From: Bolinopsis microptera
Lineage: Eukaryota; Ctenophora; Tentaculata; Lobata; Bolinopsidae
Direction: 5' to 3'
NCBI RefSeq assembly: GCF_026151205.1
Contig: NC_087073.1
Location: 14,713,837-14,777,836, forward strand
DNA length: 64,000 bases
Shown here: piece by piece, positions 1 through 64,000 of the stretch
Position numbering within the stretch: position 1 is the stretch's first letter
Layout: each line of letters starts with the position of its first letter
Translations under genes and position numbers: made by a program
The notes under the pieces: model-generated
What the model saw: only the letters and a program-made list of their open reading frames with translations
What the model was told of the DNA's origin: nothing
Database searches by the model: none

Positions 1-34
1 CCACTGCTAGAGAGTACCCGACGTCGGGCTTCAG

Positions 35-1258
35 CTAAGACTCTTTCCTTGGAATCTGCGTGCAGTGATACTCTTTCAGTTGATACACCTCCTTAAAAGA
101 AAAGTCATGGTATAGCTTGAGTCCGAACGAAAAATCACGGGCCCCCTTTCCCTCCACCAAATATTTGGAAGAAGACACTGCATATGCTGCTATGGAGGTA
201 TGGGGAACGAAATCGTACTTGCATGTCATGAAGAGACGTGATTCGTCCAGTGCTACTGATCCACGGTTTATGACAGCGTGGACAGTTGCCTCAGAGTCAG
301 AAGAATCGTCGGGTGGGTTTAAAATGTCTGGGACAATGTAGTTGGTGTAGTATGCCATAGATTCATTGTAAGTCACGACAGTACCACAGCTAGCCCAATT
401 TGTGGTTACATTGACAAACTTGTCATCTGCAACGACCTTACAACTCGGGTCTTTAAGTGAGGCCCTGGATGGGATGAGATGGGGGAATGCAGAGCGGTGG
501 AGGGTCAATGTCATGTTGCTCGAATGACACGTGACCTCAACGTAAGACTGGGTGAATATCTCCAACTCTGGGTATATGACCACGTCACCGTGTGCCCCTC
601 CGATGAAGGAACCCCAAGATAGAACCGCTTCAGAATCACTTGTTGCCTTCTTGGACAGTTTCGCTACATGATCAGCCGTGGTGACGTAAGTAGCATACAA
701 ATTAAAGTACATGATCTCTCCTCGGAAGGAGTAACTGGAACTTCCGCTATGTATCTGCCCTAACTTTATCCGAAGTCCCTTCTTAATGACGGAGCCTGCG
801 GACAGACCACTGAAAGAGAACACTTTCCGTCCGTTGACCCAGATAGACCCTACCCCGTTAGCATCAGCTGTACCAGACCAAGTCACCACAATATGCTTCC
901 TACTACCGGAAGACACGCAGCCGCTGCAATATTTCTGAACCCCATTGACATATAAGTACAAATATGTGGAAGCATATTGGTAAAGCTCTATTTCTCTGCC
1001 CGGCGTAGAAAAATATGCAGTGTAACTATCAGTTACATCCTCTGCCCAGAAGGAAATGGTGAACTGATTCAAATCCATGGGTATCTCAGTGGTTGACTCA
1101 ACGTACGAAGTGGAGGCTTTCACGGGAAACTGGAACTTCCAGTTATGGTCCGGCTCAATGGTGGACCTGTTAACTGCAAAAGCAGACGCACAACCTAGGA
1201 GACACAAGAAAGTGCCAAAGTGTACCGTAAACATCGGGAATATCGCTGAATGGATCAA
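35..1258 (-). CDS. Secreted LamG/pentraxin-like and ZP-domain protein, 5' exon
   Basis: The open frame of 407 residues starts with a hydrophobic signal peptide (about residues 1-28). It is followed by a concanavalin-type LamG/pentraxin-like fold (about 45-205, with FTISFW, a VTWSG strand and a VNGRKV strand) and then a Cys-containing segment (about 240-355) that resembles the ZP-N half of a zona pellucida domain. Residues near 375-388 (FSFGLKLYHDFSF) look like the start of ZP-C, after which the frame stops at a TAG. A GT donor at the CTCC/GTGTAT boundary near position 88 would end the exon at 89 and let ZP-C continue in exons left of the window, so the stop at 35-37 is probably intronic. ZP proteins polymerise in extracellular matrices. 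I see no transmembrane anchor in this exon. The domain calls are by eye; a truncated secreted protein is the alternative. Confidence 0.72.
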   Translation of the reverse strand: MIHSAIFPMFTVHFGTFLCLLGCASAFAVNRSTIEPDHNWKFQFPVKASTSYVESTTEIPMDLNQFTISFWAEDVTDSYTAYFSTPGREIELYQYASTYLYLYVNGVQKYCSGCVSSGSRKHIVVTWSGTADANGVGSIWVNGRKVFSFSGLSAGSVIKKGLRIKLGQIHSGSSSYSFRGEIMYFNLYATYVTTADHVAKLSKKATSDSEAVLSWGSFIGGAHGDVVIYPELEIFTQSYVEVTCHSSNMTLTLHRSAFPHLIPSRASLKDPSCKVVADDKFVNVTTNWASCGTVVTYNESMAYYTNYIVPDILNPPDDSSDSEATVHAVINRGSVALDESRLFMTCKYDFVPHTSIAAYAVSSSKYLVEGKGARDFSFGLKLYHDFSFKEVYQLKEYHCTQIPRKES

Positions 1259-1573
1259 AAATTCGAGAATGATCGAATCTTATGAAATGCACCTTGCTCT
1301 TATGTTGACCGAAAAGAAGTAAAGTAGTCGAGTTGGTCATGGTGGTTTTGTTGCTGAAAAACGTGATTAGGTGCACCAACACCTTTTGTTCCCAGCCATC
1401 AATTGTATGTCATCTCCGTTACGTGGACTGATCACGAGATAACAGCTGCTGAAATGATCCTTGGTGTCGACGGTCGTGTGCTCGATCAGGTCATTATATT
1501 TCAGGAGACAAATCAAATTATGAACCAAGCCACGAAATGTGTTTGTGCAAGAAACTGATAGACATGATTAAAA

Positions 1574-1762
1574 GGGGTCGTTCACATAACATTACGTAAT
1601 CAATTTTTAGCCAATTTTTAACCCCCCCCCCCCCCCCCCCCCCTTCGTAATACTAATCAGTTTTACGCATAGCTATTGTGTCAAAATTACACTATCGTAA
1701 TCATTTGGAAACACCCCATCCCCCTTCGGCTGATAGAGATTACGTAATATGTGAACGACCTC
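1574..1762. mobile_element. MITE, family A, copy 1 (TIR GGTCGTTCACAT)
   Basis: The left end GGTCGTTCACATAACATTAC and the right end GTAATATGTGAACGACC are inverted copies, each carrying ATTACGTAAT. The interior has no coding potential and contains a run of about 24 C (1621-1643). A second copy of the same element in opposite orientation lies at 19990-20999, so this is a repeated family and not a chance palindrome. The target duplication is unclear. Confidence 0.75.
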
Positions 1763-1982
1763 AAAGGTCAACATTGTTGGTGGAAGCAAAGTTGAGTATC
1801 GAGTGTGTGCACGTTCGAACCAATGCTAGGGTGATCCGAATAGTATAACTATATCCGTATCGACATCGTGGAGTCAAGGGAACTGGACACGTGGACGGAG
1901 GGCACAAGTGACAAGGGTACGTTGCTTTCACCTCCGCCCTCTTGTTTTATAACAGGAGTCAAACCTTTTATATTTAAAGTCA

Positions 1983-2732
1983 CTATTGTGACGGTACATT
2001 AGAACTAGACAGAAACAAAGTGTGAAGGGCCTCATACATTTGTTCCTGGAAGTCGTCCAACAGTTCTCTAGGATAACTCGGCTCACAACAGCCTAATATC
2101 GTCACAAAAAGCTCTCTTATCTGCCTACACGTAGCAATCCCACACGCTTCCTCCAGTGTTCTCTTCCACTCTGTGTCATCAGTTAACAGACCTCTCTCAC
2201 GACACACCTCAGCTCCTCATCCGTATCATACCTCACAATCACATCATCGTACACTTTCATCTCACGAAACGACCTCACACCACGCACATGAAGCAGTAAC
2301 ATTCTCAAGTAAAATTTCTCCCGCTGCCTGGGACCTACACTGTAGATTCTTGCTATCACCGCAGCACCCGACTTCACTTGTTTAAAAATTAATCCACTTC
2401 TTGTTTTTCTGGTCCCACCTATAGTGCTTAGGTATCTCATTATACAAATACTGCCGTGCCTCAGGATCTCTCTCATTCAAATCAAACCAAGCTGTCAACT
2501 TCGTACTGTGATCTCGCTCCAACACCCCATCAATATCAGCACCCTCTCTAAAAGTGACACTCTGATGGAGGTGTTCGTGTATGTATAATCTCACAACAGT
2601 GTGGCTCTTATCGCACACATCAAATCCACTGAGTCTCCACACACTCTCCGGTATCAATGTATTTCTCATCCCGAGAGGTGGGATCTCTTTCAGTTGTCTC
2701 AATTCTTGCACAGTCATGACCTTTGTAAACAT
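1983..2732 (-). pseudogene. Helitron helicase relic
   Basis: Three overlapping minus-strand frames (2732-2382, 2476-2183 and 2207-1983) together read like the Pif1-type helicase part of Helitron RepHel proteins. Recognisable pieces are RQYLYNEIPKHYRWD, then REKFYLRMLLLHVRG, then LLTDDTEWKRTLEEA and QIRELFVTILGCCEP. This order and spacing is the one I know from autonomous Helitrons, but here the frame breaks near 2400 and near 2200, and the Rep and Walker motifs are missing. It is therefore a decayed fragment. No terminus belonging to it could be placed; the Helitron end at 3122 faces the wrong way to be its 3' end. The ATG-rich sub-frames are not separate genes. Confidence 0.75.
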
Positions 2733-3121
2733 ATTTAAAGATGTACTTAATAGATTTTATGGATGTACAGGCTTCTACGTTGATGTGGGCATTATACTTT
2801 AGTGATAAGTATTAGTAAGGACAGTACGGTACTACGTATCTATTGTCAAGCGGTACACCATTTTTCATCACCATCCTACCGTTGTTTGGGCGTTTATACA
2901 ATGGAAATCCATTAACATCCATGACCGTTCCCTCTTGGAAATCTTTAGGAAAATTTTTTGGAGTTGATTGTCGCGCGCATTTTTTGGAGTTGGGTTACAT
3001 CTTGGTGACAGTAATGATAAATGGAGATTATAAATGGTAATTCCATGTTTTCGCATTTCACGATTCTTCTTTTCATGATTACCGATCATCAGGTTAAAAT
3101 GATATTATTATTATATTTATA

Positions 3122-3670
3122 CTAGTGTAACCCGGCCTTCGGCCGGGATTTCACTGCCGCAGTTAAAAAGGGTAGGATAATTTACCCGTTGAGTCAAAAC
3201 CCGCATTAGGTGAGCAATTCTATTCGGAGTGCCCTCACGTATCCGATGGTATCTTAAACAATAGTAATAGTATCTTAAACAATAATCAATAGAAATTAAC
3301 CCTTAACACCACACCCGCCTATCATATTTGTGAACACGCATAACATTGTCGTATGAAAGTATGAACTCTCTCTCTGCGGTCCAAACAGTGCCCCCTCCCC
3401 TAATAAGATTATAGTATAGACAGCGAATCTTGCACGGGTAACTCAATTACACTAATTATGCAGCTACATATGCGAGCCCCGTAACTCTTACCGTTGTGCT
3501 CAAGCCATTTTATGTAACATTTGTGGTACAAAATCATCAATTAAACCACTTACCAACGACCGATTTAAAAAACCTTTATCATTTAACTTCGTCAGAGTTT
3601 TGTCGGCACTTTACCGAAAAAATCAGTCCCGCAACTCTTACCGTTTTCTTGATTAAGCCGCTCGGAAATT

Positions 3671-3702
<32 letters not shown>

Positions 3703-3732
3703 AAAACACACATTCTGGGATTATTAGTTAGA
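3122..3732 (-). mobile_element. Non-autonomous Helitron, complete (611 bp)
   Basis: Read on the minus strand, the element begins TCTAACTAATAATCCCAGAA directly after a host A (3733). It runs through a (CTGT)n tract at 3671-3702 and ends with the hairpin CCCGGCC-gaa-GGCCGGG followed a few bases later by CTAG and a host T (3121). The TC start, subterminal hairpin, CTRR end and A/T target are the defining Helitron features. It has no open frame of note (the 86-residue frame on the plus strand crosses it by chance) and must rely on a helicase in trans. It lies 390 bp from the helicase relic but points away from it. Confidence 0.85.
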
Positions 3733-4705
3733 TTGTATTTGCAATTTGTAAATTAAATTTTGTTCTGGAACATGGAAGAAGTTGTTTTTATTTTCTCAGA
3801 GGACAAATACAAAATAGATTTTTTATCAGTACAACAATTGTCATCGCATTTTAATTAATCTAACATGACACAGTATCACAGACACTATCAAGTATGATAT
3901 TTAAGTTTAACGGTTGAAATTTCTTGGATTGTCCCAGATTGACCTGCGACCGTTCTTAGGGTTTCTCAATAAATGGGTGCCGAGGCTGGCCATTCATGGA
4001 GCCAATAACAAAATACAAATGGACCGCCTCAAATTTGTGAGAAACTTTTAGCTCATGGCACCTAGTCATCACACTCATCAACCTGTTATGAGTGCTAAAT
4101 ACTTAACTGCCATGTGCCAGTTTTAAGATCTGAAATACCAAAATGAAAATTTGTATTTATTGTATTTCTACCTTAAACAATTTTTCAGCTCGAAAACAAG
4201 GGTCCCTCCCCGCTTGTGTACATTTTTCAGGACATTCTGTTCTTCAAATATCATAAAATAGCGGATACTTTTGAAGTTATATGAGTATGACCAGACTAGA
4301 TTACTATTAATTTTACTTCAATTTAGCATAAACATGTTGGAATATCCAATACAGGTGACACATACGTAATTCGATAACCAAAATTCATGGCATAAATTGG
4401 ACAATTACCCAAAGCAAAGGTTTTTCCATTCTCTCCATTTTATGCCATTTCGCAATTCATTATTTCGTTTTGAAATCTTGAATTTGAGTGGACCAGATTT
4501 TGTGTCAAATATATTCACTGTAAAAATACTTTACTGTCCTTTAAACATAATTGAAGATGAAGTAAACAAATGAAACGCAGTATTTCTATAGAAATAAACC
4601 AGCAACTTGCCAAGATTTATAAATAATATTAAAATACAAATAAAGCTCGAGTTCTGTACAAAAGGTGCACGATGAGAAAATGTAGAACAGAAGGTGTCAT
4701 GCTGA
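3733..4705. other. Gene-free stretch downstream of CCT2
   Basis: No gene is seen. The segment includes the presumed CCT2 3' UTR. An inverted pair built on ATGGCATAAA / TTTATGCCAT occurs at 4388-4446 and resembles the ends of the transposon at 33218-34147, so it may be a small relic of that family. Confidence 0.4.
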
Positions 4706-7700
4706 TTACATGCAGTTGTCTCCACCTCGTTGCCTGAAAAAAGATTTTGATTAAATGAAATCAAAACAGTGTCAATATAATGTGTTATTAGTCTACAAAC
4801 AATGGGGTTCTTTATTTAAGCAGAACGGGTCCATCAACATTCGTAGATAATCACAATCATCAATTAAGGTAAAAATGTCGCCAGTACAAAGAATTAAAGA
4901 AGATCCGAAATGTAAGTTTACCTTGGGGTCGCTTTGAGAATGTCATCAACTCGCAGGATCATTTCGGCGGCCTCCGCAGCACTGTTGACCACGGCGTGCT
5001 TCACGGCGAACGACTCTGTAATTCCGAGCTCTCGCATATCACCGACCTGAACAAAAAGAATTATCTTTTGAGCCTTACCGAATTGATTAAAAGCTGTTTG
5101 AAATACTGATTGTTTAGGTGAATATCAGACAAAGAGAAACAACCAAGCACTGGTTCCAGTAAATGTACAAACCTCTCCGGTGACCATGTTAAGTCCTGCG
5201 TATATCTGATCCTGACTGTGCATGGCTCTCAGCTCAGAGACCAGCTGTGAGCTGTCGTAACCACCGTTATCAGCGATTATTGTGGGGATCTGTCGCAGGG
5301 CTCGAGCGAAACTCTCGATAGCGAGGGCTTCTTTGCCAGGGGTACGGGCTGCTAGTTCTTCAACATGACGTGCCATTCTCATCTCAGAGCAACCTGGAGG
5401 GAGTAATGGGTTAAGATGAAAATTAAAATGGTCTATTTATTAAAGCTTTTATAAAACTCTTTCTCAGATGTATCAAAATAAAATCCTTAGATTATTGATG
5501 ATGTACAGATAGGAGTCGACAAATGTAATAGCAAACCTCCTCCGAAGACGGTTCTAGTTTCCTTGACAGTCTGAGTAAGGACACAGAGAGCGTCGTGGAG
5601 AGATCTCTCGGATTCGTCAACAATCATTTTAGTTGCCCCTCTCAACACTACGGTACAAGCTTCGCCCTGTTTTACTCCTGTAGTGAAGACCAAGATTAAA
5701 TTCGACGCCGAAATTTAAAGTATTATTATAGTCTGTCAATTCTGATATTTTCGCAGTGGAAATTTGGTCTTAAATTTGTGGGAAATAGTACCTGAGAATT
5801 TGAGGAGCTTGTCTTCTCCGAGGATGACTTCTTCGATAAGTTTACATTCTCCTAGAGTGACCTTTTCAGGCTGATCGAAGGTGGAAACTATTTCAGCTCC
5901 CAAAACCTTAGCCAATCTTTCGATGCCATCGAAATCAGCATGCTCGATAGCCATAACTCCGGCATCAGCAAACAGTTGGTCGGGGTAATCGTAGATCAGC
6001 TGTCTGTTGATAAAGCAGGTGATGTCGTGTGTTAGAATCTTTTCTACTTTCTGCTTCATCTTGTTCTTCTCTGCAAGCTCGATCTCTGCTACTTTAGCTG
6101 TGGAATCTACTTTAATTTTTGATCCAAAGATTTTGATCTTATCTGTATCCATAGGAGTGTTAGCCACGAGGATTCTGGCATTCTCGATACGTTTTGGCTG
6201 GTTGTGTCCGATTTCTTTTTCAAGAAGGAATCCCTCATCCAGATACGAGTCTTCGATACTTCCTCCGGTTTTCTTAAGAATCTGGATAAGTTCTAAGTCA
6301 GTACTTCCGTTCAGTCTCATCACAGCGTTTACAGCAAGTTCGGCAAAGTGCTCTTTATGCTGGTTTAGGATCTTTGAGCTGAGTGTGGTTCTAGCAATGT
6401 TCATCAGGTCTTTCTTGAAAGCTTCGATATCTTTGCCGTTGTCGATGGCTGTGTCAGTCAGGACCTTGATGGCAACTTGAAGAGCGGCCCTGTATCCGCT
6501 GATGATGATCTGGGGATGCAGCTTTTTTGACACCAACTGCTCTGCTTCCTGAAGAAAAAATGATATTTAGCAAGAGACACCTGTATTTGGCGCATGTGTC
6601 CAACTAACAACTACAGCCAAACGGTGCTGTTCCTTCATTTTAAATAGCCGTCAAAACTTTGAAACCACAATTTCATCATTCGATGACATTCAGAACACGC
6701 AACGAAAAGAGGTTGTCGTAGTCTGAGCTATGCCATTGATATAAAGGATCACGTAAATGTTCTTTTATGTGCTTCTAGTTGTTGCCATGAAAAAGCACTC
6801 GTAAATACACTTCTTGCTTCTATAACATTCTTAGCTTTCAGTCATCAACTAGTTAATCCGGACGTACGTGATTCCCGCGCGTAGAATAATCCAGAAAAAG
6901 GACCTCAAAATTTGTCGTTTGGCGAGCGCGAATAACGGCCAGTAACATGCGCCGGCGAATAATGCAAGCTTGCTTGTGAAGGTGATGTAACTACTGGATA
7001 ATGGATGTACATGGATTCGATGGATGAAATTGAAACGAGAACGTTCAGAGGACAGCTTGAGACATGAAAAATATGGCATGTTAACGGTCAGTCGGATAGA
7101 TTTCTATGAAAATTATGGACATTGATTCCACAAAGATCATCTACATCAGCTTTTGTGAAGCGTTAAAGAGTCGATCCATTTTTGCGTGCAAAAGTTGTAA
7201 AAATTGCCAATTGGCAAGTTTTCAACCAATTTGCGAAATGCACGTGCGCGATTATAAATATCCAGGCAACGCGTGATGATCACAGTTTCGTCAGTATAAT
7301 CTCTAATACGTTCCCCCTACTGAAGTTTTTCTTGAACATTCAACGAGTTTTTCATTTCTAAAATGGAAGAAGACTCAATTATATTAGCTACGGCTATATT
7401 AATCATTATCCTGGCAATAAGCTTGTTTGGATTCTTCATATACCTCATCAAAGCTGCCAGGAAGGACAGCAGGACAGCGATGACCAGACTACACGCTGTT
7501 ATCCTCAAAGTGCGCGAGGCAAACAATATGCAGGAGCGCACTTTCGAGGAGTTTGAAAGAATGGTTACCAAAAGACTGCGTAATGTTTTCAAGCCAATTA
7601 CGGCACTCACAGCAGAGCATGGAGCTCAAACGGATCAGATCACAGAGGACCTGGAGAACGGAACTGTTGAAGATTCATCAACACAGACCTATCCTCAGCA

Positions 7701-9866
7701 AGGACCTGCGAATCCCGCTCCGGACACTGTTGAGAAGGACCTGAACTCACAGATAGACCAGGTGGGACAGGATACCATCTCAAAGACTGAAGAAATGGAG
7801 GTTTGCTCCCTCCCTCAGCTAACGGTTCAACCAGCGATCTCTTCTATTTCCATCTCCGTTGAGGAAGAAGAGGAACCGACCACCAAGAACGAGGCAGAGA
7901 CTGTAACCATTGCCATTGACTTGGAACCGAGTAACGCTCCTCAGGCTCAGATCAGGGCTTGCTCTTTGCCACCACTAATGGTGAGGACATCTCTTTCCTC
8001 CAGCGTTTCCATCCCTGTCTGTGACAGAGAAGATTCAAGCATTGAGGTCGATGAACCAACAACAGTTCCAGCTCCTTTCGTTCCTAAGAGGATCTGTTCG
8101 CTGCCTCCCATAATGATTCGACCTGCTCTCTTGTCAGATGTGGTCAAACCAATATCTGATTAAGAGAAGCAACTCTCGAATGAACGCAGAAAAGAACTGA
8201 AAAGACATGGACCACCACATTGACGACATTTTACTACAAGATCCAGGATTTTACTACTATTTTATGACATTTTAAGTGGCCAATCAACAAATCGTGTTTG
8301 TGCCACTTTAAAATCATAATCCAGGATTTTATCACCACTACTTAAAGACATTTTAAAAGGCCCTCGCACCAAGTCGTGCTTGCGGTCTCAGTGGGGGGAG
8401 CTAGATAGTTTTTAACTATCTGCTTTTCGTGCCAGCCTCATAGCTCTGCTAGATCTTGCCGTGTGGCGGGATATAACAGAACTGGAGGTCCCACTGCCGC
8501 GGATCTAATCCGGCTGATGATCCTGGAGTGCGGTCAACTCCAATTTTTATTTTAAATCTGTAAATGTTTCTAATGAAACACATTATCAGGTCAAACCAGG
8601 TGAAATGAGGATTTCCCAGTATTCATCATTATTTGAACGTACCCTGAGAAGTTCAGCAGCTAGAACAGTTACGGAGGTAGTTCCATCACCAACTTCATCG
8701 TCCTGAACTTTGGAGATGTTGACAAGGACTTTAGCAGCTGGGTTGTCTACTCCGATAGAGCGTAGGATTGTGGCTCCATCGTTTGTAACCTAGATTTAAA
8801 AATACATCATAATTGTGTGTTTGTGTTCAACGGATCTGAAATAATCATTGAGAAATTAAACACTGACTATTTTCTGTAATTTGGTAAAATCATCGACGGC
8901 CGAATATTACAAAAGACCACTCAATTTGGAAACTTCCCTATCAGAATTAGACTAAAACGGCAAAGTTTTAACAAAACTAGACACGATTGACATGAGTATT
9001 TAAAACACTAACCTGGATATCACCGGGGTATCCATCTTGGCCCATTTGGACTAGAATCTTATCCATACCCTTAGGTCCCATGGTACTCTTGACAAGGTCT
9101 CCGATGGCAATGGCGCCGATGAATGAACTCTGAAAGTTAAAGTAGATTTAAAGAGTTTCCAAGTAAAATGTTTCGTGACTTAAATTAAGAAAATATTGCC
9201 TATACAAGGGTCGACCGAGTCCTCGGCCTCGGTTTTACCGAGGAATAGCGATTTTTCCTCGTCCTCGGCTTCGGTCAGGAGGACAATTCCTCTGTTTGCC
9301 TCGGCCTCTGTTAAAAATTAAGTTGCTATTCCTCGGCCTCGGCGAATAGCAATCTTGAACAAGGGTCGACCGAGTCCTCGGCCTCGGTTTTACCGAGGAA
9401 TAGCGATTTTTCCTCGGCCTCGGTTTTATCAAAGCAAAATTTCCTCGGCCTCGGTCGCAAATCCTGCCCTCGGTCGACCCTTGTGCCTATAACAAGGTTC
9501 TAAAACAACACACAATTAATTGACTGTTACTTTAAAACTGAATTTCACTTGGGGGGAGGGGGGGGGGGGGGGGGGGCGGGGGTACACTTACCATTCGGGC
9601 ATGCTCAGCCTTCTCTTCCTCTGCTCCTTGCCTTAGGATTTGGACTGGATTCATTGAAGTCTGAAACATTTGATATAAAGTTTGGCGGAGTTAATGACAT
9701 TCTAAACGGCAGATGTAGGGCTTGGATCATGAGAAAGCCGTTAATAGTATTATAAAAATATACGATACTATTCATTCAACTTATGTAGTTTCAATTGCAA
9801 CGCTGAATTGAATTGAATTCTATCAAAATGAAATAAATGGTATACCGAAGGAGATTTACTCACCAT
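4706..9866 (-). CDS. CCT2: T-complex protein 1 subunit beta (CCT2)
   Basis: This is the beta subunit of the cytosolic TRiC/CCT chaperonin, which folds actin, tubulin and other proteins with ATP. Nine exons are supported by GT/AG sites and phase: 9864-9866 (ATG only), 9592-9660, 9013-9129, 8643-8789, 5792-6548, 5537-5677, 5173-5393, 4922-5046 and 4706-4733 (TAA). The spliced length is 535 codons before the stop, the usual length for CCT2. Visible group II chaperonin motifs are [16 protein letters not shown] and GDGTTSV near the N terminus, a large middle exon with the apical domain ([20 protein letters not shown]), and DEAERSLHDA-like and [11 protein letters not shown] segments towards the C terminus. 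Identity to CCT2 rather than other subunits rests on the apical and hinge sequence recalled from the human protein. The first exon has only the start codon, so the gene is easily missed by frame-based methods. Confidence 0.97.
7253..7260 (+). promoter_or_regulatory. TATA box of the gene nested in CCT2 intron 4
   Basis: TATAAATA lies 103 bp upstream of the start codon at 7363. A TCAGTAT initiator-like site follows about 30 bp downstream (7290), and CCAAT (7226-7230) and a CACGTG E-box (7241-7246) lie just upstream. The arrangement is that of an independent pol II promoter inside the intron. Confidence 0.6.
7363..8163 (+). CDS. Uncharacterised single-pass membrane protein nested in CCT2 intron 4
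   Basis: This single-exon gene of 266 residues lies on the strand opposite to CCT2. Residues 6-30 form one hydrophobic helix preceded by acidic residues and followed by KAARK, which suggests an N-out/C-in anchor. Residues 40-80 are charged and amphipathic and may form a short coiled coil. The rest is acidic and probably disordered, and carries three degenerate repeats starting CSLP at residues 148, 200 and 245, each followed by a hydrophobic triplet, an R/Q-P or R-T step and serines. The first two end in an acid-rich EPTT segment. STQT at 106-109 resembles a dynein light chain LC8 site, which is only a suggestion. I recognise no family. A consensus TATA promoter, an A-rich start context and regular coding composition argue that it is a real gene. 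Confidence 0.75.
   Translation: MEEDSIILATAILIIILAISLFGFFIYLIKAARKDSRTAMTRLHAVILKVREANNMQERTFEEFERMVTKRLRNVFKPITALTAEHGAQTDQITEDLENGTVEDSSTQTYPQQGPANPAPDTVEKDLNSQIDQVGQDTISKTEEMEVCSLPQLTVQPAISSISISVEEEEEPTTKNEAETVTIAIDLEPSNAPQAQIRACSLPPLMVRTSLSSSVSIPVCDREDSSIEVDEPTTVPAPFVPKRICSLPPIMIRPALLSDVVKPISD
8220..8560 (+). repeat. Imperfect tandem repeat and structured tail after the nested gene
   Basis: Two diverged copies of a segment built on ATCCAGGATTTTA...GACATTTTAA...GTGTTTGTGCC occur at about 8225-8305 and 8310-8370. They are followed by several short hairpins (for example GATAGTTTTTAACTATC at 8404-8420) and an AATTTTTAT motif at 8541. This may be the nested gene's 3' UTR or a short transposon tail. 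Confidence 0.4.
9205..9483. mobile_element. hAT-like non-autonomous element 1, in CCT2 intron 2
   Basis: Termini CAAGGGTCGACCGAG and CTCGGTCGACCCTTG are inverted. They are flanked by an exact 8 bp duplication TGCCTATA (9197-9204 and 9484-9491), the length typical of hAT transposases. The interior is built of CCTCGGCC units, and a second internal copy of the left end begins near 9359, so the element is partly self-duplicated. It has no coding capacity. Confidence 0.85.
9551..9584. repeat. Poly-G tract beside the CCT2 exon 2 donor
   Basis: A nearly pure G run lies here on the plus strand. In the CCT2 transcript it is a C run that begins about 8 nt after the GTAAGT donor of exon 2 (9586-9591). 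Confidence 0.9.
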
Positions 9867-9978
9867 GATGTGAAGGAACCTTGCTACTACTAAAACGGAT
9901 GTGGAAGGTTAGTTACAAAATAACAGTTAATTGTAAATTAAGAAGAACCCATTATTATCAATCTGTGCTACCTTTTAA

Positions 9979-11335
9979 GGGGGGGGGCCAATGGGTATTT
10001 TTTTGTGAAACTTGATTTCGAGATAGCAATTGACCAACAAACTAAGACCAGTGACCGAACTTTTGAGGGGGTCCCGGACCCCAACCGCCAAACGGTGCGC
10101 GCATGGCAGCCACGCCCATATTTGGTCCAAATTAGGCCCAATTTAGCCAAATACCCTGAACATGCCCAAAACCAAGGTTTATGGTGCTCTACTTGTAGCT
10201 AGTGGTCTCCTGAACTCGTATATGAAATTTCATCAAGATTGGACAAAAAATGACTGAGTTATGAGCCAAAAACCATATGCCCATATTTGGGCATACGCAC
10301 CAAATTTGGTAGATTTCTTCCCATAAATTGGTCAAATATCAATATTTTTGAATGAAACTTACTTTATATGAAAGGTAAGCCTAAACTACATATTATCTGT
10401 AAGTTATAGCTTTATATCTGTTTGAATGTGGATACTAAGGCGAAAAAACCACTAAAAATGAACTAAATTGCCCATATCTCGGTTCGCGATATTTGCGGAA
10501 TTGATCTCATTAAAATTGTAACAACTCAATCAGTTTTCAAAATTTTTGCATGAAATTTTCGAAATCGACTCGAAATCGCATTTCCACCTTATTTTAAATA
10601 CGGATTTTTGATTTAGGCCTCCAAAAAAATTTGGCGGCCAAATTCTGAATTTTTGTGAGATAATTTTGGAATTTGGCCGCCAAATTTTTTTGGAGGCCTA
10701 AATCAAAAATCCGTATTTAAAATAAGGTGGAAATGCAATTTCGAGTCGATTCCGAAAATTTCATGCAAAAATTTTGAAAACTGATTGAGTTGTTACAATT
10801 TTAATGAAATCAATTCCGCAAATATCGCGAACTGAGATATGGGCAATTTAGTTCATTTTTTGTGGTTTTTTCGCCTTAGTATCCACATTTAAACAGATAT
10901 AAAGCTATAACTTACAGATAATATGTAGTTTAGGCTTACCTTTCATATAAAGTAAGTTTCATTCAAAAATATTGATATTTGACCAATTTATGGGCCGAAA
11001 TCTACCAAATTTGGTGCGTATGCCCAAATATGGGCATATGGTTTTTGGCTCATAACTCAGTCATTTTTCGTCCAATCTTGATGAAATTTCATATACGAGT
11101 TCAGGAGACCACTAGCCACAAGTAGAGCACCATAAACCTTGGTTTTGGGCATGTTCAGGGTATTTGGCTAAATTGGGCCTAATTTGGACCAAATATGGGC
11201 GTGGCTGCCCTGCGTGCACCGTTTGGCGGTTGGGGTCCGGGACCCCCTCAAAAGTTCGGTCACTGGTCTTAGTTTGTTTGTCAACTACTATCTCGAAATC
11301 AAGTTTCACAAAAAAATATCCATTGGCCCCCCCCC
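9979..11335. mobile_element. 1.36 kb fold-back element flanked by TTAA
   Basis: Two arms of roughly 650-680 bp are inverted copies of each other over their whole length, meeting near 10655. The ends are nine G and nine C followed by CCAATGG, and TTAA lies directly outside on both sides (9975-9978 and 11336-11339), which may be a 4 bp duplication as made by piggyBac-type transposases. Short frames in the arms (10005-10202 and 11112-11384) are mirror images of each other and are not genes. The element sits just upstream of the CCT2 start. Confidence 0.85.
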
Positions 11336-11339
11336 TTAA

Positions 11340-12090
11340 GATAAAATTCGATTCAGGATCAACAAAAATATATTCGACAATCAAGCTGTCTGATACATTT
11401 GTAACATATTAATTATTAAATAGTTTGTAAAGATTGAGCAGGATATAGTTATTAACGTACAAATTGATGATTGCCTTAAGCATCAATTTATGTTGACGAG
11501 TGTTCACTTAAAGTCGCTAAAAAAACCGTCTAGTGTTGGCTCTGAAATTTTGTGTGTTTTATGGCACCTTAATGACCTTAACAAAAAAAAAGAGGGGGAA
11601 TGTATATTGTATTAATGCCTGAATGCTGTGACTAATTGCTAGATTGAAGTGCAACAGTAGTTTCCACTAATGCAGGGTGAATTTCAGCTATGAAAGAATA
11701 AAGTTGTAGCTAGAAAATAGGTTTCCCATTGACTGTAAGTACTACCTCCATTAAAGAACCCCACTAAAGGACTCGGCTGCTATAAATTAAATTATAGAGC
11801 TGCTATAAACCCATTTGACACGGCTGACAGCTGTTTCTGTTCCCTTTGTACGTATTTTTTAAGTGAAGACACAGTTACTACAGCAGAGAAGTCTACTTTA
11901 ACTTCACAACCCCTCAGTTCAAAATATTAGTCATGCTATTAGCATATCATAATGCAATGGAAATATGTAAAGTATTGTGTTAATGTGGTTTAAGGAGAAA
12001 AATCAGGAGACGTCAATGGACCTAACACCCTTGTATTGTTCTTTCGGTGACAATTGCTCGATTAGTAGTCCATCTGGCTGGATGGGGAGC
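11340..12090. other. Gene-free stretch
   Basis: Nothing recognisable is seen between the fold-back element and the ShKT gene promoter. Confidence 0.4.
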
Positions 12091-12091
12091 A

Positions 12092-12103
12092 TATTATTTA
12101 AGG
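12092..12103 (+). promoter_or_regulatory. Possible TATA element of the ShKT gene
   Basis: An AT-rich TATTATTTAAGG lies about 70 bp upstream of the ATG at 12166. It is a weak match to a TATA box but well placed. Confidence 0.35.
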
Positions 12104-12165
12104 GCCGAGCTCGATCATGAGATATCATTACAGACCAACAGAAACGTTCAAGTATTGCAGACAAA

Positions 12166-12787
12166 ATGAAGATCCTATTCGTCCTATTCCTTGTCGGAGC
12201 TACTCTGGCTGAAGATCCTGTCTGCAAAGATAGTCATCCAGCCTGCCACGTTGAATGGTGCAAAGAAGGGGACTACATTGCTGAGGAGTACTGCCAGAAG
12301 ACATGTGGTGCATGCAGAGCTCGACCGGGATCCCGGCGCAGCCGGTCCCGGTCCCGGCCGGGATTTTGTTTTTAGCCGGGATTTTAGCCGGGATTTTTCC
12401 AAAATAAAGTCGGTTTAAGAGCGTATATTTGAGCCCAAATTTCACGAACCTGTGAACATTTTCCGAAAAGTTTTACTACAACAGTGCTCTACAGTGTTTC
12501 TTAATAGTTAGATCATTTCACTTTCTCGTCGCCAAAAGTTTATCGAAAATTCAACTTTCAAGTCTTATGTGAAATGTTTATGTTACATGATCAAAATTCT
12601 ATGAATTTTGATCAATGGTAGTTGGCAAATTTCAAGTCAAACAAAATTTACTAATGTTCAAAATTAATTATATGTTCAACTGTTCACTTCATGAGTAACA
12701 AATTACAAAATGTTAGAAGAAAGCTGAAGTCCGAACAAACTTAGAAATATTCAAGAGTCAGGGGCTCTCTATCTATCTCAGAGATAA

Positions 12788-12848
<61 letters not shown>

Positions 12849-14062
12849 AAGATAGAGAGAGATAGAGATTAGAGAGAGATAGAGTAGTTACTACTACTTA
12901 CTGTCAATTTTAACTTGACATACTTCAGTTTGTTCTGGAAGATTTTATTTAACATATAACACTGTTTCATTTTAACTGAGATTGAGAAATATTGGAAAAA
13001 TCCCGGTCCCGGTCCCGGTCCCGGCCGGGATGAAGCTAATCCCGGTCCCGGCCGGGTTTTCATTTCGATCCCGGTCCCGGTCCCGGTCCCGGCCGGGATG
13101 AAGGTCATCCCGGCCGGTCCCGGCCGGGACTAAATTTCGATCCCGGTCGACCACTGGGTGCATGTACTGTTGAAGTACTTCTACGATCTGCCGTCGAGGA
13201 TGACAAAGTTCCTGTCTGCAAAGATACTCATCCAGCCTGCCACGTTGAATGGTGCAAAGAAGGAGACTACATTGCTGAGGAGTACTGCCAGAAGACATGT
13301 GGTGCATGTACTGTTGAAGTACTTCTACGATCTGCCGTCGAGGATGACAAAGTTCCTGAGCCTGTCTGCAAAGATACTCATCCAGCCTGCCACTTTGAAT
13401 GGTGCAAAGAAGGAGACTACATTGCTGAGGAGTACTGCCAGAAGACATGTGGTGCATGTACTGTTGAAGTACTTCTACGATCTGCCGTCGAGGATGACAA
13501 AGTTCCTGAGCCTGTCTGCAAAGATACTCATCCAGCATGCCACGTTGAATGGTGCAAAGAAGGGGACTACATTGCTGAGGAGTACTGCCAGAAGACATGT
13601 GGTGCGTGTACTGTTGAAGTACTTCTACGATCTGCCGTCGAGGATGACAAAGTTCCTGAGCCTGTCTGCAAAGATACTCATCCAGCCTGCCACGTTGAAT
13701 GGTGCAAAGAAGGGGACTACATTGCTGAGGAGTACTGCCAGAAGACATGTGGTGCGTGTACTGTTGAAGTACTTCTACGATCTGCCATCGAGGATGACAA
13801 AGTTCCTGTCTGCAAAGATACTCATCCAGCCTGCCACGTTGAATGGTGCAAAGAAGGAGACTACATTGCTGAGGAGTACTGCCAGAAGACATGTGGTGCA
13901 TGTACTGTTGAAGTACTTCTACGATCTGCCATCGAGGATGACAAAGTTCCTGAGCCTGTCTGCAAAGATACTCATCCAGCCTGCCACGTTGAATGGTGCA
14001 AAGAAGGAGACTACATTGCTGAGGAGTACTGCCAGAAGACATGTGGTGCGTGTACTGTGTAA
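12166..14062 (+). CDS. Secreted multi-domain ShKT protein, interrupted by a transposon
   Basis: The ATG opens a signal peptide of about 15 residues and one complete ShKT domain (six Cys, with CKD, WC, YC and TCG-C landmarks). At 12314 the frame runs into an inserted element and stops at 12373-12375, giving a 69-residue product with an Arg/Ser-rich tail. Beyond the insertion the same frame resumes at 13157 and continues without a break through six more ShKT domains to a TAA at 14060-14062. The domains start near 13214, 13372, 13522, 13672, 13812 and 13967 and are joined by an 18-20 residue acidic linker that differs by a Glu-Pro pair. This second part has no ATG and so is hidden from start-codon searches. 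ShKT domains occur in cnidarian venom peptides, in metalloprotease tails and in non-toxic secreted proteins; which applies here cannot be told. The near identity of the units points to recent tandem growth or homogenisation. Confidence 0.85.
12315..13156. mobile_element. hAT-like non-autonomous element 2, inside the ShKT gene
   Basis: The right end reads CCCGGTCGACCACTG. The left end CAGAGCTCGACCGGG is a slightly decayed inverse of it. An exact 8 bp duplication GGTGCATG flanks the element (12307-12314 and 13157-13164). Both ends carry CCCGGTCC/GGCCGGGA units, and the middle contains a GAGA/GATA microsatellite (12783-12886). There is no transposase. The insertion splits the codon for the last Cys of the first ShKT domain. 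Confidence 0.9.
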
Positions 14063-14180
14063 ACAAATTTCATGTGTTTACCCTTAACAATTCGTAGAAT
14101 TGCAATTTATCATTAATTACCTTGCATTTATTTATCTGTCGTTTTATTTGACATCTTGAACAACAATAACAATCTGACAA

Positions 14181-14186
14181 AATAAA
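14181..14186 (+). terminator. AATAAA polyadenylation signal after the ShKT gene
   Basis: This AATAAA hexamer lies 119 bp after the TAA in an A/T-rich stretch and is suitably placed for the ShKT transcript. Confidence 0.5.
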
Positions 14187-14430
14187 AATCTGCATCACAC
14201 TTTTCCCTTACAACAAATACTGTTTCTACAAGGTCTACTTTTATGAACTCATTATATATCATCAATTTATATTAACAATAACATCGAATTAACGTTGGTT
14301 CAATTAAGCTAACATCAAATTGATAAATACTAGATATTTTAAAACACCAATTTTTAAATCAGTTCCTTCATAATTAATCGGAATTGTTATCAGTGTGCAG
14401 TTAAACCATATAAAATATGTTAAAATCGAC

Positions 14431-15857
14431 TTATATGTTAGCTTCATTGATTTTAAGGCTGCATTTGATTCCATATGAAGTTTATATGTCCGAGCATGAG
14501 ACACTATGGTCTTCCTGAGAAGTATGTCAGAATCTTTCAGGCATTTTTCAATGGAACCGTGAGTGCTATTAGGGTAAATGATGAAATGTCTAATTGGTTC
14601 TCTGTCATCTCAGGCACTTGCCAGACATCCAGGGTCCTCCCATATTTATCTAAGGTTAACCATGCACCATTCGAAAGAACATCCTTTGACATCAGGGTCA
14701 CTTATCCTAATTGCGACTCAAATACATTTAAGCCACTAGATAAAATCTACAGTGCGCATGAGAAAGATCTCTATGAAGAGAGTACTTCAGTCAGAGAAAG
14801 GGTCATTTGTCCTGCTAATCTTTACAACATCTAGAGGTATGGGACCACTCTGCACTGTGTTGGTAGGTCGTATCTCTGAGATGATAGCTGACCACAATAA
14901 AGAAGCTAAGAGTCTGGTCAAAAATCACATCAGAACACGATTCAGGTTTGATCTGCTACAAAGCACACTCATAGCACTCAGGGGAATCAGGGGAAGACAA
15001 AAAGCCAAGCACCTTGGACTGGATGACGTATCCTTCAATCTCATACCTCCGAAGACGAGCTATGAGGTCTCATAAGTTTGTTTACGTAAATTTTATAGAT
15101 AATTTATTGTAGCTTTTGTATTGTGTACAATTTAACGGACGAAATAATCCCAGGGGGGACTCCCGTCTCTCAACCCGCCACTTTGGCGGGTAGTTGATAC
15201 ACCTTTCACAAGCAAGAGCCACTTTGGTTTACTTGCTGTGAGGTGTCTCAGCTACATGGGTTAGGGGTCCCCCCTTTTTATTATCTGAGGTTAACACTTT
15301 AATAAGACAATTAGTCACTGGCTGTCTTGCAAAAGGAAAAAATCCACTGACCTTGCCTTAATGCATCGCTCACTACAGCTCTTATGCTGGGTTGAAGATC
15401 AATGCCAAAAAAGACACCATGTACGGTTGTCAGAAGACCCTACATCAAAGGGACAGTATTGAGCTGACAGATAAGGGGACCTGTTGAGGTCAGTAACTTT
15501 ATTTATCTGGCCTGGGTGCCAACATTAGTGGGAATGGTACCATCGACTGTAATGGGGGGGGGGGGGGGGGGGGGGATATCTGAGGGGGGCGCCAAATCGT
15601 TGTTTGAATGTGAGTAAAATTTAGCTTTATAACTGCCTGTGAATAGGTTACCATATTTTCTACTAGAGTGGAACCAATCGAGAGGGAGACACCGAAAAGG
15701 CTGGATGGCCTGTGGACTCGATAAAAGGTTGCTGCAAATTTTACGGGAGTTGACAACATCAGTCGAGATGCAATCAGGTATCATTGAACAGAGTGGAATG
15801 GTGAAAACCTGTTGTCATAAAGATGTGTGTGATGCAGGCCACTCTAACGAGATGTAG
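14431..15857 (+). pseudogene. LINE (non-LTR retrotransposon) reverse transcriptase relic
   Basis: The segment carries, in order, the RT block FIDFKAAFDSI (14440-14475), then after a frameshift the block HYGLPEKYVRIFQAFFNGTV (14502-14565) and IRVNDEMSNWFSVISGT. Further on come YSSYAGLKINAKK (near 15370-15415) and VSNFIYL, and finally a C-terminal tail with SRGRHRKGWMAC and VCDAGHSN (15670-15850). These blocks match the order of a LINE family common in marine invertebrates as I remember it. Frameshifts, stops, a poly-G run (15554-15578) and a 622 bp insertion (14661-15282) show that it is dead. The catalytic YADD block is missing. Confidence 0.8.
14661..15282 (+). mobile_element. 5'-truncated retroelement inserted into the LINE relic
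   Basis: The LINE sequence is interrupted between two copies of ATCTRAGGTTAAC (14648-14660 and 15283-15295, one mismatch), a 13 bp target duplication as made by target-primed retrotransposition. The insert carries the end of a protein (to 15075) with HEKDLYEE, a GMGPLCTVL block and a basic helix around LLQSTLIALRG. I recall this pattern from the C-terminal domain of other invertebrate retroelements. It is followed by a GC-rich 3' UTR with an inverted repeat (CCCGCC...GGCGGG) and an end in CCCCCTTTTTATT. A frameshift near 14810 breaks the frame. Confidence 0.65.
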
Positions 15858-17490
15858 CATGCATGTATTCAATATAAACTTTAAGATCGAATTAAATATT
15901 ATATCGAACGTGGAGTACTGAATGCAGTATTATTGGACAAGATCCTAATAACGTTGATGTACTGCGATAGAATATTGAATATTATCTGCTTAAACCACAG
16001 CCAAACATTTTTCAATTTTGAGACAAAACAAAATGTTTTTTTCGAGTCGAGCCCGCACGGCACGATCAACACTGTCACAACATGATTTAACATAACTATT
16101 AACATTGAAGAATATTCAAACAATAAACTGTAAATATTCAAACAATAAACTATTAAAATTTGACATCCACGAGGGACTCAGTTGGAATTTATAGCAAATG
16201 TGTGAAAGCTAATTCAAAATGGTTTGATAAATATCATATAAAATCAAATCAAGAATAATGACATAAAGATTATCACTTAGAAGAAAAGAGGAGTAAATCG
16301 GTCAAGTAGTGAATATTGGAAAGGAAAAGGACTTGCTTGCAATAATTTATTATTAAATCTAAAATAGCTAATAATTTAATAAATTATTAACAGGCCCCTT
16401 AACGTCGGCAATAATATACGCTTTATAAATTATATAAACAAATTGAAGTCTATTTTCCAATGTTGCTAAGTGTCTCTTTAGATCTGTTTTGGTCTTTCGT
16501 GGGAGTTCCCACATTTGTTGGTTGAGAATGCTCAACATAACATACATGATGCTTGACTGCTTTATTGACCCGGACAGGCACCGGGGGCAGACATCCCAAC
16601 ACCAGTGCGTTGGGACATAGTGTTGGTCTGCTTCAGGACGTGTTAGATCCTAGAGAAGCCGCCATCCCCTCTACTGCTTTAGCTCAGCGGCAGCATGAGC
16701 CCTGGTTTCCTGCCACATTGGTACCTCTGAAAGTACAGAAAAGTGGTGGATTTCGGGGTCCAGGATACTCCCTCTTTGTTCTTTATGGTGGTAATATTTC
16801 TCTGAGATGTTTGCAGAGTCTTTATTTCATGATCTTTCTAGTGGGATAAATCCTGGAGAGCATCATTTTGTCCCCAAAGAAATTCGACTCTCCTAATGAA
16901 TGCTTTTTGTGTGCTGCTTTTTGTTAACACTTCATCTAGATAGGAATGTGAGTCTGTCCCACCCAGCTCTTCTTTCAGTTGCAGGTAACTGGTGTCTTGC
17001 ACCTCCAGACACAATAGGCTTGCAATAAAAGAAATATAAAAATATGACAGTTCTGTTTTGGGTAATGACTTGAGGCTTGGTTTGATATAGATTTAGATCT
17101 CACAAGCAGAATAAGCAAGTTTGTGTGAAAAAACCCTTGCTGACCGGTTCGAGACTGGCTTTTGCCATGATATGATATGATCAATCCGCAAAGTAAACTC
17201 CTCCGATCCACTCAGCCGAAATCTAACATCTGTGGTTGAGAATTGAATGAGGGGGAAGCTGCACCCTACTATTTTTTATTGTAATGCATAACACTAAATG
17301 CTTTGGCGCGTCGTTGCGCAGCGGAAATTTTGCTTCAACGAAAATATTCAAACTTCGATAAACTATATTTATAAACTATAATCAAGCGGGTCCTTCTCGG
17401 AAAGGAAAAATGAAAACAAACACTATATGACTATTTTCAATTGATTTGCAATACGACTACAAAAATTTATTCAAGATTTAAGCAAAGGAT
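15858..17490. other. Gene-free stretch
   Basis: No gene is supported. Around 16550-16960 the base composition is less AT-rich, and short frames on the plus strand could be an old coding relic, but I recognise no domain and the frames are broken. Confidence 0.35.
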
Positions 17491-18198
17491 GTTTGTATCA
17501 CGTCGTGACCCCCACGGTCGTTTCACTACCCCTGTAGAGTTTCTACTAGGCAGTGCGCCATCGACAGTAAGACGCGCGCGCTGACCATTGAATGGTTTTT
17601 TAGCTCTTATTTCGGCCAGCACATTATTTTGGAAACAATCGAAAAGTTATAATACTTCCCATATAACAATTTTGTTGAAATTTGGTCAGCTTACGTAAAC
17701 ACTTATGTTCTACTGAACCTAATTTAGTTTGAGCAATTTCGATGGTCAGAATTTGAGTTATCAAAGAATTTATACCTATTTTTTCATTTTTAGACCTCTT
17801 AATCAAGACCAATCTCTCCCAACTAAATTAGGTTCGGTAGTTAAGTATGATTGGAAGGTTCTGACAAATTTTCAGCATGATTCATGTTCAGGAACCGAAG
17901 ATATGACAGAATAATATGACAAAAATCAACGAATTTCGTCAAATTACGCGACTTTTACAACTAATTTTGCTCCAAAAGCCGCGCACCATCAAATATGGCA
18001 CCAAGGCGAAGCTCACTGATCATTCCAAAAAAGTATAAAAAATTTGATACTGTGAAAATTCTCACAGTCTCTAGAAAACAATGGTACAAAAATTTTGAAA
18101 ATCCGAGCAAGTTTATTTTTATCGTGCACCCCCTATTTCTACGATACAGGGGGAGCCACGCACTCGTGCACGGCGAGTCATACAACGTATGACAAAAA
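17491..18198. mobile_element. Non-autonomous DNA element, family C, long copy
   Basis: The left end TTGTATCACGTCGTGACCCC and the right end GAGTCATACAACGTATGACAA match the two ends of the 103 bp element at 20461-20563. Here about 600 bp of unrelated AT-rich sequence lies between them, without a convincing frame. The flanks (AAAGGATG and AAAGGTGGATG) only hint at a target duplication. Confidence 0.6.
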
Positions 18199-18289
18199 GG
18201 TGGATGCGCGCCGCACATCAAATATAGATCAATAATTTTTCTTGCTACTTAACCACCACGATATACTTTGACTGTGTATTGTTAATGGA

Positions 18290-18970
18290 CTAGCCCGGCG
18301 CCTAACAACAATTACAAATAACAACAACAAAATTTCGAGCAGAAAGCGGCGCGCGCTACTTCGAAGAAATATTAGACAACTATTAACATTCGTCAATACT
18401 TTGGTAAATCGGTTATTGGCAAGTGCTACGAAGTAGCGCACGCCGGGCCAAACCATTAACAATGGTCAAGTAAATTCGGCGGAGCTGGAATTGCTCTATC
18501 CAGAGCCCTTGCAGTAGCGCTTGACGGATGTTACTCGTCTAAATTTCTTCGAAGTAGCGCGCGCCGCTTTCTTCTCGGCCCGAGCTACGAAGTAGCGCGC
18601 GCCGGGCCAGATCATTAACAATGGTCAAAGTAGCGCGAAAGCATATGGTTAGGTGAAGAGCTTGCTCTAACCAGAGCCCTCTCGCTTGCAGTAGCGCGTC
18701 ACGCAGTACGCGTAGACACATGCAACATGACTATGTGAAGTGAAGAGCTGGAATATGGAATACCATTCACCGAGTTGCGAAGGATCATTAACATCGTGAA
18801 TCAATTTTTAGGTGCGCCTTTTTCTATGCCATATTGCATATGCGCGGCTTCTTTTAATTTTCGAGCGCCGAACTTGGAACTTTTTCATTTTTGCGTACAT
18901 TGCTTTATACTATCCATGATCCAGAGCCCTCTCGCTTGCAGTACGCGCGGCGTAGACTCATGGCTTGTGA
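18290..18970. repeat. Cluster of GTAGCGCGCGCC-type repeats
   Basis: GC-rich words around AAGTAGCGCGCGCCGGGCC recur near 18350 (inverted), 18430, 18550, 18590, 18630 and 18690. CATTAACAATGGTCAA occurs twice (18452 and 18613), and AGAGCCCTCTCGCTTGCAGT occurs twice (18677 and 18921). The pattern looks like overlapping copies of a small transposon family. No frame is convincing. Confidence 0.5.
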
Positions 18971-19079
18971 ATTGCGTATATGTGAGAGAAACGAGCAATC
19001 GACTAGTAGTAGTATAACTATAGCATATAGTAAGTTAAGTAAAAATTTGTAGGTTTATAACCTACCCTAGGACGCGCGC

Positions 19080-19989
19080 TGAGTTGGACGTCGACGGTCC
19101 TGATATTTGAAACAAATATTTTACGAGTATCACCCGTTAAGTTTTAAAAAATTTGTTCCGTGGTCAAAACTAACACGTTTGACGTTGTATATCTGTATAC
19201 CTCGGCTAATGATTCGGCGGAATGACAGGCTGAGCGCCGTCCATTTACAGTGCGAACATGTGGTAGTGGTACTGGTAATGAAGCTGTTAATGTTAATGCA
19301 AGGTCAATAGTTACCTGGGGACCTCAGGCTATCATGTTCTTAAATAGAGATTAGGCGGAATGACAGACTGAGCGCGGCCCAGTAAGGTCAATAGTGGAAG
19401 ACTCAAAAAATTAGGAATCATGAGATACTATCATTAACAATTAATTATGATAGTATTAGTATCCCATATGCCATACCATGATCTGTGTTCATAATTTTGA
19501 TTATTCAAACTAACTTGGCAGACTTTTTGACCCGTATTCGTGCAAGATTTCAACACAATTAAAAATACCAGCTTTCCAATATTGTAAACGTAAAATGATG
19601 CATCATTTCAGCTTTAAATTAAACGAAGTTTATGCGATCGTCATAAATTTAGTTCTTTTTAGTTTAAGATCACCGATCGTTTCATCAATACTTATTTACC
19701 CCACTTTCTTGCGGTTTATAATCATCAAACTATGACTCGACCATATATCGTAAATCCTTAGGTGTTAGGATAATTAGCCACTCGAAAGTCTAATCGTTGG
19801 GAGGCAAAGCAATTTCCTGACACGTAACTAAAAATATTAGTTGGGCCATTCTTTAGATCGCTGTCATTTTTCAAAATACTTTCCACTTTCCTCTATTAGT
19901 CACGTCAATGAACCAGTTTGTGATTCGCCTGTACTTTTAATTTTGATTTGATTCGGCATACCGATAGGAAGGAACAATGAGTCATACGT
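19080..19989. other. Gene-free stretch
   Basis: Two diverged copies of GGCGGAATGACAG-CTGAGCGC (19213 and 19353) are visible. Nothing else is recognised. Confidence 0.35.
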
Positions 19990-20182
19990 GGTCGATCACA
20001 TATTACTGATTACGTTATCACTACCTTATCGGACCTTATTTGGACGGACATTACTTGAACGCTGGAGGCCCTAGCGTTCACCTTAATGTCCGTTCAAATA
20101 AAGTCCGTTCAATTAATGTCCGTCCAAGTTAAAGTCCGTTCAATTTTTTTATATAAAATTTTAACAATCTGAATTGTAAATA

Positions 20183-20368
20183 TCACATTATTGCATGATC
20201 ACTATCTTGAAGTTGATCTTCGGCTTCTTCTACCTCCACATTTTCTTTTACAACTGGTTGTCTGTCCAACTCGTAGTTGTACCAGGCAATGAATGATCCC
20301 AACTGCTCTACTAGAGAGATACTTGAATGCCTAAAGTACAGCTTAAACTTTATCTCTAGCCCCCCACT
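20183..20368 (-). pseudogene. Possible transposase C-terminal fragment in element B
   Basis: The minus strand reads an open stretch containing FKLYFRHSSISLVEQL and FIAWYNYELDRQPV, then an acidic tail and a TGA. The composition looks coding and the position inside element B suggests a transposase remnant, but I cannot name the superfamily. Confidence 0.35.
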
Positions 20369-20460
20369 CGGTAAAGGCGACCTTCAGTGGCTTATGTCAG
20401 CTACGATACATTCTACCATACCAACCATCTCGATAAAGTAGAAGACAAACCGGGATATCT

Positions 20461-20563
20461 TTGTATCACGTGGTGACCCCCACGGTCGCTTCACTGTAGC
20501 GTCTTCGACGCTACAGGGGGAGCCGCGCACTTCGTGCGCGGCGGGTCATACAACGTATGACAA
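20461..20563. mobile_element. 103 bp element, family C, with two perfect hairpins
   Basis: An exact 8 bp duplication GGATATCT (20453-20460 and 20564-20571) bounds 103 bp. The ends TTGTATCACG and CGTATGACAA are related inverses. The interior holds two perfect hairpins with TTC loops: a 10 bp stem at 20494-20516 and a 9 bp stem at 20522-20542. A longer relative is at 17491-18198. Confidence 0.8.
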
Positions 20564-21905
20564 GGATATCTCCCTGCACGAAAACCCATTTGATGAAGAT
20601 GATATGTGATATTAGTTATTACTATTGTATTAGATAATGATCATGTACACATATTTTAACATTTTTACTGATTAAAGACTGATTTTCTTGCTTACTGTAT
20701 GAAAAATGGATTTGAAAATCATTTGCAAAAATTAAAAAAACGTTAAAAAAAGATGAAAAAAATTCGGATTTTTGATGGTTTTGATTGCCTTCTAGCGTTC
20801 ATATTAATGTCCGTTCATAATTATGTCCGTTCAAGTAATGTCCGTCCAAATAAGGTCCGATAAGGTATCAGCCGAGGGAGGATCCAAATGATTACGCTAG
20901 TGTAAGTTTGACACAATAGCTATGTGTAAAACTGATTACGGAGGGGGGAGGGGGTTACAAATTTTCCAAAAAGTGATTACTTAATATGTGAACGACCCCA
21001 CACCACATGAGTGTAAAAATAGATCTCAGCCACATATTGATGTAGATTATCAAAGCTTCAATATTCTACAAATATTAATATTATCAATATGCTCGCAAAA
21101 CCTGGAACAATAATTACAGAAATATAAAACACATTACATGGCTTGTTTTTACGTTCGATAAATCTTGATCATTCTTTTATAAACTAAATTCGAAACTAAT
21201 TTTGTCACAAATTTGATGACATTTCATTGCAAACGTCCACAAATCCCAAGAAAGCAGTTTCAAATTGGACGAGGATTTACAGCCTTGCGATATCCCACAA
21301 GTTTTAAAACTATTTAATGAAGCTTTGCTCATGTGAGACGTACAAAAAACTAAGATAAACCCGTAAAAAACCCAACTCAACAATGAGAATCGAATTTTAT
21401 CTTTCGAATGCCTGGAGAAGGGACAAAGTTCAGCTATTGTACTTTGGTTTCACGAAACTATTTCCGACCATAGACATAACGAGTTGCAATGATGCGTCAA
21501 AATTAATTTGTTCCTTCTCTCCGTCATTAGTGATAAGAAATATTAATAATTTGAAAATTAAAAACTTATCAAAAATTTAAGAAGTCGACAAAAGTAATGA
21601 ATTTCACAATCAGTGGCAGTGATCAACAAATTACCTCCAAAATCAGTGTAATTGGAGGAAGCTACTTATCACAAAATTAGATTAAAAATTACAAGTCTGA
21701 GTTTTTACAAAACATTATCAAATCAAATTTTAAAATGGCCAGACAGATTAACGGCCTCCAATTTTGAGTTTAAGCTATTACTAATATAATGCAAAACTCT
21801 TCAATTTACAATCCTCATCTTCGGCAAAAAAATGTAATTTGTAGCCAAATCGAGTTACGAGAGTACAAAAATGATTATTTTGTTGTTATCACAATTTTGA
21901 AGAGG

Positions 21906-24900
21906 TCAGTCCACAAAAGTAGCTTTTTCGAGAGCTTCATACCACTTCTCTTTCTCTGATTCTGATTGAAACTTTAGGAACATTGGGTCTAAACCTTGGT
22001 GTCCAACCTGGAAATAAACATAAGTGTAATAGGTACTAAGCAGTTACATCACTGCTTATAATGTGATAACATTATTTTCACAACTTTGAGTTGTGAAAAT
22101 AGTTTTATCCAACGAGTTTGACGAGTTGGATAAAACGAGTTATATCCCGAGGTTTGACCGAGGGATATAACTCATGTTATCATATTATAAGCAGTGATGT
22201 AAATGCATTCTCTGATGATCTACGAAATGATGCTAGCGAATGCAGCATTTACATCAGAAATTAACGACCGATAATATTACTACATATAACATTCCAGAGT
22301 CAAACTTTGTAGAGGACACGTCCCTATCTCTTAAAATTGTTACAGGTCGCTGAGATGTTGCTAATTATTTTAAATTGGTCAAATAAGCTCAGTGAAGCTC
22401 ACACTCACACAAAACTTGCCACAAATGGTTGACTACTTGTTATTGACATTCTGTAAAATTTTGAAGCAAAAATATTTATCAGAACATAAGTTATACCACT
22501 TTCTGTTTTTAAAATAATTAGCAACATCTCAGCGACTAAGGATGGACCAGGGAGATAACAATAGTTATCTCCCTCCCAGTTATTTCACCCCTATTTAATG
22601 CATTATATTAGCGTAAACAAGAGTGAGATAACAACTTTTACATTATGGACAGTTACACACTGATCATGAGAGAATAAATGATACATCCTTAACCTAGATA
22701 CAATGTAACGAGTGTATTTATTGGTCTTTAGGCTGAAAACTACAAATAAATAGACTTAATTGAGGGCAATTGAAACAGTAATTAAATTAATCAATCAGAT
22801 AAGGGGAGATATTTACCTTTAAAGTAAGGGTGACATCCTGCACTTTGTCACAATCTTGTGGTTCCGCAATATTCCAGCCTAAAAGCGGCATTTCCTTCTT
22901 AGCCTTCTTGTCCTGCGTTTATATATAATAAGTTAAGGGCGAAAACACAATAATATTTAATATAAGTATATTTTCGTGAAAACTTTCGATCACATGACCG
23001 TTACATACTCATAGTCAGTACGACAGACTGACAAACGAACAAACTTACATAGGTTCCCGCGTAAAGATGAAGAATGACACCTCTTACTACACACCAATAT
23101 TTCTGATAGTGCCCCTCTCCAACTTTAACCTGAATCAAAATATCTGGTTAAGTGTTTTATCTTAATTTTAGATTTTATTAGTTCAAAATTTAACTTGCAA
23201 AACTTGATAATGATTACAGCGGAGAACGAAATAGAAGTTCCCAAGAACACGATGAAATTATCAAGCTCAAATTTCATCAAATAAGAGTTTACAAACCAAG
23301 ATGTGGCCGTTGATGGAGCCGGATTGTATTGTTCCCTTGGTAAGAGTACTGTCGGGTATTTCCTCTGACATGTCTTTAGTACCGGGGAAGAAATTGCTGT
23401 TCGTCAAACCACGCTGAAAATTATGACTTGTTCAGGTTGTATTTCATAGTGTGTACTGGAATTATATGGAAAGTGATATGTTTTCACTTATGGAACCGGT
23501 CACTAAGGTGGAGGACGGTATGGCGGAACTTTTTATAAAGGGTGTACTTTACAATTTTACAGTACGGCGAAATCACATGACACTAAAATCAATATTTTAA
23601 TAGACTGTATCGAATGTGATTAACACTGATCGGCCATTCTACTAGAACTTTCCTTAGGACATAAAATCCTTTACATTATTAAACTATCGGCTCCTACGCA
23701 TCACGATAAGGCAGTAAGGGGGGGGGGGGGGGGGGTAAGACAGTAGACTAGATTACATTAAGGTAACTCATACATTTTAAATGTAAACATTGGCCTCATC
23801 AAAGCACGTATCTTTACATCAGGGAGCGACTTCTGTACATTATACGTGTTTAACTTCCATCACTTGAATTGTATGACATTGAAGAATTGTGATAAGTAAT
23901 TCGTTTATTTTCTCTTTTTGGAAATTCTACGTTTCTAATCGACTAGAATTATCGGGATACAAATCAAACAATTTGGACAGTACAGTAGTGTTATGTGATT
24001 GTGCTAAATGTGCCTGTCCACCTTTTTGGAAAGTTCCGCCGTGCTGTGCACCACTTTAATACTTAATCTCACTGTTGGTTGTGACAAGTTGACACACTAT
24101 AATACTCACAGTTTTCCTGGTTTTATCGTCCAGACCGTCTCTAGCGGACAGGATAGTGTTACAAGAGTCACAAACACGTCCGTTCTTGTTGTCAAATGCT
24201 AGCCACTGTTTGTTTGAAGAGCACATACTGCAGTAAACCTGGAAAATAGTGAGTTTTCGTGACCGGTTGTTTCACTAATTCTTAGTTACAATTCTTAGTT
24301 ACTGTTTAGTCATTCTTAGTTCATAGATCTCGTGAGGACGAGTGAGAGTGATAGTGCTCCATACAAAACATTAAAACATTCTAAGCAACAATTTTGAGAT
24401 CAGTTGGAGATGTAGAGATAAAAAACTGCCGTATTCCAATTTATTTAATGCATTATAATTATACTCATCAAATTTAGTGTAACCAGATCAGAGGTATTAG
24501 TAACCATCAAATTGTACGAAACATATGCTATACATTGTACACATCAACATGAGACGACGGCATGATCTACGTATTGAGTTTGAACCTTCATTACACACAA
24601 CGTTCCAATTTACTGTCGTTATATGTTTTTGTGTTTAGTTTGATCATCATGTTTTGTTTTCTCAAATTCTTGTAGAGTATTCACAGTTCTTGATGTCTCA
24701 ACCCTGTATTTGATTGAAGAAACTACGCCCTACAAATGACCATATTTGGAAATTCTCACAGCCTAGCACCATGGATCTACAAATTACAGCTAAGCTTGCT
24801 GATTGTAACTGGAATTATGGTATTTCTAAATCTAGACAAATTAACAGTGATCACTGGAGGTTCTCTTGAATACTCAAACTCTGAAGCTCCTGACGAGCGC

Positions 24901-27900
24901 TTCAAGATTATCGAGTACGAAAAACTTCTTGAAGAAGTTGATCAGAAGAAAGAGAAATATTTCATGGTGGTAGCTATCCCTACTATGCCTGGTTACTCCG
25001 CCAAACGAGCAGCTATCAGGAGTACCTGGGCGAACGCTTCAAGATGGGCCAATCTCAAGGATACAGAGGAACACTTCAAACGAATCAAAATAATGTTCAT
25101 TCTGGGAGACACACAATTTGAGACTGAGTCAGAAGAATTTAAGAAAGAGATGAAAGAGTACAATGATATGTACATTATAAACGGTTTGGCAGAAGGTCGG
25201 ATCGTTCTGAAATACAAGGTTCTCTGGGGCTTAAAACGGAGTTTAACGTTTGACTACGACTACTTTGTCAAAACAGACGATGATATTTTCGTGAACCTGC
25301 CGCTGATGATCATGTCCCTGATGGCATCCTCACGTGACCGCCTGTACACAGGTAGCTGTATGCACGTGTACGGAGGGTGGGGGAACTACCCGCGCTGGTT
25401 GTACTGTTCAGGGGGAGGCTATATCCTGTCACGTGATGTGGTGGAAGAGATTCAGAAACTTCCAGAACGAGTTCACCATGCCCCGTTCAGGCCGGAGGAC
25501 GCGTACACGGGGTGGTTAGTACACTGTCTGGACGAGGTTAATGATTTTAAGGTTAAGGTTTTCACTCAAGGGTTGCTGAAAGTGGGGTCCTACAAATGTG
25601 GACCATTTACCCACACATGGTTCTATCATCATGTAATGTATAGTAATATGGAGAAGTTTTTTCAGAAGATTGATAAGAATATTTATGATTTGTGTCCCTG
25701 ACATCAAGCCCAAATGTTATTAATTAATGCTTTATCGAATATTTTGTAAGCAGGTGCGATATAATCTAGGATCTGCCAGATCGAGAATTTTACCATGAAA
25801 ATTTCAAGATTAATTGAAATTTGAATCAATAAAATAATTGTTGAAATATTTTAAATCGTAAGTTGAAATGATGCTAATTTTTATACGATGCTTGAGTTAG
25901 TACTAACCATAGTCTTTTCCTTGATCAATAAAATTCTAAAACAAATCCAAGATTTTATCAAACTCAGAGTTCGAAGCATATAACAAAAACGGTCGAGCCT
26001 CCAAAAAAAGAGCAAGTGTGTGTAAGAAGGAAATACATCGAAAAATCCTCGATCAATATAATTTCTTTAAAAAAATAAGATCGACAATGAAAGTGAAACT
26101 AATAATTAAATTTAAGGTAAAAATGATGATTAAATTAAAACTGATAGTGAAAGTAAAACTGCAACTGATAGTAAAAGTGTTCAAACCTTGCCACAAGCTC
26201 TACAGTGGTGTCTGCGGACAATGGTGGTGAAGGTTCTCTCACAGCTCATACACATAGACACTCCATTATCGGGAATCCAAACCGGTGCTACAAGTCCTGA
26301 AAAAACCACCTTTATACTTATAGTTAGTTGGTATGGTTTAGGTGTACGTTAACAGCAAAATGTATATACACTTCGTAAATGGATACTCCATTTAAAACTG
26401 CATGAAAATACCGTTCATTCTGGTATAACAGGAGTACAGGACATTAATTCTCACTAACCAAGTCTCTGAGGGGATGCAGTCGTAGTAGCCTGACCTCCTC
26501 CCGCCATTACTCGGCCAAACGCCGCCATCCAACTCCTTTTCTCAGGTTCGTCCCTAAACGAAGAGGGGTTATCTTTTCTGATTTCAGAACTATCACATAT
26601 TCGATATTCTGTATTTATCATATCGCCTGGTTACGTAATAAGCTGAGCACCTTCGCGCGAAGACTAAATTTGTACACCCTTGTACACGGTAGGGTACGGT
26701 GGTTAAAAAACCGAAGTTGCTCAAATCGTTCCATGTCTAAGCTCAAAAGTAGATGCCGGGCTAAAAAACTGCCTTGAAAAAATATTGCGGTGCAACTCCA
26801 TCGGAATATAGGCACACGGGCCACGCCCTTATTTGTTGAGGCCCTCATACATTGCTTATAGGGACTCGTGTAGACAGTCAAACTGGGTAGCATGTGGGGA
26901 CATGACGTAGAATGATATATTAACCATATAATAGGCTCTCAAACAACTTAATTGGGTTCCTTCCTAGTGATTGGTATGCCAAACCCATTGATTGAGCCCC
27001 CATGACGTGTGATTAAGTGAGTTGATCACATGGCATCTGACCCATGAGAGTGATAAATGAGGTTATTGTGAAACAGTTTTGTAATTTGTACCAATTAGTA
27101 CAAACAAGCAACAACATTCTGCATGCAGCCTCAATTATCTATTACCAATTACCATGGGGACCGAAATAAGGCCTGGTATAAATAACCTCCTGGCATATTT
27201 ATACAATTATACATCTTCTATCACGTGCTCGCTGATCAACTGCAACATACAACTACTCGATAATTATGACATCCTCCAAAAGAAAAGTCAGTAGACGAGA
27301 AGTTCCCTACCTTGAAACTCTACTGGAAAAGTTTCCCTTCACCAGACTTCCTACAAAGCTGACAGTTATGAGGAGACTCGTGTTTATCACCGAGACGGCC
27401 GCAGGAAGTTCAGTCTCCAACGCTGAAGCTACGAATAAAACAAGGAACGAGCTAAAAGAAGTCTGGACATACGCTGGCTATGAAGACATCCTCAAAGACA
27501 ATTCAGGAATTGATAAGAGTATCAAGGTAAGTCTCAGTTGGTTTAATATTGTTCTAGTTTTTATAATGCTAAATGTTAAGCCTTTATTCGTGAACCTTAA
27601 ATGATGGTTAATTTGTCACAAATCAATTTAGAAAATAAATGTACTTGATAACTTCAGGAGCTGCTGAAAGAACACAATAACCTGCGGAAAATACCCAAGG
27701 AGAGGCGGACAACAGATAAATTCAGAGCTAAAGTGTTGGCTTACGTTACTGGTCTTCAGCAGTTACACGACATCACAAAGAAATCCCTCCACTCGTCAAA
27801 TCTGATAACTGCAGAGGATAGGGACTTCCTATTTAACCATTGGGATAAGACCATATCTTCAACAAAAGACATGGGAGCGCTCAGAAGTGTGGAACGAAGG

Positions 27901-30900
27901 ATGAACAAGGAGAAGAGTTACCAGGCGTTTGCTGAGAGACAACAAACTTCGACGCCAACGTCTAGTTTACTAGACTTGTCAATTTCTTCAGAAGAAGAGC
28001 TCAACTCCTCAGAAGAGTCCTACAAACCGGTCATGAAAAAAGAAGCAACGGATACTGGATAGGGACAACAGTGCAACTTGATGCTGATATCCTCACCAAA
28101 ACGGGGTTAGCTGCTGACCGGCTGAACATATTAAAGTGAGCACTGCGTTTGACTCCACTTTCAAGTTTCGGTCCATACTTTTCGTATGTTGCTTAGCAGT
28201 AAGACATAACTCATACTACACTAAAAATATTTAAATCCTAACATAGAGGAATTCTTTACTTATTGTAAACACTTTACTTATTGTAAACACTTCGTTTACT
28301 TCATTCTAAAACTTTTATCATAATTCTCGAAAGGTTCTTATTGTATAACAGATAAGTGTTAGAGAAAAGGGGGTTGCTAGTTCAAAGGTCTGCTTCATAG
28401 AAACGAGCGGTGATAATCGTTATCAGTAACCAAACTAAAATGTGTACTTGTCAGAGCTTCACGGATAAATTTGAAATATAATACCCTCATCTAGCGACAT
28501 AATGAACTTACCTTGTGAACATGGATACAGAATCGAAATATTGTTATTTTCGCTGTTTTATGATGTGTATTCCCGTTTTTTCTCCGCTAAGATGACGGTT
28601 CATTGTATTATTACGTCACGGCGCAATGTTTTTAAATGTTTTCTCTCCTTCGCCCAAAAGCAGTTATAATACTGTCAAATGCAGTAAAATTGCACAAATT
28701 TCGATTTTACAAAACCGCATGTTGTTGTAATTTGAGTAATTTATCTTTAAATCTGAAATTAAAGCACGTTTCAGCAGGTTACAAAAGAACAAGATGGCTT
28801 CGCTAATCCGTAATATTCAAGTACCCATGAACTTTGGGTTGGAATATCTTGGCTCACCCTCCCATGGCAACCTGAAGTTTATTCTGAAGGATGAGTTCCT
28901 TCTTGCCAACTCAGCAATTATGTCCTTAAATAGTCCTGTCATAAAGAAAATTACGATAGAACTTTTTCAAACTGAAATTCTAGTTGAAGAATTCTCGAAA
29001 ACTGCGATTGAGTGTTTCCTGGAAGCCTCCTATTCTGGTGCTTTAACAAATATTTCAAAATTCAATTTCCAAGATCTTAACAAGATGGTTCACGTCTTTG
29101 AAGTGAAGTGGTTGATTGAACGGTGCTTTGAATATTTCCAGGGATTGACGGATTCCGTGAAAGAGGATAACTTTGACGAGCAGTTATTCTTATTTGATCA
29201 GGCCATGTTCGTTCTGGAAAAATTGAAAAAGAGACAATTTATAGATGTGGTAATCAAGAAATTTACATCTTTGGCAACTTGCACACAGTATTTTGCAACC
29301 AATTACCTCAGTGACATTTCATCTTGTTCTACAAAGAATCTTGATGTGATTATGGAACTTACTGCTATTGCTGATCAGGAACATATTATCGTGGAAGCTC
29401 TTGTCAACAACTTGGAAAAGAATGAATGCACTCTTGGTCAGAGCAGCAGATACATGATCGAGAAGTTGAACTATAAAGTCTGTTCTTCTGTTCACGAGCC
29501 TGTCTATCAACGAATGTTTAAAAAGTTTGAGGAACTAGAAGATCCATCAACTGAGGACTTCAGGCTCATTATGAGGGCAATGCAACATTACAATAAAGCA
29601 CTGAAGGAGATGAAAGATTCCATCTCATTCGCAGTTTTACCAAACTTGTTTCATGGTTTCCAGCAGCTCAATGACATAAATGATTTCGAAGAACTGACAA
29701 CCTTTTTGACAGAGTCACCACTGGTGAAAAACAGTTATATTTTCTTAGATGCTATTTATATCTGGCTTTTTGAGAAGGCAGTCCAAATGAATATTCCTTT
29801 CGTGTCCATCAGTGACGACTTTGTTGAAAAATTCGCTGACATTATGCAGAGCAAAGGATGGAAACCTGTGGAACTAGAATACATAGAAAATAAAATGGGG
29901 CCATACTTTGGTGGCCTTACTGACAAAATACACCACAACACAAGTTTGGTAACAGATAACCGCGTTGGCCTTAAAGTTAATTGTATACCATCAACCCGTG
30001 AATACACGCCAGAAGAACTTTTTGCACGAAATCACGACATAAAGTTTAAATTCAAACAGGAATCCATAACCAATTGCTCCAAAGAAGGGGATTGTGGTTT
30101 TATACTTAGAATAACTGCAGCAACGGAAAAGCTAGATGATTCGTTTAATATACGACTGGTAGTAGACCAAAACCTTTACCCTGACGATGTGCATTTTCAC
30201 AAAGAATCATTGATGTTAGCTGAAAACATACACTTTACTTTTGATGTGACGTTTGAGGGCGTAACCAACAGCGCACGTCCGATAACCTGGCATGGTAGAC
30301 CATGTCGAGATGGAACACAGCAGTTCTGGTGTTGGGGTGCAGAACGTTTCTACAAAAAGGATGAAGGAACCATGCCTCCGACATATCCCTTGAAATGGGC
30401 CAGCTTTCACGGTTCAAACAAAAAGATAAGACCTGTCGTCTATAAGTTGGGATGATAAGATTTCCTTCAGAATTTCAATTTTATCAATTACGTGATTTTT
30501 TGAATGAAGACTCGTTGTGTAAATTAACTAGAAATAGTTTTGTGCGTGGTTAACATTAAAAGATACTGCTTATTTGTTAATTTCCTTGACAAACTATCAC
30601 TAAGACATTTTTGAGAGTTAATTTTTTGAAACTGATTGTCTCATATTATAAGGGAATAATTTTCAAAAATGTTACTTCAGGAAAACAATTCTGAAACATA
30701 ATACGTAACTACAAAAAATAAAATTCCCAAAATTGTAAGTAAGGGTCAGTTGAGGGTCGCTCGTCGGATACACGTTGTATGTGTTAGAATCAACAGTATG
30801 TACCTCTTTTCTGTGAAAAAGCTATCTGATCTCTCAGATACTGTACTGTACTCGCTGTTCAGTAAGTTTAGGCTTAACAACTGGAGGCAAGTATCTAGCT

Positions 30901-33900
30901 AGGTAAGATCAGTGTTAAAACCTTTAGTGATTCATATTCATAGATAATTTGAATATAGTGCTGGCACGATTCGATAAACAAATTTTTGAACGCTTTTTTC
31001 ACCTTTTTGACGTTTAAAAATGGTAATACTCACATTTTAAAACGTTTCATTCACGTTCTTCACAAATGTGACCAGAAGGTACATTAATTCTACTCAACAT
31101 TGCAGCTTTAAGAGACGCATTAACCATGCTAACAACAACATGATCGTGAGATACTTTGTTAGATATCCACATTTTAAAACGCTTCATCCGGCAATAGTAG
31201 AGAAGAGGATTCAAGGCGGCGTTGAAGACCGTGAACAGAACCTTGGCAATCACCCAACTGTAGAGTCTCATGAAGTCGTTAGTAAAGAAGGGTTCTGGGT
31301 AGGTGTAACCGAAACACAAGGAAATTGCGTATAGGGCGGCTATGATGAAAAAGGGTAGGTTGCAGAGCAGAAATAGTCCTGTGAATAACGAAACTGTCAC
31401 TGCAGCTCTTTTCAAATGCCCCTGATCCTTTGCTCGTCCGTTTTCCAAATGTTTATTGTGGAACATCTTGACTATCATAATGACAAAACTGATGAAAGAA
31501 ATAACAGCTGGAAGTCCAACTTTTGTCGACCACAGAGCCTCTATAACGATGCGCCAGTTAGGATCTCCGGCACTGAGGTAACAGAAACAACTGTCTGAAT
31601 CATAATACAGATCTGAAATACCTGACTCTACAGAATCTAAAACTATCAATCCGATTATATAAACGTTCATAGCCATGATGCAAGTCCGTCTACTGATCAA
31701 ATAAAACGGCCTCACGATAGCTAACGTCCTCGACACGCTCATCAGCGTCACCAGGAACATGGAAAACTGCTGGAGAAAAGAGAAGATAAACTTCCAAGCA
31801 GCACAGAGAGCCACGAAGTTAAATAGTTGGGGGTACCGTCCAGTTACCAGCACTAGTATTACTGGGATGTGAGCTAAACAGGTAGTTGTATCCACCGCAC
31901 ATATACCGATATAGAGGCTGGTTGCAAGATCTCTCTTCTTCTTGGAGAGGAAATATTTGAGAGCGACGATGTTGGCTGGAACCCCGAATAGGGTGCAGGT
32001 TATCATTAGGGCAGCTATGAGGTAGTCCCATACGGGGGTGTAGTCTTTTCCAAGATCTGTTATGGAGATGTGAGGTCGGTAGGTTGTGTTGTCTGCTTCC
32101 GACATTTGTTTAGAGCTAAAATTACTATGGCTGTTATAAACACCAAACTTATCTCCAATTTTGTTAGTACGGATTATTACGGATTATTAATAATAAAGGA
32201 GCACGTAATAGGGAGCCTGTAAAATGCGCAAATTAACAGGTACAACTTTTAATTTTAGGACAGCAAATTGGGTTAACATACAAATACAAACGTTAATTAA
32301 GCATGATTAAATTCATGGTTGCAATAGGCAATGGGAATAAAGGGGGCTTCAGTGTGTAATTATTGATAAATTAGAGATTAATAATAATTTATGCAACTGC
32401 ATACGTCAAATGCTAAAATGTATGTACATATAATATTATATGTAATGGTAAAATATAACTGTTTGAAAGATTAAAACTAAAAACAAATAAAAAAGCAAGA
32501 GTAACCTAACAAAACCAATTCAATTGGGCCAATTTGCTCACGTACACAAAATGTATCAAGCTGGCCTATGTCCTACTTAGGCATTAGGTCTTGAAATTAG
32601 AAAGTGGGCGCCAAATAAGTTCTATTCTGAATTACAAACAATAGGGGATACAGTACAAGTTACAACACAACTACATTACATTACCCCCCAGTTCCATAGC
32701 GGATATTATGCCAAATTATTAGACGGAGGTCCATTTCTACGGTGATTATTCTCCGGCTCCGTCTACTGTATTAGACGGAGATGAAGCTCTCCGGGAATTT
32801 CTCGGAGATTGTAGCAGTTTGTGGCAGTTTCTTTGCACTTTGCTCCATCTGTGAGAATCAACAAAATTACCGTAGATTGTCTCCGGATAAGGTTATGGAA
32901 CTGCAAACCGGAGAAATATCCGAAGAAATATTAGTTGACGATCTCCGTCTAATAATTTGGCATAATATCCGCTATGGAACTGGGGGGTTACATTTACAAC
33001 TTCTACGTTATTAAAATTACGCAGGAACAAAACAGCACATTAGGGTAGCACAAACGTATTACGATTGACACATTATATTTAATCAAAAGATTTTTTAAAA
33101 GTCTGAACTCAGTTTGCATTACGGAATGAAAGAGGGTATTTCTGCAGTTTTATGACAAAAGTGCTTAAGGCCACTTCAATATTGGAGGTTTTTAAAACTA
33201 TTTCGTCACATTTGACAGGGGGGGGGGGCAATGGCATAAAATGGCATAAAATGGCATAAAATGGCATAAAATGGCATAAAATGGCATAAAATGGAGACTT
33301 TTTCTATGGAGAAACTGGAAAAACCCATGAGTAATTCTCCATTTTCTCCATTTTATGCCATGAATTTTGTCTTCGAAATTTAATCTTTAACACCATTTAA
33401 CACCTAAATTGGACATCCTAACATGTTTATTTACGCTTACTAGGGGCGTAACAAGCTTATGAAAGCTCATAGTAGGCTACTAGATGCTTATACTAGGTTA
33501 GTAGAGGCACACTTCAGGCAAACTCATAATTACTCAAGCCTAGTGTAAAGTTATTTCTACAGGCTACAGCAGGAGTGAGTAATAGGCACTGAGAAGTGAG
33601 ACCTACATCCTCGAAAGTCGAAACAAGCTCGCACTGCAAAGGGGAGGCCTGCCTTCCGAGATCGCATTACCAGGGGGAAGCCTCGAGTCCAAATTTGTGT
33701 ATCGAGGGGTAGGTGCAGACTTCGATAAACCGAAAAACCAAAAAAATATTTTCGGCTAATAATGAAGAGGGTAGCATGAAACGTGGAGAAAGGTGGTTTT
33801 TAGAAAAACCTTGAAATTTTCGGCCCGAGTCATTCTCGATACGTACCTCTCGTATCGAGAGCTCCCGATTCCGAGCTCGTGTTGCAAAGGGGAGGCCTGC

Positions 33901-36900
33901 CTTCCGAGATCGCATGACCAGGGGGAAGCCTCGAGTCCAAAATTGTGTACCGAGGGGTAATTTTTTAAGTCAACATTTTTCAATGTTATATTTTCTAAAT
34001 TTTTCAGGTTTTCAATGGCATAAAATGGCATAAAATGTCATAAAATGGCATAAAATGGCATAAAATGGAGACTATTTCTATGGAGAAAATGAAAAAACCT
34101 ATGAGTAATTCTCCATTTTCTCCATTTATGCCATTGGCCCCCCCCCCATTTGACATTTCTGTCCAATTTTTGCATTGTAGGCCGTAGGGGTTCCTAAAAG
34201 GAGGTTAGATATCTCCGATACAACATATCCAGAGACATCTAAATTATTTCGGGAATTGAATTATACCCTTCAAAGCTTAAACGTCTGATATTTAGATTAT
34301 ATCTGGAATTTAGCTAGTAGACTGGTTACATATATATACTTATGGATATGGTACGTACCACTTACACCTGCTTCTCCTTGAATGGGAACCAGACACGAGG
34401 GCGGAGGACACAAGAGCGGAAGACACGAGGGCCTAGGACACAAGGGCGGCACTGTCCTGAAAGAGTGGACACGAGGGCGAAACCAAACACCGTCCCAAAT
34501 AATAAACTTGTAACTGGTAACATCATAGAATTGGATTTTAACTTTTGTTTATATGCGTCAACCTACTTTAATAACTTACAACACACGTACCGTCGGCACA
34601 CACGTCGCACGTACAGGGATGTCCCCACATACAGTTGTGTAAATATAATATGAGATATCATCGCAACAAGAAATCATGCACTAGTCTAACCAAACACATT
34701 AAAAACCCGCGTAATCCTATGTTTTGCTAGTAAAGTCTTATCAGATGTAATTAATTAGAAGACTAAGAGCCCGAAGAGCTTCTAACAGAAGTTTGCAGTA
34801 CCACTAAAACTCCAACAGCAAACATGTGTTCGACCAACCAGGAGGTTTCTGATGGGGTTCACCGACATGGAAAATTATTGAAATAGAGCGCAAAGTTTAA
34901 AAAGGTCTTCATCTGTCCAGATCGGTCTCTCGAGGAGCAAGCTGAAAGAAGGATAGGTACTGATCAGCGCTTTGAGGAAGAAGATAGCATAAGAGCTTCA
35001 AAGACATCATTACTTGATTAATGAAAAGATTCAATGCAGAGAGAATAGTTCTCTGAAAAGCCTAAAATACTTTCTTCGTCTCAATACCTCACTTAGGGAC
35101 CCCCGCATAAAACTCAGAAATTACATAGCAGTGACGAGTTTTATGAACCAGCCAAGTACCGACGCTTTATGTACAAAGTAGCTGTTAGGCTTTCATAAAA
35201 TTCGATAATTGCTGTCTTGTGTAACTGTGTCTTGTGTAACTGAAAGAAGTAAGAACGACTTAACGTTACCTATACTACCAGTGAAATGTGAGTTCACATA
35301 AAAACGGAGGAAATTTACGGCAAGTTATGCGAATCCACAATCAAATTTTGCCTACGAGTCCATCGCATTTTTGATGTACAAATTTGATGGATCATTGTTG
35401 TGGGAATTGGGAAAATTCTCATTTCCAAAAATGTGAGCGAATATAAATCCTGGCTCTGTCGATGATAATTCTAACGATGGATCAGCCTTAAACTGTGTTA
35501 CTGTCGGTCACAAAAATCTTAGAATTTTGATTGAGAAATACTTGATAGACACTTTGGTTCATAGCCATAACATTTTGAACTTAATTCACTGCCACACCGC
35601 GCCGATTGTAAGCAGTCACCTTGATCTGACTGATCCAGATTCTACTGCACCAGATCTGACGGATCTGGTCGTATTGTCTCGGCGCTCGCATCAAAGTAAG
35701 ACAATCTTTATGAATTTTGCTTCAGTATAAACAATTCTGATACAGAATACACAACATCAAATTCCCCAATTTGCCAGCAAAATGGTAGTCGTGCTTCGAT
35801 TCTCAAACTTAAATGAGAATCGTGACCATCTCAAAATCAAAACAGCGCTAAATCGCACGTTTAACCTTATGCTCCATAATATGCATGTACGGCGCGTATC
35901 TACCTGCCAATAAAAATTGATCCAAACATATCAAAAATACTTCTTAACGTACAATTTTCCAGTTAAGTGGAATTATTTTGATATGAGCCAATTAAAAGCT
36001 AAAAACAAAGAAGCTAAAACAAAGATTTTAATCAAGGTATGTCAGGAGAAATAGTTCTACCGAACATGACAGTTTTAAGAGAAGAAATTATTATGTCCCC
36101 CGATGTCTTGCTACTGGTAACATTGTCTGATACTTTGTTAGATATCCACAGTTTAAAACGCTTCATCCGGCAATAGTAGAGAAGAGGATTCAAAGCGGCG
36201 TTGAAGACCGTGAACAGAACCTTGGCAATCACCCAACTGTAGAGTCTCATGAAGTCGTTAGTAAAGAAGGGTTCTGGGTAGGTGTAACCGAAACACAAGG
36301 AAATTGCGTATAGGGCGGTTATGATGAAAAAGGGTAGGTTGCAGAGCAGAAATAGTCCTGTGAATAACGAAACTGTCACTGCAGCTCTTTTCAAATGCCC
36401 CTCCTTCGCTCGTCCGTTTTCCAAATGTTTATTGTGGAACATCTTGACTGTCATAATGACAAAACTGATGAAAGAAATAACAGCTGGAAGTCCAACTTTT
36501 GTCGACCACAGAGCCTCTATAACGATGCCCCAGTTAGGATCTTCAGCACTGAAGTAACAGAAACAACTGTCTGAATCATAATACAGATCTGAAATACCTG
36601 ACTCTACAGAATCTATAAGTATCAATCCAGTTACATAAACGTTCATAGCCATGATGCAAGTCCGTTTACTGATCCTATAAAACGGCATCACAATAGCTAA
36701 CGTCCTCGACACGCTCATCAGCGTCACCAGGAACATGGAAAACTGCTGGAGAAAAGAGAAGAGCAACTTCCAGGCAGCACAGAGAGCCACGACATTAAAT
36801 AATTGGGGGTACCTTCCTGTCACCAGCACTAGTATTACTGGGATGTGAGCTAAACAGGTAGCTGTATCCACCACACATATACCGATATAGAGACTGGTTG

Positions 36901-37412
36901 CAAGATCTCTCTTCCTCTTGGAGAGAAAATATTTGAGAGCGAAGATGTTGGCTGGAACCCCAAATAGGGTGCAGGTTATCATTAGGGCAGCTATGAGGTA
37001 GTCCCATACGGGGGTGTAGTCTTTTCCAAGATCTGTTATGCTGATGTGAGGTCGGTAGGTTGTGCTGTCTGCTTCCGACATTTGTTTAGAGCTAAAATTG
37101 TACTGTTACAGTTGAGTTCACGGAAACTGGTAATTTGTAATATTATATGCATCAGTGCAGCGTTAGAAAGTTATAACAAAACATAATAATATGAACACAA
37201 AAAGACGTTTAGATGTATTTCATTAGTAATAAAGTAACCAAGCAACTCTGCTATTGTATTTATACAACATTATCTCGAAGCTCATAAAAAAGAAGCATTT
37301 ATGACTGTGGTGACCTCATCGGTAGTTGTCTGTACTCTTCAGAATGATGAGGTCATCATTTCAATGATGCAATGTTAGGATTGCGCTCATTTGAAGACAC
37401 GTGAGAATTCAA

Positions 37413-37444
<32 letters not shown>

Positions 37445-38738
37445 CAACCTCATTTTACCTCATTTTACCTCATCCCAATTTTGCCTTTTTTGGCTGGCCT
37501 CATGAGGTAAAATGAGGTAAATCTCGGCAAAAATTTTAACAGGTAAAATTCTCTAAATCGTCAATTTAGTCACGAAGGAGTATGGAAGGAGTTCTAAATG
37601 TGTGCTCCTCTAATATAAACAGTAGGAAATGGTTAACTTTAGTCGAGGTCTCAGGTCTCTACAATGTCGGGAAGTTCCTGCAGGAATTTGCGCATTGCGC
37701 TTGAAGCGCAAGATTCACAGCGCCAAAAGCGAAGGTCGTAGAGACATGAGACCTTGACTAAAGTTAACCATTTCATACCATTGCTACAATATGAGAATAT
37801 AAAAAGGAAGGTTTTCTTGGAGACCTGGATCGAGCATCAAAATAGTGTACATTGCTACTGTCATTGTCAAGACTCAAGAATAAGAGGGTCTAGTTGTGGG
37901 ATTATGCTGGATAACAGATATGATAAGTGGTAACATCCTACAAAGAATGTTAGCTTACTAAGGAATTTTCCTCTTACCGAATCATACAAGAAGTTAACTT
38001 AGTTCCTCCTAGTCCTAAGCATTATCTTGTTTCAGAGGGAATGAGTGATTTAAAAAGATGAGGCCGCAGAGTCAGTTGTGAAGAAGGCATTTGTACTCTG
38101 TAATTTCTAAGCTAATTTTTTTCGATATTTTTAGCTATTTACTGATCTTGTCTGACGTATCAGCAAGAGATCACTGGACCTCGTTAGTTGTTAGTCATGT
38201 TATGCTGATCCAGTTAGTGACGAGCTATGTAGTAATCATTCGACCTCATTTAATACTGATCCTATCAATGACGCGCTATGAAGTAATCAGTGGATCTCGT
38301 CAATGCTCATCCTGTCCGGACTGTCACTGACGAGTTATGAAGAAATAAATGAAGACCTCATTAATTCCCTTGTTCCAAGAAGATATTCCTCTGGTAACAG
38401 CCCCTTCTGAATATAATATGAAGATTCGAAAACCTAGTCTACCTTAATTGGAACTTGCTGACTGCATTGGAAAATGGAGAACAATCGAGAAATGATAATC
38501 AGTGCCAGGATATAATCAAAGTTGAATTTGGAATCCAAGGAAAACCTTCCTTTTTTATATTATCATATTGTGCGTTAGTTTGGTGTGAAGTATTATGTTT
38601 AAAAAAAATTAACAGTGTTAAACTAAATTGATATCAGTTAAAGATGATATATTTTAACAGGTAAAATTCATATAATTGACGATTAAGAGCTGTAGGAGTG
38701 TGTTCAGGACTCTGAAAGTGGCATACTATTATAACAAT

Positions 38739-38770
<32 letters not shown>

Positions 38771-41700
38771 GTCATGTCCGTCTATGTCCGCCTATGTCCT
38801 GTCCTTTTTGGATTCTATGAGACAACGGACGTGTTTTTTGGGACATTGGCGGACACGGACGGACATTGGCGGACTCGGACGGACATTGGCGGACTCGGAC
38901 GGACATTGGCGGACTCGGACGGACATTGGCGGACCCGGACGGACATTGGCGGACTTGGATGGACATTGGTGGACATTAGCGGACTTTGGTGGACATTAGC
39001 GGACAAACATTTTGAGGACTGAAGAGTACTGAAGAGTACTGAGGAGGATGGCTGAGAAGGATGGCTGAGGAGGATGGCTGAGGAAGATGACTGAGGAGGA
39101 TGACTGAGGAGGATGACTGAGAGGGAGGAGAAGGATCAGGAAGACCCAGGAGGAGGAGGAGGAGGAGGACCCAGAAGGAAGACCTAGGAGGAGGAGGAGG
39201 AGAACTGAGGAGGATGACTGAGGAGGAGGAGGACTCAGGAGGAGGACTGAGGAGGACTGAGAAGGAGGAGGACTGAGGAGGATGGCTGAGGAGGATGGCT
39301 GAGGAGGATGACTGAGAGGGAGGAGGAGGAGGAAGAGGAGGAAGAGGACTGAGGAGGAGGAGGAGAAGGACTGAGGAGGAGAAGGAGGACCCAGGAGGAG
39401 GAGGACCCAGGAAAAGGCCCCAGGAGGAGGAGGAGGACCGGGGAGGAGGAGAACTGTTGAGGACTGATGAGGAGGACTGAGGACGAGGAGGAGGACTGAG
39501 GAGGACTGAGGAGGACTGAGGAGGAGGACTGACGATGACTGAGAAGGAGGAGGACTGAGGAGTACTGAGGAGGATGGCTGAGGAGGATGGCTGGGGAGGA
39601 TGGCTGAGGAGGATGACTGAGGAGGATGACTGAGAGGGAGGAGGAGGAGGACTCAGGAGGAGGACTCAGAAGGAAGAGGAGGAGGACTCAGGAGGAGGAC
39701 TCAGGAGGAGGACTTAGGAGAAATGAGAAGGAGGACTGAGGAGAACTGAGGAGGAGGAGGAGGAGGAGGAGGACTGAATAGGAGGAGGAGAAGGAGGGGG
39801 ACTGGGAGAGGACTGGGGAAGAGGAGGACTGATGAGAAGGATGAGGAGGAGGACCCAGGAGGAGGAGGACTGAGGACCGAGGAGGAAGAGGAGGAGGATG
39901 AAGAGGAGGAGGAGGACCCAGGAGGAGGAGGACTGAGGAGGAGGACTGAGGAGGACTGAGGAGGATGGCTGAGGAGGATGACTGAGAGGGAAGAGGAGGA
40001 GGAGGAGGAGGAGGACTGAGAAGGAGGAGGACGAGGAGTGAATAGGAGGAGGAGAAGGGGACTGGGGGAGGACTGAGGAGGAGGATGGAGGACTGAGGAG
40101 AAGGATGAGGAGGAGGACTGAGGAGGACTGAAGACTGAGGAGGAAGAGGAGGAGGATGAAGAGGAGGAGAAGAACCCAGGAGGAGGACCCAGAAGGAGGA
40201 CTGGGGAGGAGGAGGAGGACTGGGGAGGAGGAGGACTGTTGAGGAGGACTGAGGACGAGGAGGAGGAGTAGGAGGAGGACTGAGGAGGGGAGGAGGAAGA
40301 GGACTGAGGAAGGTCAGGAAGACCCAGGGGGAGGAGGAGGAAGAGTAGGAGGAGGAAGCATCTAAATGTTATTTCCATTTTTGTCCGTTTTTGTCCATTT
40401 TTGTCCGTTTTTGTCCGCTCTATTTTTTGTCCGTTTTGAAAATATAGGGTACCGAACGGACAAAAAACATGATCCCCCTATAACAGCAAAATTGAACATT
40501 TTATTTAGCAATTTAGGTGTCCATTAATGTCCGCCTATGTCCGCCTATGTCCGCCTATGTCCGTCTATGTCCACCTATGTCCGCCTATGTCCGCCTATGT
40601 CCGTCTATGTCCGCCTATGTCCGCCTATGTCCTGTCCTTTTTGAATTCTATGAGACAAGCGGACATAGACGGACGTGACACCCCCCCCCCCAACAATGGT
40701 ATGAAATGGTTAACTTTAGTCAAGGTCTCATGTCTCTACGACCTTTGCTTTTGGCGCTGTGAATCTTGCGCTTCAGCGCAATGCGCAAATTCCTGCAGGA
40801 ACTTCCCGACATTGTAGAGACCTGAGACCTCGACTAAAGTTAACCATTTCCTACTGTTTATATTAGAGGAGCACACATTTAGAACTCCTTCCATACTCCT
40901 TCGTGACTAAATTGACGATTTAGAGAATTTAACCTGTTAAAAATTGGTGAAAATATGGGCGTGGCCCAAGTTATACGAGACCGTAGAGACACAAAAAATG
41001 TTTTGGTTGTTCCCGACCCTATTATAGAGCAACTAATTAGAGGTGATATCTAATTATTTAAACGCAAGGTGGTTTTGTGAACCGCCCTATATTCTACAGC
41101 GAATCATGAACATTGAACATGTACATAAGAACTTAGAATTGTATGAAGTATGAGTTTATATGAGTAATTTATTATAAAATTACCTTCCACTATGCAATTT
41201 CGACTAAATTCATGTAGATATCCAATCCAGTTCCATGCACAACTGTTGTTTACATTTGGTCTAGTTAGACACAATTTGTTTCAGAGTGACTCGATAATCG
41301 CAATATCAAATTAAGATATTATTTAAATGGTCCATGTCATGCAATGCGGAAATATCCCCATAAATTGGCAACTGCCAAAGTGACACTAAAGTTATTGCTA
41401 ATTCCTTTACAAAACTTAGCAAGTGCTATTTACAATATCCTAATGGATCATGGAAATTGAAATGTTCAATTTTCTTTTCATAAATAATAATTATAATGCG
41501 AAGTTTTATTTACCCCAAGTTTGGAGAGTAAGTAGGTTAAACTGGAAATGCCCCTTCCCAGGGACCACATCACCCCTAATAAACCATTAAATATCATGGG
41601 AGACCATGCACAGCCTCGAATTATAGTATAATGACTTCGAATAAACCTTTTTTGTCTCTAAAAAAAGGCTTAGAAAACTAGATTTATTTACCTCATTTTA

Positions 41701-44700
41701 CCTCATTTTACCTCATCCCAATTTTGCCTTTTTTGGCTGGCCTCATGAGGTAAAATGAGGTTGACCCCCCCCCCATTCAAAAACTGGGACGGATAAAAAG
41801 ATCACCTAATGGACAAACTGAGTATTCTATCAAAAAGTGAAATGATCGTATAAATATTAAATAGGTTTCTTATGAAATGGGGTTCTAAGCACCTCTTAAC
41901 AACAGTCAATTAATGGACGGTTAGTATTGAGTCAAATATAGATTTTAAACTCCTTTAGCATGTGATAACCAGCTGTAATTGGTCGAAATGAAAAGAGTTG
42001 TGAGACAGCCAAATATTTAGGGACATTGTTGCGTTCATATGCAGAATATAATATACAGAAAATATATCACTAAAGCTGAACATACTGTAAAACAGAATAA
42101 CTTTCTAGGAAATGATAGTTGGATAATAGTTATCGACTTAATAGTTAAATGCGTCTGAATTTCTACCAATATATAAACGGTAGAGAAAATATTTATTAAC
42201 ATCATTCCATGAGCTGTTATAATGAAAAACCACGTGCTATGGCAGATGGATACTTGGAACAAAAAGGGGCGCCTACAGACATTATCTTAGAATCTTGGTT
42301 TTATCAAAAGTTGAATGGGCGACAGTAACGAAATAATAATTTTGAGATAATGAATTCGAACGACACATTTTTTATTTTGTATGATCTTTTTGGTTTTTAC
42401 TTTTACCTTATAGGGCCGATCAATTTAGGTATTTTACGATCTTTTTGATTTTTACTGTCACCTTATAGGGCTGTAACACGATTGGCAGTGCCAATTTATG
42501 AACGTGTCGGAATTGCCCACGCACCTACTGCAAAGGAAGAGTAAGTTAACTCTACAAATATTAAATAACTGGTGATTTAATGAAATAATCACCTAAATAG
42601 GTGATGATCCATGCAACGACAGCAGAACATACGTAGAAACTACAGACAACTTTACTTTACATGGCGCTGTTACTTCTCAAAGCGGTATAAAATGTATTAA
42701 CAGTTTAACAGAGTTAAAGTAGAGCCTATACTCATGGAAATGGAGCTATTACTTATTACGTAACGATGTAATTAGCTAACTTAGTGCCCAGACATATTGC
42801 ACGCTCTTTAATCTTGCCGTTCTTTGCAAATGCACATAATCTTTAAAAATTTGCGCAGTAAAGCGTTCTAGTGAAAATTCGACTGATGATATATAAATGA
42901 GTTATTCGAATTTGGAGTGATTGGACTGAGACACATTTTTGATTGATGGGCTTGTTAAATTTGCCAAGATGAATTGCGAAGTTTTGGAAGCTGCAGGGTG
43001 ATCTTAAGTTAGTGGCGCAGCATCGAGAGGTGCCAGGATCAAATCGTAACTAATAACTTGTTATTGGTGCGTTATTACGTAAATTATACAACAAATCGAG
43101 AACGATCAACATGTGATTACACAAAGTGCTGATCCACTGAGAGTCTGAACCTTTGTCCGTGTCAGGGGTCCTGAGCCGATATCTACAACTCCTTAGTACA
43201 GGAATTGTAACAAGCAATACATAATCAGACCTACATTTCATAGCCGACTAAGGCAGATATGTGGGCAAATCAGGATTTAGGATGACAAAATAACATTGGA
43301 GTCAAGGGGGGAGAGAGCTATATGAAGTATCGGGATTAGGCAGATTTCATAGGACAAGGACGTGCACCGATTTCGCCATAGTTTGCACTCCCGAAAGTTG
43401 ACGTAACATGTCACAGGAGGATTACGGGGTGTTTATCACAGCTCGTGGTGCCGCCCCAACGTCGCCAACAACTAACTAACATCATCGCTAGACATTAGGC
43501 TACAACCGTCATCCGGAGAGACGCCCCGTCTCCCAATAATTTTATAGAGCCACCGTAATAAACCGGTACTAAGAGTGTTAGTAACACCACGGAGTGTTGC
43601 TAACACCACATTACAGTTACACAGAGGGTTAAACTTACAACATAATTGGCTGGAGTATATAACGAGAGTTGGAGAGAAAGATGTGCCACATAAGAGAGTG
43701 GGGCAGGGAGCCTTAACATAATCCTGGAACAGAGCTTAACAATAGTGCAACGGAGCATGAGGGGGCTACAACTGGCATCCAAGAGACAACTTGTGAGGGA
43801 CAAAACAAAGTGTTGACGTTAAACAGAATGTCAAATCAAGATGCAAGACGAGGTATATGAGTGCATCCGATAGTCTAGCAACCACATGGCATTTGAACTG
43901 TTACATCATTGTCCATTGGACTTCACAGAAGGTGGATCAATCATGAGAGATTTAATGGATGGACGAAGATATGGATCAGGACGATTACCTCGGTTAGTTT
44001 CCGGTGCCTGGTGGGATGATGAGAGATCTATTTCGGTTCTGGGAAGAACAGGTGGTCAAAGTGCACAAGTGTTTGGACTAATCGGTAATTTTGACGCAGC
44101 TTGCAGTATTCTGTTTCACGCCAATAAAGGATAAACACGGTTAAAAAGTTAAAAAGACGATTTTAAACGATTTCAATTTATGAGCGCAGGAAAAATGCAT
44201 TTACACTAAGGACCTGTGAAAGTTGCAACATCAAAACCAAGTTGCAGGATCAACCCTAAAACACCCTCAGTATGAATGTAACATTTTAGCAGTAGCCATA
44301 TACTAATCTAAGGCGGTAACAGGCTTTTAAGCCAGACAGGCTCTGGAGCAAAATAGTAAAGACGAGCATTTTATAATAATAATACACAATGCAGATCATT
44401 TCCCCAGGAGATTTACATAAAAACAAGGAGGGCTAATGCAGTATGCTCTGTTTAACGGCGCCTAACAACAATGGTGCACAATATTGTGGCCCACAGTCCA
44501 TATACATAGACTATTAGCCTACATTGATTTCTTAGATTTTAACAGTAGCTAAAGGACAGTGACAGTGACAGTGACAGTGACAGTAACAGTAACAGTAACA
44601 GTAACAGTGACAGTGACAGTAACAGTGACAGTGACAGTGACAGTAACAGTGACAGTGACAGTAACAGTGACAGTAACAGTAACAGTGACAGTGACAGTAA

Positions 44701-47700
44701 CAGTAACAGTAACAGTGACAGTGACAGTGACAGTGACAGTGACAGTGACAGTAACAGTGACAGTGACAGTAACAGTAACAGTGACAGTGACAGTGACAGT
44801 GACAGTGACAGTGACAGTGACAGTGACAGTGACAGTGACAGTGACAGTGACAGTGACAGTGACAGTGACAGTGACAGTGACAGTGACAGTGACAGTGACA
44901 GTGACAGTGACAGTGACAGTGACAGTGTTCTACCTCCAGCCTACTCATATCGTCTCTCGACGAACATTAGAAGAACAGGATAATAGAGGACCTGTGAACC
45001 TGAAGTCTGCTCGTAATTCTGTAGATCCAGTTAAGAAGCGTTTGTGCAAGTTGTTCAAAACGAAGTTAAATCGTTAACTTGATCAACAATAATTATGTAT
45101 TACTGTTATTTAAACTATTTAAATGGTTCTTTAAGCTTGACGTTTACGGTTGAATTTAAATAAATATCAACGATATTCAAACCTTGTTTAATGCTATGTA
45201 TTTCAAGACATCCAACTCTTGTATATCACAGATCTTTATTCATCATCTATGTATAAAAGAGAACATGCTTAGGTTAAAATTAATGGATCTTTACGTCTGG
45301 AAATTAGTTAATCGAATATCATTACTATTATTTAATTATTGGTAAATAATATAAAGTGGTTTTGGGTAGACCAAGTCATTCATAATTCAATATTAACAAA
45401 AGTTAATGCAATTAAATATGTTCTTACTAACGTTGACAATATGGGACAATATGCGTTCATTATGCAATTACCAGTTGAGTGAAAGTACTATTTAATTCAA
45501 ACCGACGCAGTACTCATGCCATTGGGAGATGAAATTATTGACCTATATTTTAAAAGTTATTTATTTGCAGGTGTTAAAGCCAATTCAAGTGTGAATCAAT
45601 AGCATAATTCAAATCAAGTAGCTCCCAATATTTTATTATGATTTATGTTGTATAATTATATTTTACAGTCCGACTGTAATCAGGAGTGAATTTGAAGGAT
45701 ACAGGACCATCTAATAATATAACGGGGGAATATGATATAATAGTTTTAAACTAATTACAACACTACAAATCTATTACATTTATTGAGGACGTTACAGAAG
45801 GAATTAATTGAATGTAGTTTGAGGAGTCCTCACTCTCCTCACGTCCAATAATGGCGTTTCTCTTGTCGCTAATATTAAAGTAGCCCATGGGGTTAAGAAA
45901 AGCTGCGAGTGTAAATCCTAAAATCTACACGGTAGTTTAGTACGAAAATGATTACGGAGGGGGATCTAAAATTACCCATGTCCGGCCAACGTTATATGTC
46001 AACGATACCTGTAGCAAATGTAGGGCCGTTTTATCATTAGAAACTTCTCGAGAAGTTTCAATCAGAGAAACGATGAATAGATATTGATTGATCAGCAAGA
46101 AATCACTATGAAGTAAGCATAAAGAACTGTGGGAAATACTGATTATTGATCATGAGCAACTGCACAGGTAAATTGCTATTAGAAAGCTGCTGGAGCGATG
46201 CAAGCTGTTCCAATATTGTCTATTGTTCTTTTATTAGTGTAGGTCAGATTGAAGTAAAGGCAACATGTAGGTGCGGTAATATTTTGTAAATAGTGCGATT
46301 CCACACCTGCCCAAAACCTTTTTATGTGCGACAAATTTTGGAGACAAAAAACATCGCAATTACCCTGAACAATTATGCTGAAGTAAGCTGAAAAACTCTA
46401 AATATCATTGAGTTAGCTGACAATTTTAGATGTATAAACCAAGAATTGTCCTAACAGAATTAGATGGCTGGGGCTAGTTGAATTACTGGTGATGAGCATA
46501 ATTATTAAGTATACTTGAAGTATAATATTCAGTACTATAACTTTATAACTTTACAACTTTGTAACTTTACAACATAAGATCCCTACACATTTTGTGTATA
46601 AGTGACTAACGTGACTAAAATCACTTAACTTCAATCTCTTGAGGGGTTTGATCCAGCTTGACGAATATGTTATTCATTTGCCAAGATTCACCCTCATTTG
46701 TTTTTTATCAAATATCGATAGTACTAACAGTCCATGCATTATCTGTATCAACTTGCCATCTGATAATAATAATGAAGAAATTCTGGGAATATTTTTAGGA
46801 AGAATGTCGATAAATTATTGTATTGATCTGATTCTACATGCCCATAAGACGATCATATCCCATTGTACACAGCGATACCAACTTGAAGTGCACATATCTG
46901 ATAGAACAAATAACGGCCGATGGTGCAACAAAATACATTGCCTCTGGATCGAAGTAAACAAGGGACATGTAAATTGTAAAATGTAAATGACCGGTTTTAG
47001 TATTAGAAGTTGAGGCCGGGAAGAAGAAGAATACAAAGTTAGACGTTGGTAATTGCAAAATAATTACCGCGGAAAAGCCAACCTAGAATATTAATAGTGT
47101 CAACGTCAAAGCTAATACTATTCCTATTGTTGAAGTTAAAGTTACAACTTTTAAAGTTTATGTTACTACTATTGCTTCAGTTAACGTTTGTATCGAAAAA
47201 TTGTAACTTATTTATATTAAACGCCAAAAGCGCACAGTTTATGTAAAGGTGCAGTGTCCAAACATTCCCAAAAACGAACCTAACCTAGAACGTAACAATA
47301 GTCGACTCATCGGAGGTAAAGTATGTATACTCTTCTGAAGAAGCCTGCAACCAATTGCTCAATTGTCGAACTCCAATTCTTATATGCCATGAGACGGCGC
47401 GTCGAAAATATTGAATTTGAATCAGTCTTAAATAATCAGTATAATTGTCCTCCAGTCTTGACTACTTGACAGTTCTTTAAATATTCTAAAACGCGAAGTC
47501 ATTTGGACATGTTTCTGCTTAACCACAAAGCTATTAAATTTATGATTTCAGGCTAAATCGTTGAAATTATTTAAAATTAAGATTTTCGACTTGATAATTA
47601 ATTATCTTCGTAAGCCTGTTGGAAGCCGTGAGCCGTGACGTATATCAGCTCTAGTTCAAACTGGTATTACTATTAGTCGCTGGTTATCCAATTTGCTGTA

Positions 47701-50700
47701 TTAAATTATCAAAATTTTGATTTTTTAACTATGTATATTAGCTTATTACTCTGTCAGATTTGAGGTTGCTGAGTAAAACTTCAACGATTTGTACGCATCG
47801 GAACTGACGTTCGGTAGGGTCAAAAGGAGTTGATATTAGTTATTATGAAGGTTAAACCATTGAATAGTTAACCACCACAATTTACAGACCCTCCTAGCTT
47901 TACTGACAATAATCTCACAAACAATTCCATCAAACTGTAATATCAAACTTATTAAGATCTACAATAATATCACCAACCAACTTTTCATATAAAAGTTATC
48001 CTACTGGGTCACGTAGGAGCTCAAAAGAGTGGCCATAACTGCGATGTTTTTATAAATTATAACTTACCGACTGGCAACAAATGGTCTTAAGATCTAGGAG
48101 ATGTCCAGTGAAGCATATGAAATAGTCGTTATGATCACTGAAATTGGTGATTTAATTAACAATTATCAGTAGTCGGTACTACAATAGAAGCTTGACAGAA
48201 GAGGGACTCTATCACAGCTATTAACGAAGAGTACACGGCAATTTGAGGTGATCAAGTTCCAGTTATACGTAGAGCAGTCCTGTACATCCGGTAGTAGTAC
48301 AGAAGAACTATTTGTAGATATTGGTGATTATATTAGTAATTATACTGGTGATTATTATTATTGTCAGTTTGACAGATGACACGTTGTGGTCAATGGTTTT
48401 GCCGCAAAATCATATAGAAATAGTACATATTATTATGAATAGTTTTATAACGCTTCAGAACTATCTTTTTTCAATAAGCTTCACTAAATTTCACTAAATT
48501 TCACTAAATTTCATTAAATTTCACTATGAGCGACTAACACTTCTTTACTTGATTATTTACTGGATATGGGCTATGGCATATGGACGAGAAGTAGACGCGA
48601 AACTACAAAATAGAAATGTTGATGAATTTAGATTATTCACCAGTAGAGAACTACCCAAACAAATTCTGTCAGAGGAGATCAAACACAGTAGTTTGACATC
48701 GGCAACAAAGAAAAAGATAATGGCGACGAAATGCGAGTAAGAAAAAATGGATTGTATACAAGTGAATTTAAAACAGCAGAGCGGTAGTGAATGGTTAGGT
48801 CACGTGAATTCTCAGTCACGTTCATTAGTCAGCCTAGAACTGCCCTGTAATACTAAAGCTGCAAGGTTGCACTTGGAGTGGACCAAGGCTTAATTGGGGT
48901 CACAAAAGATTGCGTGATGCTGATCATACATTTAAACAATCTTACGACGATTAGGTGAGGTTAACAGGCACCCTAATCTTTGTTGTTGCTTTATAATTAA
49001 TAATAATTAATTATAATTTGCAGTTATGATTATGAAGGATATTAACGAGTTGTCATACTCGACTCCATGACATACTTCAAAGTAAATAATTTAAACGATC
49101 ATATTTCCTAACAATTACAAATGATGTTTTCTTTCAGCAAGAAGGCAGTGGATGGAAATATAGACCTTTTAGAAGGGGTTTACTGGTGTTTATATATTAA
49201 TATTATGTTCCTCATTTTCCTCACAACAAACGGGAAAGAAACAAAGAAATATCAGCTCATTCTCAGAAATATTGTCCAGTCGAGAAGTTCGCAACTTAAT
49301 CATACTTCAATAATCTGAATATCGAAACAAGATTAGGTCTTATATTCCGTGTAATAAGATCGTTGGTCATTAGTACTCTAAATACCACCATTTCTGGTAA
49401 ATAAATGCACATGGTTTTACCTGTGCTACCTGGCTCTGACGCAGACGGGAGGAACATAATTGAACACAACTTTCTTTCAGATGGCTCCTAAATTTATCAG
49501 AGAGCATAGAAGGGACGGTTTGAGGAAAACATACCATTGACTACGCAAGTACGCACCACTAGTATTTACTTATTTAGCAACGCTGAGAAACTGTTAACAC
49601 ATGTAATAGCTACGGTTTTGAGACCAGACACGCTAGTTAGATAATCGATAAATCCTGAAAATGAGTTGGAAATATATCACTTTCAGCTAATGGAATGTTC
49701 TAGATCTGAACCCAGAGGAAGATGCTTTTGAGTCTGGAATATTCTGAGCCTCCTTATTTACTTGTTACATCTACGTGAAATGAGATGAAGAGTCCAGCTT
49801 GCGCAACTCTAATGAGTAGCGGTGGTCACCACCACCACGTATTGCATTCAAATTAACTAAAAATCTTTACTTTTTGAAGCAGTGCAGCGTGCGGCTGCAA
49901 TCAAGATTGCGTCAAACCAGAAATTCATGAAATTTTCTGCAAATATTCACCGAACATTACCGTCTCAATCATAGAAGATTATGTCATTAAAATAACAATG
50001 CAAACTTTATAAATGGTTAAGGGTAAGCTTGTCCACTGCCCTGTCCAGGCACCAAGAAAAATCTGAGAAATCAATATTTAATAAAACTTCTTTGACGCAA
50101 TTAGCTTAAGCATGAAGGAAGTTAACATTGCTGCCAAAAGAAGTTGACAGACAACTCTCTAAAAGCTGCTCAATGAGGGGCTACTCTGAATTAAGTCATC
50201 CTTCCACTGTCAACATAAAATCTGAGGAAGTAGACTCTACAGTTACTTCCTTAGATTTCAATAAATACCAATAAAATAGAAACCGACAAAATAAGAGTTG
50301 GGTGATTAGCGAGACTGTTTCTTGAAACATTAAGCAAATTATCAAATCACAGTGATTAAATGGTCAATACTAGATGTTGAACATTAGCTGCCCAATAGAA
50401 TGACTAGATTCATATATTCTGATGGTTAAGCATTTTAATTTATGATAGCTGGCAACTCTCACCAGCCATGCAATATATTACTTGTGAGCATTTTGTGATC
50501 GCCAATTCCTCAACTAAGACAGAGACACACTTACTTAGGTACTTTAGTTACAGAGGAAATTAGAAATTTAGTTACAGGATCTACAGAGGAAATAATCAGA
50601 AATTTAGTTCCAGGTTCTACAGAAGAAATAATTAGAAATTTAGTTACAGGTTCTACAGAGGAAATAATTAGAAATTTAGTTACAGGTTCTACAGAAGAAA

Positions 50701-53700
50701 TAATTAGAAATTTAGTTACAGGTTCTACAGAGGAAATTAGAAATTTAGTTACAGGTTCTACAGAGGAAGTGATTAGAAATTTAGTTACAGGTTCTACAGA
50801 AGAAATAATTAGAAATTTAGTTACAGGTTCTACAGAAGAAATAATTAGAAATTTAGTTACAGGTTCTACAGAAGAAATAATTAGAAATTTAGTTACAGGT
50901 TCTACAGAGGAAATTAGAAATTTAGTTACAGGTTCTACAGAGGAAGTGATTAGAAATTTAGTTACAGGTTCTACAGAAGAAATAATTAGAAATTTAGTTA
51001 CAGGTTCTACAGAAGAAATAATTAGAAATTTAGTTACAGGTTCTACAGAAGAAATAATTAGAAATTTAGTTACAGGTTCTACAGAAGAAATAATTAGAAA
51101 TTTAGTTCCAGGCTCTACAGAGGAAATCAGAAATTTAGTTACAGGCTTTACAGAGGAAATAATTAGAAATTTAGTTACAGGTTCTACAGAAGAAATAATT
51201 AGAAATTTAGTTACAGGCTCTACAGAGGAAGTAATTAGAAATTTAGTATCAATGCACCGTGTTCCTTTTTGATAATTTAGTTTAATTTTAGCTAAGATGA
51301 GAAATTATCATCTAGTAGGCCATAGCTTTTGGGAGGACCCATGAAAAGTTTATATGTAAATCAGAAGTGAGTTCTTTAGTCTTTACTGCGAAATTTGAAA
51401 GCGAGTGTACAAAATATCATTGAGATTGTAATTACCTAGTATAAAAGACGTTTTATTAGCATAGACTTTTCCCAAGCTTACAATTAAAACAATTCCTTGT
51501 ACTTGTAGCCTGTAGGCGCCAAATGATATAAAAATATTGGCTATCATAATTCGTATCCTGCAAAAGATCCGAATGTGAAGAGAAAAGTGGGTTAATAAAC
51601 AAAGAACCCAATTTTCTGTCAATCAACCACGGAATTAAATCGATTGTGAAAAAGTCGATGATCTTGAAATTAGAAAGTGGGCGCCAAATAATAATTCTTC
51701 ATTATAAATCATCCGTAATTCTACCTAGTCTGAATAGCAAACAATAGAACCGCAGCCCCCACCAGGGTCCAGGGGTGGAGCTAGGGGGGCGCAGCCCCCC
51801 GGAAAAATTTTGCGAAATAGGGTGTTTTAGACGACATTTGGCATTAAATAAATTTGTAGGACAGCAATAAACTGGGATTGAAAAGAATAAAGTACTCACG
51901 TAAATTTGGTAACTTCACAACAGCAATCTGCATTCTCCAATCAGAATTTACGACTTACTCAGGCCTCATCGTCGTAAGATTTTGACATTTCCTACGGTCT
52001 GGGGGACACTATTGACTATTTATAGAAGTCTTCTAGAATGTTCGCTTGGATGTTATGACAGATATTTACTAATCCACAGTTCAAATCTTTGACACTGACT
52101 GCAGTCATAAACACAGACCAGTTACCAGGCGGCCATGGGGACTAGGGGGCTTATCTTTTTTCTGGGGTTCAATTTTTTCGGGGGGGGGGGGGGGGGGGGG
52201 GCTGCAGCCCCCTAGAGACAAGTTCAGGGTTGGGTTCAGGGTTGGGGTTAGGGTTTGGGTGGCGCCCAGATATACTGAGTTAGAATCAAATTGTGTAATG
52301 TTACAAGTTTATTACTTCCTATAAGAGGGTGTTTGGTTCCCCCTCAGGCCTCGTGTTCATGTTCAAGTGCGTATCATGTGATGATTAAATAAACCAAGAC
52401 TTAATTGATACATGTTTCGTATCCCGCGCGCGAAAAGTGGCATGCAACGTATGTCAAAGACTTAATATTGTGAAATTTCATTATTTATTAATATTATCAG
52501 TATGGAGAGGGGAGAGAAATCGCCGCGCGTTATGATATTATTAGTATCCTTACAGTGGGTGGGCGACAATTGACCCCCCGACAATTGACCACCCGACAAT
52601 TGACCTCCTGACAATTGACCCTAACCCTAACCCTAGCCCAAACTTTAACCCTAACCCTAACCCAAACCCTAATTTAACCCTAACCCTAACCTTGTCGGGG
52701 GTCAATTGTCGTACTGAGCCCTAGATTTCGCGACAATTGACCCCAGTGTAATTACATAGGGGGTCATTTGCTGTGGGGTCAATTGTCGGGGGTCAATTGT
52801 CGGGGGTCACTTGTTGGGGGGTCAATTGTCGCGGTACGTTCACAGTTACTATTGTAGCTTAAGATTCGACATTTGTATTGCTTGTATTTCTTGTACTATA
52901 CTGATTGCAGAAACAAAACAGCATAGAATTATAGCACACAAGCATTTCGATGGACTTATTATATTTAATCAACAGCATTTTTTGTGTCTGAACTCAGTTT
53001 GCATAATATGGAATGAAACAGGGAATTTATACTTCAATCAGATCGACAATAGATATTGGCTATTGCAAATACAACATATATCCAGAGACATCTAAAATAT
53101 TTCGGGAATTGAATTATACCTTTCAAAGCTTAAACGTCTGCTGTTCAGATTATATCTGGAATTTAGCTGGGCTGGCTACATCTATACTTATTCCACGTAC
53201 CAGTTGCACCTGCTTCTCCCTGAATATCACATACTGATACTTATTACTCGAACTCATAGCCATGATAAATTATAACTGGTGATGCAGTCCACAAGTCGGA
53301 GAAATTCTACGAGCAAAATGATAGAATGGAAACGAAGCAAAATCAAAAGTTAAAAGCTCTCTGAAATGTTTTACCATCCCACATGGAACTCTAAAGTTAA
53401 TGAACTTTATTGTAGAAAACAATGTTGGCTCACTTGATCCTTTATTTAGCAGAGGAAAAGTTAACTAACTGGAGATTCAAATTAGCAACGAACCAGCTGC
53501 AGCAAACAGGTTTAATATCACGCCTTACCGGCGACTTATCAGAACTTAAATAAAATTATCAGATAGAAGATATTGTAAGGATCAAGTTCTTGTATGATAT
53601 AGATCTCTTGCACGATATAGATCTCTTGCACGATATAGATCTCATAAATCATTATATATAGTTCAAGGGAATTTACTGTCAAGTACAATACAGCGATGAT

Positions 53701-56700
53701 TCATAAGAACTAGCTGACGTTTTTTGTAATGATTAAATTCTCTGTTGATTTCTAGGGGTTAGCCACCGTGCAGATCAGTGGTCGACCGGGGCCGGCCCCG
53801 GCCAAAATCACAACCCCCGGCCCTTCCCGGCCCCGGCCAAAATTTGGCAATTCGCCGGGGGTAAACCCCGGCCCCGGCGGCCAATAAATTTAACCCCGGC
53901 CAAAAACCATGCATTTGCCGGGGGCACAGCCGGGGATTTTATGAATGATTTTGGCACATTTTTGAAAAAAATCAAACACAATTTAATGGTAATTTTGAGA
54001 TTTCAAAGTTGAAAAAGTTATTGTCTACGTTGGGTACGTTTAAATATAGAAAATACAACATACGGCTTAAATTAAACTATGGCTAGTAACATAAAAGCCG
54101 TGGTTCTTCCTCAGTATCAGACTTTTCAATTAATCGTCTCCGAGAAATTTGCGATAAAAAATACGTAGAAACTAAAAAGTAAAAATACTGCACTGCAGCT
54201 AAAACTACGGCTCAACGTAAACTACAGAGCCTAACATTAATGGTAAATTTTTGTGAACCGAGCCATATTTGGATGTGGGATTACTTTTAAATCCCGAGGT
54301 CCAGATAAAGTAGCAGCTGAGGGTTATCCTCAGTTCCGAGTTGAGGATTAAATTAAGTATGGATCTCAATTAAGTATGGATCTCAGGATAATGAGGATTA
54401 TCCTGAGTTGGTTCACAGCACGAAGTTGCGGTTTAATCCTCAAGTCGGTGAGGATAAGCCGCACCTCGAGTTTAATCCTTCCTGATTGCATCACACCAGC
54501 CTAAATTATTATCAAATTTATGTTTCAATTTCTGACTTCAGTTTGGTAAACTACCCCCGGCCCCGGCAAAATGGAAGATTTCCCGGCCCCGGCCAATTCT
54601 CAGTGGTCAGCCCCGGCCCCGGCTATATTGGGGCTCCCTGGCCCCGGCCCCGGTCAGAATCCTACCCCCGGTCGACCACTGGTGCAGATTGTCGAAGAGC
54701 AAGAAACAGAGTCTTTACTCCGATATAAGGCGATGGTGTCGATTGAAGATTGAATTAAATATCAGATTATCAAAATCTGAATTATTTATAAGAAATTAAG
54801 AACGTATTCCGTATGTTTACTTGTGTATCTGTTCTTAAGAAAAAGCTCATCCTTAATACTCGATTAATAACAGATAAACATGAACATAGGGAGTTGCCGC
54901 TGCCGTTTAGTCTCGAGTTATTACCAACAGTTATTACCAACAGTTATTACCAACAGTAACATAAAGTTCAGAAAATTGTTGCAAAATATGTGATTTCCCG
55001 TCGTTTCAAATTTTCATGAAAAAAAGTTCACAAAAACGGAGAAACGGAGAAACTAGGCAAATAGTACGAATCTGTAACCACATGTTGCTTTCGAGTCTAC
55101 AACTAAGACAATTTGCAGATTAATAGGGATTGACCGTCCCTGGAAGTCCCTGTCTCGTCATCGTTAATCCGGAGGGGTTGCACCAGGGGCGGTGGTAACA
55201 GAACTTCAAGACTCTCGGAGTCTGTTGTCGATATCTATGTATAATATAATTATGGTATATAACTTGGGAGTCTCTCTCTCTCTCTAGCAGCAGGAGTTGG
55301 AGAATGGGAACGCGTTGTGAAAGCCACCGCAAGGAAGGCTTACCGCTTACTGTCGACGCCGACCAATCAAAAGAAGATTTTGAGTCTATCACATTTTGAT
55401 ATTAACGTTTGATGGATCACTGCAGATTTGTGAAACGCCTGCAAACTATCTGTGTGCGAATAATAGATCGCATGCTCTAATACATTCAAATTTATAGACA
55501 AACCGTGACAGTGACAGTCACCAAATATTATTTATAATCAATCAATCATTGTCATAAAAACTTGTCTTAAGTCTGATAATGTCAATAAATTTAAATGCTC
55601 GGTTTTAACACATTCCACTATAAAAATAAGTTCAAATAATGATGACTGAAACACCACTAGAATTTACTGCAAGATCTGTAGCATAAATGTCCGTTCTTTG
55701 TCACCACTCACCATCTCTGAACTCAAGATATTTGATAAAGTAGTGTTGAAATTGGACCATGTCCACTTTAAACGGAGTGTGCCAAGTTACCCAAATCTAA
55801 ATAATGTTCGAATAAAATAGATCACCATACCATACGGCATACGACCTCCTGCTTCGTTGATTCCCCTAGCTAAGAAAGGGGGCCGACACTCCCAGTAAAA
55901 AGATAACATCTGATCGCAAATAACTACTAACTGTACTACTCATGAGTCATGCAACAAATCCGTCGATATAATTATCATGGTTTATCTATCGAGCCATTGA
56001 CAATATCTATATATATATTATATAACCATGTGCATTGTGCATGGTTAGAAAAAATGTTTCCACATCTTTATCGATTGTAATGTTTTTGGTGGTATGATTT
56101 GGAGGAGATAAACAGACACGAGTTCAATTTATAAGTAAACCTGAAACCACTGGATGAGTGGAAATTTGGCACCAAATTTGAAATTTTCGAAATTCTTAAA
56201 ATCCACGGGAATGTTGTTGCGTTTGTGCGTGCCATCGCTATAAGCGTGATGAAAAAGGTTCAAAATATAATCTTCGCGCGTGCGCTTTGGCAGTGCAAAA
56301 TTAGCTTCCTATCCGGCAAATTGCCGTTATAGAAGCTTTTACTATCATGACAGTATGATATATTGACATGATAGTCAATGTAATGCTTTGTTATTTTACA
56401 GTTGAGTACATTTTCTCGAACATTTCAGCCCTGTACATCTATATCAGATTACGGAAAAAACATTAAATAATCATGAAAAACTCACTTTCCCCCGAGAATA
56501 AAGGAACTTTTCTTCGTGATGAGCTCAAAGGGGTAGGTCATGTTAGGGTCGCTGTTATCCGCTATACTCTGCAAATATGTTGGAATGTTAAATGTATGGT
56601 GTTGAAGAATTTGTTCGTGATTTTATGTGACCTTTAACCTTTAACATTCACAATTGTGGCAATGTATCCACTTAGCATGCGGAGGTATTTTGAGAATTTG

Positions 56701-59700
56701 TTAAAACCTAAGTGACTAATCAGTGGTACTGTAAAGCAATTTTCAAGGTATGATAAATATGTGTGGTTCATGTACAAAGCAAGTGAAAATCAAGTTAAGT
56801 CGCAGCACGGACAGTTGCACTTGCATTGCACTTTCGGAGATTCAAACTATGTATAAAATGTTATAAAACACAAAAATGTAAGAACCTGCTTACCCTCAAG
56901 TCACTGACGAAGATCTTTTTGTTACATTTGTATTTACCGTGACCCTCTATCTTGCATATAAGTATCACATCACTAAACTGAAACACACATGGTGAGGAAT
57001 AATCATTTCAAACGGGTGTGAATCATTCTGTGGTTACACAGTGCACACTCAACTCAGGGGTGTAGGAAGCGGGGGGGCAGGGGGGGCCGTCGCCCCCCCA
57101 TGAAATTTGGGCAAGGGGCCAAAAAGGGCCAACTTTTTAATTTAGGCTTTTAAAAATTTTTGGGAAACATTTTTTTCCCCCGAAAATTTTAAAGTCAAAA
57201 ATTTTCAAAGTTTTCTTGAAAACTACTTTTGTTCATGTTTCATGCTACCCTGATCATTATGAGCCGAAAATATTTTTTTCGGTTTTCGAAGTCCGCACCT
57301 ACCCTTCGATATACGATTTTAAACTCGTGGGTTCCCCTTTGTGATGCGATCTCGGAAGGCAGGCCTCCCCTTCGTAATACGAGCTCGGAAGCGGGAGCTC
57401 TGCTTTTAGAGGTACGTATCGTGAATGACTCGGACCGAAAATTTTCTAAGTCAAAAATTTTCAAAGTTTTCTTGAAGTTGAAAACTACTTTTGTTCATGT
57501 TTCATGCTACCCTGATCATTATGAGCCAAAAATATTTTTTTCGGTTTTCGAAGTTCGACATACGATTTTGGACTCGAGGGTTCCCCTTTGTGATGTGATC
57601 TCGGAAGGCAGGCCTCCCCTTCGTAATACGAGCTCGGAAGCAGGAGCTCTGCTTTTAGAGGTACGTATCGTGAATGACTCGGACCGAAAATTTTCTAAGT
57701 CAAAATTTTTAAAAGTTTTTCTGGAAATTACTTTTGTTCATGTTTTATGCTACCCTGATCATTCTGAGCCGAAAATATTTTTTTCGGTTTTTTTAAGTCC
57801 GTACCTACATTCGGAAGGTTGTGGATGTAATACTGATTGGTTTCATATACTAATTATAGAAAACGTAATATTTGGCCCACAGATTTGAAGGAAAATACAC
57901 GAATTTGGTTCTCAGATTTAAAGGAAAATTCGCAATTTGACGCGGAGAACTGAAAAAATCGCGATTTTTCGTGAGGCCAGGATCTGAAAAATCGCGACTT
58001 GTCGCGGCAAACGTGAAAAATCGCGATACCGCACATGCTGCAATTTCCTTTTGTCCTTAACCTCGAAATTCAGGCTTTGGCGCGAAGCGCCAAAAAATTC
58101 AGGCTGTGGCGCGAAGCGCCAAAAAATATTTAGAATTTGGCCCCCCCATGAAGAAAATCATTCCTACACCCCTGACTCAACTCATTGTTTAAGAGAGTCT
58201 TTACAATTCATGAGATCATATTACAAATAAAGAGTGCAATCAGGATAAGATTTCAAATTATCACGTTCTTGATACTCATACATTAACACTTTGTAATGCC
58301 TTCTTATATTGAGATACATGCGGTGAAAATCATCCCGTTGTAATAATAGTGGTACAAAATAAAAAGCTGCTCAGCCTAAAAAACTTCTAAAGTTCTAATG
58401 ATTCAGAGCTGTTTATACTAAAGTAATTTAGTAATTAAATTTATTATTATATACCGTCTAACTCTTACCAGGAATATAAATCTGTCCTGTATGTTCCGTC
58501 TACTCATTTTCATTATTTTCCCATGTTTTATGTAAACCATGGGGGCCCTAGTTTCTTGTTTCTCTAACGTCAACCCCAGACCGCTCACGTTACTTAACAG
58601 CTGTGATACTAGCTGGAAATTCTCCTGAACAGAAAAAATTATTGATGTAACAAAAGCACGGATTTGTGGGTAAGATAGAAAGCAATATTTAGAAATAGAC
58701 GACACTCTTTCTTTCTGTTCACACAAATATAACATTTTCATTTGCAACGTAAAGTTAAACTTGAGGATCTCAGGATTATTACCAGTTTAGTGATGTTATC
58801 GTTGGCTTTGTTAGCAGCGAGAGCGACCTTGTCCAAACTATCTTTAACATCTGGATAATCAGGACTTGTCTCGTCCAGTCTCTCTATGTACTGCTCTAAT
58901 AACATCCTGAAATACAGTGGCTTACACTAACTACCTTACAGGGTCAAGTAGCCTCTTCTCAACCGTTCAATCTACCCTGTCATATAATAAGACATTAAAA
59001 GTGCAGATTTATAGCCAATGGCTATGATTCCCATTATTTGCTAGAAATTATCTACTGGATGCTTCTTTGCATCTTTGATCACATGAGGTCGCAAACCTTG
59101 TCACGTAAGCTATTAGAATTGATTCGAATTGTCGGGGTTTATGAGCATATTTGCTCTGACAGTCAAATTCCTGGTTTGTTCTGATTTCTCGCAGCAAGGG
59201 ATCGCTCATTACTCGCAATATTTTACATAACCGATCATAAAATTGAGCATTTGACGCAGTTGCAGTCTACAGGAGTGACATATGTAATCTTAGAGTCAGG
59301 TTGAGACGACTATTAAGTCGACGCCCAGCCTCATACAGCTCCAAAAACACTGCAAATTTCCTCGTTAGATATGAGCATTTTTATGCAGCAAATTGGCTCA
59401 GCAATAAACTGGAAGATAAGAGTCAGAGAATATCTAACATGTTGGCAATCAAACAACATTCATATAACAGTCCAACAACTATCTAAACATATTACAGCAG
59501 CTAGAATGTTACGTCATTTACACCCTCCTCCCATATACATATTATCACCAACTCTTCTATTCGGAAAAGGGAGACTTTTAATAGGGTGAGTTTGTGATAA
59601 ATCGTTATAGACCAAAACATAATAGTTATAAATAAACGGTCGTATCAAACGCCCTAAGAGTAGAATACATGTCCAGTATTCAAACGCGCTAAGTCAGTGT

Positions 59701-62700
59701 AAACTGTAAAGTATAGGCACTTCCGTAGAGGAGACTTAGTGGGTGGTATTCGCACTCAACTATGTGTATACCATTGTATAAGAGTAGAAACTGAGAAGAC
59801 ATTCTGCATGAAATGCAGCTTTATCTGAAGAATTCTAGAAGACTTTAGAAGCACTAAATTCGTTAGAATTCACCCAAAATTCAAAAAGGTGTTTCTCAGA
59901 CTGACCTGTATCTTGGTATCCTCTGAACTGGACCCAACATGTGTTGTGAGATTTTGAGCTTCTGGCAATGTTCATCATCTGCCTGGAATATGATCAGTAT
60001 TGTAACACAACATCTACATATAATATATAATATATATTATATATAATAATATATATTATATACTAGCAGGAACCCGTCTAACCCCAAAGTGGTGTCAAGA
60101 GACAGCAATATTTAGGCGACTGTATTGGCACATGTAAAATGTAAATGTTTTATACCCTTAACTTTATATTCGTTTATTTAATTAACACAACACAGAAATT
60201 GTATCGCTGTGAACAAACTGAACATCAATGTAAGATGGTGCAAATAACAGGTCGTATTAAAGTGTAATCAGGCGCTAACATCTCCAGACACGTTAGGTGC
60301 CCGTTTAATCTGGTTTAATTAGCACAAGTAAGACTGGATTATATTATAAAACTAGGTTATATTATTACTGATGAGTGATGACTTAACGACAACACACGCT
60401 CTTTTATAGTATAATACTGATATGTTATATATTGTGTTAGGTTAATGGAGTACACGAATATGCTGAATTTATCCAACATTTATTAGAACTTACTACACAC
60501 TAGACGCCAGACGGAATGAGTGCTAACAGGTACGAGATAATTTAATTTTCTTACAAGATAGTAAATTAGTTTATTTCAGGCCGTTTTCAAGATAACTCTA
60601 CCCTAACTTCAAGGAGAACTTACAAATAAATAGTTGCCTAAATTTGTAATGTAACATTCACTATAATTATACTCAACAAGGTTCAAATCCTTGATCGAAA
60701 TCGTATACATGCCTACCTCTAAATCTTTGACGATCTGAGAGAAATTCTCGTTTTTAGCGGACATCTCATTAAGGGTCTTAATGGCATTCTCAAACTTGGC
60801 CATGTAGTCGGTATAAAGCTGGAAGTAGGGAGCTATGGACTTCATTATATCTCCTATCCTCGGACGTAACTGCCTGGGTGGAATGAATAATCACGCTAGA
60901 AAACCTATTTATAATACATTTAGTTCAAATTTCGGGATTTGTCATTTTATTCCCAGTTTTCTAAGACCGCTATTTTTATCCACATATCCGTTGGTTTAAG
61001 GCTTATTCAGTAATTCGATACACCATAATGTAAACAACTTAATTATGTATTATGTAAGCACTAAAGCTATGAGTAGAACTTTATACATAAACGGAAAGTC
61101 AAAACAGAAAGTGTAAGATATCACATTTCGATTTACGAGATAATTTAAGCTTTTTGCAACCCACCAATTTTCAATTCTATCTTTGAGCCTATCTCGTAAA
61201 ACCACGTGAAGATTCTGTAACTCGTGGGTGTTTATGAAGATTTCTCTGATAGTCTTGTCGGGGAACATGTACACCCCTTCATCCTGAACAGTGAAATTTA
61301 ATTTACTTCAAAGCAAATATTAAATAATATATTAGTCAAGGAGTGACGCAATGGTTAGTGTGATTTAACGCATTTGAAATAAATTGTTCTGTCAAATTTG
61401 CGGAGTGTTTTGCGGAGTGTTTGCGGAGTGTTTGCGGAGTGTTTTGCGGAGTGTTTGCGGAGTGTTTGGGGCTGCTTGTTCCCAGTACAATGTGACGTTA
61501 GTTGAAATCATGCTTCAGAGGTTGAGGAGGTGAGCAACAGTTGAGGTGATCTAACTCTGAGCTAACACTGTATTATCACATATCACATAATGGAGAGATA
61601 ATGCTTTGAATATGATCTAAGATATTATACTGAGTACACTAATACGTTGGACAAGCTCCAATCATTTGAAAGCAACTGTGTGCTTATGTCTAATGTCTAT
61701 GAAATTCAGTAGAGTTGAGTATATTTTATCTATTGAAATGATATTGAATTTTAGCATCCAAGTCACAAGTAAAAAAGCTATCGTGATTTAATAACTCACA
61801 TCTTTTAATCTATTTCTGAAAGTTTCGTTGATTAAAGTTAAAGTTGAATAGTAGGCTTCCTCTGTCGTATATAACTCTTCGGCAATTTTAAACCTGAAAT
61901 TAATTATTAAAAATGAAATTTACTGGAAACAGTTATATAATTTGAATGTTCAATGGACATAGCCCATGGAATGGTAAAGACATTTGGTTTTGAATTATAT
62001 TTATAATAGTTCTGGAATTTTACCTCCTTCTTTTGTTTTTCTCTTGGGGCGTCTCTTCTCTTCGTTTGGTCATTTCTTCCTCGTAGGTTGCGTCGTGTTC
62101 TTCTTCCCCAACATCGCTTTCCTGGTCTGACGGAGTTTTCATGTTAGTAAATATAATACTGTTACGTTACCTTAGAATACATTATTTTATTTGAATCCTA
62201 AGTTATAATAGCCGGCAATTTGAGGGGCACTAGTGAAAAGGTATGAACCAGAAAGGTGGCTGATTGGTTAATGAGAAGTACTGGAATACTGAGTAGTGGA
62301 GGAGTGAACTAACCTTGTGTATCACACTCAGAAACTGTGTGAACTAACCTTGTGTATCACACTCAGAAACTGTGTGAACTAACCTTGTGTATCACACTCA
62401 GAAACTATGTGAACTAACCTTGTGTATCACACTCAGAAACTGTGTGAACTAACCTTGTGTATCACACTCAGAAACTGTGTGAACTAACCTTGTGTATCAC
62501 ACTCAGAAACTATGTGAACTAACCTTGTGTATCACACTCAGAAACTATGTGAACTAACCTTGTGTATCACACTCAGAAACTATGTGAACTAACCTTTGTA
62601 TCACACTCAGAAACTGTATGAACTAATCTTGTGTATCACACTCAGAAACTGTGTGAACTAACCTTGTGTATCACACTCGGAGACTATGGGAGCCTCGTCC

Positions 62701-63873
62701 TCACTGGACGATATGTCAGAGAGAGCAGAAGATCTGTTACTTTCTGGGACACCTGACGGTTGAGAAACACGTCAGATTGTGTGTGTTGAGAAACACGTCA
62801 AATAGTACTAAAAGTAAGAGTTCGTTAAGTAACCAAAATTTATTTAACCTGATGACGATTAAAAAGAAACAATTTAACTTTAAAGCTAGTGAAGAGTATT
62901 AAAATGTACAACCTGCTAGTGAAAGACAACAAACGAAGCACGAGATAACTATGTTAGTATCAAAGTCCACAGTTCAATCTGTATCACATATGTAACTGAA
63001 CACTAAAATATCAATGTATAACTATGCGCTAAGCGGAAAAAGTGTTGAAAACAAAGACAAGATAAAATAAGCGCAGTGATTGAAGCTGCCAGGGATAGCA
63101 GAACAAAACAACGCCTAGTGACAACACGTAACTGGCCTAACTTACTAAGTCGATTATCTGTTGAGATGTTGGAGACCGTAGCTAGAGGGTTGGCCCTGTG
63201 GTCAGTGGGTGTGAGTACTGGGTGTTTCCGTAATACCTGGCTCTTCCCATCCGCTCCGGCTGAACTCCTGTTTCTTGTCTCTGGTGTTTCTGTTGTGCTG
63301 TTTCCGTTGATTTTAGGGGGAGCTGTGACTGAGATCTTTTTGGGTTTTTGGGATACTGGCGGGCTTGCTTGTCCCTGGCCTGAGTGAGTTGGTACACAAT
63401 TCAATATCGACCGGAGAAAGACAAGAAAGCGCGAATTAAACATATCACAGATAACAAATGGGACAAATATTTCACATTTTGTGTCACACGGCTCAAAATT
63501 TATCAAATTTCAGTACACATACATGTCGGTGAAATGTTATACGCCTGCAGCGACCAGCGACTCAAGTTCAATTTTTGCATACTACACTTACTCTCGAACA
63601 TCATCCTGATGTTTTTGAATTTGGAGCCAGTTCCATCACCGTCAGATATGTCTGCCATGGCTGAGAGTTTGGGTTTCGGCTTGAGTTTTGGGCGTTGGTT
63701 TGAGGTGTACTTTTTGAATATTTCTTGTTTCGTTTGTGATTTAAACTCGAGCTTCTGTCTTAAAGCTGAAACTTTGTGGCTGAATTGTTCGTATGACTTC
63801 TCAGTAACAACTTTTCTTTTTTCAATTGGTGCGTCAGAGGTTTTGTCACCACTTTCACTTTCGGTCTCAATAC
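21906..63873 (-). CDS. FGD-type RhoGEF: DH, PH, FYVE, PH (5' end outside the window)
   Basis: This is a guanine exchange factor of the FGD family, which activates Cdc42-class GTPases at PI3P membranes. Nineteen exons, high to low: 63592-63873, 63146-63379, 62663-62752, 62024-62126, 61800-61893, 61165-61283, 60717-60873, 59906-59982, 58783-58906, 58469-58624, 56894-56977, 56486-56568, 26459-26553, 26187-26296, 24110-24238, 23297-23413, 23049-23129, 22817-22912 and 21906-22007 (TGA). All junctions have GT/AG and agreeing phase, and the sum leaves 776 residues. Residues 1-235 are polar and disordered. DH is about 238-430 ([24 protein letters not shown]). PH1 is about 455-552 ([17 protein letters not shown]). 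FYVE is about 572-640 ([25 protein letters not shown]). PH2 is about 684-775 ([26 protein letters not shown]). The domain order is diagnostic; the FGD subtype is not assignable by eye. Confidence 0.93.
22044..22202. mobile_element. MITE with three internal hairpins, in the last FGD intron
   Basis: The ends TTACATCACTGCTTATAATG and its inverse are about 29 bp long with few mismatches. Between them lie three consecutive hairpins: 22076-22100 (TTTTCACAAC stem), 22102-22137 (TTTTATCCAAC stem) and 22139-22172 (GTTATATCCC stem). There is no coding capacity. Confidence 0.75.
22345..22537. mobile_element. MITE with 27 bp inverted ends, in the last FGD intron
   Basis: GTCGCTGAGATGTTGCTAAT at the left is matched by its inverse at the right over about 27 bp with no mismatch seen. 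The interior is about 140 bp and non-coding. The target duplication is not clear. Confidence 0.65.
24736..25701 (+). CDS. Beta-1,3-galactosyltransferase-like enzyme (GT31)
   Basis: A type II Golgi membrane enzyme of 321 residues in one exon. It has a short cytoplasmic tail, a transmembrane anchor at about residues 15-33, a stem, and a family GT31 catalytic domain from about 75. Visible hallmarks are RAAIRSTWA (91-99), FILGDT (121-126), the metal-binding triad in KTDDDIFVN (DDD 181-183), CSGGGYILS (224-232) and the EDAYTG acid motif (254-259), which corresponds to the ED-V-G motif. It should transfer galactose or GlcNAc in beta-1,3 linkage; the acceptor is unknown. It lies wholly within the FGD intron 24239-26186 on the opposite strand, between the two exons of the FYVE domain. 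AATAAA signals occur at 25829 and 25927. It appears intact. Confidence 0.93.
   Translation: MTIFGNSHSLAPWIYKLQLSLLIVTGIMVFLNLDKLTVITGGSLEYSNSEAPDERFKIIEYEKLLEEVDQKKEKYFMVVAIPTMPGYSAKRAAIRSTWANASRWANLKDTEEHFKRIKIMFILGDTQFETESEEFKKEMKEYNDMYIINGLAEGRIVLKYKVLWGLKRSLTFDYDYFVKTDDDIFVNLPLMIMSLMASSRDRLYTGSCMHVYGGWGNYPRWLYCSGGGYILSRDVVEEIQKLPERVHHAPFRPEDAYTGWLVHCLDEVNDFKVKVFTQGLLKVGSYKCGPFTHTWFYHHVMYSNMEKFFQKIDKNIYDLCP
27177..27184 (+). promoter_or_regulatory. TATA box of the two-exon gene
   Basis: TATAAATA lies 82 bp before the next upstream-most usable ATG at 27266, in a GC-richer context (GGCCTGG-TATAAATA-ACC). It has good form and distance for a pol II core promoter. Confidence 0.6.
27266..28062 (+). 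CDS. Uncharacterised two-exon gene nested in the FGD intron
   Basis: Exon 1 (27266-27526, 87 codons) ends at AAG/GTAAGT. Exon 2 (27658-28062) follows a CTTCAG acceptor in phase 0 and ends at TAG, giving 221 residues. The protein is basic and helical, with a tail of Ser/Glu clusters (about residues 185-210). The central part ([13 protein letters not shown], later [19 protein letters not shown] and [10 protein letters not shown]) faintly recalls a family of uncharacterised invertebrate proteins with a VW-A, LFDIA and D-FL pattern that often occur in many copies. I infer no function. The TATA box and clean intron argue for a real gene. The unspliced frame stops 25 codons into the intron. Confidence 0.7.
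28063..28793. other. Spacer between two nested genes
   Basis: No gene is seen. A 25 bp direct repeat (ACTTTACTTATTGTAAACAC) lies at 28253-28291. The region should hold the promoter of the BTB gene, but no clear core element is visible. Confidence 0.4.
28794..30455 (+). CDS. BTB/BACK-like protein with unusual C-terminal domain
   Basis: A single-exon protein of 553 residues. Residues about 20-110 resemble a divergent BTB/POZ domain ([20 protein letters not shown], then a [10 protein letters not shown] strand-helix step and [14 protein letters not shown]). About 115-230 looks like a helical BACK region. The middle (230-380) is helical. The C-terminal part (about 395-553) is rich in beta strands with conserved-looking Cys and Trp ([29 protein letters not shown]) and I cannot match it to a known fold. 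BTB/BACK proteins usually act as adaptors for Cullin-3 ubiquitin ligases, and the C-terminal domain would then be the substrate binder. That role is inference. The start ATG follows AAAGAACAAG, a fair context. The frame is intact. Confidence 0.75.
   Translation: MASLIRNIQVPMNFGLEYLGSPSHGNLKFILKDEFLLANSAIMSLNSPVIKKITIELFQTEILVEEFSKTAIECFLEASYSGALTNISKFNFQDLNKMVHVFEVKWLIERCFEYFQGLTDSVKEDNFDEQLFLFDQAMFVLEKLKKRQFIDVVIKKFTSLATCTQYFATNYLSDISSCSTKNLDVIMELTAIADQEHIIVEALVNNLEKNECTLGQSSRYMIEKLNYKVCSSVHEPVYQRMFKKFEELEDPSTEDFRLIMRAMQHYNKALKEMKDSISFAVLPNLFHGFQQLNDINDFEELTTFLTESPLVKNSYIFLDAIYIWLFEKAVQMNIPFVSISDDFVEKFADIMQSKGWKPVELEYIENKMGPYFGGLTDKIHHNTSLVTDNRVGLKVNCIPSTREYTPEELFARNHDIKFKFKQESITNCSKEGDCGFILRITAATEKLDDSFNIRLVVDQNLYPDDVHFHKESLMLAENIHFTFDVTFEGVTNSARPITWHGRPCRDGTQQFWCWGAERFYKKDEGTMPPTYPLKWASFHGSNKKIRPVVYKLG
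31047..32105 (-). CDS. Class A G protein-coupled receptor, copy 1
   Basis: An intronless receptor of 352 residues with seven hydrophobic segments. Visible class A landmarks are N45 in GVPAN (TM1), a D in TM2 (AVDTTT), C101 at the top of TM3 with C173/C175 in the second outer loop, CNLPFF (248-253, in place of CWLP) in TM6 and NPLLYY (299-304) in TM7. The DRY motif of TM3 is replaced by SRT (125-127), a form I know from large cnidarian receptor expansions. There is one N-glycosylation site near the N terminus. The ligand is unknown. It lies inside the 29.9 kb FGD intron on the same strand as the host gene and 3.9 kb from its near twin. Confidence 0.92.
   Translation of the reverse strand: MSEADNTTYRPHISITDLGKDYTPVWDYLIAALMITCTLFGVPANIVALKYFLSKKKRDLATSLYIGICAVDTTTCLAHIPVILVLVTGRYPQLFNFVALCAAWKFIFSFLQQFSMFLVTLMSVSRTLAIVRPFYLISRRTCIMAMNVYIIGLIVLDSVESGISDLYYDSDSCFCYLSAGDPNWRIVIEALWSTKVGLPAVISFISFVIMIVKMFHNKHLENGRAKDQGHLKRAAVTVSLFTGLFLLCNLPFFIIAALYAISLCFGYTYPEPFFTNDFMRLYSWVIAKVLFTVFNAALNPLLYYCRMKRFKMWISNKVSHDHVVVSMVNASLKAAMLSRINVPSGHICEERE
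32684..32987. mobile_element. PIF/Harbinger-like MITE
   Basis: The ends CCCCCCAGTTCCATAGCGGA and its exact inverse continue for about 45 bp (through ATTATTAGACGGAG). TTA flanks both sides (32681-32683 and 32988-32990), the 3 bp duplication typical of PIF/Harbinger. The interior of about 210 bp is rich in CTCCGG words. The frame at 32781-33014 is accidental. Confidence 0.75.
33218..34147. mobile_element. hAT-like element with poly-G ends
   Basis: The ends are 11 G and 10 C, then CAATGGCATAAA-type tandem repeats. An exact 8 bp duplication ATTTGACA (33210-33217 and 34148-34155) flanks it. The interior holds two copies of a module with GGGGAGGCCTGCCTTCCGAG (33640-33720 and 33880-33960), which is also present, inverted, in the element at 57055-58174. 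Confidence 0.8.
34386..36031. other. Gene-free stretch between the receptor copies
   Basis: A short GGACACGAGGGCGG-type minisatellite lies at about 34390-34480. No gene is supported; the small frame at 35527-35730 has no features. Confidence 0.4.
36032..37081 (-). CDS. Class A G protein-coupled receptor, copy 2
   Basis: 349 residues, intronless and almost identical to the receptor at 31047-32105 over residues 1-315. Differences are scattered single changes, most of them conservative, plus a two-residue deletion in the third inner loop (AKEG against AKDQG) and an unrelated last 20-25 residues after ISNKVS. The same SRT, CNLPFF and NPLLYY motifs are present. Homology ends about 20 bp upstream of the ATG, so the duplicated unit is little more than the coding exon. 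Both copies are open, so both may function; the divergent tail could change arrestin or kinase contact (inference). Confidence 0.92.
   Translation of the reverse strand: MSEADSTTYRPHISITDLGKDYTPVWDYLIAALMITCTLFGVPANIFALKYFLSKRKRDLATSLYIGICVVDTATCLAHIPVILVLVTGRYPQLFNVVALCAAWKLLFSFLQQFSMFLVTLMSVSRTLAIVMPFYRISKRTCIMAMNVYVTGLILIDSVESGISDLYYDSDSCFCYFSAEDPNWGIVIEALWSTKVGLPAVISFISFVIMTVKMFHNKHLENGRAKEGHLKRAAVTVSLFTGLFLLCNLPFFIITALYAISLCFGYTYPEPFFTNDFMRLYSWVIAKVLFTVFNAALNPLLYYCRMKRFKLWISNKVSDNVTSSKTSGDIIISSLKTVMFGRTISPDIP
37536..37795. repeat. Left arm of a 250 bp inverted repeat
   Basis: This segment includes ATGGTTAACTTTAGTCGAGG, CCTGCAGGAATTTGCGCATT and GAGACCTTGACTAAAGTTAA. It is nearly identical, inverted, to 40697-40945. 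It is itself a near palindrome. Confidence 0.8.
37788..38571. mobile_element. TIR element within the composite
   Basis: CAATATGAGAATATAAAAAG...GGAAGGTTTTC and its inverse GAAAACCTTCC...ATCATATTG lie at the two ends. The interior has four diverged repeats of about 70 bp (38080-38370) around GACGAGCTATGAAGTAATCA. No coding frame is visible. Confidence 0.55.
38741..40691. mobile_element. hAT-like element with poly-G ends and internal satellites
   Basis: The ends are poly-G followed by TGTCATGTCCGTCTATGTCC and the inverse, then poly-C. An exact 8 bp duplication AACAATGG (38733-38740 and 40692-40699) flanks it. The interior is almost all satellite: GGACATTGGCGGACTCGGAC units (38843-39003), a purine-only tract (39006-40370) and TGTCCGCCTA units (40520-40630). 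Confidence 0.8.
39006..40370. repeat. 1.36 kb purine-only (GAGGA/ACTGAGGAGGA) tract
   Basis: The plus strand is built of GAGGAGGACTGAGGAGGATGG-like words with very few pyrimidines other than the single CT of ACTGAGG. Long frames on either strand (for example the Ser/Pro-rich one at 39701-40378 minus) come from the repeat and are not genes. Confidence 0.9.
40697..40945. repeat. Right arm of the 250 bp inverted repeat
   Basis: Inverse of 37536-37795 with few differences; see that entry. Confidence 0.8.
41781..44540. other. Gene-free intronic stretch
   Basis: No gene, transposon end or RNA gene is recognised. A short frame at 43886-44134 opens with ATG but has no domain or splice support. Confidence 0.35.
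44552..44928. repeat. Hexanucleotide microsatellite (GACAGT/AACAGT)n
   Basis: About 63 copies of RACAGT, with A/G interruptions grouped in the first half and pure GACAGT in the second. Frames reading Val-Thr or Cys-His repeats are artefacts of it. Confidence 0.95.
45080..50500. other. Gene-poor intronic stretch
   Basis: The sequence is AT-rich. A partial family A MITE piece (GATTACGGAGGGGGATCTAA) occurs near 45950. A TTTCACTAAA repeat lies at 48480-48530. The only candidate gene is listed separately at 48549-49318. Confidence 0.35.
48549..49318 (+). CDS. Weak candidate two-exon small gene
   Basis: A frame of 63 codons (48549-48740) could be spliced at GA/GTAAGA (48735) to a CTTTCAG acceptor (49139), where the frame goes on to a TGA at 49316. 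The joined reading would have a charged first half and a hydrophobic segment (about 20 residues) in the second. It has no recognised domain and no promoter. The start codon is not certain. It may be chance. Confidence 0.2.
50540..51272 (+). repeat. 33/36 bp tandem repeat with an open frame of 12-residue units
   Basis: About 20 units of AGAAATTTAGTTACAGGTTC-TACAGAAGAAATAATT, most of 36 bp, some 33 bp. Every length change is a multiple of three, so one frame ([12 protein letters not shown]) stays open for over 740 bp, from about 50500 to a TGA at 51272. No ATG opens it. It could be an internal exon of an unknown gene or only an intronic minisatellite. Confidence 0.8.
51640..53225. repeat. Duplicated segment, copy 2, with different insertions
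   Basis: Related in order and orientation to 32560-34385 (see there). Between the matching pieces are hAT-like debris (51768-52205, with CAGGGGTGGAGC and GCAGCCCCC words and a 28 G run) and the telomere-repeat element at 52563-52834. Confidence 0.6.
52563..52834. mobile_element. Inverted GCGACAATTGACC repeats around a telomeric repeat
   Basis: GCGACAATTGACCCCCC (52563-52579) and its inverse (52818-52834) form the ends. CGACAATTGACC units are repeated three to four times inside each side. The centre (52617-52692) is degenerate (CCCTAA)n, the animal telomere repeat. TTAGGG-like words also occur at 52222-52262. Confidence 0.6.
53586..53643. repeat. Short 22 bp tandem repeat
   Basis: Three copies of GATATAGATCTCTTGCAC occur here. 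No other feature is seen between 53230 and 53767. Confidence 0.8.
53776..54681. mobile_element. hAT-like non-autonomous element 3
   Basis: The ends CAGTGGTCGACCGGGG and CCCCCGGTCGACCACTG are inverted. An exact 8 bp duplication GTGCAGAT (53768-53775 and 54682-54689) flanks it. Both ends are made of CCCCGGCC words. The middle carries a further inverted pair GTGAACCGAGCC / TTGGTTCAC (54254-54415), possibly an older insertion. It has no transposase. Confidence 0.9.
54690..56485. other. Gene-free end of the large intron
   Basis: Small repeats (GTTATTACCAACA three times near 54915-54955; TC run at 55265-55285) are the only structure seen. Confidence 0.4.
57055..58174. mobile_element. hAT-like element with amplified internal module, in an FGD intron
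   Basis: The ends CAGGGGTGTAGGAA and TTCCTACACCCCTG are perfect inverses. An exact 8 bp duplication ACTCAACT (57047-57054 and 58175-58182) flanks it. A module of about 270 bp (start near 57190, again near 57440, partly near 57690) contains GGAAGGCAGGCCTCCCCTTC and GTACGTATCGTGAATGACTC. The 219-residue frame through it (57229-57888) only reflects the repeats. The same module occurs at 33600-33960. Confidence 0.88.
60001..60066. repeat. AT/TA dinucleotide tract
   Basis: An (ATATATT)n-type palindromic simple repeat in the FGD intron upstream of exon 59906-59982. Confidence 0.9.
61399..61470. repeat. 12-14 bp tandem repeat GCGGAGTGTTT
   Basis: Six copies of TGCGGAGTGTTT with one- or two-base length changes lie in the FGD intron 61284-61799. 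Confidence 0.85.
62306..62668. repeat. 35 bp minisatellite carrying copies of an FGD splice donor
   Basis: About ten units of 35 bp (GAACTAACCTTGTGTATCAC + ACTCAGAAACTGTGT on the plus strand). On the transcribed minus strand each unit contains GAGTGTGATACACAAG/GTTAGT, the last 16 bases of exon 62663-62752 and its donor. The unit nearest the exon is the real donor; the others follow it inside the intron. The unit is not a multiple of three. Confidence 0.9.
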
Positions 63874-64000
63874 CTGAGATAAAATAGAAATAAAATAAAT
63901 GAATCCATTATGACTTGATAATGAATGGTTTAAATGAGTTTAAAAGCAGCATATCAATTCCACAACGCTGCTTGTTATTACTCCGCACAAATACTAAGCA

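What the first reader, a model, noticed from the sequence alone, without database searches (positions are those of the whole stretch)
62306..62752. Minisatellite that repeats a 5' splice site about ten times
The 35 bp unit is made of the last 16 bases of an FGD exon, its GTTAGT donor and the next few intron bases. Tandem growth has placed roughly ten decoy donors directly downstream of the true one. Since 35 is not divisible by three, use of successive decoys would shift the frame in a cycle of three, so copy number variation could change isoforms or act as a donor trap. I do not know of a described case of this kind.
Basis: partly seen in the sequence, partly recalled or inferred. Interest (0 to 1): 0.78.

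Follow-up and report, generated by a model that had tools for sequence, protein, structure and literature searches.

The report
Repeated splice donor in jelly gene
In a comb jelly gene, a 35-letter stretch spanning the end of an exon and the start of its intron has been copied about ten times in a row, leaving nine extra copies of the splice signal that most likely sit unused, because using any of them would cut the protein short.

Summary
The array is real: 62304-62685, minus strand, 35 bp x 10.9, the only copy found in a ctenophore genome (Bolinopsis microptera). It sits at the end of exon 62663-62752 of an FGD4-like RhoGEF gene. The unit is 25 exonic nt (16 exact; two synonymous differences shared by all units) plus 10 intronic nt. 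Eleven donor positions exist: the true one (62662), nine GT copies and one dead copy (AT at 62627). The nine equal the true donor in predicted U1 pairing, and predicted folding hides none.

(1) Frame cycling has no coding effect: in the native frame the intron begins GGT TAG, so every downstream donor gives the same truncation (...SECDTQG*). The public predicted protein (isoform X2) uses the first donor. [quoted passage not shown] title and citing text seen, paper not held).

Best reading: passive tandem duplication across a 5' splice site in a minisatellite-rich genome, with rare non-productive decoy splicing at most. Unsettled: decoy use in RNA, copy-number variation, and any genome-wide excess of donor-bearing arrays.

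The parts
62304..62685 (-). 35 bp minisatellite, 10.9 copies, spanning the 5' splice site of the FGD4-like gene
   Evidence: TRF score 701, 96% matches; units listed
62663..62752 (-). Exon E3 (90 nt, phase 1 at both ends); its last 25 nt correspond to the exonic part of the unit
   Evidence: phase-consistent gene model; present in public protein P0001
62661..62662 (-). True donor (CAAG|GTTAGT), first of 11 donor positions
   Evidence: junction SECDTQ/DQESD in P0001 equals 62662->62127
62626..62627 (-). Dead decoy donor: AT instead of GT, U1 pairing -0.8 kcal/mol
62312..62593 (-). Nine GT decoy donors, first bases at 62593, 62558, 62523, 62488, 62453, 62418, 62383, 62348, 62313; each -6.7 kcal/mol with U1, as the true donor
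62127..62662 (-). Host intron (536 nt): array at its 5' end, unique sequence and TACTAAC branch-like motif (62143-62149) at its 3' end
   Evidence: branch-point role inferred from sequence
62024..62126 (-). Next exon E4 (103 nt)
   Evidence: in P0001
58469..63873 (-). Exons E1-E10 of the FGD4-like RhoGEF gene modelled in the window (E0 lies outside, window-equivalent 64305-65126; further 3' exons were not modelled)
   Evidence: open joined frame of 752 aa including E0; Pfam RhoGEF

Best explanation
A 35 bp segment made of the last 25 nt of exon 3 and the first 10 nt of its intron in a ctenophore FGD4-like gene duplicated in tandem and expanded to about ten copies, as minisatellites often do in this genome. 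The first, exon-adjacent donor is the one used for functional mRNA. The copies lie in the intron and are removed with it. If a decoy is used, the retained sequence adds GGT TAG in the native frame, so the product is a truncated and probably unstable transcript that lacks the RhoGEF domain. Shown: the array, its composition, the gene frame, the stop, equal predicted U1 pairing, and first-donor use in a public predicted protein. Inferred: the duplication history, the low or absent use of decoys, transcript decay, and lack of function.
For: The unit matches exon end plus intron start. The phase-consistent frame of 752 aa has no stop. The public protein carries the first-donor junction. All 10 extended products truncate at the same codon. 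The decoy part shows changes that would not be kept under constraint: nearest decoy AT, one 1-nt deletion. The two exon/unit differences shared by all units are synonymous. In the two longer folding windows the true donor is slightly more open than every GT decoy. The sampled genome is minisatellite-rich: 37 arrays (period 10-100, >=4 copies) covering 14,027 bp of 200,000 bp. Tandem triples of a strong donor octamer have 6149 overlapping matches genome-wide, so donor-bearing arrays are not unusual here.
Against: Nine of ten decoys keep a GT donor and match the true donor in predicted U1 pairing. In predicted folding none is hidden, and in the shortest window most are at least as open as the true donor, so local sequence gives at best a weak reason for first-donor use. 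Homogenisation of the array could explain the intact GTs. P0001 is one predicted isoform of a three-member cluster; the other members were not seen. No RNA reads were examined.
Confidence: 0.75

Rival explanations
1. Donor trap or dosage rheostat: the decoys compete with the true donor, a fraction of transcripts is extended and ends at the TAG, and more copies mean less functional FGD4-like protein.
For: Nine decoys equal in predicted U1 pairing and not hidden in predicted folding; every decoy product carries the same early stop, 64-344 nt upstream of the next junction for the nine GT decoys.
Against: The one annotated isoform seen uses the first donor. No RNA or population data. Whether this animal degrades such transcripts was not tested (UPF1 search unanswered).
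Confidence: 0.15
2. Isoform generator: successive decoys add peptide in three frames.
For: 35 is not a multiple of 3, and the extra lengths do cycle mod 3.
Against: In the native frame all 10 extended products stop at the second codon after the junction. The frame is fixed by the 752 aa joined ORF and the public protein.
Confidence: 0.02
3. Assembly or polishing artefact in copy number: the array exists but its length or uniformity is not accurate.
For: The published B. microptera assembly used wtdbg on PacBio reads with pilon short-read polishing (PMC10232365, passages), which can blur tandem repeats (inference). That the held assembly is this one is inferred.
Against: The array is only 382 bp, below long-read length, and units differ (C/T variants, an AT donor, a 34 bp unit).
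Confidence: 0.08

Closest known systems
Human 6-16 (IFI6/G1P3) minisatellite, Turri, Cuin & Porter 1995 (Nucleic Acids Res 23:1854; title in reference lists; paper not held)
   Same: A minisatellite supplying multiple splice donor sites in one transcript; a citing paper says two downstream repeat units serve as donors, giving three mRNA species (PMC4526556, passage).
   Different: There downstream donors are used. Recalled, not from a call: unit about 12 bp, a multiple of three, and polymorphic. Here the unit is 35 bp, decoy products hit a stop at once, and decoy use is unshown.
Intron gain by tandem duplication across an intron-exon boundary, potato RdRp gene (PMC4974935, abstract)
   Same: Tandem duplication of a segment spanning a splice boundary, duplicating splice signals.
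   Different: That case is one duplication over the border of intron 1 and exon 2, creating a new intron; here about ten copies of a 5' boundary with no new intron shown.
Intronic VNTR of human ABCA7 (PMC5954066, abstract)
   Same: An intronic minisatellite whose length correlates with splicing and expression.
   Different: The effect there is skipping of exon 19; the abstract says nothing of repeated donors.
CeRep25B minisatellite near alternatively spliced regions of C. elegans (PMC4039745, abstract)
   Same: A minisatellite carrying splicing-related motifs.
   Different: Over-represented near alternative splicing regions, with regulatory motifs; not a single array of donors.

Membership tests
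Minisatellite across a 5' splice site (IFI6 6-16 kind; features from title, citing passage and recall) | tandem units of minisatellite size at an exon end | tested here: met
   35 bp x 10.9 at 62304-62685; exon ends at 62663
Minisatellite across a 5' splice site (IFI6 6-16 kind; features from title, citing passage and recall) | each unit carries a usable-looking donor | tested here: met
   10 of 11 positions GT, all ten -6.7 kcal/mol with U1; one AT
Minisatellite across a 5' splice site (IFI6 6-16 kind; features from title, citing passage and recall) | downstream units used as donors in mRNA | not testable with these tools
   no RNA data; the one public predicted isoform seen uses the first donor
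Minisatellite across a 5' splice site (IFI6 6-16 kind; features from title, citing passage and recall) | copy number varies between individuals | not testable with these tools
   one assembly only
FGD (FYVE, RhoGEF and PH) gene family | RhoGEF (DH) domain with FYVE and PH domains | tested here: met
   PF00621 in the model; PF01363 and PF00169 precomputed for P0001 (their names FYVE and PH are recalled); best solved match FGD6 (9jb3_A) E 2.6e-26
Intron gained by AGGT tandem duplication | new intron lying between duplicated exonic copies | tested here: not met
   the array runs on into unique intron sequence with its own acceptor at 62127; the junction is 62662->62127

The most novel reading that the evidence does not exclude
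This genome holds hundreds of independent minisatellites in which every unit carries a strong 5' splice site, because such arrays arise or persist preferentially at donors. At FGD4-like the array acts as a copy-number-dependent poison-donor switch that tunes gene dosage. Donor triples have 6149 overlapping matches, with 7 arrays of by-eye unrelated units in the first 2.51 Mb of C1 as listed, although single donor octamers are hardly in excess (33,595 against 29,206 for the motif read backwards).
Probability: 0.08. Interest if true: 0.7.

Novelty: new member of a known kind. Interest (0 to 1): 0.35.

Why it matters
It is a clean natural case of ten near-identical 5' splice sites in a row with equal predicted U1 pairing, where any choice but the first destroys the product. 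If RNA shows strict first-donor use, position rather than strength decides, a point on which splicing rules can be tested directly. If decoys are used, array length would be a simple genetic dial for dosage.

Tried and rejected
Frame-cycling isoforms: rejected, because every extended product stops at the same codon. RNA structure hiding the decoys: rejected; the 9-nt donor window is unpaired with probability 0.16-0.31 at the 11 positions (window 80) against a mean of 0.075 for GU sites of the region. With windows 150 and 240 the values are 0.10-0.26 and 0.09-0.27 against means of 0.047 and 0.038; there the true donor (0.187, 0.203) is a little above every GT decoy (at most 0.179, 0.174). Dispersed-element origin: not supported; the matches found to the array and unit all lie in this locus.

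Genome-wide donor bias: not established. Hit counts (overlapping matches, both strands) for triples of an 8-mer at 12-42 nt gaps: donor AGGTDAGT 6149, read backwards 297; GAGTDGTA 2281, backwards 1185; GATGDTGA 1365, backwards 11950; AGTGDGAT 1840, backwards 2044. The donor ranks 2nd of 8, and hits are dominated by long arrays. My count of distinct arrays among the first places listed (capped lists, possibly incomplete): donor 7 in 2.51 Mb; the three shuffles 3 in 1.70, 3 in 13.6 and 14 in 44.3 Mb (the last includes this array). In 281 kb held, the donor octamer gave 1 array (this one); 4.5% of 400 shuffled motifs did as well or better. Against a generic donor matrix typed from recall, 20 other arrays (period 20-70) had mean percentile 0.53, this array 0.987; Kolmogorov-Smirnov against uniform for all 21, p = 0.06.

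Relatives: ctenophore orthologues covering the exon were not found. A search with residues 270-512 returned only the gene itself. Two partial proteins with unnamed eukprot labels were found: P0085 starts inside the RhoGEF domain; P0121 has no RhoGEF domain listed and was not read. Papers with nothing on tandem repeats: PMC12221973 and PMC11184263 (passages).

Full report
What is there. The window is part of a 264.65 Mb assembly (G000, contig C2). The organism is Bolinopsis microptera, a lobate ctenophore: the protein identical to this gene carries that name and lies on a contig of 23,028,209 bases, the length of C2. On the minus strand, 62304-62685 holds 10.9 copies of a 35 bp unit at 96% match, TRF score 701. 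A similarity search of the assembly returned this place alone, and 10 of 10 matches of the unit with up to 3 mismatches lie in it.

The gene. Splice-site reading gives an open, phase-consistent joined frame of 752 aa over eleven exons, ten of them in the window (an off-by-one at two exon starts was corrected on the way). It contains a RhoGEF domain (PF00621, E 4.7e-40), its best solved relative is FGD6, and the public match is 'FYVE, RhoGEF and PH domain-containing protein 4-like isoform X2' at 100% identity over the 313 residues searched. Exon E3 is 62663-62752 (90 nt, phase 1 at both ends); the intron runs 62662-62127 (536 nt) to exon E4 (62126-62024).

The unit. From the donor side each typical unit reads GTTAGTTCAC followed by 25 nt that match the exon's last 25 nt: the last 16 exactly, and beyond them two differences shared by all ten full units, GTC/GTT and TCC/TCT, both synonymous. 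Six of the ten units differ from the exon at one further base (ATA/ACA). Of 11 donor positions ten are GT and one (62627, next to the true donor) is AT; the unit that starts there is 34 bp. The array ends in unique intron sequence after the last donor's ten intron bases. This is the anatomy of a tandem duplication that took 25 exonic and 10 intronic bases, with the most changed unit near the exon-side edge.

What the decoys would do. Spliced in silico from each of the 11 positions, only 62662 leaves the frame open; the other ten, the AT site included, all end ...EAPIVSECDTQG*, because the intron continues CAA GGT TAG in the native frame. The extra lengths of the nine GT decoys are 69, 104, 139, 174, 209, 244, 279, 314 and 349 nt. 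Their remainders do cycle, but the stop precedes any effect. The stop lies 64-344 nt before the next junction for those nine. By the vertebrate rule (established knowledge, not tested here) such transcripts would be degraded.

Which donor is used. The public predicted protein reads SECDTQ|DQESD, the junction 62662->62127. It is one isoform of a cluster of three members and its RNA support was not seen. Predicted U1 pairing is -6.7 kcal/mol for the true donor and for nine of nine GT decoys, -0.8 for the AT copy, and -5.1 to -9.3 for the nine other donors modelled in the window. The U1 5' end used (AUACUUACCUG) is present in four of four U1 loci fetched, of at least ten over the cut-off. Predicted folding hides no donor; in the two longer folding windows the true donor is slightly more open than every GT decoy, in the shortest it is not. 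So strength does not explain first-donor use and accessibility hardly does; position or exon definition would have to. This is inference.

Is it unusual here? In 200 kb of spaced sample, 37 arrays (period 10-100, at least 4 copies) cover 14,027 bp, 7%. Triples of a strong donor octamer at minisatellite spacing have 6149 overlapping matches (2952 + 3197) genome-wide; seven distinct arrays among the first places listed have units that look unrelated by eye. Controls vary widely: 297, 2281, 1185, 1365, 11950, 1840 and 2044 hits, so the donor ranks 2nd of 8 and I claim no proven excess. Single octamers are nearly balanced with their backwards form (33,595 against 29,206). In the 281 kb held, 20 other arrays show no clear tilt to donors (mean percentile 0.53; with this array p = 0.06).

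Literature. [quoted passage not shown] PMC4526556 (passage) says that two downstream repeat units serve as splice donors and give three mRNA species of IFI6. The paper itself is not held. Related: an intronic VNTR affecting ABCA7 splicing (abstract), a boundary-crossing tandem duplication creating an intron in potato (abstract), and a C. elegans minisatellite near alternative splicing regions (abstract). I saw no other donor minisatellite in the listings (8 of 9 papers listed; 15 of 80; 2 of 2; 10 of 10; 12 of 209), and no ctenophore case in those (17 of 17; 10 of 453).

Verdict. The proposed isoform mechanism is excluded by the reading frame, and the kind of object is known. What stays open is whether the nine GT decoys are ever used and whether array length varies; existing Iso-Seq data could answer the first at once.

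Noticed in passing
13157-14058: Array of period about 150/294 bp with an open frame on the + strand (340 aa) of repeated cysteine-rich ShK-like modules (VCKDTHPACHVEWCKEGDYIAEEYCQKTCGAC); a single module with a signal-peptide-like start lies at 12121-12375. Domain name recalled, not searched.
   Followed up: no
50549-51247: 36 bp minisatellite, about 19 copies, open on both strands (257 aa each); its period is a multiple of three.
   Followed up: no
31047-32183 and 36032-37105: Two open frames on the - strand (378 and 357 aa), similar by eye, that look like rhodopsin-type receptors, a local duplication (family recalled, not searched).
   Followed up: no
39034-40356: Purine-rich GAGGAGGACT-type repeat of about 1.3 kb with strong GC skew (0.486 in 38001-40000); similar repeats appear in sampled locus L031.
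   Followed up: no
L041-L044: At least ten U1 snRNA loci over the Rfam cut-off in this genome, two of them convergent neighbours about 0.56 kb apart on C5.
   Followed up: partly
G000:C1:934854-935516: Array whose typical 31 bp unit ends in an acceptor-like stretch directly followed by a donor (CTTTATCAG|GTTAGT), like a chain of zero-length exons.
   Followed up: no
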